In this document: positions 1-64,000 of the stretch, one piece after another
Numbering within the stretch: position 1 is the stretch's first letter
Layout: each line of letters begins with the position of its first letter
Source of the DNA: Carallia brachiata
Taxonomy: Eukaryota; Streptophyta; Magnoliopsida; Malpighiales; Rhizophoraceae
Length of the DNA: 64,000 bases
Direction: 5' to 3'
Assembly: GCA_021464245.1 (NCBI GenBank)
Contig: JADCRB010000043.1
Location: 214,168 to 278,167 of the forward strand
Made by a program: the position numbers and the translations under genes
Notes under the pieces: model-generated
Databases searched by the model: none
Seen by the model: the letters and a program-made list of their open reading frames with translations, nothing else
What the model was told of the DNA's origin: nothing

Positions 1-3000
1 AATACTGTTACACCGCTTAACACGTTGCTCTTTAATACATGCTACTCCTCTTCATCGCAAGTAAATAAATAAACAAATAAATATAGGAGGTTGAACAAGG
101 AAGCCTCGATGATAGAAAGTCAAATTTTGAAGGGTGAAATTGTGAGTAGAAGAATAATGATATGTATAATGAAAACCATATTATGAAATTCATATTCTTA
201 TTATTATAAAAAAATTAATTAAATTTTTTAACACCATTAAATTAAAAAACAAAAAAGTAAATCACATATTTAATCGGTGGGATATTTTATGATATGATTT
301 TTATGATATATATTATTACTCAAGTAAAAAAAAAACTAAGTTAGGTCCGAATTCAACTTTTGATTCTTGTTGCATTAGTTGTTTTTTGGTTTTTTTTTTT
401 TAATTCTCTATCATATGGATATAAAAATTTGATAAAGTATTTTCGTTTGATGAATTACTAATACCAGGATACTAGTCAATAAATGTGTACTGTATTGTAT
501 TTTAACTCAAGTACATTTATTTCCCCGATAGTTGTGTATTTTATAATTCTTAATGTTCCTATAAAATTTAGGTAATTATTGAAATTACCGTTATACTCCC
601 ATGTTCTCTTTTTAGTTTCATTCATAAAAGCTTATCTTTAATAATGTTGGGTACCCAAGTACGTTGTTAGTTTTGCTCCTATGGCAGTTTTTCTGTTCGA
701 AGCCAATGCAAACATTCTAGAATAACAAATCCGGGGAGGGCTCCCTCCAGCCCTTCAATAATTCCCAAAAATTCACGAATGTGTCGATACCTGCCTGGAA
801 ACTCCAATTTGCAGCTATAACATGCATAAACTCTTCCTTCAACAGCTAAGCATATTTCCTTCCATATTGCTGACTATTTTTTAGAGTCTCAGACTAATTA
901 AGTAAGTTAGGGAAGGCAATTAAGAAAACAAAATTGGTAATAATAACAATAATCAACAAAGGAAAGGCTAGATCAGAAAATACAAAAAGTTGTCGTACAT
1001 CAAAGCGATTGAACTTTAATGAATCAAACATGACGGAGAAAGCCAGCCCACTAGCTTTGCTTAAATTCATATACATAACTAGCTTAATTAGCGGTGTCAA
1101 TATGGCATTGGTCTATATATATAACAAATTTGTATTGTTTACTTTCCTACATTGTCCAAAATGTCTTTCAGTCTTAGTAAGAGTGGTCTCCACCACATAA
1201 AGGCAAAATGATAAGATACTGGTGAAAGTTTGAACTGTTATAAAAAAAAAATGTGTATTGCCTTTTTTATTTCTATCTTCTATGTAAGTCTGAGTTCTTT
1301 ATGTTATTCAAAATTTTCATAGAAAATAACCATGCAAATAACTCTTAAAATAGTGCCAAGATAATAATCATTTAGTTTAATGGAACTCACCAAATTGATT
1401 GTACAGTTGAATACCTTTTAAATATTGTCTCAAAAAATAAAAAATGAATACATCTTAAATAATTCGAATACAAATTGAAGAAAAATTGCCCCTATTAAAT
1501 TATAAAAAATCATTCTTGAACATAAATTTGATATTCAGGCCCGCCAAAGAAACCTCGTAGTCACTTACTACACCGTGTCCCCAAATAGAAAGCGAACGTT
1601 GAAGAAAATAACACAAATATGGTAAACGGCCAACTGAAAGCAAACTGCCGCAAATAGCTTGAGTTTGTTTTTTTTTTTTTTTTTGTTAAGTCAAAAAAAA
1701 AAATGAAATATCATATTACAACTAAAGAAAAAAACAGGTTTAAAAAAAATAGAATCAAATTTCTGTCCCATTCTTAACATAATATCAATGATTTAACTAC
1801 TCTACCCAGCAATGAATTTCCAAAAGAGAGCACATCGCAATCGCATGGCTTCCAAGCGTGGACCCCACATTTAGGAAAACCAGGCTCTGCACAAAGTGGG
1901 CCCCGGATTATTAAGCTTTTTGGGTTGGAATATGACATGTCCATGTTGCCCTGGCAATGGTTCATCCAGGGTCCACAAATCATGCCTGCTAGTTCAGTGC
2001 TTCGCCCACTCAATGCCCACCAGCCCACTCAAAACTCCCCATCTCCGACTCAATTCTCAGCCCCCACGGCCCACCCACCAGCATATCCAGTTGTCTATCT
2101 TCCTTTGATATGGACTGGATGTCCTCTTGTTTCCTTTTCTAGATTTTTAGGGGTCTAAAACTTTTGTAAGCTCCAATCCCACCTAAGTAGATCTAATTGT
2201 GTTACACATGGACAATTAAAATAATAATAATAATAAAAAATTAAAAAAATTAAACAATCTCAAATTTTTATTTTAATGGTCTTGTGTTCAAAATTTGAAA
2301 AGAGTGAAAATGAGATTTAACTTATAATCTAATAGATCTGTTAATAAACTAAAAAAAAAACTTTTTTTCTTAGGCATATCTTAAATTCGAAGTATTGAAT
2401 AAAAAAAAAGGAAATAAGAGATTTAACATCTCCAATGAATGAAAGATTATTATAGTATGAGCCCATTAATTCAATCTGTTGATTTTGCGGAGCAAAATGT
2501 TTTGACACTTAAATAAAATTTTTCCGTACTTAGCTGTCAATTTATAGAATGATTAACTTTAATTAGTTAGTTCGGCTCCTAAATAGATGTTGAGCTCTAA
2601 ATAGATGATGTTTTTGACAAGAAATGTATACTCAAATCTAATTTAACGAGCATCTCATTAAACGGATTTTGATTCAGCAGTATTGTAAATGAGTTAAAAT
2701 TTTTGCATCCCGGTTAGAGGTTTTTTGTTTTTTGTTTTTTTTTTGCACAAATGTAATAATCTAGTGGCAAGTCAGCGTACTTTTACATTATAAGTCCTAA
2801 ATTTGAGTTATCGCGCTTTCACGGCCCCCTAACTGATCATACTGAATATTCTTTTTAGTGTAAGCAGTGATGCACAATATTTAAAATTAAATTCTTCCGT
2901 TAGGATTCCTGTAGCGGAGTCACGTTCAGCTCTATTCGTTGTTCAGTATGGGTCAGCCTATTTAGAGTTATGGAATGAGAGTCAAATAAATAGGAATTAC

Positions 3001-4698
3001 TCCAGTGTCAACTCCATGATATGATGAGTGTTTACTCAATAATTCTTTTTTTTTTATCAAGATCTTTTTTGTTGCTGATAAAAAAAATATAGAGTTTTTT
3101 TTAAAAAATAATAATAATAAAGAAAGGAAAGGAAACCACAGCCTAAGTGAGACTTGTCCCTGGATAAAGTGGAGTGTTGTTAGCGCATGCTTTATCACCT
3201 CATTGGAGAATCTAGTCTCATTTTTAGTTTAGATTCTAGACCACATGAAGGTTCATGGTATGCTGATGAAATTATTTTTTTGCCCATTCTCCTTCTTATT
3301 GTGATGATTTTCATTGTGGTATTGTCCTAACGATATTGAATGGTGGCAACGGGTTGAGTGTTGGGGGTTCGAAAAAAAAAAAAAAATTGACTAACTGACG
3401 GAATAAAATCAAATCAAATTAAAATTTTGGTGCCTCTTCGTGTGCATCCTCAAAATTCATTATTTGTCATCCAAATGGAAAATAGACCCACTGGATTGCC
3501 AATTAGGGCCCCTTCCAGAATTTATAATTTTTAAATGTTTGATCTATCATGTGATATTTTCGCCGGAGACGAGCAAATGGCAGACAATGATGAGGTTAAA
3601 CACGGGTCTGCCTCATAAATAATTGCAACTTTGCAAGTATAATATCAATGCCGTCATGTATCTTATATTTTTCCAAGGGCTTGAATCCCGTCTGACAGCC
3701 AGGTCCAGGTCCGCATCAAAGGGCCTAGATTTTCAATTTTCAGCATCTAGTTCTATGCCGGCTGGGTTTCTCAGGCCCGGGAAGGAAGCTACCTTCTTCC
3801 AGTCGGACCAGTCCCTCTCGCACCCTTTGCCCTCTATAATAGTCTTACCATCTCTTTTATAAATTAAAAAAAAACAAAAAGTCTCTAAGAGAAAATTTTA
3901 GTAATTTTAAATTTAGATTTTCATTTTAAAATTTTAAAATTTTAATTTTAAAAATAAAATATAAAATTTATAAAAATATAAAGAACTATCACATTATATA
4001 AATTTTGAATTCAATAAATAAGAAAAAAAATCATTGTTGGAAAATAGTTTATATTTCATACACACATTTAAGCCGATGGTCCACACTCGATCAGTCGTGA
4101 AATAGTGCACTTTTTGTTTTTCTCTTTTGGCAGAAGCAATATTGCACGTATTTGTACAGCGAGGATACGTGATAACAACAAGGGCAACAACAATTTTCTG
4201 TTTTTTTTTTTAAAATATTGATTATAAAATAACTTTTTAGCTTTTATGCGTCACTTACCACTTTTATAGTGTGTTTAGATTTAAGTTGTAAAAAAATAAA
4301 ATAGGTTGAATAAATAAGAATTATTTGAGAAAAAAATAAATAATTTTTTTTTCTTTCCCTTTTCTTTCTCTTGGGTTCTTAAGAATCCAAACAGGGCCTT
4401 AATACTTTTTTTCAAAGATTCTCATACTCAGCTGCCTGTAATTTCTTTCCCTAAAAAAGACTAAACTATATGCTTGGAGCAAGTGTAGCAATCCGAATCT
4501 GCTGGGAACCTATAAATAGGCCATTAAAATGTTTAAGAATGCAGTTAATGTTTAATATAAAGTATAATAATATAAAATAAGTTAGTCTTATTTTATTATA
4601 TTTTACATAATATAAAATTAATATATCATATACTAAACGGCTCCTAAATGCAAAGTAACACAATAAGATGCACTCTTATTTCTTTTTCTTCTGAATTT
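1..4698. other. AT-rich intergenic region, no supported gene
   Basis: No reading frame here looks like a conserved protein; the open stretches are under 90 codons and composition-driven. It holds poly-A/T runs and, around 4260-4400, a stretch bounded by 'gtgtgtttagattt' and 'aatccaaacaggg'. That end pattern (tgtttggatt inverted) is common in small plant MITEs, but I could not define clean ends. 1-900 and 2200-3400 show nothing beyond AT-rich sequence. 3640-3850 is less AT-rich but carries no recognisable protein. Confidence 0.5.
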
Positions 4699-4707
4699 AA
4701 ATTTTTC

Positions 4708-5730
4708 GGGTTAAATGCATTTAATTTCTTTATAGTTTGATTGTTTTGCATATTACCCTTTGTAGTTTTAATTTAGGCATCAAACCTCCCTATAATTTTC
4801 AATTTTGGCAAGTAACCCCCTATAGTTTTTAATTTGGGCAATTAACCCCTTGTACTTTCAATTTAGGCATCAAACCTCCCTGTGGTTTTCAATTTTGGCA
4901 AATAATCTTCCGTAGTTTTTAATTTTGATAATTAACCTCCTTATCAGCAATTTCTTGAATATATTAACAAAAAATAGTAATAATTAAGTTGTAGAGTGCA
5001 GTTAAAAGATATATTACAATTTAATTTGAGAAATATAAAAAATATTTTTTTAGTAGAGAATGTGAATTCGAATTCGAATTTGACGTATTAAAAATATTAT
5101 AAAAAATATATTTAACCTATTTTTTTATAACAGGCATTATAAAAAAATGTAATATAGTGCTCTACGATGGTTTATTAAATGGAGAATTATTCCCGTCGCT
5201 TTTTAATTGACCTCAAGTTCTTAATGCATCGAATTTATTGAAAAAAAAGAATTATTCTTATTGATTTTAATCTTAAAAAGCAGAAGTATGAAATTTTTTT
5301 CATAATATTTTTTATAAAAAAATGTGTTAAATGTATTTTTTATAATATTTTTAACACGTCGAATTCGAATTTGCATTCTTTATTAAAAAATTATTTCTTA
5401 TATTTTTCAAATTAAATTTTAATGTATCTTTTAACTGCACTCTACAACTTAATAATTATTATTTTTTGTTAATATATTCAAGAAATTACTGATAAGGAGA
5501 TTAATTATCAAAATTGAAAACTACAGGAGGGTTATTTGTCAAAATTAAAAACTACAGAGAAGTTTGATATATAAATTGAAACCACAAGGGAGTTAATTGT
5601 CAAAATTAAAAACCACAGGAGATTTACTTGTCAAAATTAAAAATCACAGAGAAATTTGATGCCTAAATTAAAATCACATAGAGATAATATGTAAAACAGT
5701 CAAACCATATGAGTTAAATGCATTTAACCC
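4708..5730. mobile_element. Fold-back MULE-like non-autonomous DNA transposon
   Basis: The ends are inverted copies of gggttaaatgcatttaa (4708-4724 and the complement ending at 5730). Inverted similarity continues inward for roughly 430 bases on each side, leaving a loop of about 150 bases. Each arm contains several degenerate copies of a roughly 30-base unit of the type 'tatagtttttaattttggcaa'. The flanks carry a probable 9-bp target duplication, aaatttttc (4699-4707) and aaatttttt (5731-5739), 8 of 9 matching. Long terminal inverted repeats with a 9-bp duplication are typical of Mutator-like elements. No transposase is encoded, so it would need help in trans. Family assignment is inference from structure. 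Confidence 0.6.
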
Positions 5731-5739
5731 AAATTTTTT

Positions 5740-6534
5740 TAATCAAATTATTTCACATGAACGCGGTAACATTGTTGTAAACAATTTTTTTTCTTTTAAA
5801 ACAACATAGATATTGTTCCGGAAAAAGAAAAAGAAACGAAAAACTTGGGACCCATATTGCGCAATTACCGCGGTAGAAGAGGAACAGACCATAGCCCTCG
5901 ACATCTGCGAAACATTTTTAACAGAAGAAGAACCATTTTAATATATATATAATATATATAAGTTAGTATCCGGTGATAAGTTTGGTATTATGATAGTTTT
6001 TGTTTCAAGATTTAATTTAATTAAAATAATAATTAATATTTTAAAAATAAATATTAATATTTTTAAAATATTTATTATTTTTATATTATAATATTATCAG
6101 TTATTATTTAAAAAATAACAGTTATAATTTATCTCGTAGACATATATAAAAAAAATGGTATATATATATATATACAGTTCAGGTCGGGTCGGGTCAAGGT
6201 AAAAAAACAGAAAAATCTGGAAACGCCTGCCTCCACCTCGACTCCGTTGAAAATCAATCAATCAATCCACTTTCGTTCGTATGTTCGACGGGGCGTGGCG
6301 TTCACCGATTTCTCTTCCTTCTTGCTTTTACGTATTAGTTCGCAGTTTCCTTTTTCCATTCCATAACTTTTTTTTCTTATTAAATCTATGTATACACATT
6401 CGTACGCATATATTATTATTAGTAGTATAATTAATAATACAATCTAGAAATTAGGTTTTTGTAGAAGGAAAAAAAAAAAAAAGGATAAAAAAGGAAGAAC
6501 AACGAAGTAGAAATCGGTGATCGTACCGAATCGA
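5740..6534 (+). promoter_or_regulatory. Upstream region and probable 5' UTR of the ERGIC3-like gene
   Basis: This stretch separates the fold-back element from the ATG at 6535. It contains AT microsatellites near 5940-5962 and 6161-6174 and a 'gtcgggtcgggtc' motif at 6183-6197. From about 6230 the sequence is less AT-biased, with pyrimidine-rich stretches, as expected for a 5' UTR. A specific TATA box could not be chosen because AT repeats are abundant. The transcription start is therefore unresolved. Confidence 0.3.
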
Positions 6535-9500
6535 ATGGAAGGAATTATGAATAAGCTGAGGAATTTGGACGCGTATCCGAAAATCAACGAGGATTTCTAC
6601 AGCCGCACGCTGTCCGGCGGCGTCATCACCCTCGTCTCCTCCGTCGTCATGCTCCTCCTCTTCATCTCCGAGCTCCGTACGCTCTGATTTCCTTTTTCTG
6701 TTTCTATATCCTTCCTTTTACTCTACGTTTTACATTTTTTTATTATTTTTTTGGGATCTGGATGCGTGTTGCTTTTTAATTCTCTCTCTCTCTCTCTGTT
6801 TTCTTTTTTTTGGTGTTTTGTCGAGAAGAGAATTAGGTAAGGTTTCGCAAGTTTAGAAAACGATGCGTTGTGGTTTGTTAGGTATTTGAACTTGGAAGGC
6901 TTAATCTTCAGCGATTTTAAAGTTAAGAGTTAGCTAATATTTCTGTTAAAATTTTGTTAATTGTTTATCTTTAATTTTCCTCAATCAACAGCTTTCTGTC
7001 CGTTGAATTTATTGTTATTCATGTTAATTTCAGGATTATACCTCCACGCCGTAACCGAAACGAAGCTCCTGGTTGATACTTCAAGAGGAGAAACATTACG
7101 TATCAATGTAATGTCTTTCTTTTTTCAAGTTTGGTCAAGCTTCTCTGTTGCATTAATATAGCTACGAGATATGTTTCTAATGTCTCTATCTGTAAGATAA
7201 GTTTTTATGAGCTCGTTAATGCGGTATCTATTGGACTGTGATACGTGAATAGCTTGCCGAAGTAATTGATTTATTCCTTTGTTGATGCCTAAAAGTGCAG
7301 TTTGATGTCACTTTTCCTGCCCTTCCGTGTTCTATTCTCAGCCTTGATGCGATGGACATCAGCGGAGAGCAACATCTTGACGTGGTACGTACCACATGAT
7401 CCTATAACTTCTTGGTAATGTTGCCAGTAAGAACATTTTCGATGTGCATGCCTTTTTCGTGCTTTATGCTTCTAGCATAGTTGCTTGTGGGGTCTAATAT
7501 GCTATGGAGTCTAATATGCTGCTTTACAATGATGGTTTTCCCTAAAAATTGCAGAAACATGATATAATCAAAAGGAGACTAGATTCTCATGGCAATGTGA
7601 TAGAAACACGGCAAGATGGAATTGGTGCTCCTAAGGTTAGTTGCATCATATGGTTCCTATTTTATGTGCCCGCATATCTTGAATGAGTTTATGTACCTTG
7701 CTTTTAAGGGTTCTTTGAGTGTTATTTCTGGCAGATAGTTGGAGCTGTCCATGCCGGACACACAACTGCAAATACTTGAGCTCTCAATTTGTTGTCCTGA
7801 TAGTTTGTTTTGACTCACTGAGATTTCTGGTTGTTGCAGATTGAGAAGCCTTTGCAGAGACACGGAGGCAGACTTGAGCACAATGAGACATATTGCGGTT
7901 CCTGCTATGGTGCCGAAGCGGTAAGCTTTCTTGTTTATTTTGTCATGTGAAGAAAAGGTGTGACGCTATCCCAATTTTCTTCAAAAAGAAATGGTTTAAT
8001 AAAATTCTCCTTGAATTCCATATCAAAGTGCAATTTGATAATTTAATGTCCTTTCCTTTAGAGTTTAGGAGGCATATGTACATATTATGCTGATATACTA
8101 TCTTAATGGTACTCTAGAAACCTCCCTGAATGTGTTGTGAATTTTTCAATTGTTATGTGTCAATGATAACTATTGTCCTCAAGGTTTTTTTCTGTCTTCT
8201 TTAATATCTCCTGATATTTTAGTCAGATGAGGATTGTTGTAATTCATGCGAAGAAGTTCGTGAAGCATATAGGAAAAAAGGTTGGGCGCTGTCAAATCCA
8301 GATTTGATCGACCAGGTCTGTCAATCTTTAGTGTTCCTTATCGTCTAAGGCTATATACCTCCTAGATTCATCTTTTAATGAACAAAAAGAAATGAATAAT
8401 GGATGAATGCAAAGACTTGTCATTCTCAGTGGTATCTTAAATTTTTGGCATGGTCATGACAAATAATAATGGGTGGAGATTTTTTCTGCCACCAGTGTTC
8501 TTTTAACGTTGAAGCAAAGAGTATATTTTCCCCTACTTTGTTCAAATGTTGCAGTAGCATACATGTGCTTCCGTGCTAAATAGATAGGCAAATCAAGAAA
8601 CTTGAACTGCAATATGAAGTTGTAGATTCCAATTGTTAGTTCAGATGCTTTCACATGGTCTCCTGTTCCTGGTCAATGGTTTTACATGCCAACTAGTCTC
8701 TGCTTAAACTTGAAGTAAACTGCGAGACTTCTTCTTCGCCTCCAAGTATTGTCACTTGGAAGGATGGGATTATATGTTTGAGCAGACTGTCATTACTAAC
8801 AAGACAACATTTGCAACATAAATATTGGTGAATTTGCAATATAAATATTGGTGATATCCTGGGAATATTTCTAAGTTATCAAAAATATCTTTTTATAATT
8901 GCAATGGCAACTTATTTCTTCATAATAAAGCAGTCCAGTCTGTGATCTACAGCATTTATATGTGTCTTATGCCATGGTTTGCCTCTGTTTCTATGAATTC
9001 TCTAGTGCAAAAGGGAAGGTTTTCTACAAAGAATCAAGGAAGAAGAAGGTGAAGGGTGCAACGTTTATGGCTTCTTGGAAGTCAATAAGGTGGCTGGAAA
9101 TTTCCATTTTGCACCTGGGAAGAGTTTTCAACAGTCACATGTTCATGTTCATGATTTGCTGGCATTTCAAAAGGACAGTTTCAACGTAAGACAACATGAA
9201 TCTACTCCCTATGGCCTCTCTATGAAGAGTAACATTTTATTGGTTCGATGTCCATATGGAACTTAAATTATCAAAATCCTTATAATCCAATGAATATGCT
9301 TGGTCCTGCCATCCGATTAACTGGTAAACTTTGATGCAGATAACTCACAAGATTAACAGGTTAGCTTTTGGAGAATATTTTCCTGGTGTAGTGAATCCAC
9401 TTGATGGGTAATCATTTCTCCCATATGGTGCATTTCATTATGGTTTCACTTTTCTTGGAGCTTTTTCCAATTGGATATATAACTCGGTGTACGTTGGCAT

Positions 9501-11106
9501 TTGTCTCATTTATTCACCGGTCAGTGTGCAATGGACACAAGAAGCACCGAACGGCATGTACCAGTACTTTATCAAGGTCATTTTTCTGGAATAGTGCCTT
9601 TGCATTTACATCCTGACACTTCTATCTGAGCAAGGAAATTTAATCAGTACTCAACAATAATGTCTCATTATTTATGCAGGTTGTACCTACTGTATACAGA
9701 GATGTCAATAAGCACACCATCCAGTCAAATCAGGTAAGGTTTCACATTATAACTAGTTTACAAGATGTCCATCATACGATCACATGGCATTGGCGGTTTC
9801 TTTTCCACAGTTCTCTGTGACTGAACATTTTAGAAGTTCTGAAGCGGGTCACTTTCAGTATGTCCCTGGAGTTTTCTTTTTATGACCTGTCTCCAATTAA
9901 GGTGGGTTTTTGGGTCTACTTAGCAAGTTCAAGGTTTAGTCAATGATTGTGCTTTCTATAGTTTTCCATGTGATTGTGGTCATTTTTGTCTGACATGCAC
10001 TTCTATAACTTGTGTGCACTTCGCAGGTGACTTTTACAGAGGAGCATGTGTCATTCTTGCACTTTCTAACAAATGTTTGTGCTATTGTCGGGGGTAAGCA
10101 ACTAACCTTTTCCATTTTAATCTGTAAGAAGCTGAAGCTTTTGAGCAACGTCTTAGAATGAATTATATATTAAATTCTTACGCACCTCTCTTACACAAAA
10201 TCCTTGCTCTCTAGGGCTGGAAGTGTGAACAAACACATGTTCACCTTGTAGAAATACACAATTAATTGGAAGACTGAGCGTAGTGAGGTTTGAATACATG
10301 ATCTCTTGGTCACGAGATTTTGATACCATGTCAGGAATTTAGTCGACCCTTTAAAGGTTTTGCTGAGGTCTAAGACTGCATTATATATTAAACTCTAAAC
10401 ATAACTCAAATTGATGGGAAACATGGTTGATACTGGTTTTCACTTGTATTAGTTGGTTGCATTTCTAGAGCAGTTAATCAGCAAGACATTTCTCTCCTTG
10501 TCACTGTTTCAGTTTCTTTTCAACTATTTTCAATTGCAAGTTGATTTGCCATTGCTATGTGGACTACATGATGCATTAGAGGCATTGGTTGGCATACATT
10601 TTTTTTTGAAACAAATAATTCATTTTTGTGCAAGACTGCAAGTGTTTCTGGGCTGTACAGGGTGGCAGCTCCATGAAAAATGGTGCCCGGTTATCATTTT
10701 TCTGTTGCTTGCTTCTATGTTCCATGAATTTCCTTGATGATCACAATCTTACAGATGTTTTGTCTCATTATTACTTTGGAGATTGTATGCATTGTATGCT
10801 TTGCAAGATAAAGGAGTCTGATTTCAAGCATAAAAGAATAATATCTTTTACAAGTTTTTATGGATGTTTAGCTTTGCTATAGTTGTTTATCTTTGCTATA
10901 GTCGTAGTAATGTCTTTAAATAATGCTCTTGCTGTGTTCAATGAAACATTTCTCCTTATCACAAGCATCTTGGTTGGTTTGTTGATGAATCCTTTACCAT
11001 GCTTATGATCACAGGTGTTTTCACTGTGTCGGGAATATTGGATTCATTTATATATCACGGTCAAAGGGCAATCAAGAAGAAGATGGAACTTGGTAAATTT
11101 AGTTGA
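6535..11106 (+). CDS. ERGIC3/Erv46-like ER-Golgi cargo receptor, 13 exons, exon 11 frameshift
   Basis: Reading GT-AG junctions gives exons 6535-6676, 7034-7107, 7301-7384, 7555-7635, 7840-7920, 8223-8315, 9006-9185, 9340-9407, 9525-9576, 9680-9733, 9811-9901, 10027-10093 and 11015-11106. The phases fit throughout except exon 11. The product would be about 386 residues, the usual size of ERGIC3/Erv46 proteins, which cycle between ER and Golgi in COPII vesicles and help load cargo. Visible hallmarks are the N-terminal LRNLDAYPKINEDFYSRT stretch, a first membrane segment (about residues 28-46), a lumenal domain with the CGSCYGAE and DCCNSCEEV cysteine motifs, a second membrane segment near the C terminus, and a KKKMELGKFS tail. 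Exon 11 is 91 nt where 93 are needed: the T run at about 9876-9881 appears two bases short, so codons after it fall out of frame. All other exons are clean, so a sequencing or assembly error is as likely as a real null allele. CT repeats (6781-6798) lie in intron 1. Confidence 0.88.
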
Positions 11107-14039
11107 CAATGTATTTCATTGGCATCACAGCTAGCTTTTGGTCTGCGGTTTTGCGAGTAAAAGGCTTCGTGGGTGGAATGGGATTTGATAACTCCATTTT
11201 GAGCTGGTCAGCCGTGGATCGGAACATAATGCTCTTTCGCGATTTATGAGTTTTGGGAATTTTGCTGATCAATGAACTACATTGTCTTCCGTGATTCAAA
11301 AATTGTACTTTAAACTTGAAGTGCATTAATCGTAGCTTCACGGAACTTTGTTTTTGGTTTAGAGTCTTTGGGAAGAGAATTTACATGATTTCCTTACTGA
11401 AAATGGAGGATATTTATGGATTTCTTTTTGGGGGATGAATTCGTCGAATCGCCCCCGCTGTTGAAGGAATCTTATTTCAAAGTCCATTGCCCATTTTCTC
11501 TCCCTAGATCTGCTTGTAACTCATTATCGTATAATTGTCAAGTGCCAATGGACCAGGCTGTCTGGTCCTGTTAATAGAAATTAGAGATAAATGAACAGTT
11601 CCGCCAGAATAAAAGGGTGTAGATGATTTCTGAGGCTCGTACATTATAGGGTAGACGTGATGGAATTTTTTTCTTTCGTTATGGGCACATTTTCTTCCAT
11701 TATCTGCACATTTTAGCAATCTCAGCTAAACCGCCTGGAATTGAAGATGAACACGTGGGATGATCAAGCCGAAAATAAGACTTTAATTGGGCTAGGTCTG
11801 CCTTCTATCCGCTCTGCTTCGACCGTGGATTCCTGCCAACGGGAACGCAATCTTATGTTCAACAGTTTGTATAAAAGTTTTGGTCTCATTAATTATTGTT
11901 GTGGAGATAATAATGCACTCAAATGGAAAAGGGTTGTAGCCTGTAGGGTGTAACTCTGGTTGCCTCGTAATCTTCCACAATAAAGAAACAAAAACGAAGG
12001 AAAAAAAGCAGGGGTTTCGCCCTGTTCGAAGAGAATTTTAGAAGGCTTGCCATACAATCGAGTAAATGCTTTCTTCGTTTCTTCTTTTTTGGACACAATG
12101 AACACCATGTAGATAATTTGAGAACTTGAGCTGCATATGTATTTTTATACTTACATCTAACGTATGTTTAGTACACTAGAATTATCATTAATAATACGCT
12201 ATAATTTAATTGATATTAGTATCTAGTTTCAAATTCAAATCCAATCAAAGTCCATTAACTAAAATAATAATAATAATAAACTAGAACTATCTTTGTACAC
12301 TTAAGAGATTACGATCGAGCCTCCAAAAGCTGAATGGTCCATGAATCACGGGATACTTATTCTTCTTTTCTTTTTTAGTCTTCACGAGAGACTCATTCAT
12401 GAGTGTTCACTTTAGATGTTGTCCATAGCTTTTTCGTTTTTTATTTTTTTTTTATGTTAAAAATAAAAAAATAGAGATGATACCTCACAATACAAATAAT
12501 ATTTTAATTCTATACTCAAAATTATAAAAAAATCTAGATAATTATAATATACTTCGCATTAAATAATGAGTTATAAATTTAGTTTCACTACTCGATTTTT
12601 GCGAAATTTGAACTCGAACTCTCGGATTCAAACCCCTTAACCAATCACGCCACACAAGCAGTGTAGATGTGGATGTTTTGAGCTTCAGCGAGCATTCAGT
12701 ACTAGCTCCTACCATTGGAGTAAACCAAGAAGCCTCTCTTGAAAATTGGATATTATAGCTTTGAAAAGCCCAGCAATAATACAGATTCATGGAAACATTG
12801 TGAATACGGTCAAGTTCCTTTCATTTTTGGGTACATGTCAGCATGGTCGAGTTCATTGAACGAGTTGACAACAATTAGGTTTATAATATTAAATGTCTCG
12901 TCCGCTTTATAATATTGGCGTTTGCGACAAAATGGTGCATTTTTTTCGGTCTTTAAAACAAAGAGATAAAACTTTTACCTGCATCGAGTATTTTGTCCTT
13001 GTCTCCTACCACTGAAGTTTTAGAACCATTGGCCATAAAATTATAAAGTGGGGCATTAGCTAACAAATTGCTGGCCATGTGCCTAGTAAGTAAATAGTAT
13101 GTTTGATTAGATTAATAATTATTCAATTTGACCTTATCATATTTGTATTTTGGGAAAATATTTTTTTGATATTTTTGCCTTCAATTTGTGTACAACTTTC
13201 GATCTATAATAATGCAATAATTTTTTTTGCTCAAAAAAATTTGCTGGCCTGGCAATGTATTTAGAATCCCAAGAAGACGTTACGAGAGCTAAATCCTAAA
13301 TAAAACCCACGCTAGCTCCAAAACCGTTAGGCAGAGAATCGAATTACCCGAATATATTGTTGCATTTGCACGAATATTGTATTTGGATCCATGAAATGAC
13401 GAAAATGAAACGAACAAATATCACATGATACGTAGCCCGCTCCGCGCCATGTCTACGAAAGAAGAGATCTTGGGTTGCGTTTTTCCGAACAGGAAATGAC
13501 CAAAATCCACTCGTTCCATCCAGGTTTGAAGCCTACAATTTGTGTTGCTGTTTTAGATTAAATCCCATGTCCAACTCCTTTTGCTGTGGATAATATCAAG
13601 GTTTTCTTCACCTTCAATTAATCATCTAATTTACTTTTACATTAATTATTCTGAAACTTGCTGGGTCTTTTAAGAGTTTTCATTCCGATCTTGGTTTACC
13701 ACAACCTTGTCCATCGAAAAAACAGGAGACCGAGGTTACTTATGGAACATAGCTTCTTAGTTGCAACAGAAATCAGATACATCACTTGACTACCATAATA
13801 TGGACATTGGACATCAACAAGAATACAATTTCTCCATGGTCCGACAAGACAAAAAACCAGCCGACCATTGGGGAGGACAGATTTACTTTAACGTTACTAC
13901 ATGCTACCAACAATAACTAACACCTAACAATTGGAAAAGGACTACACAAATTATGGCCATGCAACTGCCAAAAACTTTCATTGCAGCAGCCAAATTTGCC
14001 TAAAGGAAGAACATAAAATGCGAACTAACATAACAATAC
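11107..14039. other. Intergenic region between the ERGIC3-like and RAP2-4-like genes
   Basis: The first few hundred bases are probably the 3' UTR of the ERGIC3-like gene. The last 200-300 bases before 14040 are probably the 3' UTR of the - strand RAP2-4-like gene. Between them the sequence is AT-rich with no convincing protein. A SINE-like patch around 12560-12660 is listed separately. Confidence 0.5.
12560..12660 (-). repeat. Possible tRNA-derived SINE fragment
   Basis: On the - strand the sequence tggcgtgattggttaaggg resembles a pol III A box. It is followed about 30 bases later by gagagttcgagttc, which resembles a B box. This spacing and order fit the head of a plant tRNA-derived SINE. 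No poly-A tail or target duplication was resolved, so it may be a degraded fragment or a chance match. Confidence 0.25.
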
Positions 14040-15164
14040 TTATATTGATAAAAGAGAGGCCCAATCGATCTCATAAGAAGGATATTTATGCAACAAGAAA
14101 TTCCCGGAATCAACATCCAATGGCGCCTCCTCACAATCAAGGAACGTCAGCTCTGACAACGGCGAGGATCCGGCCGACCCCTCACTCTCCGTCAGAGCCG
14201 GGGATGGTGTCTCGAGTTTACAATCCTTGTCTGCAACGGCAACCTGCTGTGGCTGCTCCGGCGTCACGGCCTCAATTCGGGCTGCTGTTTTCTTCCTGCT
14301 CGACGAGTTGGATTGCTTCTCAGCTTTTCCTCCTTTCTGGGAATCAGCCAAGCTTTGACAGATGGCCTGAAGCTTGGCATCCACTGAGGAATGGAGAGGC
14401 TTGTACTCGCCGAACTCGCCCTCGACGTGGGACCCCTCGTGCCGGAGATTAGGGAAGTTGAGCCTAGCAAAGTCTCCGCGGAGCTTGTAAGCAGCCTTGT
14501 CGTAGGCCAAGGCCGCCTCCTCAGCCGTGTCGAAAGTACCGAGCCAAAGCCTTGTCCGATTCTTAGGGAGCCGGATCTCGGCGACCCATTTGCCCCAATG
14601 CCGCTGCCTTACTCCTCTGTAGAGCTTGGTGGGCTTTGGCGGCTGACCCGCTTGCTTCATGGGGACGGGCTTCGGACCCAACAAGTTAAGGCTACGATGG
14701 TGAGAAGAAGGTGGAGGTGGAGGACAGTAGCTCAAACCAAAGTTACAAATATTATTATGGTTTTGGCGGTGAATTTGGGACTGGATCTGATGGATCTGTG
14801 CAGGGGTGAGATTATTAAGCCCAATCAGACTCAAATTCTGATGACCCGACTGGCTGTTCATCGGGAACCCGGATGAAAACAGGTGGGTCGTCGAAGTTGA
14901 GCAAATATCTGGTAAAAGAAAGGGCTGCTGTTGTTGCTGGGGAGAAAAAGAAAGGAAATTGTGAGGAGGAGGAGAAAATGAAGCAAAATGGGAAATACAA
15001 GAAGAGGATGATTCTGAAGGAGATGGGGAGGCTGATGAGTAAGAAGCACTTTTCATAAAAGGTTCAAGCGCTTCCATTAACTCACCACCTCCAAAACCAT
15101 CTGATTGAAGAGGAGATCTGCTACAGTAGAAATCCATCGCAGCTGCCATGTCTAATATACTCAA
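14040..15164 (-). CDS. RAP2-4: AP2/ERF transcription factor, RAP2-4/WIND1 type (DREB A-6)
   Basis: An uninterrupted 374-codon frame with no intron in the coding part. Residues 181-239 form one AP2/ERF DNA-binding domain ([20 protein letters not shown] then [18 protein letters not shown]), including the RGV, WVAEIR and RAYD-like elements that contact GCC/DRE-type sites. The N terminus has Ser-rich and Gln-rich stretches, a [15 protein letters not shown] block, and a [14 protein letters not shown] segment. The C terminus ends in an acidic-aromatic [10 protein letters not shown] motif. These are hallmarks of the RAP2-4/RAP2-13 group (DREB A-6), known for roles in light, drought and wound responses and, for WIND1, in dedifferentiation. 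The start could instead be Met6 (15149), which matches the MAAAMDFY start of relatives; a 'ttag' just upstream may be the acceptor of a 5' UTR intron. A decayed duplicate lies at 57842-58480. The gene sits beside a retrotransposon cluster whose nearest LTR lies about 2 kb upstream of its start codon. Confidence 0.93.
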
Positions 15165-15720
15165 AACAGAACAAAATTTTTTTAAAAAAAAATCTGGTTC
15201 TTGTTTAAATCTAAAGAAAAGGCCTTTGATAAAAAAAAACCCAAGAGAAAATTAAGAAAAAGAGATCAAAAGAGGTTAGGAAATAGACAACCCCTCTTGA
15301 ATCAAGAGCACAAAAAAATCAAACTTGAGGGACCAAAAAACAACCCTCAAAGCTGATTCAACAAAGCCGAAAAAAAAAAAAAAAAAAAAACAAAATTGCA
15401 AGAAAAACTAGAGAAAATTAACTTATAACAACAACCTGGATCTCGATTCTGAAAACACCTGGCTTTCTAAGAAATCCTTCTTAAGTTTGCTTTTTACCCA
15501 TAATTTGTTGAAAAACAAACCTAAAAATACCAGAGAACTTGAAAGACAGATAATTAACAGAAAGGGATTCAGAGAAGCGGGGTGCTACAGAGGGGGGAGA
15601 AAAACTTAGATTTAGAAACCCAGAAAACAAAGACAAAAGCCCAGATCAATTTCTCAAGAAGCACTCTTTTTCTTTTCCTCAAGTTTTTGAAAGTGTGAAT
15701 TTCTTGTCGAAGCCTTGTCC

Positions 15721-15730
15721 ATTATATAAG
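15721..15730 (-). promoter_or_regulatory. TATA box of the RAP2-4-like gene
   Basis: On the - strand the sequence reads cttatataat, about 560 bases upstream of the start codon. A purine-rich leader follows, with a likely intron before the coding start. Position and sequence fit a core promoter with a long, intron-containing 5' UTR (about 15165-15690). The leader from about 15200 to 15370 is also recognisable next to the duplicate at 58500-58670. Confidence 0.5.
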
Positions 15731-15749
15731 GAGGAGGGCCAGTGGGTGA

Positions 15750-17151
15750 GTTCCATAATTACCACTCTAATAAAATCATGTTTTGTTATTTTCTAACACC
15801 GAGAAAACTTAGCAGGCAAGCGGTAGTAAAAATACGATACTTGCGTAATAATTTGTATTATTAAATTATAAAAAAATATATTAATTTTTTTAAAAATAAA
15901 AATAAATAAATTATTAAATATTATTAAATTAATTATAAAATTTTACTTATTTTATTAAATATACTTGTATAGTCAAGCTTATTAACAATTCCGAAAAGAT
16001 TACATTTGCTTGCTTGCTTAATTATAGTTAAATAAATAAATTAAACGTGGGTTGGGTCACTATTGTTCATGACGTTTTGGGACTTCACTAATCAGTGACA
16101 TCGAGCCACTGGATGCGTGACACGTGCAATCATCAGGCTGACCTTACTGACACCTGTCCAGCACTCACCGTCGGGTGTCTGTAGCAAAGTTGTTGATGGC
16201 TTAAATTATGAATTTCAACTTTGTTGACTTTGTTTTGTGCGTTCCCATTTTCTTTTTCTTTATGTTTTTGTGGACGCTAATGCAACACCATCGGCCGATC
16301 ATATGTGGCCCATCATATGATAAAAATTCCACGCTCCACTGGCCGCATTGCTCAAATATTAATAAGTTGTTAAGGATACTAAGTCAGTGTAATGATAACA
16401 TTAATTTTTTTGTTCTGATAAGATAAGATTGTGACAATAAATTTTTAATTTAAATAATATTAATAATATATTATTAAATTTGAGATGAAGAATTTAAATT
16501 TTTAATTTTTTTAATTATATTATTTTTTTAATTAATTAATTTAAATTTAAAAAAATTTAAAAAAAATTATAAGATTACTGCGAAAGTGAATGCATTTCAT
16601 TTTTTTTTATAATTAACAAAGAGAGGCAGTGGATAAAACAACAGTGGATTGCGATTTTATTACCAGCCAAAAAAAAGTAGTTAGCAACATTTATAATCTG
16701 TTTGGGTGGTGAGATTTTAGTAAAAAAAATTATGTAAAAGAAAATTATAAAAAAAATATATTTTATTTTTAAGTTATATGAAAAAATTATGAAAAAAAGT
16801 ATATTAATAAAATTAAAAAAAAATTATATTTTTCTAATCAAATAAAGAAAATTATGTAAAAATACTCTTACAAATAATTAAATTATATCTTAATATTAAA
16901 GAAATAAAGTTAAAATATTTTAATCATTATATTTTTTTTTTTTTGAGATGATTGGTTTTAAAATCTTTGTTTGACACAAGACGTTGCAATCATTTTTCTG
17001 CACAATCATTTTTCCATAGTTGCCCGCCCACTAAATTTTGCGTTAGCTTCCTTATTTTCTTCCCATTTTCTTTCTCATAGAAAAACAGCTAACGAAAGAC
17101 GTATGTTAAGTATTTTAAGAGGCATCCCAGCGATTAAAATTTAGATATATG
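15750..17151. other. Upstream flank of RAP2-4, AT-rich, up to retrotransposon insertion
   Basis: Apart from the G-box region (16060-16200) this is AT-rich sequence with no gene. The patch at 16617-16690 (gagaggcagtggataaaac) is recognisable again at 58674-58745, so it belongs to the old segmental duplication. The last five bases before the LTR (atatg, 17147-17151) are the left target-site duplication of element 1. Confidence 0.5.
16117..16130. promoter_or_regulatory. G-box/ABRE-like site upstream of the RAP2-4-like gene
   Basis: The palindrome cacgtg (16121-16126) in the context gtgacacgtgcaat lies about 400 bases upstream of the TATA box of the - strand gene. ACACGTGC-type sites bind bZIP and bHLH factors and are frequent in ABA- or light-responsive promoters. 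A single site is suggestive only. Confidence 0.35.
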
Positions 17152-17961
17152 TGTAACGGGTAAATGTTAATTATAAAATAGTTAAATTCGAAAATATAAA
17201 AATAAATTATAAATAAAAATATAAAAATAAAAAAAAATTTATATGGGATCAACTTTCGTGATTCCTCTGATTAGTGTTCCTGTTTTGACTCCGTCAAGGG
17301 CTGTACGAGTTTAATTTTGACAGCAGTAAATTCCACAGCTTTTTCTTGAATTAGGTAGACTGAAACTGGATCTGAGGTACACGTCTGAACTACGTTTAAG
17401 AACCGCAGAGACTTGATTTGAACCGATCTGACTTAATTTCACCGAGAGTCGAAGGGACTTGTTCTCGAATGAGCTGTCTGGATTTTGCTGAGGGTCGTAT
17501 GAGGTTTGATCTCAGCCGGATTTGCAATATTTTGATATTTTCAGATCTATATTCTTAAAAATTCAGATCTAAAGCGATCAGATAATATAAACCCAAAAAT
17601 AACTTTAAAAATGCAAACAACAAATTTTTTGGGGCTTACCCCTGGAATATCTCTCAAAAAGGAGTTAGGAGAGTATACTACAGGGTAAAAATACGTAGGA
17701 AAAGGAGAAATTTTATTGAGAGATTTCAAAATTTTCTTTTTCTCTCAAACTCTCTGTATTTTTCTGTTTACAGATTTGCTGAATATATTTTGAACTGAGG
17801 GGCAGGGACCTATTTATATGGCTTCTTTCCCGTGTGAAAATATTGTGGAAAAGGAATATTTTTTTGAAAATATTTTTCAGCGTCGGCGTTGCCAATTTTG
17901 AAATTGGCAACGCCGACAAAAGACTTGACTTTTTCTTTTTTTTTTAAAAAATACGTTTACA
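17152..17961 (-). repeat. 3' LTR of element 1
   Basis: 810 bases with TG/CA ends (on the + strand tgtaacggg ... cgtttaca). It contains a TATA-like catataaata at 17811-17820 (-). A perfect palindrome lies at 17882-17917: 17-base arms gtcggcgttgccaattt with a 2-base loop, close to the U3 end. The paired LTR is 27110-27917. Confidence 0.93.
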
Positions 17962-18585
17962 AATATGATCCGTACCAAGTCTTGAAGTCGAGTTTAAAAC
18001 TTGAGATCTCCTGATGAACATTGAATGTTGAAATCTTTTATCTCTGATCATGTCTGCTGTTGTTTGATCGCAATAAAAACCTGATACGATTTTGAGAAAG
18101 TTAGCACCCCAGCCAATATAAAAATTGACATTCTGACTCCAGGTGCGGTCGAACTTCCATAGCTCGCAAAGGCTGGTAAAGGTTATTTGAAGTTCCAAAG
18201 CTCTAGTGAGAATGATCCGGTAGGCAAAAAACTTGAACCTCCCCAAGAGAAAGGCCCAGGATTTCGGAACTTTAAGACCGGCACACAGAGAGACTGACTG
18301 TAGTGATGATTCCCAAGTCTGCTTCGACGTAAAGAGAGTAGTTGGAACTTCCCTGCACGTCACCGCATCCAAAGGAAGATTAGGATGATTGCAGCTTCTC
18401 ATTCCTCTGTAATAGATGTGAATTAAGGAGAGTAGTTGGAACTCCATGACACCGATGGCATTAGAGACTGAGTTTCGAGGGCTTTTAGAAATCCCTCGAG
18501 GAGGACCACTTCTTCTTTTCTTAGCTCGTGCGCCTCCAACTTCATGATCAAAAAACTTTCTAAAACAAGTGCAGAGACTAGCCAT
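17944..18585 (-). CDS. ORFx, accessory reading frame of unknown function in element 1
   Basis: A 213-codon frame in the same sense as gag-pol, starting MASLCTCFRKFF. It is preceded by a conserved TATA-like sequence at 18641-18653. Shared blocks across the three elements include KFFDxEVGGARxKK near the start, EFQxxSLxxIY, REVPTTLxTS and SRLGxDH. It has no motif that I recognise. There is no signal peptide or clear membrane helix from the chosen Met, which argues against an envelope. In elements 2 and 3 the frame runs up to the polypurine tract and ends on TAA made by LTR bases. In element 1 a roughly 45-base deletion removed that end, so the frame reads into the LTR and stops at 17944. An upstream Met (18765) gives a longer frame, but the intervening region is a probable promoter. 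Function is unknown; a second captured host gene is possible. Confidence 0.5.
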   Translation of the reverse strand: MASLCTCFRKFFDHEVGGARAKKRRSGPPRGISKSPRNSVSNAIGVMEFQLLSLIHIYYRGMRSCNHPNLPLDAVTCREVPTTLFTSKQTWESSLQSVSLCAGLKVPKSWAFLLGRFKFFAYRIILTRALELQITFTSLCELWKFDRTWSQNVNFYIGWGANFLKIVSGFYCDQTTADMIRDKRFQHSMFIRRSQVLNSTSRLGTDHICKRIF

Positions 18586-18640
18586 TTTCTTTTTGAGATA
18601 AAGAAGAGTTGAGGGGTTAGTATTACAATTCGAGCATGCA

Positions 18641-18653
18641 GGATATATATACA
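18641..18653 (-). promoter_or_regulatory. TATA-like sequence upstream of ORFx (element 1)
   Basis: On the - strand tgtatatatatcc lies about 55 bases before the ORFx start codon. Counterparts exist in element 2 (tatatatcc at 32247-32256) and element 3 (43771-43781), each followed by a conserved 'tgcatg'. Conservation in three diverged copies supports, but does not prove, an internal promoter. Confidence 0.4.
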
Positions 18654-18773
18654 AACAATAAAAAGTTGTTTTTTTTTTAAACGTCAAAAAGAAGGTACGC
18701 AGAATCGAGTAAGGTCCTCCACGTCCCTTTCTTCCATAAGAGACAAAAGAGGCAGCGGCTGACAAGGGTTACG

Positions 18774-18853
18774 AAAGTCGTTACCGTGCGCTGCAGAAAT
18801 CGTTGCTGTGTGCTGCAAAAGTCGTTGTCGTGCGCTGCAGAAGTCGTTGTACC
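18774..18853. repeat. 22-23-bp minisatellite between the WUS-like gene and ORFx
   Basis: About 3.5 tandem units of the type aagtcgttgtcgtgcgctgcag. Element 3 has a similar array at about 43890-43960, and element 2 a shorter remnant at about 32368-32430. It lies just after the stop codon of the WUS-like gene. Confidence 0.7.
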
Positions 18854-18861
18854 TTATCTTA

Positions 18862-19107
18862 TCAGTCGTCTTGGCGGGGCCTGAGGCGCAGCCCTAAGTC
18901 AAACTCGGCCTCGTCTGGTGGGCTGATGATGTTGACATCGCTTGAGTCTCCCGGCTCGTTGATGCTGCTGGAATATTCTGGGAAGAGATGAAAAGTTTCG
19001 CCGGAATGACTTCCTTCTACTAGAAAAGTCCCTCATGAACTTAAGTACTTAGGAGGAATGAACCCTTGACTAACTCCGTAAGACCACAAGGACCAGTACG
19101 CATGCTC
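18862..19107 (-). pseudogene. C-terminal part of the WUS-like gene in element 1 (WUS box and EAR motif)
   Basis: This continues in the same reading frame as the homeodomain ORF after its TGA at 19108. One further in-frame TGA interrupts it (near 19034). It then encodes TFHLFP (18979-18996), matching the WUS box pattern TLxLFP, an acidic stretch, and LGLRL (18883-18897), matching the LxLxL EAR repression motif. It ends on TGA at 18862-18864. In element 3 the same places read TLPLFL and LELRL, and the first TGA is TGG. The stops in element 1 therefore look like secondary point mutations in a once longer protein of about 208 residues. Confidence 0.72.
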
Positions 19108-19611
19108 TCACAGGCTACGGCTTTGATTGTTATAGCCTGAAGAGACCATTGCAGTGGTAGAACTCAGACTTGCTTCATTTGAGGGTGAAGTCGTACCGGT
19201 GGGATCTACTATCGAAACGTTAGACTGTTCTTTGGAAAAAGCAGCTCTCAGTGCTGGTTTCTTCCTACTTCTCCGATTCTGGAACCAATAAAACACATTT
19301 TTGCCTTCGATTGCCCCAAGCGGGCGCAATTGTGAGACAAGTTGGTAAATCTGAGATGCATTAACAATAATACCTCCATTGTTGTGGAAGACTTCCTCCA
19401 AAATTTGCAGTTGTACCATGGTTGGTTGCCACCTTGTGCGGGGTAACCTTTTTTCTCCCTTGTCTAGAGGTTTAGCAACTGGTTCATCTTTCTTGTGACA
19501 GAGGAGCAAAGGTCTGGTATGTGGTGAATATCGGTTGAGACTGATGCTTGGTTTCAGACTCAAACCCTCCGTCGCTTTTATATTTTTGGGTCGTTCACAA
19601 TTTATACTCAT
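19108..19611 (-). CDS. WUSCHEL-type homeodomain protein captured by the retrotransposon (element 1)
   Basis: A 167-codon open frame. Residues 58-119 (19255-19440) form a WOX homeodomain: TRWQPT, then ILEEVFHNN, QIYQLVSQLR, and IEGKNVFYWFQNRRSRKK as recognition helix. The IEGKNVFYWFQN core is typical of the WUS clade; NRRSR recalls WOX11/12. WOX proteins are plant DNA-binding regulators of stem-cell and organ founder fate. No intron interrupts the homeobox. Elements 2 and 3 have one extra base near 19487, restoring an ATG that opens directly into this frame (MEPV or MELV). The original start was thus probably at 19487, and the upstream codons from 19611 are likely leader; a 1-nt deletion in element 1 fused the two. 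The original protein continued to 18862 (separate entry). Homeodomain residues are intact here, unlike in the other two copies. Alternative: a dead remnant with no present function. Confidence 0.82.
   Translation of the reverse strand: MSINCERPKNIKATEGLSLKPSISLNRYSPHTRPLLLCHKKDEPVAKPLDKGEKRLPRTRWQPTMVQLQILEEVFHNNGGIIVNASQIYQLVSQLRPLGAIEGKNVFYWFQNRRSRKKPALRAAFSKEQSNVSIVDPTGTTSPSNEASLSSTTAMVSSGYNNQSRSL
19576..19606 (-). promoter_or_regulatory. TATA-like sequences upstream of the WUS-like gene (element 1)
   Basis: On the - strand tataaat (19600-19606) and aaatataaaag (19576-19586) lie about 115 and 95 bases before the probable original ATG at 19487. A ccaat-containing stretch lies about 30 bases further upstream. 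The same two TATA-like sequences occur at the same places in elements 2 and 3. This suggests the gene kept or acquired its own promoter; no expression evidence is available. Confidence 0.42.
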
Positions 19612-19614
19612 GCG

Positions 19615-19926
19615 GGTCAGGAGTTGGATTGGATTTTGAACTTGGGTTCTGGACTGTGTCTGGAACTTGGAATTTTTGGGTTTTGGGCTTTGGATTAGAT
19701 TTGGTTCGAGTGTTTGGGCTTCTAGACTTAGATTTTTTTTTTTTTTGGGATTTGAGTCGGTTGTTTGGGTTTTGGATCTGGACTTTTGGATTTAGGTCGA
19801 GTGTTTGGGCTTCGAGTTTTCTGAATTGGGCTCAAGTGTTTGGGCTTAGATTTTTGGATTTGAATTTTCGCTTGGACTTTCAGATCGGGACTTCCCAACT
19901 TTTTTTTTCATTTTTTTTTATTTTTT

Positions 19927-19970
<44 letters not shown>

Positions 19971-19974
19971 ATAT
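19615..19974. repeat. A-rich tract and degenerate repeats between integrase and the WUS-like gene
   Basis: Immediately after the integrase stop (TAA at 19975-19977) the sense strand has a long A-rich run (19900-19966). About 290 bases of degenerate repeats follow, with units like ggtcgagtgtttgggcttc on the + strand. Equivalent A-rich runs and repeats occur in element 2 (about 33250-33610) and element 3 (about 44740-45070). The A run might be a relic of a polyadenylated captured transcript or simple expansion. Confidence 0.6.
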
Positions 19975-21294
19975 TTACACATAATATTGTTTCAGAAATT
20001 TACCATTGATGGGCCGATTCGGACGCCTTCTTGGTCTGACAGCATGTAAGCGTTGTGAGTAGGCCTCCTGCACTAAGTATGGCCCGTCCCATTTGGAAGT
20101 AAGCTTGTCACCAGGCCGATGCTTCATGTTGATGGGCCGTCGCACTGCAAGAACAAGGTCTCCAACTTGAAAAGATCGAGGGCGGACCCTGCGGTTGAAC
20201 GTGTTGGTGAGCCGGGCTTGGTAGCACTCAAGTTGCTGTTGTGCTTCGAGCCTCCTTTCATCGAGGCTTCTAACTCATCCAGACGTAGGCGAGCATTCTC
20301 CTCCTGTGTGAGTCCTTCCAGAACAGCCATGCGCAGGATGGAATCTGTGTTTCCAACGGCAGTATTGCTTCGACACCGTAGACAAGTGAGTATGGCGTCG
20401 CCTGTGTTGGAGTCCGGTAAGTTGTACGATACGCCCATAATGCCTCCGGAATTCTGTCATGCCAATCTCTTTTGGATTTAGAGACTACCTTCCGCAACAG
20501 GTTGCATAAGGTCTTGTTGAATGCTTCGGCCAAGCCATTTGCTGGGGCATTGTACATGGATGACTTGTACTGCTTGAACTTGAACTTCTCGCAGAGCTTG
20601 TCGATAAGCTGTTGTAGAACTGCTTACCATTATCAGTGATGATGAATCGAGGGACTCCATAGCGATAGATCAGCTGAGTCCGGATGAAATTGGCAACATG
20701 CTCCTTCTTTACCTCTCTAAGTGGAATGGCTTCAGCCCATTTTGAGAAGTAGTCGGTTGCTGCGAGGATGTACAGGTGACCAGGGATGACTTTGGCAAGG
20801 GCCCCACTAAGTCGAGACCCCAAGCTTCAAAGGGCCAGGATGAGACAGTTGGATGCAGTGGCTCCGGTGGTTGATGTATGTAATTCGCATGAAATTGACA
20901 AGCTTGACAAGTTTTAGCAAACTCAATTGAATCACGTACCATGGTTGGCCAGTAGTATCCCATCCTTCTGAGGAAGTGCAACTTAGGCCCGATTGATGTC
21001 CGCCACAAACACCAGAATGTGCTTCAGTGAGAGCCTGTTTTGCCTCTTCATTGCTAGGCAGCGAAGAAGAAACTCCATCAAAAGACCTTCGATACAGAGC
21101 ATCCTTGAGATATATGAAGCGGGGAGCTCGTCGTTGAATTTCTGTCTTATGACGACGATCTTCGGGCAGCTTCCCGTGCTGTAGTAGTCAATGATTGGTT
21201 GGCGCCAATCCTCGTCCTCCGCGAGACGTACAGATACAGCGTTGGCTGCTGTAGTTTCTTCATCATCCTTTGTGGCACTATCCATTTCTGGCAT
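19975..21294 (-). pseudogene. Integrase region of element 1, frameshifted
   Basis: Split over several frames. Recognisable parts are a zinc-binding segment (TCQACQFH with upstream histidines), the catalytic core (WGLDLVGPLP, ATDYFSKW, ITDNGKQF, and the Gly-Leu-Ala-Glu helix), and a C-terminal module with WDGPY, a GPY/F-type element that ends QYYV. Integrase joins the cDNA to the host genome. Breaks are 1-2 base indels relative to element 3, which is otherwise virtually identical here. The indels may be consensus errors rather than real decay. Confidence 0.85.
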
Positions 21295-21349
21295 ACGGCA
21301 ACAACTGTAGCCTGGATTTCTGACTTTGCAAGAGAAGTGGCCAGGTTAG

Positions 21350-22148
21350 CCAACGCGTCTGCCTGAGTTTTCTCGTCGAGGCACATGCTCCAAGGTGATG
21401 CTTTCAAATTCATCCATTAGCTGTCGAGCACGTTGATGGTAAGGCGCAAGGTCCTCTTCTTCACATCATACAATCCTGTAAGTTGGTTGATGACGAGCTG
21501 GGAATCTCCATGGACTTCTATAGTTGGAATCTTCATATCGACAGCCATTTGAAGACCAATGATCAAAGCCTGGTATTCAGCAACATTATTTGAACATAAC
21601 TCACCGAGAATGATAGCATATGGTAGTATTTGTCGTTGAGGAGTGACAAACACTATGCCGGCACCAGCACCATCACGCCTTGCTGCACCATCAAAGAACA
21701 TCGTCCATGGTGGCAGTGTCTCAATGTAAAAGACCTCTTCATCTGGAAGATCATCTGTGAACTCCCAATCTGACGGAACAGGGTGATCTGCAAGGAAGTC
21801 TGCTAGAGCTTGTCCTTTGACTGCTTTTTGAGGCACGTAGACAATGTCGTAGCTTTGTAGGATTACTGCCCACTTGGCAAGTCGTCCTGACAAGATTGGT
21901 CTAGATAAGATATATTTGACAGGATCAGCTCTGGCAATGAGACGTACCGTGTGAGCTTGCATGTAGTGCCTCAGCTTGTCAATGGCAAAGAACAGTGCTA
22001 GACATGTCTTTTCAATGGGCGAATAACTCAGCTCCGGACCGTTTAGTGTTCTGCTCAAGTAGTACAGGGCAACTTCCTTTCCCTGCTCATTTTCCTGTGC
22101 AAGCAAGGCTCCCAAAGATCTTTCCTGCGCTGCAATGTAGAGAATCAA
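21350..22148 (-). pseudogene. RNase H plus second, archaeal-type RNase H region of element 1
   Basis: A 243-codon open segment starts in the gypsy RNase H (SPIEKTCLALFFAIDKLRHY), passes through a tether (KAVKGQALADFLADHP), and enters a second RNase H with FFDGAA, AEYQAL and HGDSQLVI, carrying the expected acidic residues. The final DALANLA segment lies in another frame after a 1-nt loss near 21460. Two RNase H domains before integrase are characteristic of Tat/Ogre-type elements. Confidence 0.88.
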
Positions 22149-23083
22149 CGACTTTCCTTGAATTGGAGCACCAGGACGGTGGATTGGAAAGGTACTTCTT
22201 TATGCTCTCAAAGGCTTTGCTGCAAGCTTCGTCCCACTCGAAGTTGACATCCTTCTTCATCAACCGATGGAAAGGTTGACATCTCCCAGCTAAATTGGAG
22301 ATGAAACGGCGAATGTAGGCCAGCTTTCCTTGTAGACTTCGCAGCTCGTGCAGGTTTTTAGGTTCAGGCATCTTTTGAATTGCCTCAACCTTTGACTGAT
22401 CAACTTCGATTCCACGATGGCGCACCACGAACCCAAGAAACTTTCCTGATGTGACACCGAATGCGCACTTGAGAGGGTTCATTTTGAGCTGATGCCTCCG
22501 AAGTCTTTCGAACACTGTCTTGAGATCCTCGAGGTGGTCTTTGCGCTTCTTAGTCTTTACAACTAAGTCATCAACATAACATTCTACAATCTTGTGCAGC
22601 ATGTCATCAAAAATTTTTTGCATAGCACGTTGATAAGTGGCGCCAGCATTTTTCAATCCAAACGGCATAACTTTGTAGCAGTATATACCTTTTGGGGTGC
22701 GGAATGCTGTCAACTCCTCGTCTTCTGGTGCCATTCTGATTTGGTTATAGCCTGAAGAACCATCCATGAAGACAATGCTTCGTGACCCGTTGTTGCATCG
22801 ACTGTGATCTCCGTTATGGGCAACGGAAAGTCATCTTTCGGGCAGGCCTGTTAAGATCTCGAAAATCAACACATACCCTCAACTGTCCATTCTTTTTCTT
22901 ACCGGGACAATGTTGGCAATCCACGTTGGGTAGGTGACCTCTCGGATGAAGCCAGCATTGATCAGCTTGTTCACCTCCTCCTCGATTTGTGGAATGAGTT
23001 CCGGGCGGAACCGTCGTTGTGGCTGCTTGACAGAACGAACACCCTTCTTTACTGCTAGACGATGCACCGCAATTTTGGGTCAA
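22087..23083 (-). pseudogene. Reverse transcriptase region of element 1
   Basis: The longest open part is 226 codons (22087-22767). It has MDGSSGYNQI, FGLKNAGATYQR and the catalytic YVDDLVVK motif of gypsy reverse transcriptases. N-terminal segments (NKLINAGFIREV, VCVDFRDLN) sit in other frames at 22814-23083 because of small indels. The domain copies element RNA into cDNA. Compared with element 3, which itself has an internal deletion near 48094, the sequence is the same apart from indels. Confidence 0.9.
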
Positions 23084-23280
23084 GTCCAGGCATTTCTTTG
23101 TAACTCCATGCGAACACGTCCCTGTATTGACTTAATACCTGAACATATTCTTGCTCTTCTTCTGCAGTAGTAGAAGCACTTACAAATGTAGGTCGAGGAT
23201 CTTCCGGAGAGCCAAGATTGACCTCCTTGAGTTCATCAACAGTTGCTTGGCCACCATCTTCAAGTTCCGGGGGAGCCTCC

Positions 23281-24767
23281 TTACTTCACCATCTGATGAG
23301 TCGGACTCAGCCTCCTCGCTAATTGTGACATGAAATGAGCCTCTGACTTCACCTTCTTTGTTTGACTGGATAAGCCTGTTTGTTTGGTGGTGGTGGTGAT
23401 GGCACGTGCATCAGCTGCTCGGCTTCGGCTCTTTAGCGTGATCCGCACAGGTGACTTCTCCTGATAGCCTAAGCCAGGTCGGGACTGTGATGTTTGAGAA
23501 GTGGCGCCATGTGTGGACGGCAGCGTACCCATTGTGCTCGGGTTTGAGAAGTCATAGCCCGCCTTGGCCAAAAGCTTGTATGCATTAGGATCTAATCCTT
23601 CAATTGCCCCCGTATGTGGTCTGACGAAGCCTTTTAATGGTTTTGAAGACAAAATCGGCTCAATCTTTAGTATCGGCAGAGTGTAAGTCTCCTTCAGGTT
23701 GTGCAGCTTTTGTTTGGGTTGGCTATGTCCTTGCTCCTGTTTAGATCAATAATAAGAGAAAGGGGGTTGACCTTCTGAGCGTCGTGACTTCGGCACATAG
23801 CGTAGGACTGGAGTGGAGCTTGAAGATGCAACATCCTTGGACGAAGTTCAGCAGGCTGTGGCAGCTTTTCATTGTGTTGAGGTTGGCATTGGGGTTCTTC
23901 GACAGCTTTTCCCTTTTTGTGGATGCCCCCAGTCCAAGTAGCTTTTGATGGAATGATCTCCGGATTGTCTGTGTCGTGTAGAAGACTGCATCCGCCAAAT
24001 GTGATTCAGCATCATCGAACGGCTTTAAGTCAGCATTGACCTTTTGAACACCATTGTAGTACTTGAAGCACTGAAGGCTTGAGAGCACAACTCCATTTCC
24101 ATGAATCCGGTCGTCCTAGCAACATCTTATAGGTGGTACGTGCATCAATCACGTGAAATAGAGTGCTAGAAGTGAGATTACCGATAGTTAGCTCCAAGCG
24201 AATCATCCCAATTGCTTTTGTCCTCCTTGATTAAAGCCATGAATCATCAAGCGGCTGTCTGATAATTCATCAACACGATGCCGAGCTCCTTTATGGTGGA
24301 TTTTGGGATATATTGACTGCTGAGCCATCGTCGATCAGAACACGTCGGACCTTCTGCTCTCTCGCATAGCCTGATATATACAGCGGCCGATTGTGGGGTT
24401 TGGACCCCAACAGGAGATCCTCATCTGAAAATGAGATAGCGGAGTAACATCCGACGTGATTTTCAGCCGCCTGATGCTCCGTCGAGCTGGAATTACTTGA
24501 TGGCAGAGGTTCAGCTGAGGTCTGAAGAGTATTGCCGACTTGATTTTGCCACACTTCTATTATTTGCAAAGCTGTAAACAGCTGAGGGTTAACGAGAAGG
24601 GTTTGGAGAGCTTCATATACCTTCTCCGTTGTTGACTTTCTGTTGTCGAGCGGATCCTCCTTATAGTGTGTCACCTCTTCTGATGGTTTTGAAGTGATGG
24701 TGGTCTGGTTTGCCGAGGTTATGCCTTCCTGGTCGCAAATGATTTTATTATGGCTCTTGAACTTCAT
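23281..24767 (-). pseudogene. Protease and linker region of element 1
   Basis: 24291-24767 encodes a segment with VRRVLIDDGSAVNI, the active-site pattern of Tat-type aspartic proteases (an Asp-Gly-Ser triad within DDGS). 23281-24088 holds linker segments with no domain that I recognise. Several frameshifts separate them. The boundary where elements 1 and 3 cease to be nearly identical lies close to 24280, inside this stretch. Confidence 0.7.
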
Positions 24768-24861
24768 GATTAGCTCCTTCAGGACGAAACACTTCTCGGT
24801 TGGATGACTTACTATGCGGTGATATTTTCAGAATCTTGGATCACTGACTCGATCCTTTTCA

Positions 24862-26851
24862 TTGAGCCGCTTGCACTCTGGGAGTTCGATTAGCTTCGCC
24901 TCCAAGAGTTGTTCAAGAATGTCGGGGACGTCTGAGTCGGGGAATGGATACTGCTTCTGCTCCAACTCTCGCAATGTCACCTTCACCTTTCCGCCTTCCT
25001 GTTTTTGGCTGAGTTATTTGAGTCGGGGGATTTACCTTAGCTTTGACTCCCGCTTTTACTAGTGCGGCTTCAACAGTCATCACTTCTTTTCCTTTTCATG
25101 AACTGTTGGGTTTTTAATCTCCCTTCTGTCTCCTTGCTGGTCCAACTGGATGAGAACTGTGCCTCCGGAAGTCTGGATACTTATCTTCATATCATGTGCG
25201 CGGGTCGCCAGTTCTTCGAAGGTTCGGGTTTGATACCCTGCAGGATGTATAACAGCTCCCAATGCATTCCCTGGATGCACATTTCCACGGCAGAAGTCTC
25301 CATCAGACGATCTTTGCAGTCCAAGCTGAGGGCACGCCATCTGTTGATGTATTCGACAACAGGCTCTCATTTTCTTTGTTTGGTGCTGGTAAGCTTCATC
25401 ATACTTACCGTCCTTCGAGTGCTGAAAAATTTGTTCAGGAACTCTCGTTGGAGCTGTTCCCAACTGTTGATCGATTCTGGTTCAAGATTTATGAACCAGG
25501 TGAAAGCGGTCTCCCTGAGTGAACGAACAAACTGCTTCACCAAGAGATCTCCGTAAGTCCCTGCGTTGTTACAGGTTTCAACGAAGTGGCCGATGTGCTG
25601 TTTGGGATCGCCTCGTCCGTCGAATTGTTGAAATTTGGGCGCCTGGTAGCCCAGAGGCATGTTGAGACTTTCGATCCGTCTGGTGTACGGTTTGACGTAC
25701 ATCTATGATCCTTGGAAGGATGTAGCTTGTTGTAGGCGGATCGTATTAGCTATCATTTCCTGCAATTGTCGAACAGATAGCGAAGCTACAGAATCTGAGG
25801 GTGGCAGCTGTGTAGAGCTACCTTTTCTTTGTTTGGTGCTGGTAAGCTTCATCATACTTACCGTCCTTCGAGTGCTGAAAAATCTGTTGACGAACTCTCG
25901 TTGGAGCTGTTCCCAACTGTCGATCGATTCTGGTTCAAGATTTATGAACCAGGTGAAAGCGGTCTCCCTGAGTGAACGAACAAACTGCTTCACCAAGAGA
26001 TCTCCGTAAGTCCCTGCGTTGTTACAGGTTTCAACGAAGTGGCCGATGTGCTGTTTGGGATCGCCTCGTCCGTCGAATTGTTGAAATTTGGGTGCCTGGT
26101 AGCCCAGAGGCATGTTGAGACTTTCGATCCGTCTGGTGTACGGTTTGACGTACATCTGTGATCCTTGGAAGGATGTAGCTTGTTGTACGCGGATCGTATT
26201 AGCTATCATTTCCTGTAATTGTCGAACAGATAGCGAAACTACATAATTTGAGGGTGGTAGCTGTGTAGAGCTACCTGGTTGCTTTTATGCAGTGAAGACG
26301 TCAGCTGGTGTGGCTTTTGGAGTGAAACCGGGTGGATATGGCTGCTTATCGCGGATTTCGGGATCAATTTGGATCAGGTCTTTTCCTTTGATAGCGGCGA
26401 TCTGTTGATCTTTTTCCTCCACGACTTTGATTAATTGCAAAATCTTGTTCTCCAATTCTGAAATTCTTTCTTCTGTACTGGTTGTGTTGGTCATCATGAC
26501 GGCAACAGACGAGACTCCACGAAAGACTGGGGGAGAGAATTCTTCTAGTGCCTCTGTGTGGATCTCTACAGGATGTGTTGGATTCTGTTGAGTGGGCTTC
26601 GTCGTGTTGCCCTCGACTTCGATCGGGGTGGGTGATCGACTCCTCCATGCGGCAAGAGAGTCAGGGGAGAGATCCTGTTATTGTGTGAGCTGTGTACTAT
26701 CCGTTTCGACATTTTGTCGGATTTGGACGGCAAGAAATTGTGTCCGTCTGCGAGTTTCTGGACCTGCGTACCCAAGTAGGGTAGTTGATGCAGGCAGTGG
26801 AGCAATTGCCTTCTTTTTTGTGGCAGCAGTTGTATTCCTTTTTAGTGTCAT
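24862..26851 (-). pseudogene. Gag region of element 1, with internal duplication
   Basis: The probable start is the Met at 26851 (MTLKRNTT), after a Lys-rich leader tract. In order: an Arg/Pro-rich N-terminal part, a coiled-coil-like stretch (EERISELENKILQLIKVVEEK, 26285-26497), and a Retrotrans_gag core (FDGRGDPKQHI, TAFTWFINLEP, SWEQLQREF). The core occurs twice because of an exact 453-bp tandem duplication. In the first sense copy the codon before MYVKPYT is CAG; in the second it is TAG. Gag forms the virus-like particle. Frameshifts break the C-terminal part. Confidence 0.85.
25371..26276. repeat. 453-bp tandem direct duplication inside gag (element 1)
   Basis: Unit 1 is 25371-25823 and unit 2 is 25824-26276, exactly 453 bases (151 codons) each. 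They differ at only a few positions (for example gggcgcctgg/gggtgcctgg and ctatgatcc/ctgtgatcc). Elements 2 and 3 have one copy. The duplication is in frame and would give a gag with two cores. Confidence 0.95.
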
Positions 26852-26872
26852 TTGATGTGCTGGATACCTGTT

Positions 26873-27060
26873 AAAAATTTTTTTTTTACTTTTTCTACCT
26901 TTTTTGTCTTTTTCTCTATTTTGTCTTTTTTTCCTTTTTTTTCTTTTTCTTTTTTCTTTTTTCTTTTTCTTTTTCTTCTTTTCTCGGCTCTTTTCTTTTT
27001 TTTTCCTTTTTTTTCTTTTCTCTACTGCTTCTTTTTTGCTTTTTTTTATTTTTTTTTTAA
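26873..27060 (-). other. Purine-only leader tract of element 1
   Basis: On the sense strand about 190 bases are nearly all A and G, between the primer-binding region and the probable gag start. If translated it gives only Lys/Arg/Glu, so I read it as 5' leader and not protein. Elements 2 (38465-38605) and 3 (51478-51650) have the same tract. Confidence 0.65.
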
Positions 27061-27089
27061 GGAACAAAAGATGGGAGGTGAAGAGGTCC

Positions 27090-27109
27090 CACCGAGCGTG
27101 CCAAAAATT
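27090..27109 (-). other. Primer-binding region of element 1
   Basis: Directly after the 5' LTR end the sense strand reads aatttttggcacgctcggtg. The tggcacgctcgg part fits the expected complement of a tRNA 3' end (tgg...). I could not assign the tRNA. Element 2 keeps the same core, while element 3 has changes in it (51681-51699). Confidence 0.5.
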
Positions 27110-27917
27110 TGTAACAAGTAAATTTCGAGTCTAAAACAGTTAAACTCGAAAATACAAAAATAAATTACAAATAAAAATATAAAAATAAAAAGAAATTTAT
27201 GTGGGGTCAACTTTTGTGATTTCTCCGATTAGTGTTCCTATTTTGACTTCGTCAAGGACTGTACGAATTTGATCTTGACAGCAGTAAATTTCACAGTTTT
27301 TTCTTAAACTGGGTAGACTGAAATTAGATCTGAGGTAGACGTCTGAGCTACGCTTAAGAATTACAGAGACCTAATCTGAGCCGATCTGACTTAATTTCAC
27401 CGAGGGTTGAAGGGATTTGTTTTCGGATGAGCTGCCTGAATTTTGCTGAGGGCCGTATGAGGCTTGATCCTAGCCAGATTTGTAATATTTTGATATTTTT
27501 AGATCTATATTCTCAAAAATTCAGATCTACAGCGATCAGAGAATATAAACCCAAAAATAATTTTAGAAATGGAAATAGCAAATTTTTTGGGACTTACCCT
27601 CGAAATATCTCTAAAAAAAGAGTTATGAGAGTATAATGCAGGGTAAAAACACGTAGGAAAAGGAGAAATTTTCTTGAGAGATTTTCAAAAATTTTTTTTT
27701 TCTCAAATTCTCTGTATTTTTCTGTTTACAGATTTGTTAAATAGCTTTTGAATTGAAGAGCAGGGGCCTATTTATAGGGTTTATTTCTCGTGTGAAAATA
27801 TCGTGAGAAAAGAATATTTTTTTGAAAATATTTTTCAGCGTCGGCATTGTCAATTTTGAAATTGGCAACGCACATAAAAGACTTGACTTTTTCTTTTTTT
27901 TTTAAAATACGTTTACA
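27110..27917 (-). repeat. 5' LTR of element 1
   Basis: 808 bases with TG/CA ends, paired with 17152-17961 and bordered by the target duplication atatg. It holds a perfect TATA box tataaata on the - strand (27769-27776), probably the element's promoter. The U3 palindrome seen in the 3' LTR is decayed here (gtcggcattgtcaatttt ... gcacat). Confidence 0.93.
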
Positions 27918-30494
27918 ATATGTTCTACTTGCCCATTTAACAGAAAAAAAAAAAAAGAAAGGATGCAAAGTTTATGACAAAGAAAAAGTTATTTTTATTA
28001 TTTAGTACATAAATTAATATAACTCTTAATATACTAAAAAAAATTATATACTAATCACATTTTACTTTATTTCACAAAAAGTTAATATAAAAAAGTTACT
28101 TTAGTGCTTTCTTATGCCTGCCATATTTCTAAATAAGCTTTGTGGTGTTCTTTATTCGGATTAGTTTTACTAACTTTCTTTCAAGTCTGCGCCTCCTTTT
28201 GGATTTTCACTTTTTTTGGGAATTTTATTGTGGATTGGATTATTTTTAAATAACATTATCACGGGATCTTTAATATTAGGTAATAGTATCTTTTAGGAGA
28301 TACTTTAACGATTTAAGTTTAAAATTTTTATTATAGAGATTTTAAATTGAAATTATAAGAGGAGAATAATAAGATTTATGAAAAAAAATATCTATATCAT
28401 AAATAATGAATCTTTTAATAAATTGAAAAAAAATTAGGTAATAGCAAGTGTAACCATGATTGATAGACGGGTTCCAATAAAAATTTATTAGCAGGTCCAA
28501 CCATTTATATCTGTCTTGTGTTTGTCTTTTTCTTCCCATCGGTTACGAAAATTTTTTGTCTAGCTAGAGACATAAAGATAAAGGGTTGATCCTAGCACGT
28601 AACAACGAATATGAATACAAAATTAAAAAATTTTAATAAAATATTTCGAATTATCAGGTTAAAAGTACGGGACAAAAACCTAAACTTTGAGGTAGACAGA
28701 TGACCCACCAAATAGAAGGCTCCAGAAACCTAGGCTAATACAATTAAAATAAGAGTAATATAATCCATTTCATATTACTGTTTGTACGCCTATTGTTTTT
28801 TGTTCTTAAGGATTTTCAAATAGCTCCCCGCACGTGCTTGGACTGGAAAATGCGGCAGACACAGTCCAGATCAGCGACCGAAAAATTAGAAATCAATAAA
28901 TTGGTGGTTACATAATTATAATATATAAAAAAATATAAAATAAATTTAATAATTTATTTATTTTTTAAAATTTAAATTATTTTTTATAATTTAATAATTT
29001 AAATTTATTTTTTAACTTTATATTTACTATTATATAAATTACATAACTTTCTTTTAATTAATCTATGAAATTCAAGAGAGCGGAGAAAATTAAAGTTTTA
29101 ACTTATTAGTTTAGATGTTTGTTCATTTTTTACTTTATTTTTTACAGACATCTATTATAAATCAATACATAAACACTTTTCAATAACATTTTTATAATAT
29201 TTTTGATATTCAACTTTTTGATAACCAATCAACACATGTCACGTAAGTAATAACTGTAAAAAAAATATATACAAATAATTGTTACTAATATTTCTCTTAA
29301 TAACAATTAAACAAGGTGTAATTCCCCAGGTGTAATAATTTATTAAATTTATTTCTAATACTAGTATTTTTGGAAAAAAAAAACAGAGACGATGCCACGT
29401 ACAAGCAGCCGCAAGCAGTTTTGTCTTTGTGTGTGGAAATTTCTGAAACAAACTTGACCATGGTTAATTGTAATTTGACCCTAGTTCGGTTACCCCGAAG
29501 AATACGGCGCACAATTATTGAGAAAGAGAGAAAATAGTAACGGACGGACGTGCCACGTGCGCCAACGTGCGCGTGACAGAACAGAAAAAACTGTTGATTC
29601 TTTATTTGCGGCGCCCGTCAGATGCAGTTATTACCTTGGACTCGGTAAGGGACCATTCCCATAACGCTTGACCCACGCGCTAAACGTCAATGAGTCCATA
29701 TGTTAGCGTAGGATCTGATCCCAAGCCTACCATAGATGAACAAGATTGTTACGTGGATTTCACGCGTTAGAGTCGAGCGTAGATGCTTCTCGGCGCTGAC
29801 AAGAACTAGTGAGGTGAGGCGAGCCTAACCGAACCACAGGGGTAGGGAGCAGCTGGTGCTGGTTAAGTTAGTTGACCAAAACTGGAGGTGCTAGCAGAAG
29901 AGAATCCTAGAAGGAATATGGGGACCATGCTCCTGGATCGTGCTCGGCGTATAATAGATTACAGTGTACAGTGTACACAGATCATCGGTCTAGGGTTAGG
30001 TTGGTTTACCATTTCATTCAAATCCATTAGTAGGGGTATTTTGAAAATTTTTAAAAATTTAATTATAAAGACATACATATAAAAGATATATAATTAATAA
30101 AATAATATTTAATTATTTAATTATTTATAATTTTTCAGATTTAACATATTTTCATAATCTAATTATTTAAATTACTATATTTTCACTATATTCTCACTAG
30201 CGTGTAGCCACAAAGCATTTTTTTTATTTTTAAAACTATACTCACCCCAAACAGAGTGAAACCGGTCAAATTATTTTTAACAGTTGTAAGTTAATTTGAT
30301 TAATTTGGTGATTTAAATATTTTTTATGGTAAAAAAGAACGTCTCAAAGAATAACGAAAAAAAAATTACCTAAACAACATGAATAAGATTTTATTTTAAG
30401 TAAACTATTGGAGAAAATTAATTATATTTAAACATAATATAAATGGATTGAAGTCATACGTTTGGTAGAAATGGTTGGATTTTTTCAAGCTATT
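27918..30494. other. Host flank between elements 1 and 2
   Basis: AT-rich with no gene. 28100-28600 is clearly similar to 58885-59205 (tgccatatttctaaataag, gtgtaaccatg, gggtccaacca-like stretches), so it is part of the old segmental duplication. 29540-29580 holds a cluster of ACGTG motifs (gacgtgccacgtgcgcc), possible G-box/ABRE sites without an evident gene. 28900-29050 is an AT-rich patch with partly inverted ends (ggttacataatta/ aaattacataac), possibly a MITE. Confidence 0.45.
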
Positions 30495-31527
30495 TTTAAC
30501 AGGCGTAAATCTCGAGTCTGAAACAATTAGACTTGAAAATATCAAAATAAATTACAAATAAAAATTTAAAATAAAAGAAAATTTACGTGGGATCGATTTT
30601 CGTGATTTCTCCTATTAGTGTTCTTTTATAACTCCTGTCAAGGGCTACTCGAGCTTGATATTGACAGCTGTAAATTCCACAACTTTATCTTAAATTGGGT
30701 AAACTGAAAGTGGATTTGATATAGACATTTAGACTACGGTTAAGAACTGCAAAGACCTGATCTGAGATAATCTGGCTTAATTTCACCGAGGGTCGAAGGG
30801 ACTTGTTATCGGATGAGCTGCCTGGATTTTATTGAGGGCCGTATGAGACTTGATCTCAATCGGATTTGTAATATTTTGATATTTTTATATCTATATTCTC
30901 ATAAATTCAGATTTAGAGCGATCAGATTATATAAACCAAAAAATAAAATTAAAAATGGAAACAGCAAATTTTTTAGAGTTTACATATGAAATATCTCTAA
31001 AAAAGGAGTTAGGAGAGTATACTGCAGAGTAAAAACACATAGGAAAATGAGAAATTTTCTTGGGAGATTTTCAAAATTTCTTTTTTCTCTCAAGTTCTCT
31101 GTATTTTTTTGTTTATAGATTTGCTGAATATTGGATTGAACTAGAATGAAAGGAAGTGTTTTTGGAGACTTTTCTTTTGTAAGGCTTTGCAATTTTTGTG
31201 GGATTTCTTCTGTATGATTTTGCAATGCTTGCTGTGCCGTGTTTCTTTTTTTTTTTTTTTGTGGTGTGATTGGCTTGTTGATTTCTCTGGAGATGATGCA
31301 AAGCCTCTAAAACAGCCTATTTATAGGCTTAAAACCTTACTGTGCCAACTAACTTTGTTTGCAAAAGTCTCGGTTAGGTACCCAACCATTGAAATTTGCA
31401 TGCACCATGCAAACCTCGTGCATAAGATTTCTTTGACTTTTCAATTTGTTGGCTTTTCTTCTTCCTTTTTATTATTATTTTTTTTTCTTGGGTAGTTGGC
31501 CGACCTTTGAAAATTTTTGTACTTACA
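30495..31527 (-). repeat. 3' LTR of element 2, divergent U3
   Basis: About 1030 bases. The R/U5-side half (30495-31125) aligns with the other LTRs, though its outer end is mutated (tttaacaggcg instead of tgtaacggg). The U3 half (31130-31527) is unlike any other LTR here, with a TATA box tataaata (-, near 31318-31325) and a tttgcatg-cac-catgcaaa hairpin near 31397-31415. The inner end is followed by aatgcccccactt, the complement of a polypurine tract. Confidence 0.8.
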
Positions 31528-32190
31528 AATGCCCCCACTTCATGGGTTGGTAAGGAAGAACTTTGCAGACGTGATCCGAACCGAGTCTTGAAGTCCAGTT
31601 TGAAATTTGAGATATCCTGATAAATATTGAATGTTGAAATTTTCTATCTCCGGCTAGCCCAACTGTTGTTGGATCTCAATAGGAAACAGATACGATCTTG
31701 AGAAAGTTAGCAGCCCAACTAATATAAAAATTGAAGTCTTGACTCTAGGTGAGGTCGAGCTTTCATAGCTCGCAAAAGATTTTTTATATGTCTTAAAGTT
31801 CCATAACTCTAGTGAAGATGATTCAGCAGGTAAAGAACTTGAACCTCCCCATGAGGAAGGTCCAAGACTACAGAACTTCAAGACCTACACACAGAGAGAT
31901 GGGTTGTAGTAATAATTCCCGAGTCTGCTCCGACGTAAGGAGAGTAGTTGGAACTTCCTTGTACGTCGCCGCATTTAAAAGAATATGAGGATGATTGCAA
32001 CTTCTCATCCCTCTGTGGTAGATGTGAATTAAGGAGAATGGTTGGAACTCTATTACACCGATGGCGTTGGAGATTGAGTTTCGAAGGCTTTCAGGGATCC
32101 CTCGAAGATGACTACTCCTCTTTTCTTAACTCGTGCGCCTCCAACTTCTTGATCAAAGAACTTACTGAGAAAAGTGCAGATACCAGTCAT
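31523..32190 (-). pseudogene. ORFx of element 2, with stops
   Basis: The ATG at 32190 opens MTGICTFLSKFFDQEVGGAR, matching ORFx of element 1. Several in-frame stops and a frameshift follow. The final codons (KWGHL) overlap the polypurine tract, and the stop TAA (31523-31525) is formed by LTR bases 3-5. This shows what the ORFx end was before element 1 lost it. Confidence 0.6.
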
Positions 32191-32441
32191 TTTCTTTTTG
32201 AGAAAAAGAAGAGCTGAGAGGTGAGTGTTATGACTCAGGCATGCAGGATATATATGCATACACCAAAGATTTTTTTTTTGAAAAGTCAAAAAGAATATAC
32301 GCATAATCGAGTAGGGTCCTACACGTCTCTTTCCCACATAAGAAACAAAAGAGACAGCGGCTGACACGCGTTACGAAAGTCGTTACCGTAGGCTTTAGAA
32401 GTCGTTACCGCGTGCTGCTAAAGTCATCGTACCTTATCTTG

Positions 32442-33068
32442 TCAGCCGTCCTGGCGGGGCCCGAGGTGCAGCTGCAAGTCAAGCCCGGCCTCCTCCGGTG
32501 GGTCGATGATGTTGACGTTGCTGGAACCTCACGACTAGTTGATGCCACCGGAATATTCTGGAAAGAAAAGCAAAATTTAGCCGGAATGACCTCTTTCTAC
32601 TAGAAAAACTCCTCATGGACTTAAGTACTTATGAGGGATGAACCCTTGGCTGACTCCATAAAACCACCAGGACCAGTACGCGTGCTCTCACGGGCAACGG
32701 CTTTGATCGTTATAGCCTGAAGAAACCATCGCAGTGGTAGAACTCGTACCTGCTTCATTTGAAGGCGAAGCTGTACGGGTGAGATCTACTATCGGAACGG
32801 CGAACTGTGCTTTAAAAAAACCAATTCTCAGTGCTATTTTCTTCCTACTTCTCCGATTTTAGAACCAATAAAACACATTTTTTCCTTCGATCGCCCCGAG
32901 CAGGCACAATCGTGAGACAAGTTGGTAAATCTGAAATGTATTAGGAATAATACCTTCACTGTTGTGGAAAACTTCCTCCAAAATTTGCCGTTATGCCATA
33001 GTAGGTTGCCACCTTGTGCGGAGTGACCTTTCTTCTCCCCTGTCTTGAGGTTCTACAACTAGTTCCAT
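32442..33068 (-). pseudogene. WUS-like homeobox gene of element 2, nonsense-mutated
   Basis: The span from the ATG (33068) to TGA (32442-32444) is exactly 627 nt, a multiple of three, with no net indel relative to the inferred original. The homeodomain is recognisable (RTRWQPTM, GAIEGKNVFYWF), but CAA became TAA just after PTMA and the glutamine of WFQNR became TAA. Further stops lie in the linker and the WUS-box area. The EAR-like DLQLHL remains near the C terminus. Conserved TATA-like sequences lie upstream (near 33155-33190). This copy cannot make the full protein. Confidence 0.8.
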
Positions 33069-33629
33069 CTTTCTTGTAGCAGAGGAGCAAAGGTCTGGTA
33101 TGTGGCGAAAATCGGCTGAGACTGAGGCTGGGTTTCAAACTCAAACCCTCCGTCGCCTTTATATTTTTGGGTCGTTTACAGTTTATACTCATGCGAGTCA
33201 AGAGTTGGATTGGATTTTGAACTTGGGTTCTGGACTTGTGTATGGAACTTGAGATTTTTGGGTTTCGGGTTTTGGATTGGATTTGGGTTTTTGGGCTTAG
33301 GTTTTGTGTCTAGGTTTTAAATTGGACTTGAGTTTTTGGGCTTTCTTGATTTGGGCTTTTGGATTTGGGTAGAGTGTTTAGTCTTCTGAACTTGGACTTT
33401 TGGATTTGGGTCGAGTGTTTAGGTTTTGAATCTGGACTTGGTTTTCAAGCTTTGGACTTGGGCTCAAGTGTCTTGGCTTGGATTTTCGGGTTTGGATTTT
33501 CGCTTGAACTTTCAGATCGGGACTTCCGAACTTTTTTTTTTATTTTTTTTTCTTTTTTCTTTTTTCTTTTTCTATTTTTCTTCTTTTTTCAAAATTTTTT
33601 CTTTTATTTATTTATTTATTTCAACATAT

Positions 33630-36600
33630 TTATACATCATACTGCTTCAGAAATTTACCATTGATCGGGTCAATTCGGACGCCTTCTTGGTCTGACAGCA
33701 TGCAAGCGTTGTGTGTATAGGCCTCCTACACTAAGTATGGCTCGTCCCATTTGGAAGTAAGCATGTCACCAAGCTGGTGCTTCATGTTGATAGGCCGTCA
33801 TACTGTAAGAACAAGGTTTTCAACATGAAAAGATCGAGGGTAGACCCTGCGGTTGAACGTGTTGGTGAGCCGAGCTTGGTAGCATTCGCGTTGTTGTTGT
33901 GCTTCGAGTCTCCTTCATCAAGGGCTTCTAACTCATCCAGACGTAGGCGAGCATTCTCCTTCTGTGTGAGTCCTTCCAGAACAACCATGCGCAGAGATGA
34001 AATCTGTGTTTCCAACGGCAGTATTGCTTCGACACCGTAGACAAGTGAGTATGGTGTCGCCTGTGTTGGAGTCCGGTAAGTTGTATGATACGCCTATAAT
34101 GCCTCTGTAGTTCTGTCAGGCCAATCTCTTTTAGATTTAGAGACTACCTTCTGCAATAGGTTGTACAAGGTCTTGTTGAATGCTTCAGCCAAGCCATTTG
34201 CCAGGGTATTGTACACGGATGACTTGTACTGCTTGAACTTGAACTTGAACTTTTCACAGAGCTTGTCCACCAAACTGTTGTAGAACTGCTTGCCGTTATC
34301 AGTGATGATGAATCAAGGGAATCCATAGCGATAGATCAGCTGAGTCCGGATAAAATTGGCAATATGCTCCTTCTTTACCTCCCTAAGTGGAATAGTTTCG
34401 ACCCATTTTGAGAAGTAGTCTGTTGCTGCGAGGATGTAAAGGTGACCTAGGGATGACTTTGGTAAGGGTCCCACTAAGTTAAGACCTCAAGCTTCAAAGG
34501 GTCAGAACGAGACAGTTGGATGCAGTGGCTCCAGTGATTGATGTATGTAATTGGCATGAAATTGACAAGCTTGACAGGTTTTAGCAAACTCAATGGAATC
34601 ACGCACTATGGCTGGCCAGTAGTATCATATTCTTCTGAGCTGAAAGTGTAACTTAGGACTTGATTGAAGTCTTCCAAAAACACCAGAATGTGCTTCAGCG
34701 AGAGCTTGTTTTGCCTCTTCGTTGCTTAGGCAGCGAAGTAAAACTCCATCAAAAGACCTTCGATACAGAGCATCCTTGAGATACAAGAAACAGGGAGCTC
34801 ATCGTTGAATTTCTGTCTTATGACGACGATCTTTGGGCAGCTTCCTGTGTTGTAGGTAGTCAATGATTGGTTAGCGCCAATCCTCGTCCTCCACGAGACG
34901 TACAGATACAGCGTTGGCTGCTGTAGTTTCTTCATCATCCTTATGTGGTACTATCCATTTCTGGCATACAGTAACAACTGTAGCCTAGATTTCTAACTTT
35001 GCAAGAGAATTGGCGAAGTTAGCTAACGCGTCGACCTGAGTGTTTTCTCGTCGAGGCACATGCTCCATGGTAATGCTTTCAAATTCATCCATTAGCTGTC
35101 GAGCACATTGATGGTAAGGCGCAAGGTCCTCTTTCTTCAAATCATACAACCCTGTAACTTGGTTGATGACGAGCTGGGAATCTCCATGGACTTCTATAGT
35201 TGGAATCTTCATATTGACAGTCATTTGAAAACCAATGATTAAAGCCTAGTATTCAGCAATATTATTTGAACATAACTCACCGAAAATGATAGCATATAGT
35301 AATATTTGTCGTTGAGGAGTGACAAACACTATGCTGGCACCGGCACCAGCACCAGCACCATCACGCTTTGCTGCACCATCAAAGAACATCGTCCATGGTG
35401 GCAGTGTCTCAACTCAAAAGACCTCTTCATCCAGAAGATCATCTGTGAACTCCCAATCTGACGGGACAGGGTGATCTGCCAAGAAATCTGCTAGAGCTTA
35501 TCCCTTTATTGCTTTTTGAGGCACGTAGACAATGTCGTAACTCTGTAGGATTACTGCTTATTTAGCAAGTCGTCTTGAGAAGATTGGTCTAGATAAGATA
35601 CATTTGAGAGGATCAGCTCTGGTAATGAGACGTACCGTGTGAGCTTGCATGTAGTTCCTTAACTTATCAATGGCAAAGAACAGTGCTAGACATGTCTTTT
35701 CAATAGGCGAATAGCTCAGCTCCGGACCGTTTAGTATTCTACTCAAGTAATACAGGGCAACTTCCTTTCCCTACTCATTTTCCTGTGCAAGCAGGGCTCC
35801 CAGAGAACTTTCCTACGCAGCAATATAGAGAATCAATGACTTTCCTTGAATTGGAGTACCCAGGACTGGTGGATTGGAAAGGTACTTTTTTATACTCTTG
35901 AAGGCTTTGCTGCAAGCTTTATCCCACTCAAAGTTAATATCCATCTTCATCAGCCGATGGAAAGGTTGACACCTCCCAGCTAAGTTGAAGATGAAACGGC
36001 GAATGTAAGCCAGCTTTCATTGTAAACTTCACAGCTCGTGCAGGTTTTTAGGTTCAGACATCTTTTGAATTACCTCAACCTTTGACTGATCAACTTCGAT
36101 TCCATGATGGCGCACCACGAACACAAGAAACTTTCCTGATGTAACACCGAATGCACACTTGAGAGGGTTCATTTTGAGTTGATGCCTGCTAAGTCTTTTG
36201 AACACTGTCTTGAGATCCTCGAGATGGTCTTTGCGCTCCTTAGTCTTTACTACTAAGTCATCAACATAACATTCTACAATCTTGTGCAGCATGTCATCAA
36301 AAAATTTTTGCATAGCACGTTGATAAATGGCGCCAACATTTTTTAATCCAAACGGCATAACTTTGTAGCAGTATATACTTTTTGGGGTGCGGAATGTTGT
36401 CAACTCCTCATCTTCTGGTGCTATTCTGATTTGGTTATAGCCTGAAGAACCATCCATGAAGGACAATACTTCGTGACCCGTTGTTGCATCAACTGTGATC
36501 TCCGTTATGGGCAATGGAAAGTCATTTTTCGGACAGGCCTTGTTAAGATCTTAAAAATCAACACATACCCTTAACTGTCCATTCTTTTTTCTTACCGGGA

Positions 36601-36782
36601 CTATGTTGGCAATCCACATTGGGTAGGTGACCTCTCGGATGAAGCCAGCATTGATCAGCTTGTTAACCTCCTCATCGATTTGTGGAATGAGTTCCGGGCC
36701 GAACCGTCGTTGTGACTACTTGACAAAATGAACGCCCTTCTTTACTGCTAGACGATGCACCGCAATCTTCGGGTCAAGTCTA
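33630..36782 (-). pseudogene. Pol remnant of element 2 (integrase, two RNases H, reverse transcriptase)
   Basis: The reverse transcriptase segment is open for 161 codons (36029-36514) with MDGSSGYNQI and YVDDLVVK. RNase H (SPIEKTCLALFFAIDKLRNY, 35558-35746), the second RNase H (VHGDSQLVINQ, 34985-35224) and integrase segments (33630-34940) follow with many stops. Substitutions relative to elements 1 and 3 are spread throughout, consistent with older, independent decay. Confidence 0.8.
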
Positions 36783-36847
36783 GGCATTTCTTTGTAACTC
36801 CATGCAAGCACGTCCTTATATTGACTTAATACCTGAACATATTCTTA

Positions 36848-38460
36848 CTATTCTTCTGCAGTAAGTAAAGCACTTACAAATATAGGTCGGGGATCTTCTG
36901 GAGAGCCAAGATTGAACTCCTTGAGTTCAACAGTTGCTTGGCTACTATCTTCAAGTTCCGGGGGAGCCTCCTTTACTTCGTCGTCTGATGAGTCAGACTC
37001 AGCCTCCTCGCTAATTGTGACATGAAATGTAGAGCCCCTGACTTCATCTTCTTTGTTTGACTGGATAAGCCAGTCTTGTTTGCTGGTGGTGGGGATGACA
37101 CGTGCATCAGCTGCTCGGCTTCGTCTCTTTAGCATGATTCGCACAGGTGACTTCTCCTGATAGCCTAAGCCAGGTCGGGACGTTGAAGATTGAGCAATGG
37201 CGTCATTTGTAGATGGCAGTGTACCCATTGTACTCAGGTTTGAGAAATCATAGCTCGCCTTGGCTAAAAGTTTGTATCCATTAGGATCAAATCCTTCGTG
37301 TGTTCTTCTTTCTGGCAGTGAGCCGCCTTCAACTGCCCCCGTGTGTGGTCTGACAAAGCCTTTTAATGGTTTTGAGGACAAAACCGGCTCAATCTTTGTT
37401 TGGTCTGACCAAGCCTTTGTTTGGTGCTGGTAAGCTCCATCATACTTACCGTCCTTCGAGTGCTGAAAAATCTCTTGAGGAACTCTCGTTGTAGCTGTTC
37501 CCAACTGTCAATTGATTCCGGTTCAAGATTTATGAACCAGGTAAAAGCGGTCTCCCTAAGTAAACGAACGAATTGCTTCACCAAGAGATCTCCGTAAGTC
37601 CCTGCGTTGTTGCAGGTTTCAACGAAGTGGGTGATGTGCTGTTTGGGATCGCCTCGTCCGTCGAATTGTTGAAATTTGGGCGGCTGGTAGCCCAAAAGCA
37701 TGTTGAGACCTTCGATCCGTCTGGTGTACGGTTTGACGTACATCTATGATCTTTGGAAGGATGTAACTTGTTGCAGGCGGATCGTATTAGCTATCATTTC
37801 TTGCAATTGTTGAACAAATAGCGAAGCTACAGAATTTGAGGGTGGCAGCTGTGTAGAACTACCTGGTTGCTTTTCTGCAGTGAAGACGTCAGCTGGTGTG
37901 GCTTCTGGAGTGAAACCGGGTGGATATGGTTACTCCTCGCGGATTTTGGGATCAACTTGGATCGGGGCTTTTCCTTTGAGAGCGGCGATCTGTTGATCTT
38001 TTTCCTTTCCTACTCTGATCAGCTGCAAAATCTTATTCTCCAATTCTGAAATCCTTTCTTCAATGCTGGTTGTTTTTGGTATCATGACGGCAACAGATGA
38101 GGCTCCGCGAAAGACTGGGGGAGAAAGCTCTTCTAATTCCTCTGTGTGGATCTCTACAGAATGAGTTGGATTTTGTTAAGAGGGTTTCGTCGTGTTGCCC
38201 CCGACTTCGATCGAGGTAGATGATCGACTCCTCCATGCGGCAAGAGAGTCAGGGGAGAGATCCTGTTGTTGTACGAGCTGTGGACTCTCCATTTCGAAAT
38301 TTTTTCGGGTTTGGACGGCAAGAAATTGTGTCCGTCTGTGGGTTTCTGGACTTGAGTACCCAGGTAGGGTAGTTGATGCAGGCAGTGAAACAGTTACCTT
38401 TTTTTTTTGTGGCAGCGGTTGTACTCATTTTTTGTGTCATTTGATGTGTTGGATACCTGC
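36848..38460 (-). pseudogene. Gag remnant of element 2 fused to the linker by deletion
   Basis: The gag core (FDGRGDPKQHI, TAFTWFINLEP) at 37363-37743 is joined at about 37400 to the linker (SSKPLKGFVRPHTGAVEG), with filler tttggtctgaccaagc between. The stretch present in element 3 between about 48760 and 50460, including protease, is absent. The fused frame is open for 218 codons (36848-37504). The purine-rich leader lies at 38465-38605. Confidence 0.75.
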
Positions 38461-38653
38461 TGAAAATTTTTTTTTCCTTTTTTTGTCCTTTTTTTGTTTT
38501 GTCTTTTTCTCTTTCTTCTTTTTTTTTTCTTTTTCTTCTTTTCTCTGCTCTTTTCTTTTTTTGCTTTTTTTTCCGCTGCTTCTTTTTACTCTTTTTTTTT
38601 TTAAGGAACAAAAGATGGGAGGTGAAGAGGTCCCATCGAGCGTGCCAAAAATT

Positions 38654-39464
38654 TGTAACGAGTAAATTTCGAGCCTGAACAATTAGACTCAAAAATATAA
38701 AAATAAATTACAAATAAAATTTTAAGATAAAAGAAAATTTACATAGGGTCGATCTTCGTAAATCTTCTGATTAGTGTTTCTTCATGACTCTGTCAAGGGC
38801 TGTACGAGCTTGATCTTGACAGCGGTAAATTCCACAGCTTTTTCTTGAACTGGATAGATTGAAACTGGATCTGAGGTAGACGTTTGGACTACGGTTAAGA
38901 ATCGTAGAGACCTGATATAAGCCGATCTGGCTTAATTTCAATGAAGGCCGAGGTGGCTTGTTCTCGGATAAGTTGTCTGAACTTTGCTGAGGGCCGTATG
39001 AAACTTAATCTCAGCTGGATTTGTAGTATTTTAATATTTTTATATTTATATTCTCATAAATTCAGATCTAGAACGATCGGAAAATATAAACCCAAAAATA
39101 AACTTAGAAATGAAAACAACAAAATTTTTTGGACTTACACCTGAAATATGTATAAAAAAGGAGTTATGAGAGTATACTGCAGAGTAAAACACGTAAGAAA
39201 AGGAGAAATTTTCTTGGAAAAAATTTTCAAAATTTTTTTTTCTCTCAAATTCTCTATATTTTTCTGTTTTACAGATTTGCTGAATTTTTTTGAACTGAGG
39301 GGCAGGAGTTATTTATATGGCTCATTTCCCACGTAACCATCACATGGGAAAGGAAGAAAATTAATTTCCGCATTGGCGTTGTCAATTTCAAATTTGGCAA
39401 CGCTGAAATTGACAACGCCGACAACTGAAACTTGACTTTTTTTTTTTTTATAAACACGTTTACA
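38654..39464 (-). repeat. 5' LTR of element 2
   Basis: 811 bases with TG/CA ends. Its U3 resembles that of element 1 (gaactgaggggcagg, TATA box tataaata - at 39310-39317). A perfect inverted repeat with 16-base arms (ggcgttgtcaatttca, 39375-39390, and 39404-39419) lies near the U3 end. It does not match the U3 of its own partner at 30495-31527. Confidence 0.9.
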
Positions 39465-40450
39465 GGAATACGTAGAATTGTGTAACTAAACTTTACCAAA
39501 ATTAATGACAGAAGTGATAAATCGTTGCAATATACTAGTCTCATGTTTTAACTAGCAAAACAAGTTTAAAGTGTTCCATTGCAAAACAAGAGGAAAACAA
39601 TGCGGTACAAATCAGCGGACAATGCAAACATATTCAATAACCATGCAACAAAATAGATGATACGGTTTGGAAATGCATTGGAACGTCAATCTCGTACGTG
39701 AAATTGGAAATGCGTAAACTTAAAAGCAAAAACCTATGGTCTAATTTGCTTTGGCTTCAACCAATAAAGAGCAAATTATAGAATTTGAAGCACACAAGTA
39801 ATGGAGTATGTTACGCAATATTCACGATGTTTTCAATTACAATTCACGCCCATGATCATGATTGACAGGACCTTGGCCTTCTTTATTTTCCAAACCAAAG
39901 GAATCCAAAGTTTCTTTCTTTATTAGGTGCAACATGGGGTTGCCCATTTTTTGGTCAATTCCAGCGGATATATCGTGAGGTGAGGCGATGGCATCAAAGC
40001 CACTCAATTTGGACTCTTCTCTCATCCACAGAACTTTAGCCTTTTCCATGATAGTTAAAAGAAGCAACGTAAAAGACTCCACAAGTCAAAACGATGTCAT
40101 TTATAATTAAAATTCTACTATATGTTGTATTTTAAGGAGTATTAAAAAAATTATATAATTCCGTTAAAGAATCTTACCTAATGTTCCCTTTATAATTAAG
40201 AAAGCCATGCCGATAAACTTGTAAGTTATATTCTGATAACACGATGCCAAAAAGAAAAGGTTATATTCTAATAACTAAAAGCCATTTGCTGATGCTTTTC
40301 AAGGTTATCTCTAGACACGCCGTGACGTGACGGTACCGATGTCATTATTTCACCGATTCGCTGCATGTTTGTTTTGAAAAAGAAAATAGAGGAGAAAAAC
40401 AAAATCCTCGTGTAAGGGAAAAGGGGAAAGCAAGTTAGTCTGAAGATACA
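39465..40450. other. Host flank between element 2 and the solo LTR
   Basis: No recognised gene. An 81-codon frame on the - strand (39837-40082; ...SGFDAIASPHDIS...) has balanced composition but no family that I know and no context. It could be a small gene or chance. The last bases (ataca, 40446-40450) form the left target duplication of the solo LTR. Confidence 0.4.
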
Positions 40451-41265
40451 TGTAACGAATATATTTTGAATCTCTAACAGTTAAATTTAAAAATATAAAA
40501 ATAAATTATAAATAAAATTTTAAAAATTTTCTTAAAATTTACGTGGGATCGATCTCTATAAATCCTCCGATTAGTGTTCCTTTTTTTTTGACTCCGCCAA
40601 GGGCTGCACGAGCTTAATCTTGACAGAAATAATTTTCACAGTTTTATCTTGAATTGAGTAGACTGAAACTGTATCTGATTTTGACGTTTAGACTACGATT
40701 AAAAACCGCAGATACCTGATCTGAGCCGATTTGGTTTAATTTCACTGAGGGTCGAAGGGACTTGTTATCGGATGAGCTGTCTGAACTTTATTGAGAGCCG
40801 TATGAGACTTGATACCAGCTAAATTTGTAATATTTTGATATTTTTCGATATATATTCTCATAAATTAAGATCTAGAGCGATCAAAGAATATAAACTCAAA
40901 AATAACCTTAGAAATAGAAATAGCAAATTTTTTTGGATTTACTCCTGAAATATCTTTAAAAAATGAGTTAAAAGAGTACACTGTAAAGTAAAAATACGTA
41001 GGAAAAAAAGAAATTTTCTTGAAAGATTTTTCAAATTTTCTTTTTCTCTCAAAATTTCTGAATTTTTCTGTTTATGAATTTGCTGAATGATGAATAGAAC
41101 TGGGATGGAAGGGCCTATTTATAAACCCTCTAAAGAAACTGTGTCACCAACCATTTAGTTTGTGGCATTAGGTTGGCAGCGGTCAACCTTGATTTCAAGG
41201 TTGGCAAGGTTGGCGCGTGCGAATGGTAATTGGCTCTTTTTTTTTTTTTAATTTAAGCGTTTACA
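40451..41265 (-). repeat. Solo LTR of the same family
   Basis: 815 bases with TG/CA ends (tgtaacgaat ... cgtttaca). It is flanked by ataca and gtaca, a 4-of-5 target duplication, as left by LTR-LTR recombination of a full element. It has a TATA box tataaata (-, 41116-41123), a U3 distinct from those of elements 1 and 3, and a 9-base-arm hairpin caaccttga/tcaaggttg at 41184-41203. Confidence 0.88.
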
Positions 41266-42305
41266 GTACATTTAGCTTATTAGCTTATTGATGAGTACAT
41301 TTTAAGGATGTAAATCTAGTTTATTGATCGTTTTGACAACAATTCAAATTCATGATTTTTAGAATGATAATCAGTGAAGTTTTTTGTTGCTGAACCACGA
41401 CATTTGGTGGTCTAGTTGTATATATTTATATATATACAAGTAATACAGATCATAAACGATAGAAATATAAATAGATTGGACGTCGAATTGTCTCGATTTA
41501 ATACCCATAATTAAACTAAACTATTTTTACAGTTTAAAAGATTTTAAAATTACAGTCAATCAAAATAACAACAAAGAGCAGTTAAAACCATTATTCGCAA
41601 TTGCAATTTGAGTTAGTTAGTTTCATGTTTAAATCCCAATTGCCATTCGTTTTTAAACCCCACAAAAAAAAATCAAATTTTTTATAAGTTCATTATTGGT
41701 TTTGTCCATCCAAAAAAAATTTTAATACCATCTAGCGGATAATTGAATGATCTGTTATTATGTCCGAAGGCAATCCAACAACGAAATATGTTGGGGTGCA
41801 ATCTTTCATTTTTGGGCGACAGCTGACAAGTGCCTAAATATTTGTAGAAAATGGGAGCCAATAAGAATAATTCTTAACATGGAGATCAAGAGTTTCTTAA
41901 AAAAAAAAAAAAAACATAGAGATCAAGAGATGTTGACGACTGACAAGTCCTATTCGTTTGGTATATGCGAGAGAGTGACGAGCAGAGTGGATGTAATTGG
42001 GTGAATTTGTGACTTCCTTGCAGTCGGGGCGATATTAGTTTTGCGAGATGCAGTTGACCTAAAACATAAACTATATTTGTTTAGATTTGATCAAATAAAC
42101 CCATCTCAAAAAAAAAAAAAAAAAAGGATTTGATCAAATAAATCAGATTAATTATAGTAAGAATTTAGAATAAATAGATATCACATTTAATATAGTGCGA
42201 GAAGAAATTGATGTAACTGAATATTAAAATTAATATCTTGTTCGTTTTCATTTTTGTTGGAATCAGGCTGTGTTTTGACACAAAATATAATTGGCGATTG
42301 GCTTG
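41266..42305. other. Host flank between the solo LTR and element 3
   Basis: AT-rich, no gene seen. Poly-A runs lie at 41900 and 42107. The five bases gcttg (42301-42305) are the left target duplication of element 3. Confidence 0.5.
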
Positions 42306-43056
42306 TGTAACGGATAAATTTCGAAATAACAGTTAGACTCAAAAATACAAAAATAAATTACAAATAAAAATTTAAAATAAAAGAAAATATACATGGGGTC
42401 GCTCTTCGTGATTTGTCCGATTAGTGTTCCTTTTTTTGACTCCGTCAAGGGCTACACGAACTTGATCTTGACAGAAATAATTTCCACAGTTTTATCTTGA
42501 ACTGGGTAGATTGAAATTGGATTTGATTTGGACGTTTAGACTATGGTTAAGAACCGCTGATCTGAGCCGATTTATCTTAATTTCACCGAGTGGAAGGGAC
42601 TTCTTCTCAGATGAGCTGTCTGAACTTTACTGAAGGCCGTATGAGACTTGATCTCAACCGGATTTGTAATATTTTGATATTTTTTAGATCTATACTTTCA
42701 CAGATCTGGATATGATACGATCGGAGAGTATAAACCAAAAATACACTTAAAAACAGCTGCAGTAAAAATAAAAATTTTTTTGACTTTGTACCTGGGATAT
42801 CTTCCTCAAAAGAGTTAGAAAAATATATCACAGAGTACGAAAAAGAAAATTTTCTTGAGAAACTTTTAATTTTTTTTTTCTTTTCTTTCTGCTCTCTCTC
42901 TCTGTTTTGCTTTTTTCTTTTTTGCTCCTTGCCTTTTATTTGATTTATAGGCCAATTTATAGGCCTCCCCCACCTGCCACCAATCTTGAATTTAAGGTTG
43001 GTGGCTGCCAAACTTTTTTTTTTTAATTTTTTTTAAATAAACAAAACACGTTTACA
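42306..43056 (-). repeat. 3' LTR of element 3
   Basis: 751 bases with TG/CA ends. The U3 differs from elements 1 and 2, with a TATA-like tataaat (-) near 42953-42959 and an imperfect palindrome gccaccaatcttgaa/tttaaggttggtggc at 42976-43005. The sense-strand polypurine tract (43057-43070) lies just outside. Confidence 0.92.
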
Positions 43057-43714
43057 AATGTTCCCACTTTAAGGGTTGGTAAGGAAGAATTTTACAGAAA
43101 TGATCCGAACCGAGTCTTGAAGTCTAGTTTGAAACTTGAGATGTCTTAAAGAACATTGAATGTTGAAGTTTTTTATCTCTAACTAACCCAAATGCTATTG
43201 GATCGCAATGGAAACCGATATGATCTTGAGAAAGTTAGCAGTTCAGCCAATATAAAAATTGATATTCTGGCTCTAAGTGTGATCGAGCTTCCATAGCTCG
43301 CAAAATATTTCTTATATGTCTTAAAGTTTCATAGCTCTGGTGAGAATGATCGGGTAGGCAAAGAACTTGAACCTTCTCATGAGGAAGGTCCAGCACTACA
43401 GAACTTCAAGACCGGCACATAGAGAACTGACTGTAGTGATGATTCCCAAGTCTGCTCCGACGTAAGGAGAGTAGTTGGAACTTCCCTGTACGTCGCCGCA
43501 TCTAAAGGAAGATTAGGATAATTGTTTCTCATCTCTCTATGGTAGATGTTAACTAAGGAGAGTAGTTGGAACTCCATAACACCTATGGCGTTGGAGACTA
43601 AGTTTCGAGGGCTTTTACAAATCCCTCAAGGAGACTACTTCTTCATTTCTTAGCTCGTGCGCCTCCAACTTCTTGATCAAAGAATTTTCTGAGACAAGTG
43701 CAAAAACTAGTAAT
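43052..43714 (-). pseudogene. ORFx of element 3, start codon lost and frameshifted
   Basis: Homologous to ORFx in element 1 (CLRKFFDQEVGGARAKK, 43643-43714; EFQLLSLVNIY and REVPTTLLTS, 43377-43577). The position of the ATG reads ATT. The last codons (KWEHL) overlap the polypurine tract, and TAA (43052-43054) comes from the LTR. Frameshifts lie near 43420 and 43620. Confidence 0.6.
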
Positions 43715-43969
43715 TTTCTTTTTGAGAAAAAGAAGAGCTGAGGGGTGAGTATTACAACTCGGACATGCAAGACATATATACATACAATAAAGATTTTTTT
43801 TTTTTGAAAAGTCAAAAAGAAGGTACGCAGAATCGAGTAGGGTCATCCACGTCCCTTTCCCGCATAAGAGACAAAAGAGGCAGTGGCTGAAGCCGTTGCT
43901 GCAGAAGTCATTACCGTGTGCTGCAGAAGCCGTTGCCGTGTGCTGCAGAAGTCGTTGCACCTTATCTTG

Positions 43970-44598
43970 TCAGACGTCTTGGTGGGGCCCAAGGCGCAAC
44001 TCCAAGTCAAGCTCGGCGTCGTCTGGTGGGCCGATGATGTTGACATCGCTGGAGCCTTCCGACTGGTTGATGCTGCTGGAATATTCTAAGAAGAGAGGCA
44101 AAGTTTCGCCGGAATGACTTTTCTTTCTGCTAGAAAAGTCTCTCCTGAACTTAAGTACTTAGGAGGGATGAACCCTTGACTGACTCCGTAAGACCACCAG
44201 GACCAGTACGCATGCTCCCACAGGCTACGACTTTGATTGTTATAGCCTGAAGAGACCATTACAGTGGTAGAACTCTAACCTGCTTTATTTGAGGGCAAAG
44301 CTGTACTGGTAGGATTTACTATTGGAACGGCAGACTGTCCTTTGGAAAAAACAGTTTTCAGTGCTGATTTCTTCTTGTTTCTCCGATTCTAGAACCAATA
44401 AAACACATTTTTTCCTTCGATCGCCCCGAGCGGGCGCAGTTGTAAGACAAGTTGGTAAATCTAAGATGTATTAGGAATAATACCTCCATTGTTGTGGAAG
44501 ACTTGCTCCAAAATTTGCAGTTGTGCTATGGTTGACTGCCACCTTGTGCGGGGTGACCTTTCTTCTCCCTTGTCTTGAGGTTCTGCTACTGGTTCCAT
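43970..44598 (-). pseudogene. WUS-like homeobox gene of element 3 with WUS box and EAR motif
   Basis: ATG at 44598 (MEPVAEPQDKG), stop TGA at 43970-43972, 629 nt. It encodes a WOX homeodomain (RTRWQST, ILEQVFHNNGG, IEGKNVFYWF), a Trp-rich linker (AYWSWWSYG), TLPLFL (44087-44104; one residue off the WUS box TLPLFP), and LELRL (43991-44005), matching the LELRL EAR motif described in WUSCHEL. Lesions are CAG to TAG within helix 2 and within WFQNR, plus a 2-nt insertion before the WUS box. This copy best shows the repression motifs, while element 1 best preserves the homeodomain. Confidence 0.82.
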
Positions 44599-45020
44599 CT
44601 TTTTTGTAGCAAAGGAGCAGAGGTTTGGTATGTGGTGAAGATCGGTTGAGACTGAGGCTGGATTTCATACTCAAACCCTCCGTCGCTTTTTATATTTTTG
44701 GATTGTTCACAGTTTATACTCATGCAGGCCAGGATTTGGATTGGGTTTTGAACCTGAGTTTTAGACTTGTGTCTGGAACTTGGGATTTTTAGGTTTCAGG
44801 TTATCGGATTTTGGTCGAGTGTTTAGGCTTTCAGAGTTGGATTTTTGGATTTTTGGATTTGGGTCAAATGTTTGGGTTTTGGATTTGGACTTAGTTTTTA
44901 GACTTTTGAGTTGGACTTGAGTTTTCTGATTTGGGCTCAAGTGTTTGGGTTTGGATTTTCGGGTTTGGATTTTCGTTGGACTTTCAATCGGACTTCCGAA
45001 CTTTTTTTTTTTTTTTTTTT

Positions 45021-45062
<42 letters not shown>

Positions 45063-45078
45063 ATTTTTTTCAACATAT

Positions 45079-46120
45079 TTACACATAATACTGTTTCAGA
45101 AATTTACCATTGATTGGGCCGATTCGGACGCCTTCTTGGTCTGACAGCATGTAAGCGTTGTGAGTATAGGCCTCCTGCACTAAGTATGGCCCGTCCCATT
45201 TGGAAGTAAGCTTGTCACCAGGCCGATGCTTCATGTTGATGGGCCGTCGCACTGCAAGAACAAGGTCTCCAACTTGAAAAGATCGAGGGCGGACCCTGCG
45301 GTTGAACGTGTTGGTGAGCCGGGCTTGGTAGCACTCAAGTTGCTGTTGTGCTTCGAGCCTCCTTTCATCAAGGGCTTCTAACTCATCCAGACGTAGGCGA
45401 GCATTCTCCTCCTGTGTGAGTCCTTCCAGAACAGCCATGCGCAGGATGGAATCTGTGTTTCCAACGGCAGTATTGCTTCGACACCGTAGACAAGTGAGTA
45501 TGGCGTCGCCTGTGTTGGAGTCCGGTAAGTTGTACGATACGCCCATAATGCCTCCGGAATTCTGTCATGCCAATCTCTTTTGGATTTAGAGACTACCTTC
45601 CGCAACAGGTTGCATAAGGTCTTGTTGAATGCTTCAGCCAAGCCATTTGCTGGGGCATTGTACATGGATGACTTGTACTGCTTGAACTTGAACTTCTCGC
45701 AGAGCTTGTCGATTAAGCTGTTGTAGAACTGCTTACCATTATCAGTGATGATGAATCGAGGGACTCCATAGCGATAGATCAGCTGAGTCCGGATGAAATT
45801 GGCAACATGCTCCTTCTTTACCTCTCTAAGTGGAATGGCTTCGACCCATTTTGAGAAGTAGTCGGTTGCTGCGAGGATGTACAGGTGACCCAGGGATGAC
45901 TTTGGCAAGGGCCCCACTAAGTCGAGACCCCAAGCTTCAAAGGGCCAGGATGAGACAGTTGGATGCAGTGGCTCCGGTGGTTGATGTATGTAATTGGAAA
46001 TTGACAAGCTTGACAAGTTTTAGCAAACTCAATGAATCACGTACCATGGTTGGCCAGTAGTATCCCATCCTTCTGAGTTGGAAGTGCAACTTAGGCCCTG
46101 ATTGATGTCCGCCACAAACA
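45079..46120 (-). pseudogene. Integrase region of element 3
   Basis: The best-preserved integrase in the window. 45378-46016 is open for 212 codons through the catalytic core (WGLDLVGPLP, ITDNGKQFYN, NGLAEAFNKT). 45079-45546 gives the C-terminal part with RSFQVGDLVL and WDGPYLV, ending QYYV at the TAA 45079-45081. A 1-nt frameshift joins the two frames. Confidence 0.88.
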
Positions 46121-46162
46121 CCAGAATGTGCTTCAGTGAGAGCCTGTTTTGCCTCTTCATTG

Positions 46163-47230
46163 CTAGGCAGCGAAGTAAAACTCCATCAAAAGACCTTCGA
46201 TACAGAGCATCCTTGAGATATATGAAGCGGGGAGCTCGTCGTTGAATTTCTGTCTTATGACGACGATCTTCGGGCAGCTTCCCGTGCTGTAGGTAGTCAA
46301 TGATTGGTTGGCGCCAATCTCGTCCTCCGCGAGACGTACAGATACAGCGTTGGCTTGTAGTTTCTTCATCATCCTTGTGGCACTATCCATTTCTGGCATA
46401 CGGCAACAACTGTAGCCTGGATTTCTGACTTTGCAAGAGAGTGGCCAGGTTAGCCAACGCGTCTGCCTGAGTGTTTTCTCGTCGAGGCACATGCTCCAAG
46501 GTGATGCTTTCAAATTCATCCATTAGCTGTCGAGCACGTTGATGGTAAGGCGCAAGGTCCTCTTTCTTCACGTCATACAATCCTGTAAGTTGGTTGATGA
46601 CGAGCTGGGAATCTCCATGGACTTCTATAGTTGGAATCTTCATATCGACAGCCATTTGAAGACCAATGATCAAAGCCTGGTATTCAGCAACATTATTTGA
46701 ACATAACTCACCGAGAATGATAGCATATGGTAGTATTTGTCGTTGAGGAGTGACAAACACTATGCCGGCACCAGCACCATCACGCTTGCTGCACCATCAA
46801 AGAACATCGTCCATGGTGGCAGTGTCTCAATGTAAAAGACCTCTTCATCTGGAAGATCATCTGTGAACTCCCAATCTGACGGAACAGGGTGATCTGCAAG
46901 GAAGTCTGCTAGAGCTTGTCCTTTGACTGCTTTTTGAGGCACGTAGACAATGTCGTAGCTTTGTAGGATTACTGCCCACTTGGCAAGTCGTCCTGACAAG
47001 ATTGGTCTAGATAAGATATATTTGACAGGATCAGCTCTGGCAATGAGACGTACCGTGTGAGCTTGCATGTAGTGCCTCAGCTTGTCATGGCAAAGAACAG
47101 TGCTAGACATGTCTTTTCAATGGGCGAATAACTCAGCTCCGGACCGTTTAGTGTTCTGCTCAAGTAGTACAGGGCAACTTCCTTTCCCTGCTCATTTTCC
47201 TGTGCAAGCAAGGCTCCCAAAGATCTTTCC
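46163..47230 (-). pseudogene. RNase H and archaeal-type RNase H region of element 3
   Basis: The open piece 46383-46760 carries AEYQAL, VHGDSQLVI and the terminal RRENTQADALANLA. 46760-47110 carries the end of the first RNase H, the tether and FFDGAA. Single-base losses relative to element 1 (for example near 46787 and 47087) split the frame. Confidence 0.85.
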
Positions 47231-48191
47231 TGCTGCAATGTAGAGAATCAACGACTTTCCTTGAATTGGAGCACCTAGGACCGGTGGATTGGAAAGGTAC
47301 TTCTTTATGCTCCAAAGGCTTTGCTGCAAGCTTCGTCCCACTCGAAGTTGACATCCTTCTTCATCAACCGATGGAAAGGTTGACATCTCCCAGCTAAATT
47401 GGAGATGAAACGGCGAATGTAGGCCAGCTTTCCTTGTAGACTTCGCAGCTCGTGCAGGTTTTTAGGTTCAGGCATCTTTTGAATTGCCTCAACCTTTGAC
47501 TGATCAACTTCGATTCCACGATGGCGCACCACGAACCCAAGAAACTTTCCTGATGTGACACCGAATGCACTTGAGAGGGTTCATTTTGAGCTGATGCCTC
47601 CGAAGTCTTTCGAACACTGTCTTGAGATCCTCGAGGTGGTCTTTGCGCTTCTTAGTCTTTACAACTAAGTCATCAACATAACATTCTACAATCTTGTGCA
47701 GCATGTCATCAAAAATTTTTTGCATAGCACGTTGATAAGTGGCGCCAGCATTTTTAATCCAAACGGCATAACTTTGTAGCAGTATATACCTTTTGGGGTG
47801 CGGAATGCTGTCAACTCCTCGTCTTCTGGTGCCATTCTGATTTGGTTATAGCCTGAAGAACCATCCATGAAAGGACAATGCTTCGTGACCCGTTGTTGCA
47901 TCGACTGTGATCTCCGTTATGGGCAACGGAAAGTCATCTTTCGGAGGCCCTGTTAAGATCTCGAAAATCAACACATACCCTCAACTGTCCATTCTTCTTT
48001 CTTACCGGGACAATGTTGGCAATCCACGTTGGGTAGGTGACCTCTCGGATGAAGCCAGCATTGATCAGCTTGTTAACCTCCTCCTCGATTTGTGGATGCT
48101 TGACAGAACGAACACCCTTCTTTACTGCTAGACGATGCACCGCAATTTTTGGGTCAAGTCCAGGCATTTCTTTGTAACTCCATGCGAACAC
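47231..48191 (-). pseudogene. Reverse transcriptase region of element 3
   Basis: Split into pieces: 47934-48191 (NKLINAGFIREV, LRVCVDFRDLN), 47686-47901 (MDGSSGYNQI) and 47504-47725 (YVDDLVVK). About 30 bases present in element 1 near 22995-23030 are missing here near 48094, which is one of the longer indels. Confidence 0.85.
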
Positions 48192-48348
48192 GTCCCTGTA
48201 TTGACTTAATACCTGAACATATTCTTGCTCTTCTTCTGCAGTAAGTAAAGCACTTACAAATGTAGGTCGAGGATCTTCCGGAGAGCCAAGATTGACCTCC
48301 TTGAGTTCATCAACAGTTGCTTGGCCACCAGTTCCGGGGGAGCCTCCT

Positions 48349-51300
48349 TCACTTCACCGTCTGATGAGTCGGACTCAGCCTCCTCGCTAATTGTGACATG
48401 AAATGTAGAACCTCTGACTTCACCTTCTTTGTTTGACTGGATAAGCCTGTTTGTTTGGTGGTGATGGCACGTGCATCAGCTGCTCGGCTTCGGCTCTTTA
48501 GCGTGATCCGCACAGGTGACTTCTCCTGATAGCCTAAGCCAGGTCGGGACTGTGATGTTTGAGAAGCGCCATGTGTGGATGGCAGCGTACCCATTGTGCT
48601 CGGGTTTGAGAAGTCATAGCCCGCCTTGCCAAAAGCTTGTATGCATTAGGATCAAATCCTTCATGTGTTCTTCTTTCTGGAAGTGAGCCGCCTTCGACTG
48701 CCCCCGTGTGTGGTTTGACGAAGCCTTTTAATGGTTTTGAGGACAAAACCGGCTCAATCTTTGGTATCGGCAGAGTGTAAGTCTCCTTCAGGTTGTGCAG
48801 CTTTTTTTTGGGTTGGCTATGTCCTTGCTCCTGTTTAGATCAATACAATAAGAGAAAGGGGGTTGACCTTCTGAGCGTCGTGACTTCGGCACATAGCGTA
48901 GGACTGGAGTGGAGCTTGAAGATGCAACATCCTTCGGACGAAGTTCAGCAGTGTGGCAGCTTTTCATTTGTTGGAGCTGGGTTGCATTGGCAGGTTCTTC
49001 GACAGCTTTTCCCTTTTTGTGGATGCCCCCAGTCCAAGTAGCTTTTGATGGAATGATCTCCGGATTGTCTGTGTCGGTGTAGAAGACTGCATCCGCCAAA
49101 TGTGATTCAGCATCATCGAACGGCTTTAAGTCAGCATTGACCTTTTGAACGCCACCATTGTAGTACTTGAAGCACTGATGCAGGCTTGAGAGCACAACTC
49201 CATTTCCATGAATCCACGGTCGTCCTAGCAACATCTTATACGTGGTACGTGCATCATCACGTGAAATAGAGTGCTAGAAGTGAGATTACCGATAGTTAGC
49301 TCCAAGCGAATCATCCCAATTGCTTTCTGTCCTCCTTGATTAAAGCCATGAATCATCAAGCGGCTGTCTGATAATTCATCAATGCCATGCCGAGCTCCTT
49401 TATGGTGGATTTTGGGATAATATTGACTGCGAGCCATCGTCGATCAGAATACGTCGGACCTTCTGTTCTCTCACATAGCCTGATACATACAGCGCCGATT
49501 GTGGGGTTTGGACCCCAGCAGGAGATCCTCATCTGAAAATGAGATAGCAGAGTAACATCCGACGTGATTTTGGTCCGCCTGTGCTCCGCGAGCTGGAATT
49601 ACTTGATGGTGATTCAGCTGAGGTCTGAGAGTATTGCTGACTTGATTTTGCCACACTTCTGTTGATTGCAAAGCTGTAAACAGCTGAGGGTTAGCGAGAG
49701 GGTTTGGAGAGCTTCATATACCTTCTCCGTTGTCGACTTTTTTTGTCGAGCGGCTCCTCCTTACTGTGTCACCTCTTCTGATGGTTTTGAAGTGATGGTG
49801 GTTGGTTTGCCGAGGTTATGCCTTCCTGGTCCAGAATGATTTTATTCTGGCTTTGAGCTTCATGATTAGCTCCTTCAGGACGAAACACTTCTCGTTGGAT
49901 GACTTACTATCCGGTGATATTTGCAGAATCTTGGATCGCTGACTCGATCCTTTTCATTCGGGCTTGCACTCTGGGAGTTCGATCAGCTTCGCCTCCAAGA
50001 GTTGTTCAAGAATGTCGGGGACGTCTGAGTCGGGGAATGGATACTGCTTCTACTCCAACTCTCGCAATGTCACCTTCCGCCTTTCCTGTTGTTTTGGCTG
50101 AGTTATTTGGGTCGGAGGATTTACCTTAGCTTTGGCTCCCACTTTTACTGGTGCGGCTTCAACAGTCATCACTTCTTTTCCTTTTCCGGAGCTGTTGGGT
50201 TTCTTAATCTCCCTTCTGCCCCCTTGCTGGTCCAACTGGATGGGAACCGTGCCTCCGGAAGTCTGGATGCTTATCTCCATATCATGTGCGCGGGTCGCCA
50301 GTTCTTCGAAGTTCGGGGTTTGACACCCTGCAGGATGTATAACAGCTCCCAATGCATTCCCTGGATGCACATCTACGGCAGAAGTCTCCGTCAGGCGATC
50401 TTTGCAGTCCAAGCTGAGGGCACGCCATCTGTTGATGTATTCGACAACGGGCTCTCCTTTCCTTTGTTTGGTGCTGGTAAGCTCCATCATACTTACCGTC
50501 CTTCGAGTGCTGAAAAATCTGTTGAGGAACTCTCGTTGTAGCTGTTCCCAACTGTCGATCGATTCTGGTTCAAGATTTATGAACCAGGTGAAAGCGGAAA
50601 AAACTGCTTCACCAAGAGATCTCCGTAAGTCCCTGCGTTGTTGCAGGTTTCAACGAAGTGGGCGATGTGCTGTTTGGGATCGCCTCGTCCGTCGAATTGT
50701 TGAAATTTGGGCGGCTGGTAGCCCAAGGCATGTTGAGACTTTCGATCCGTCTGGTGTACGGTTTGACGTACATCTGTGATCCTTGGAAGGATGTAGCTTG
50801 TTGCAGTCGGATCGTATTGCTATCATTTCCTGCAATTGTTGAACAGATAGCGAAGCTACAGAATTTGAGGGTGGCAGCTGTGTAGAACTACCTGGTCGCT
50901 TTCTGCAGTGAAGACGTCGCTGGTGTGGCTTCTGGAGTGAAACCGGGTGGATATGGTTGCTCCTCGCGGATCTCGGATCAATTTGATCGGGGCCTTTCCT
51001 TTGAGAGCGGCGATCTGTTGATCTTTTCCTCTACGACTCTGATCAGCTGCAAAATTTGTTCTCCAATTCTGAAAGTCTTTCTTCTGTACTGGTTGTGTTG
51101 TCATCATGACGACAACAGATGAGGTTCCGCGAAAGACTGGGGAGAAAACTCTTCTATTCCTCTATGTGGATCTCTACAAATGAGTTGGATTCTGTTGAGC
51201 GGGCTTCGTGTTGCCCCCAACTTCGATCGGGGTGGGTGATCGACTCCTCCATGCAGCAAGAGAGTCAGGGGAGAATCCTGTTGTGCGAGCTGTGGACTCT

Positions 51301-51470
51301 CCGTTTCGATACTTTGTCAGGTTTGGACGGCAAGAAATTGTGTCCGTCTGCGAGTTTCTGCACCTGCGTACCCGGTAAGGTAGTTGATGCAGGCAGTGGA
51401 GCAGTTGTCTTCTTTTTTGTGGCAGCAATTGTACTCCTTTTGTGTCATTTGATGTACTGGATATTGTTAA
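48349..51470 (-). pseudogene. Gag, linker and protease region of element 3
   Basis: Contains the protease-proximal segment (CYSAISFSDEDLLLGSKPHN, 49471-49671), linker pieces (SSKPLKGFVKPHTGAVEG) and a single-copy gag core (around 50470-50760; GDPKQHI region partly deleted). Many 1-3-base deletions relative to elements 1 and 2 disrupt the frames. No 453-bp duplication is present. Confidence 0.75.
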
Positions 51471-51477
51471 AAAAACA

Positions 51478-51699
51478 TTTTTTTTGCTTTTTTTTACTTT
51501 TTTGTCTTTTTCTCTGTTTGTCTTTTTCTCTTTTCTTTTCTTTTCTTTTTCTTTTTTCTCTTTTTTCTTCTTTTCTCGGCTCTTTTGCCTTTTTTCCTTT
51601 TTTTTTTCTCTTTTCTTTTTCACTGCTTCTTTTTTCCTTTTTTTTTTTAAGGAACAAGAGATGGGAGGTGAAGAGGTCTCATCGAACGTATCAAAAATT
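51478..51699 (-). other. Purine-rich leader and mutated primer-binding region of element 3
   Basis: The sense strand is nearly all A/G from 51650 down to 51478. Next to the LTR the primer-binding core seen in elements 1 and 2 (ttggcacgctcg) reads ttgatacgttcg, with changes that could impair tRNA priming. Confidence 0.55.
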
Positions 51700-52474
51700 T
51701 GTAACGGGTAAATTTCGAGCTTATAACAGTTAGACTCAAAAATATAAAAATAAATTTAAAATAAAAGAAAATTTACATGGGGTCGCTCTTCGTAATTCCT
51801 CCGATTAGTGTTCTTTTTTTTGACTCCGTCCAGGGCTGCACGAACTTGATCTTGACAGAAATAATTTTCTACAGCTTTATCTTGAACTGGGCAGATTGAA
51901 ACTGGATCTGATTTGGACGTTTAGACTACGGTTAAGAATCGCAGAGATCTGATCTGAGCCGATCTGACTTAATTTCACCGATAATCGAAGGGACTTATTC
52001 ACGGATGAGATGCCTGGACTTTGCTGAGGGCCGTATGAGATTTGATCTCAGTCGGATTTATAATATTTTGATATTTTTAGTTCTATACTTTCACAGATTC
52101 GGATCTGATACGATCGGAGAGTATAAACCAAAAATACACTTAAAAACGGCTGCAGTAAAAAAAAAATTTTTTTGACTTTGTACCTGGGATATCTTCCTCA
52201 AAAGGTTTGGAAAATATATCACAGAGTACGAAAAAAAAAAAATTTTGAGAAACTTTTAATTTTTTTTTTCTTTTCTTTCTGCTCTCTCTGTGTTTTGATT
52301 TTTTTTTTTTTTTTTACTCCTTGCCTTTTATTTGATTTGGGGAGAGGCCAATTTATAGGCCTTCCCCACCTGCCACTAATATTGAATTTAAGGTTGGCGG
52401 CAGCTACCAACCTTGAATTCAAGGTTGGTGGCTGCCAAACTTTTTTTTTTTTAAATAAACAAAACACGTTTACA
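51700..52474 (-). repeat. 5' LTR of element 3
   Basis: 775 bases with TG/CA ends, flanked on the right by gcttg. TATA-like tataaat (-) at 52351-52357. It carries a perfect 24-base palindrome (accaaccttgaa and its complement, 52406-52429) close to the U3 end. Confidence 0.92.
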
Positions 52475-52551
52475 GCTTGCCAATTGTTAAAAATGATGAT
52501 GAAATCGATTTGAAGTTCCTGCACAAAGTGAAGTACTCCAATAAATAAAGA

Positions 52552-52687
52552 GTAGTGTTACGTGAACACGTTTAATAAAATATGTAGTTAATCAAACGAT
52601 CTCTGATAATTTATCTATTTTTTATTTTTTAAATTCAATATATTTTTAATAGTTTAACAATTTAAATTATTATGTGCTCATACACTA
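52552..52687. mobile_element. Possible MITE
   Basis: About 136 AT-rich bases bounded by gtagtgttacgtgaacac on the left and the imperfect inverse gtgctcatacactac on the right. Size and inverted ends fit a MITE. The target duplication was not resolved. Confidence 0.3.
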
Positions 52688-53189
52688 CTACAATTGCTCC
52701 CAACAAGGTTTTTTTTTTTTATAAAGAAAACTCTACCGTGTGTTTGGATTGAAAGAAAATGAATAAAAAATGGTATATTAATGATGATATTATGATTAAT
52801 AAAAAATAATGATTAGAAAGTTGTGAGAAAAAAATGAATAATAATTTATGAGAGGAAAAATAAAAATTAATTATTTACATTGATAAAAAATAAATAAATA
52901 AAAATAAATAACAAATATTTTTTTTTCTTTTCCTTCCGTTCCCAAAGAAAGCGTAAATTCTTGCAATTGTGGAGATTTTGAAAGCCAAAATTCAAAGTAC
53001 TGCTGCCATCCTAACAAATCCGGATGGGTGAATTGAACGGAGTAGGACATTGTGCCGCTCGATTAGTAATACATAGAAAAGAGGAGAATAACAATATAAT
53101 TGTGCGCCCACTGCCTTGAAGAAAAATAAAAATAAAATTGACGGAGTAAGAACGGACACACACAGAGACAAGCGTAAAGATGAAGCGAA

Positions 53190-55580
53190 AGCTCTGGGAT
53201 ATTTTTGGCGGGACCCATATTCCTTTGAATTCGTCTTTCTTTTAACGCGGTTGCCCGTGAGTCAAAACTCAGCTGTTCATTTTTCTTCTATTTCACGCGG
53301 CCGTTTCTTTTTCAATCCAGCAACGGCTAACATTGTGCCACGCGTCTCGCCGAAACTTCGGACGATGAGCTGCACCACTGACTAACCGTGCTCGGCGTGG
53401 ACAAGGGCCCACCAAAACTCCCATTCCACTGCCAAATGCCAGCCCCCATCTGATTAGTGGGACCGCCAGTCACCTGCACTTCGCATGAAGACCAACAATA
53501 GTTTTTTTGACGCCGACAAATGACTATAGACTACCTTATAGTTGTGAAGAATTATGAACTTAATAATACTTATTTCTACATAATTTATCACTATAATCGA
53601 GAGAATAAAAAAAGAGAGAAAAATGGGGATTCAATTGGCAGCTCGCAAAGAGTCTCATAAGAAAAAACATAATTATTTTATAAAACTGATAATTAATATT
53701 AATAATAAAAAACTGATTAAAAATATATTTATTTTAGTTATAACTATTAACCGTCGATTGATTTACCGAATCAACCAATCAATTATTACATATATATTTC
53801 ACGGATTGTTTTAGGCGTACACACATTTTCCGGCTTGCAGATTGCAAATGGGGTCTCTCCTCAATGTCCAAATGATCACGATTCTGGGCATGAAAATTCG
53901 AGCACAAAACGCATACATAACGTGATTATAGACAATATCCTCTTTTGTTTTTCTGCGATTTTGGGGTCTATAATGAGATCCAAATATGGGTAAATATTAT
54001 TTTCTTAATTCTTATCATCCCCGAGAGCCAATAGAGCTTGAACCATAACATTTGTTACTACTACTTACTGGGGTATTAAGCATACTGCGGGAGGACGGCA
54101 GGAAAACAAATATTGTCATTCTCAGAGTAGTTTCGCGTCACTGCAATTAGGTTATATGTCAATTGAGATCGTGGGGGACCTTCCGTAATATATATTTTTT
54201 TTTTTGTTCCCACATAAACATTGCATTAATTAATTTTAAATCTATATATAGATCTGATGTGAAAATGTCGGAAAGACCTACACAAAATAAAAGTACAAGG
54301 CTGCCACAGTGGCTTACGCTCAACCAGGTCAACATGACCATTAACTAATGAGACTCAAAATTTGTTTTGACAAATTACAAGTATGACCTACCTAAAATTG
54401 AGGTATCAAACAGATCCATATCGTTCGGATACAGTTGCAACTTATGACGAAAATTAACTACGTACATCCCGCAACGATTCTCACTATTTTAAACTACCTA
54501 CAGACAACACAAAATACAACCACAACAAAGCAGCACATATCCTAAAATACATCATCCAAACGAGCCCTAACACCTATCCCAAAATAATTCCACAAAAATC
54601 CATCCCGAAGATTCAGCGGCCGTCGGCAGAAGCGGCAGTGACAGCGTCACAAACGGCTTTCAATGGACTCTGGTGAGTAAAGAAGTGGATAGTGTTATTA
54701 AGTTGGTTAGATGAGTGTCTTAAATTTAAAATCCGCTTGGTGGCTTGTGTCTTTGTGCGTGTGTGTTTATAGCAGAGTTCCACTTGAAGCTCCCAGACAC
54801 AAGAAACTCACTTAATTAAGCTGCTAACATATCTTCTTAGGGTTTGGAGGAATTAAAACCAACATATAGTCGGGCAACATGAAACATGGAGTTGTACATT
54901 ATATGGCTCAATCAAAGTCGTTTATAAAAAAACCGATTTTTTAGTTGCTTTTCCAATTAGCACACTTCATGCATCAAACCATAAATAGCATTCTCCCCAC
55001 AAAGCATAAAGAATTAGTAGGCAGCGCGTTAAATCACCAATAAACCAAATTTGCGTAGTGAAGTGGTGGTTAAATTTCTCGAATTCCTTTCTCCGTCTCC
55101 CAACATTTATTGTTGTTCCCAAAAAAAAAAAATTCTCCTAACATATATATTGGGGCCGTAGATTTTTTTTTTTTTTTGTTATTAGGTCATGAGTTACATA
55201 CTGTGAGTAGATCTACTTTTTCCATGAATCTCACGCACTCTCTTTCCAAAATTAAACCTTAATATATTTCAAATAAAATTGAAATCCTAATCACCATAGT
55301 GTCTCTGAACCGCTATATTCTATTTACTTTGCTTGTTGTAGGTCCTTGTGGAAGGGTGAATCATAGTGGTCTTGGACCACATATCATGTCCCTATTTTGC
55401 CGCCCAAGATGCCACCAGAACAGGTGCCTATGCCCAGTAGATTTTGGATCCGCCCAAAACTTTCCCTCCACCTCCAAACTCTAATCCTCCCCGATTTAAG
55501 ACCGAGGCCTAGGCCACTGCAGGCCGGCTCGTTGCAATTTCCAGCTCTGTTTGTGAGCATTTGTTGTTAAAATGCCTGGA
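53190..55580. repeat. Left copy of a segmental duplication (distal part)
   Basis: Collinear with 59620-61500 in the same orientation. Landmarks are tggcgggacccatat (53208 and 59638), gggcccaccaaa (53405 and 59974), ggactctggtgagtaaagaag (54665 and 60690), and aaaatgcctggatctatg (55568 and 61461). Identity is moderate, with indels. No intact gene remains; the counterpart of the small gene at 61165-61452 is broken by stops here (about 55310-55570, -). The rest of 52688-57841 is AT-rich intergenic sequence. Confidence 0.75.
55310..55570 (-). pseudogene. Decayed paralogue of the small unknown gene at 61165-61452
   Basis: Read in the equivalent frame it keeps NKCSQTELE and GSKIYW but has at least two stops and a shifted middle section. 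It sits at the matching place in the left duplication block. Confidence 0.5.
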
Positions 55581-56929
55581 TCTATGCGGCCTCAATTTGG
55601 GCTCCCTTCTGTATTAATTATACATCTGCAGGCCAGTTCGGGTTTTCCTTTTTGTCTTTGCTAAAATTCGTGACAAGGCTTTAAGGCCAAGTTCTGGGCG
55701 GGCTCAATATACATAGGGTCCCGACTTTCTTGTGCCTTCTGTCCTTCTTTTGCCCATCTGTTGTTTTTCGTTTTCTTTATTTGATCATAATATGGGTGGC
55801 TGGAAGTCTGTGAAGTATACGTGAATTTGTACCTGAATATGGTTTCATGGTTAAAAAAAAATGAAAATGGTTTAGGCATATGATCTATGTGTACAATTTG
55901 TTTGGCTTTGTCTATGCAAATGGATGATTGATGAATACCGTGTGTCTGTTCTGACCTTTTTGAGAATGAAAACTTGTAAGGGCAGTAAGAGGAGCGTTAA
56001 CAGTGCACCAGGAGCTTTCATGGTTTCCCCCTTTTACCAGATTTTCTAAAAAGAAATACAACAGACTTTAGAGTCCAATGAGAAAGAAATTTGGTTCTTA
56101 AAAGGACACCCAGTGCCTTGACATAGGATATAAGATTTATATAAATGAATTGATCTTAAATAAAAATTCTTAAGAGTTTTTTGAACTTTATTAAATCTAT
56201 ACCAATTGGTTAGGAAAAAGTAAGATAGTTAGAGAAATTGAGAGTTCGAACTCTCGACTTCATATTTATTGGCATATTACTAATATCGTTTGATTTAGAA
56301 ATTCACAGTATTTTTTTGTTAAGAGTTTAATGTACCAAACAACTACATTTTTGGGTTGGATAATTTTTTTTGATATAATATAGTTTCAAAACTTTACCAT
56401 AAAAACGTTTTGAGCTCAAATTATATTATCTACAAAGTTTTGAGACAAATTAAAATTTTCCTTAAATAAAATACTGAAATAATTATCGTCTTTTTACTAC
56501 AAGTTTAATAGCACTTGAAAGAAATGTTGATATGTTGCTATATGTATATTTGATCTGAATATTGCTGCGAATATTTCTTTATGGCCATGTGTGATAATCT
56601 GTGATTGTCTTGGCCTGGATAGCGACATTGTTTTTTCTTGGTAAATAAAATGAGAAAGTGAAGGTGGTGTCCTAATTTGTTCCGTCAGGGAGTATTGCAC
56701 TGAAGTCTAAGGAGGATGTAAACAGTCTGAATGATCACGTCATAACTTACGTCATACTCTAGCGTAAGTTTAACTCTACCAATTATTCTAACAAACACTC
56801 GAACTCATGATCTAACAAGACAACGTTTGATATATTTATCATTTGACCACAATTTTCGGTGGTCTAGATAGCGACACTGTAATCGCAGGATTGTATAATT
56901 GGAATATGATAAGGACAATACTAATCCAG

Positions 56930-57240
56930 CAAGCCCCAGGTCCGGGCCCAAATCCTCAGTCATATAGGCTAATCCAGAATGAGCCTAAGCTGCCCTTCTT
57001 GAACCCGGACACTCATGGGATGTCATCTCACTAACATGTCAAAAATAGTACTTCGTTGTATTTGGATTCTTCCCGATCCAATAAGAATCCATGATAGGGA
57101 GTATTATTAATAATTTCATTCTTTCCAAAATTTAATATTTCTCTCATTGCTTTGCTTGCACTTTACTGACTTAAATATTAATGTGTTAAAGTCAAGTTTC
57201 ACTCCAACATTCCGTAACTTTTCTTTACTATGTAAGTCAC
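56930..57240. repeat. Possible LTR relic
   Basis: The stretch with cccgatccaataagaatcc, a run ctttgcttgcactttactgactt and a following gtcaagtttcactcc resembles the 3' part of common plant LTRs. No partner, ends or target duplication were found. Assignment is tentative. Confidence 0.2.
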
Positions 57241-57841
57241 AAGTCAGGCTCAATACTCGTCTTATAGTATGATCAGCCGGCATCTCTTGCCCGAAATCAA
57301 ATGATGATATGCCTTCAAAGAAGCTTTAGAGCTTCGCGGGGGTCAACTTGCAGATAAATAGCCTTTTATGGCTGGAAGAGCTTGGTGTAATTGCAGGATT
57401 GCATTTTGCAGTAATGCAGGAAAGAGGACAACCTTTCAAGATGATGAGTAAAACATGAGCAGATGATGATTGTTCATCTCTTTTGTGGAGAAATTAATTT
57501 TGGTGTGTGAAGCCTACAATTTTATTTTTTTTGTTTTGTTTTGGGATTGCATAAACCTTAATTGTTGCCTTTGTCAAGTATCATATGAATTTCCAGAAAA
57601 TGGTTAATGTAATTCAGTGATTATGACATTCACAGAGACGGGTTTTTAACCATAAAGCATTAAGTATTATTTGCGTTATTTTAGAAAAAGTCAGTTTTAT
57701 TGTATATCAATCAAATAAAAGAAAATATTTTTCAACAACACAACCAAACAATGAAAAATAATTTGTTTTGCTTGTTTTATCATTTAATATTTTTTACAGA
57801 CAAAATATTTGTCAGAATACTCAGTAGGAGGGTACGCGTAG

Positions 57842-58480
57842 TTAGATAAGCTTAGGGAACTTGAGCCTTGCAAAGTCTCCGCGGAGCTTGTAAGCCGCCT
57901 TGTCGTATGCCACGGCCGCCTCCTCTGCTGTGCCAAAAGCACCGAGCCGAAGCCTTGTCCGACTCTTGGGAAGCCGAATCTCGGCGACCCATTTGCCCCA
58001 GTGGCGCTGCCTTACTCCTATGTAGTGCTTGATGGGCTTCGGTGGCTGACCCGCAACCAAGAAGTTAAAGGCTATGGTGGTGAGAAGTAGGTGGGGCTGC
58101 AAAGTAGTTGTTTGAACCAAATTTATGGTTTTGGAGGTGAGTTTGGAACTGGATCTTCTGGATCAGGGGTGAGATTATTAGGCCCAATTGGGTCTAAATG
58201 GCATCTAGACAGGACGTAATTTATTTAATATTAATCATATTTTCTACAATTATATTTAAAAAATATGAATCAAAAAAATATTAATACTTATTCGTATCAC
58301 TTTTTATTATTATAGTTATACAAAATTTTTTGGGTATGCACCTTTTCCCGCTTCATAAAAGGTTTAAGTGCGTCCGTGAACTCAGCACCTCCGGATGGAT
58401 CTAATTGAAGAGGGGATCTGCTACGGTTGAAATCCGTTGGAGCTGCTATGTCCAATCCACTCAAAACAGAATAAACAAAT
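57842..58480 (-). pseudogene. Decayed duplicate of the RAP2-4-like gene
   Basis: The 5' part (about 58345-58480) keeps an N terminus like FYCSRSPLQ...[11 protein letters not shown] of the intact gene. 57842-58120 keeps most of the AP2 domain ([38 protein letters not shown]) but with YRG changed to YIG and LWLG to LRLG, and a stop after FPKLI. The Ser/Gln-rich middle is replaced by AT-rich sequence, and the C-terminal third is gone. The leader at 58500-58670 matches 15200-15370. It is a relic of the segmental duplication, not a working transcription factor. Confidence 0.85.
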
Positions 58481-58509
58481 TTGGTCGAATAACCTGCTTT
58501 CTTGTTCAA

Positions 58510-61160
58510 TTCTAAAGAACAGGCTTTTGATCAAAAGACCCAAAAAAGAAAATTTTCAAGGAAGAAACAGAGATTAAAAGAGGTTAGGAAATAGACAATT
58601 CCCCTTGAATCAAGGGCATATAAATCAAACTTGAGGGACCAAAAAATAACCCTGCAAGCTGATCCTACTAATACAGAGAGGCAGTCTATAAAACAACAGC
58701 CAATTGCTATTTAATTAATGAGACAAAATTAGTTATCAACACTTAGGCAACAAATGACATAATATTAAGTATATGAAGTAAATTAATGATTAGAATTTAA
58801 ATCTCAAATTCTAATTCTAAAAAAAAGAGGATGTAAGATTTATGAAAAAGAAAAAAATTATGTTTAAATAATAGCCAAAAAAAATATATGCCTACCATAT
58901 TTCTAAATAAGTTTTGAGGTGTTCTTTATTGAATTAGATTTAGCAACTTTCATTGTTTCTTGGATTTTTACATTTTTGGAGAATTTTATTTGAATTGGAT
59001 TAAGTAATATTATCATGGACTCTTTAATATTAGGTAACAGTGGGTGTAACCATGGTTTGATCGAGTGGTTCAGCTAAAATTTTATTAGCGGGTCCAACCA
59101 TTAAAATCTCTCTTGTGTTTTTTTTTTTTCCTGTCCATCGGTTATGAAAATTGGTTGTTTAATTAGAGATAGAAAGATAAAGGGATGATCTTGGCTTGTA
59201 ACAATAATATTATTTTAAAAAATTAGTTAACATATAAAAATTATTATACAACCACTAACTTTGAATGTAGCAATAAATTTAATACAAAATTTTAAAAATA
59301 ATAATTTATGTTTATTTAAATTTTTTTTAATAAATTTAACTTACTGTAAAATATCTTAAAAATAATTTATTTATTTTTATGACGTGACAATCATAAATAT
59401 CGTCAAACATTAACATATATAATTATTATATTATTAAAAATGAATATATTTTTATAAATTTATTATTAAAATTGATGAATACTGTTCATATAAAAATATT
59501 AAGTACTAAATTTATTATAAAAAATTTTAAAAAATACTATTATTTTTTAATATTTTTATAAAACTCTTAACAAATCGAAATTCCAACAGAATATTTCATT
59601 ATGTTACGTTGAAAGCGAAATCCTCACAATATTTTTGGCGGGACCCATATCCCTTTGAATTCATCTTTCTTTTAACGCGGTTTCCGTTAGTCAAAAGTCA
59701 GCTGGTCTTTTTTTTTTTTATTTGAAATTATTTAGTATCTAATTCGATAAATTGATTAATCTAAAATAACTCGAATATAACCTTAAAAAATGATAAAAAT
59801 CTTACAATAAATATATAGTGTGACACTATTTCTAAAAATTTAAATTCAAAACTTCTCTATTCTTTCTTACCTTCTCAATTTCACTTTCTTTTTCAATTTT
59901 CAACCGCTCAGTTTGTGCCACTCGTCTCACTTGCTTCGCCGAAAAGTCAGAGGATGTACTGGACGTTGAGAAGGGCCCACCAAAGATCATTCCTCCAAGT
60001 TTCAGCCCCCGTCTGATTTGTGGGAGTGCCAGTCATGTGCACTTCGAATGACACCAACAATTTCTTTTATATCGGAACTTGGGGGATTTCCTAATGTCTT
60101 CTTGGCGAGCTTAACGGTGTGTTTGGATTTGAGAGAGGGAGGAGAAAAAACGTGATTAAAAAGAAATTTGTAAAAAAAAAAAGTAATGAAAAAAATTTTT
60201 TGATAAAAAAAGAGTTGTTTAAATAAATTATAAATAAGTGAGGAAGAAAGCGTTGAAAAAATAAATTTGTTGTGTGGATATAATAAAGAAAAAAAAAATA
60301 ATTTACATTAAATAACCAAATTGCCCTTAAGTTAAAGTTGTGTGATAAACAGATAGATAAGATTCAATGGTATTTTAGTATTTTCAATTTTCTTATCAAA
60401 TATGAAAAGTTGCAGACATTTTTTTTTTCACCACTCACCATCTTGATGAGAAAAGAAACATATAGGTCTATGAGAATTGATTCTCTATCTATTAAAATCA
60501 ATTCTCACCCAACAAACAATCTAAATACAGGAAATTCTATTGTTGAAAACCAATTCTTTCTTATGCAAATGAAACAATCCAAACGAGTTGTAAACTTTTA
60601 CACATTTTTCTTGTAGGAGTGACATAAGTTTCAGTCAAATATTTCAAGCAATTTTTTTAATGCAACAGGCTCGTATTGGGCTTTCAATGGACTCTGGTGA
60701 GTAAAGAAGTAGATACGGTTATCTAGTTGGTAAGATGAGTGTCTCAAACTCAAAACCCGCTGGTGGCTTGTGGCTTTGTGTCTGTGTTTTACAGCAGACT
60801 TCCACTTGAAGCCCCGAAACACAAAAAGCATACTTAATTAAGCTGGCTAACATATCTTCACAGGGTTCGGAGGAATTAAAACCAACATATGGTCGGTCAA
60901 CATGAAACATGGAATTGTACATTATATAGCTCCATCAAAGTCGTTTGTAATAAAACATTAAAATATGATTTGGAATACTGCTTGGTGCACAGCACCCTTT
61001 TTCTTTTTAGTTATTTTTCCATTTGGCACACTTCATTTGTCAAAACATCAATAGCATTCTCCCCACAAAGCATAAACGGTCAGTAGGTAGTGCGTTAAAT
61101 CACCAATAAATCAAATTTTTGTAGCGAAGCAGTGGTTAAATTTCTTCAAATTTGTCTCCA
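58510..61160. repeat. Right copy of the segmental duplication (non-coding)
   Basis: Blocks match the left copy in order: 58674-58745 with 16617-16690, 58885-59205 with 28100-28600, 59620-60065 with 53190-53500, 60670-61160 with 54640-55300. None of the retrotransposons is present here. A possible MITE with tgtgtttggatt-type ends spans about 60115-60590. Confidence 0.7.
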
Positions 61161-61164
61161 TTTC

Positions 61165-61452
61165 CTAATTTGCTTGTTTCAGATCCTTGTTGAGGGCCGA
61201 ATCACGGTGGTCTCGGGCTAATTCTGGGTGTTGCCACCAGATATCATGTCCCTTCTTTGCCGCCCAAGATGCACCAGAATGGGTGTCTTTGCCCCAGTAG
61301 ATTTTGGATCCGCCCCAGGCTTTCTTTCCATCTCCAAACTCTAAACCTCCCCAGGCCGGATTTGAGACAATGAAGGCCGAGGCCACTGCAGGCCCGCTCG
61401 TTGCAACTTCCAGCTCGGTTTGTGAGCATTTGTTGTCTTTGAGAGAGAGCAT
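61165..61452 (-). CDS. Small protein of unknown function
   Basis: A 95-codon frame, Trp- and Gly-rich (NPAWGGLEFGDGKKAWGG, ASWAAKKGHDIWW), ending HRDSALNKDLKQAN. I do not recognise the family. The ATG (61452) arose within a small local repeat (aacaaatgctc twice), so the true protein may begin further upstream or in a lost exon. The broken paralogue at 55310-55570 shares the NKCSQTELE beginning, which supports this being a former or present gene. No signal peptide is visible. Confidence 0.45.
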   Translation of the reverse strand: MLSLKDNKCSQTELEVATSGPAVASAFIVSNPAWGGLEFGDGKKAWGGSKIYWGKDTHSGASWAAKKGHDIWWQHPELARDHRDSALNKDLKQAN

Positions 61453-61639
61453 TTGTTGTTAAAATGCCTGGATCTATGTAACCTGATTGGGGGTCCCTTT
61501 GGTGTTAAGAAGCCTCATTTTTTTCTCCAAAAAGCCGGCGGAGTGCGGGCCATCTTTTTGTTGTTCGGGACTTGGATGAGAGTTGCAACCTGCAACGATA
61601 CCTTGTTAGCTTGGTGGCCACAAACTTCAGTATGACAAA

Positions 61640-62287
61640 ATTGATAGAAAAGGCAAAAAAAGATTTTTTTGAAGTTTCCATACCCGCACTCTTTTTATAA
61701 TAGAAAAATTCAGTGTGAATATAACGTATAAATTCAACACTCGTTAATCTTATAATTAAATTTCAAGAAAGTCCGTTTCAAGTCTAATAGTATTCCAGCA
61801 GTGAATTCTCTTTATAGGGAGATTAAATAAAGACGTCAACGACTAAAAGACTAATTTCGGCTCAAGGATCTAATGATTATTATCCCAACGAAATAATATT
61901 TTTTTGTTCATAAAAAAAGAAAGGGAAAATATGAAAGATACACCCTTGGGATTATAAACAGCAGATAGGGAGAAAAGGGCCCAAAAAAAAAAAAAATGAC
62001 CTTGATAATGTAAACAGAACACAATAAGAAGTAAACTAATGCTAGCTAGTTTCCACATGCACAAAGCAACCGCAATAATTTTTGCAAGACCAAAATCCTC
62101 GGTTTCATTTTCTGCAGGCCTTAAAATAAAATAATCACCTTCACAGAAATGGCTTCCTAGCGCAATTTGGCCCTCTCCCTCAAAAAAAACAAGGGCATTT
62201 CGGAAACATGCTTGCAAAACAAAGCCTTCAATAATGTACACAGCGCACAGCCTAGAATATTGAGAGCTGGTTTTCTACCAATTTTAA
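61640..62287. other. Spacer and probable 3' UTR of the WD40 gene
   Basis: AT-rich sequence with no gene. The part next to 62288 is probably the 3' UTR of the - strand WD40 gene. A 123-codon frame at 61870-62241 (-) has low-complexity, unfamiliar sequence and is not accepted as a gene. Confidence 0.4.
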
Positions 62288-63598
62288 CTAGAATATTGCA
62301 TCTAAATAACGGTTGTAATGCCTCCTGTTGAACTCTAGCAGGCTACCATAGGTGCGGTCAGCAACCCCAACAAAGACAGCTTCTGTATCAGGACTGAACG
62401 ATATGCCTGCAATCTCCCCGAATAGATCGATCTCCTGGCACTTTATGTACCCAGTTTCTGAATCAAAGACGTGAACAAAGTCTGCAGGCTCAGCCATAGC
62501 CAGAAACCGGCCATCAGAGGTGAATTTAAGAGCTCTTATTGCACCAATGTTTCCTTTCAGCACAGCCAGGGAATTAGATAAATTCCTAATGTCCCACAGC
62601 CTGCATGTAGTGTCTTGGTTACCAGTGGCCAAAATTCGTCCATCAGGATGCCAGGCTGATGCAAATGAATAGTCCAAATGCCCCTTGAGGCTCGCGGTTA
62701 TCTTCCCAGTATTGGCATCAGCGACCAAGCACTCAGAACTGTCCCCAAGGACAGCCACCAGTTTACCATCTGGGCAAACAGATGTGTTCTGAGAAGCACA
62801 ATTAAACACAAAAAAAACATTAGCATGTTAGAAACTAGACAAACAAGTTCGTAATTAACTCTCAAGGAATGCTCATGATGAAGGCCACTCACATTGACAG
62901 ACCACTCAAAGGAGAAATGATTTAAGCAAGCAAAAGTTCCGGCATCAAAAACTCTAACTTGAGCATCATTGTTGGCAGTCATGATCCTCAGTAAGCCACT
63001 GCAAGGGAATGGTTCAGCATCCTTTATAAAAGGAAGTGCCAGACCCAGAATTTAATTCAAGGGCAAGTTCCTTACTTGGGGTTATGGTATATATCCACTG
63101 AATTGGTAATGGCATTCTCATCTGTTGTAATTTTTGTACAAAATGCAACTCCAGGTTGATTTAAATACTAGCGAAATCAAAGAAGCTACCCGAGATTAGG
63201 AAAGGAATCAAAAGCATCATGTTATAAAGGATGTATGCATGCAGCCACTTTCATACCTTGCAAATAAGCTCTCCTTGAAAGCCGCCAGCCACCATTAAGT
63301 TTTCTTTTATAGCCATAGTGCTTATTTGTACTCTGGACAGTGACTGAGACATCAATCCTGGCCGCTTCTGATTTGGAAAAATATATTGTTAAATAAGACA
63401 TAATAAGTTTTGCCAACCACAACAGGGAGCCTCATGGGAAAACTTGAACTCAAAATGACATACCAAGGTAGGTTGAATAGTCTTTGCCACATTAACTACT
63501 TCTTTGCCTCTTCGCAACAATGATGACCAATGCATCACAGAGTAATTTTGCATAAGGTACACATCATGTTTAGACGTTGCCCATAGCAGATTCCTCAG
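62288..63598 (-). CDS. WD40-repeat protein (C2A9.03-like), 3' exons only
   Basis: Five exons read with GT-AG junctions and consistent phase: 63462-63598 (LRNLLWATSKHDVYLM, MHWSSLL), 63257-63367 (KRPGLMSQSLSRVQIST, MVAGGFQGELICK), 63076-63167 (YLNQPGVAFCTKITTDENAI), 62893-62998 (MTANNDAQVRVFD) and 62288-62788 (DGKLVAVLGDS, KGHLDYSFASAWHPDGR, TCRLWDIRN, ending DAIF). The last exon holds at least three WD-type repeats (GHxxxxFASAWHPDG, WD). This matches the plant family annotated as uncharacterised WD repeat protein C2A9.03-like; its molecular role is not established. Exons upstream of 63598, including the start codon, are not resolved; they lie in 63.6-64.0 kb or beyond the window. Confidence 0.85.
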
Positions 63599-64000
63599 CT
63601 GCATGATGCATGAAAATATAGATTGGCAAAGAATTAATTCGACATGTTGACATACATGAAATTCAACTTATCAAATTCAACTTATCTTAGACCAAGGAAT
63701 GTCATTCTGCCACATAATAGCAAATGTTCCTAGGAAGTGAACGATGCAATTGAGACCAAAATTACCAGCAACAGAATCAAAACAAAGATTACGCTGGAAA
63801 ATTACGGTTCTTCAATGTGAATCATTAGAACATGTTGAAGGCAGAAGATGATTACAGTATCATATACTTTCTATTGCTACAATGCTTTCTTTCTTTCTTT
63901 ATTCCTTTTTTTTTTTTTTGAGTGGTACGAACATGTCAAGAGGCAAAATACCTGGTAAAAACAGGACAAAATTTTCAACCACGTGCAAATTTGACATGCA
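63599..64000 (-). other. Upstream part of the WD40 gene, unresolved
   Basis: Probably intron and possibly further exon sequence of the WD40 gene. Around 63690-63715 the - strand reads NDIPWSK, reminiscent of a segment upstream in this family, but no valid donor site follows. A poly-T run lies at 63908-63920. Confidence 0.3.

Follow-up and report, generated by a model that had tools for sequence, protein, structure and literature searches.

The 64-kb stretch of DNA analysed here, called the window throughout, carries on its minus strand three LTR elements of a single Tat-type Ty3/gypsy family, E1, E2 and E3, and each of them holds a WUSCHEL-type gene in sense orientation, in the order integrase, gene, 3' LTR. 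A sequence-only reading of this DNA had placed a gene with a WOX homeodomain between integrase and 3' LTR in all three copies, and the coordinates as well as the Pfam and PDB matches agree with it. The features of the three elements, in window positions, are:

17152-27917, minus strand: element E1, bounded on either side by CATAT, its 5-bp target duplication
27110..27917, minus strand: 5' LTR of E1, from the LTR comparison
25703..26209, minus strand: gag of E1 (Pfam Retrotrans_gag, E 5.8e-7)
22087..22767, minus strand: reverse transcriptase of E1 (Pfam RVT_1, E 3.9e-31)
21417..22148, minus strand: RNase H of E1, then a second RNase H-like domain (RVT_3), both from Pfam
20485..20823, minus strand: integrase core piece of E1 (Pfam rve, E 1.8e-7; 31.8 bits, slightly below the curated cut-off of 32.6)
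18862..19487, minus strand: WUSCHEL-type gene of E1, aligned MEP start to aligned final stop
19252..19440, minus strand: homeodomain of E1 (Pfam PF00046), open, with IEGKNVFYWFQN intact
18979..18996, minus strand: WUS-box-like TFHLFP of E1, from the sequence
18883..18903, minus strand: EAR-like motif FDLGLRL of E1, from the sequence
17152..17961, minus strand: 3' LTR of E1, starting TGTAAACG and ending GTTACA
about 30492-39464, minus strand: element E2, with its 5' LTR at 38654-39464 and its 3' LTR from about 30492
32442..33068, minus strand: WUSCHEL-type gene of E2, aligned MEP start to final stop, with several internal stops
42306-52474, minus strand: element E3, with LTRs at 42306-43056 and 51700-52474 and a 5-bp target duplication, CAAGC
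43970..44598, minus strand: WUSCHEL-type gene of E3, aligned MEP start to final stop, with stops and a two-base insertion

The Pfam domains of E1 follow the order gag, RVT_1, RT_RNaseH, RVT_3 and rve, which is the Tat arrangement, and the position of the second RNase H suggests that it is the aRH of Tat elements, as these are outlined in the part of the literature at hand. The LTRs of E1 and E3 have TG...CA ends (TGTAAACG...GTTACA), and the target duplications that had been claimed for two of the elements are those of E1 and E3; in E2 no target duplication was seen, and its 3' LTR is without the usual start and end sequences. The two LTRs of each element differ by a K2P distance of 0.14 in E1, 0.20 in E2 (from partial LTRs) and 0.10 in E3, so that all three insertions are old; substitution rates per site per year of 1.3e-8 or 7e-9 would give them ages of about 4-8 My or 7-14 My, respectively.

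Several other features lie in or beside these elements. Another LTR of the family, solo or truncated, stands between E2 and E3 (40451-41123), and the gag of E1 contains a 453-bp tandem duplication, 97% identical (25370-26276). In E1 the interval that separates the WOX gene from the 3' LTR has a region (17947-18765) with an open frame of 273 aa (MASLCTCFRKFF...), and the stretch recurs in many copies; because it has no Pfam match and its length and frame vary among copies, no coding claim is made for it. Over about 4 kb of pol, E1 (20000-24117) and E3 (45100-49226) have a substitution identity of 98-100%, interrupted here and there by small gaps; outside this block the two elements are 77-91% alike towards the WOX gene and 82-97% alike towards gag. 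The block may stem from gene conversion, inter-element recombination or an assembly fault. Of host genes, the window holds an AP2-domain gene of 374 aa (14043-15164, minus strand), a stretch about 43 kb from it that is 77-78% similar to parts of it (57849-58671), with E1, E2 and E3 all sitting between the two, and a piece of a WD40-repeat gene (62291-62809) whose best E-value is to the THOC3 propeller, a match far below the model cut-off.

The E1 reading frame at 19108-19611, 167 aa long, matches the Pfam Homeodomain with an E-value of 1.3e-11, and its best sequence matches in the PDB are WUSCHEL (2.9e-16) and STENOFOLIA (3.1e-15). The homeodomain is of the WOX type, with IEGKNVFYWF present, and beyond two in-frame stops the frame reads TFHLFPEY and then DLGLRLRP. 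These two sequences resemble the WUS box (TLxLFP) and the EAR-like motif of WUS-type proteins. AlphaFold2 predicted three helices for the E1 homeodomain, with block pLDDT values of 92-96 that fall to 80 where the third helix ends, and modelled the frame outside the homeodomain poorly; the best Foldseek match of this model is WUS-HD 6ryd, and the top ten are all WUS-HD or STENOFOLIA. None of the three window copies is undamaged. The start codon of E1 is one base short and an upstream frame joins it, and its tail has two stops; E2 and E3 share a stop at the Q of WFQN within the homeodomain and have further stops, and in the alignment the WUS box is degenerate in all three. An intron that would remove the tail stops of E1 and E2, considered for splice-like sites seen by eye, was rejected, as other copies are open through the same stretch. 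Reading the 42 residues before MEP/MKP in the 167-aa frame as protein was also rejected, given that the frames differ among copies; the stretch ahead of MEP/MKP is probably untranslated or incidental.

In the assembly from which the window comes (337.5 Mb, 164 contigs), a 32-base homeodomain pattern allowing up to 3 mismatches occurs at 832 places and the backwards pattern at 0, and these counts, together with the E-values, exclude chance similarity. The sequence-only reading had named two results that would tell against it, absence of the gene from other copies of the family and homeodomain similarity at chance level; both were looked for, and the gene proved widespread and its similarity far above chance. 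At the 100 exact homeodomain places listed, the codon for the glutamine of WFQN is CAG in 95 and TAG in 5. A 34-base integrase pattern, searched at similar stringency, gave 786 places against 0 for its control. With the E1 protein as query, scoring of 150 out of 2665 first-look candidates gave 150 matches, one of them E1 itself. A Nymphaea WUS query, for which 138 of 1384 candidates were scored, gave as its best nine matches host WUS-clade exons, which we read as two WUS, two WOX1-like, WOX2, WOX3, two WOX4 and WOX5; the remaining 129 have 40-46% identity and appear to be copies of the element gene. No relative was found in the viral contigs searched.

The claim that the gene travels with the element was borne out at this scale. 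On contigs C1-C32, 49 of the 99 exact integrase sites are followed in sense orientation, at a distance of 1.0-1.27 kb, by an exact homeodomain site, with 0 such sites on the wrong side or strand, and the count rises to 53 of 99 when protein-level places within 2.5 kb are added; conversely, 49 of the 69 exact homeodomain sites on these contigs have an exact integrase site. The other 46 integrase sites there have no WOX place adjoining them among the matches listed, and at these the gene may be absent or its pattern mismatched. Forty copies were fetched with their flanks from the 150 E1-protein matches, mostly from the top ranks, a sample therefore biased to E1-like proteins. The proposed count of loci lying between integrase and the family LTR gave, in this sample, integrase upstream on the same strand in 38 copies (exceptions L009 and L022) and a family-LTR match downstream in all 40 (partial in L043, L044 and L047, weak in L009). 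One of them, L013, is 97.5-98.7% identical to L026, L028, L033, L037 and L038 in alignments that stop at the LTR end, and hence gene-bearing copies inserted independently and fairly recently. L013-L016, by comparison, have the element and its flanking DNA in common at about 99.3-99.98% identity; these four were rejected as recent jumps and, on account of the shared flanks, are taken as segmental duplicates or unmerged haplotype copies.

It could be supposed that nothing was captured, and that host WOX loci were invaded by elements or the arrangement arose as an assembly artefact. The nearly identical pol block of E1 and E3, about 4 kb at 98-100% inside less similar flanks, is a possible assembly fault, and four of the 40 fetched copies share their flanks. 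However, the gene is found at hundreds of places at a near-constant distance from integrase, alignments of independent insertions stop at the LTR ends, and the host WOX genes are separate loci; the results contradict such an origin, which we regard as extremely improbable. They support the conclusion that a WUS-clade gene moves together with the element and did not get there as an accidentally trapped host exon, and we hold gene capture followed by carriage throughout the family to be highly probable.

Several genome copies retain what the window copies have lost, an unbroken frame of about 205 aa that runs from MEPVAEPQ or MKPVAEPQ through the homeodomain to TLPLFPEYSG, ELDLELHLGPR and a stop, and the homeodomain, TLPLFPEY and ELDLELHL stand in one frame, homeodomain first and EAR motif last, in several of them. 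Among the 40 fetched copies the homeodomain is open in 34 and the frame is open through to the EAR motif in 20, with TLPLFPEY in some forward frame in 30 and ELDLEL[HR]L in some forward frame in 35. Of seven extra copies, chosen by an exact 32-base homeodomain match regardless of protein similarity elsewhere, six read through the complete homeodomain in a single frame (L060 has a frameshift inside it), and three (L062, L063 and L064) have the EAR region in frame, with an intervening stop in L062 and L064.

Whether the gene is under selection was approached through variation among the copies. Omega among 15 distinct open frames is 0.89, near neutral; as a value near 1 is expected if most differences arose after insertion, biallelic variants were split by the number of copies sharing them. 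L031, the tail of which is not WOX sequence, was left out of these analyses. In the homeodomain of 42 copies, a set that still holds all of L013-L016, singletons comprise 26 nonsynonymous or stop changes and 15 synonymous ones, and variants shared by at least four copies comprise 2 and 8 (Fisher p 0.030). In 46 copies, made up of 36 obtained by protein similarity to E1, the three of the window and the seven with the exact 32-base homeodomain match, and with three duplicates removed, the figures are 29 and 14 for singletons and 4 and 8 for shared variants (Fisher p 0.047; shared variants by a binomial test against a neutral 70%, p 0.0095). In the same 46 copies the contrast is not significant for the rest of the gene (p 0.55) or the whole gene (p 0.10). 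Fetching by similarity to E1 biases the sample against homeodomain changes, and the data modestly support, with this sampling bias in their favour, that the homeodomain is under constraint in the replicating lineages. In the window copies, differences at the three codon positions of the gene (16/22/14 and 18/14/12) show no third-position excess; such an excess is present in RNase H (24/10/28) and the E3 integrase piece (13/9/26), and there is no clear excess in reverse transcriptase (21/11/21) or the E1 integrase piece (8/12/9).

The near-neutral omega, the lack of codon-position bias in the gene of the window copies and the 20 of 40 fetched copies whose frame is now closed before the EAR motif would all suit a passenger, a functionless WOX segment that hitch-hikes and was amplified by a successful carrier element, and LTR elements are described as often capturing host sequences in plants, rice and sorghum among them, in the available part of a gene-capture review (PMC13317346). 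Against this, many copies keep the frame, the core residues, the WUS box and the EAR motif in spite of a homeodomain identity to host WUS of only about 50%, and amino-acid changes are depleted among the homeodomain variants common to several copies. We consider a passenger rather unlikely, and we lean towards retention of the gene by selection.

As to where the gene came from, its designation as WUS-clade holds, since it has the homeodomain, the WUS box and the EAR-like end, and in the homeodomain tree a single clade (97/84) unites the element copies and falls on the WUS-clade side as opposed to WOX11/12 (86/84, not starred as well supported). The tree that the earlier reading had called for thus placed the capture on that side, and it did not separate the candidate sources: joining the element clade to WUS, WOX3 or WOX11/12 gives p-AU values of 0.203, 0.223 and 0.135, none of them rejected. 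Plain identity of the element homeodomain is about 50% to host WUS and 51% to host WOX3, and in a wider set it is highest for WOX3-type homeodomains (55%, against 49-51% for WUS). In the alignment, an extra homeodomain residue is present in the element gene and host WUS and missing from host WOX1-5. This residue and an EAR-like C-terminus are what we take to be features of WUSCHEL proper, and the WUS box, the EAR-like end and the homeodomain length together make WUSCHEL itself the likeliest source. At both host WUS loci, of which 1.0-1.2 kb was fetched, the homeodomain frame runs out without a WUS box, an ending consistent with an intron after the homeodomain; as the element gene, in contrast, reads on without a break from the homeodomain into the EAR motif, capture via a spliced RNA seems likely.

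The explanation that we favour as a whole, and consider probable, is that a Tat-type Ty3/gypsy element captured a spliced WUS-clade gene, which was multiplied, selected and put to use as an accessory repressor. The family would have gained an intronless host WUS-clade gene, likely WUSCHEL, between pol and the 3' LTR by an RNA-mediated route and would then have multiplied to several hundred gene-bearing copies, with the gene presumably kept by selection during replication. The element would express a nuclear WUS-type accessory repressor of about 205 aa, with homeodomain, WUS box and EAR-like C-terminus. Host WUS recruits TOPLESS-type co-repressors, and the motifs of the element protein suggest that it may bind DNA and do likewise, favouring propagation of the element, perhaps by altering the state of meristem cells.

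A DNA-binding protein could also serve the element more directly, by binding the element's own DNA and tuning its transcription in the manner of retroviral accessory regulators. The predicted DNA-binding fold, with WUS bound to DNA as its best structural matches, would be compatible with such self-regulation, and the available part of one study speaks of possible regulatory functions for other extra ORFs in LTR elements of plants (PMC11963269). The five window LTRs were scored for TGAATGAA, TTAATGG, TTAATG, TGAATG and TCACGTGA, which we take to be WUS-type DNA motifs, and all counts are 0, where shuffling leads one to expect 0.5, 0.9, 4.1, 2.4 and 0.1, respectively, and for most motifs the power is low; simple self-regulation by way of these motifs is made slightly less likely by their absence. 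At its end the recognition helix reads NRRSRKK where host WUS has NHKARER, and the element protein may therefore bind other DNA sites than WUS does. We think self-regulation unlikely. The tail of the protein permits yet another proposal, namely that it acts as a decoy, its WUS box and EAR motif titrating TOPLESS or competing with host WUS and so undermining a host programme by which the element is held in check. The presence of the WUS box in 30 of the 40 fetched copies and of the EAR motif in 35, and the fact that in the 42-copy set no biallelic variant common to at least four copies changes TLPLFP or the EAR leucines, speak for a decoy, but the constraint on shared variants falls on the homeodomain and not on the tail as a whole, and we judge a decoy distinctly unlikely.

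For the accessory repressor that we prefer, a role in meristems is attractive because the subepidermal stem cells feed the germline: descendants of stem cells in the subepidermal layer give rise to germ cells, and meristems show a transient expression of transposons ahead of flowering, according to the portion of the source available to us (PMC7560203). As plants have no early-set germline, an element will be inherited only if it moves in meristem cells or in cells derived from them. A stem-cell role of the element gene nevertheless remains a tentative proposal. Equally speculative is the broader picture in which LTR elements have recruited WOX genes more than once, here and in Vigna, with a WUS-type repressor aiding the element through expression in meristems, where it would hold the stem-cell state or blunt host control, make insertions in the lineage leading to gametes likelier and be retained by selection, a plant counterpart of the capture of growth-control genes by retroviruses. 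With a WUSCHEL-type repressor in hundreds of element copies, manipulation of stem-cell identity by a retrotransposon becomes directly testable, and WOX gene counts in such genomes can be inflated by retrotransposon copies.

No published description of this element was found in the open-licence literature, preprints and most subscription papers being outside its scope. The terms "homeo" and "wus" are absent from the main texts of PMC6317226, PMC11963269 and PMC7264820, "homeobox" is absent from the main text of a screen of 121 angiosperm genomes (PMC9289625), the full domain chart of which is a supplementary figure, and homeobox and WUSCHEL terms gave no match in the main text of the 2026 gene-capture review (PMC13317346). 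WOX-carrying LTR elements are not wholly new, given a precedent in Vigna. The available part of a meeting report describes many WOX genes in Vigna marina and V. riukiuensis, more than 1000 in the latter, and states that most of the copies lie between identical LTRs and have target duplications (Naito, 2023; PMC10714607). As far as that account goes, the likeness is close, with WOX genes multiplied, flanked by LTRs and accompanied by target duplications in both systems. The host differs, in that the best named matches of its WOX3 are Erythroxylum (75%) and Vitis (71%), with the others mostly rosid, and no Vigna is present among the best 120 listed or among the matches listed in the protein searches; the WOX3 affinities make Vigna an unlikely host and point towards Malpighiales, though no further than that.

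Other known systems share parts of this arrangement. Among Ty3/gypsy elements of the Tat lineage, many have extra ORFs in the interval from pol to the 3' LTR. In the sections available, angiosperm Tat elements of the Ogre/Retand type are described with the order reverse transcriptase, RNase H, second RNase H and integrase (PMC6317226), and the element described here resembles them in its pol order, followed by a long region with an extra ORF before the 3' LTR; the extra-ORF domains that those sections name for Tat elsewhere are the plant mobile domain, Transposase_28 and Athila ORF-1, whereas here the domain is a WUS-type homeodomain. An AlkB domain in Gypsy elements of Phalaenopsis and a LONELY GUY-type (YgdH) domain in Gypsy elements of Citrus, reported in the part of PMC9289625 at hand, offer a similar case, an amplified Gypsy family in which a gene of host type has become a fixed additional domain or ORF; as described there, those elements carry enzymes, while the present one carries a gene of the homeodomain repressor type. 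With host WUSCHEL and other WOX genes the element gene has in common the homeodomain with IEGKNVFYWFQN, the WUS box and the EAR-like C-terminus, and it differs from host WUS in its homeodomain identity of about 50%, in ending the homeodomain with NRRSRKK instead of NHKARER, in its continuous frame, and in being mobile and present in hundreds of copies.
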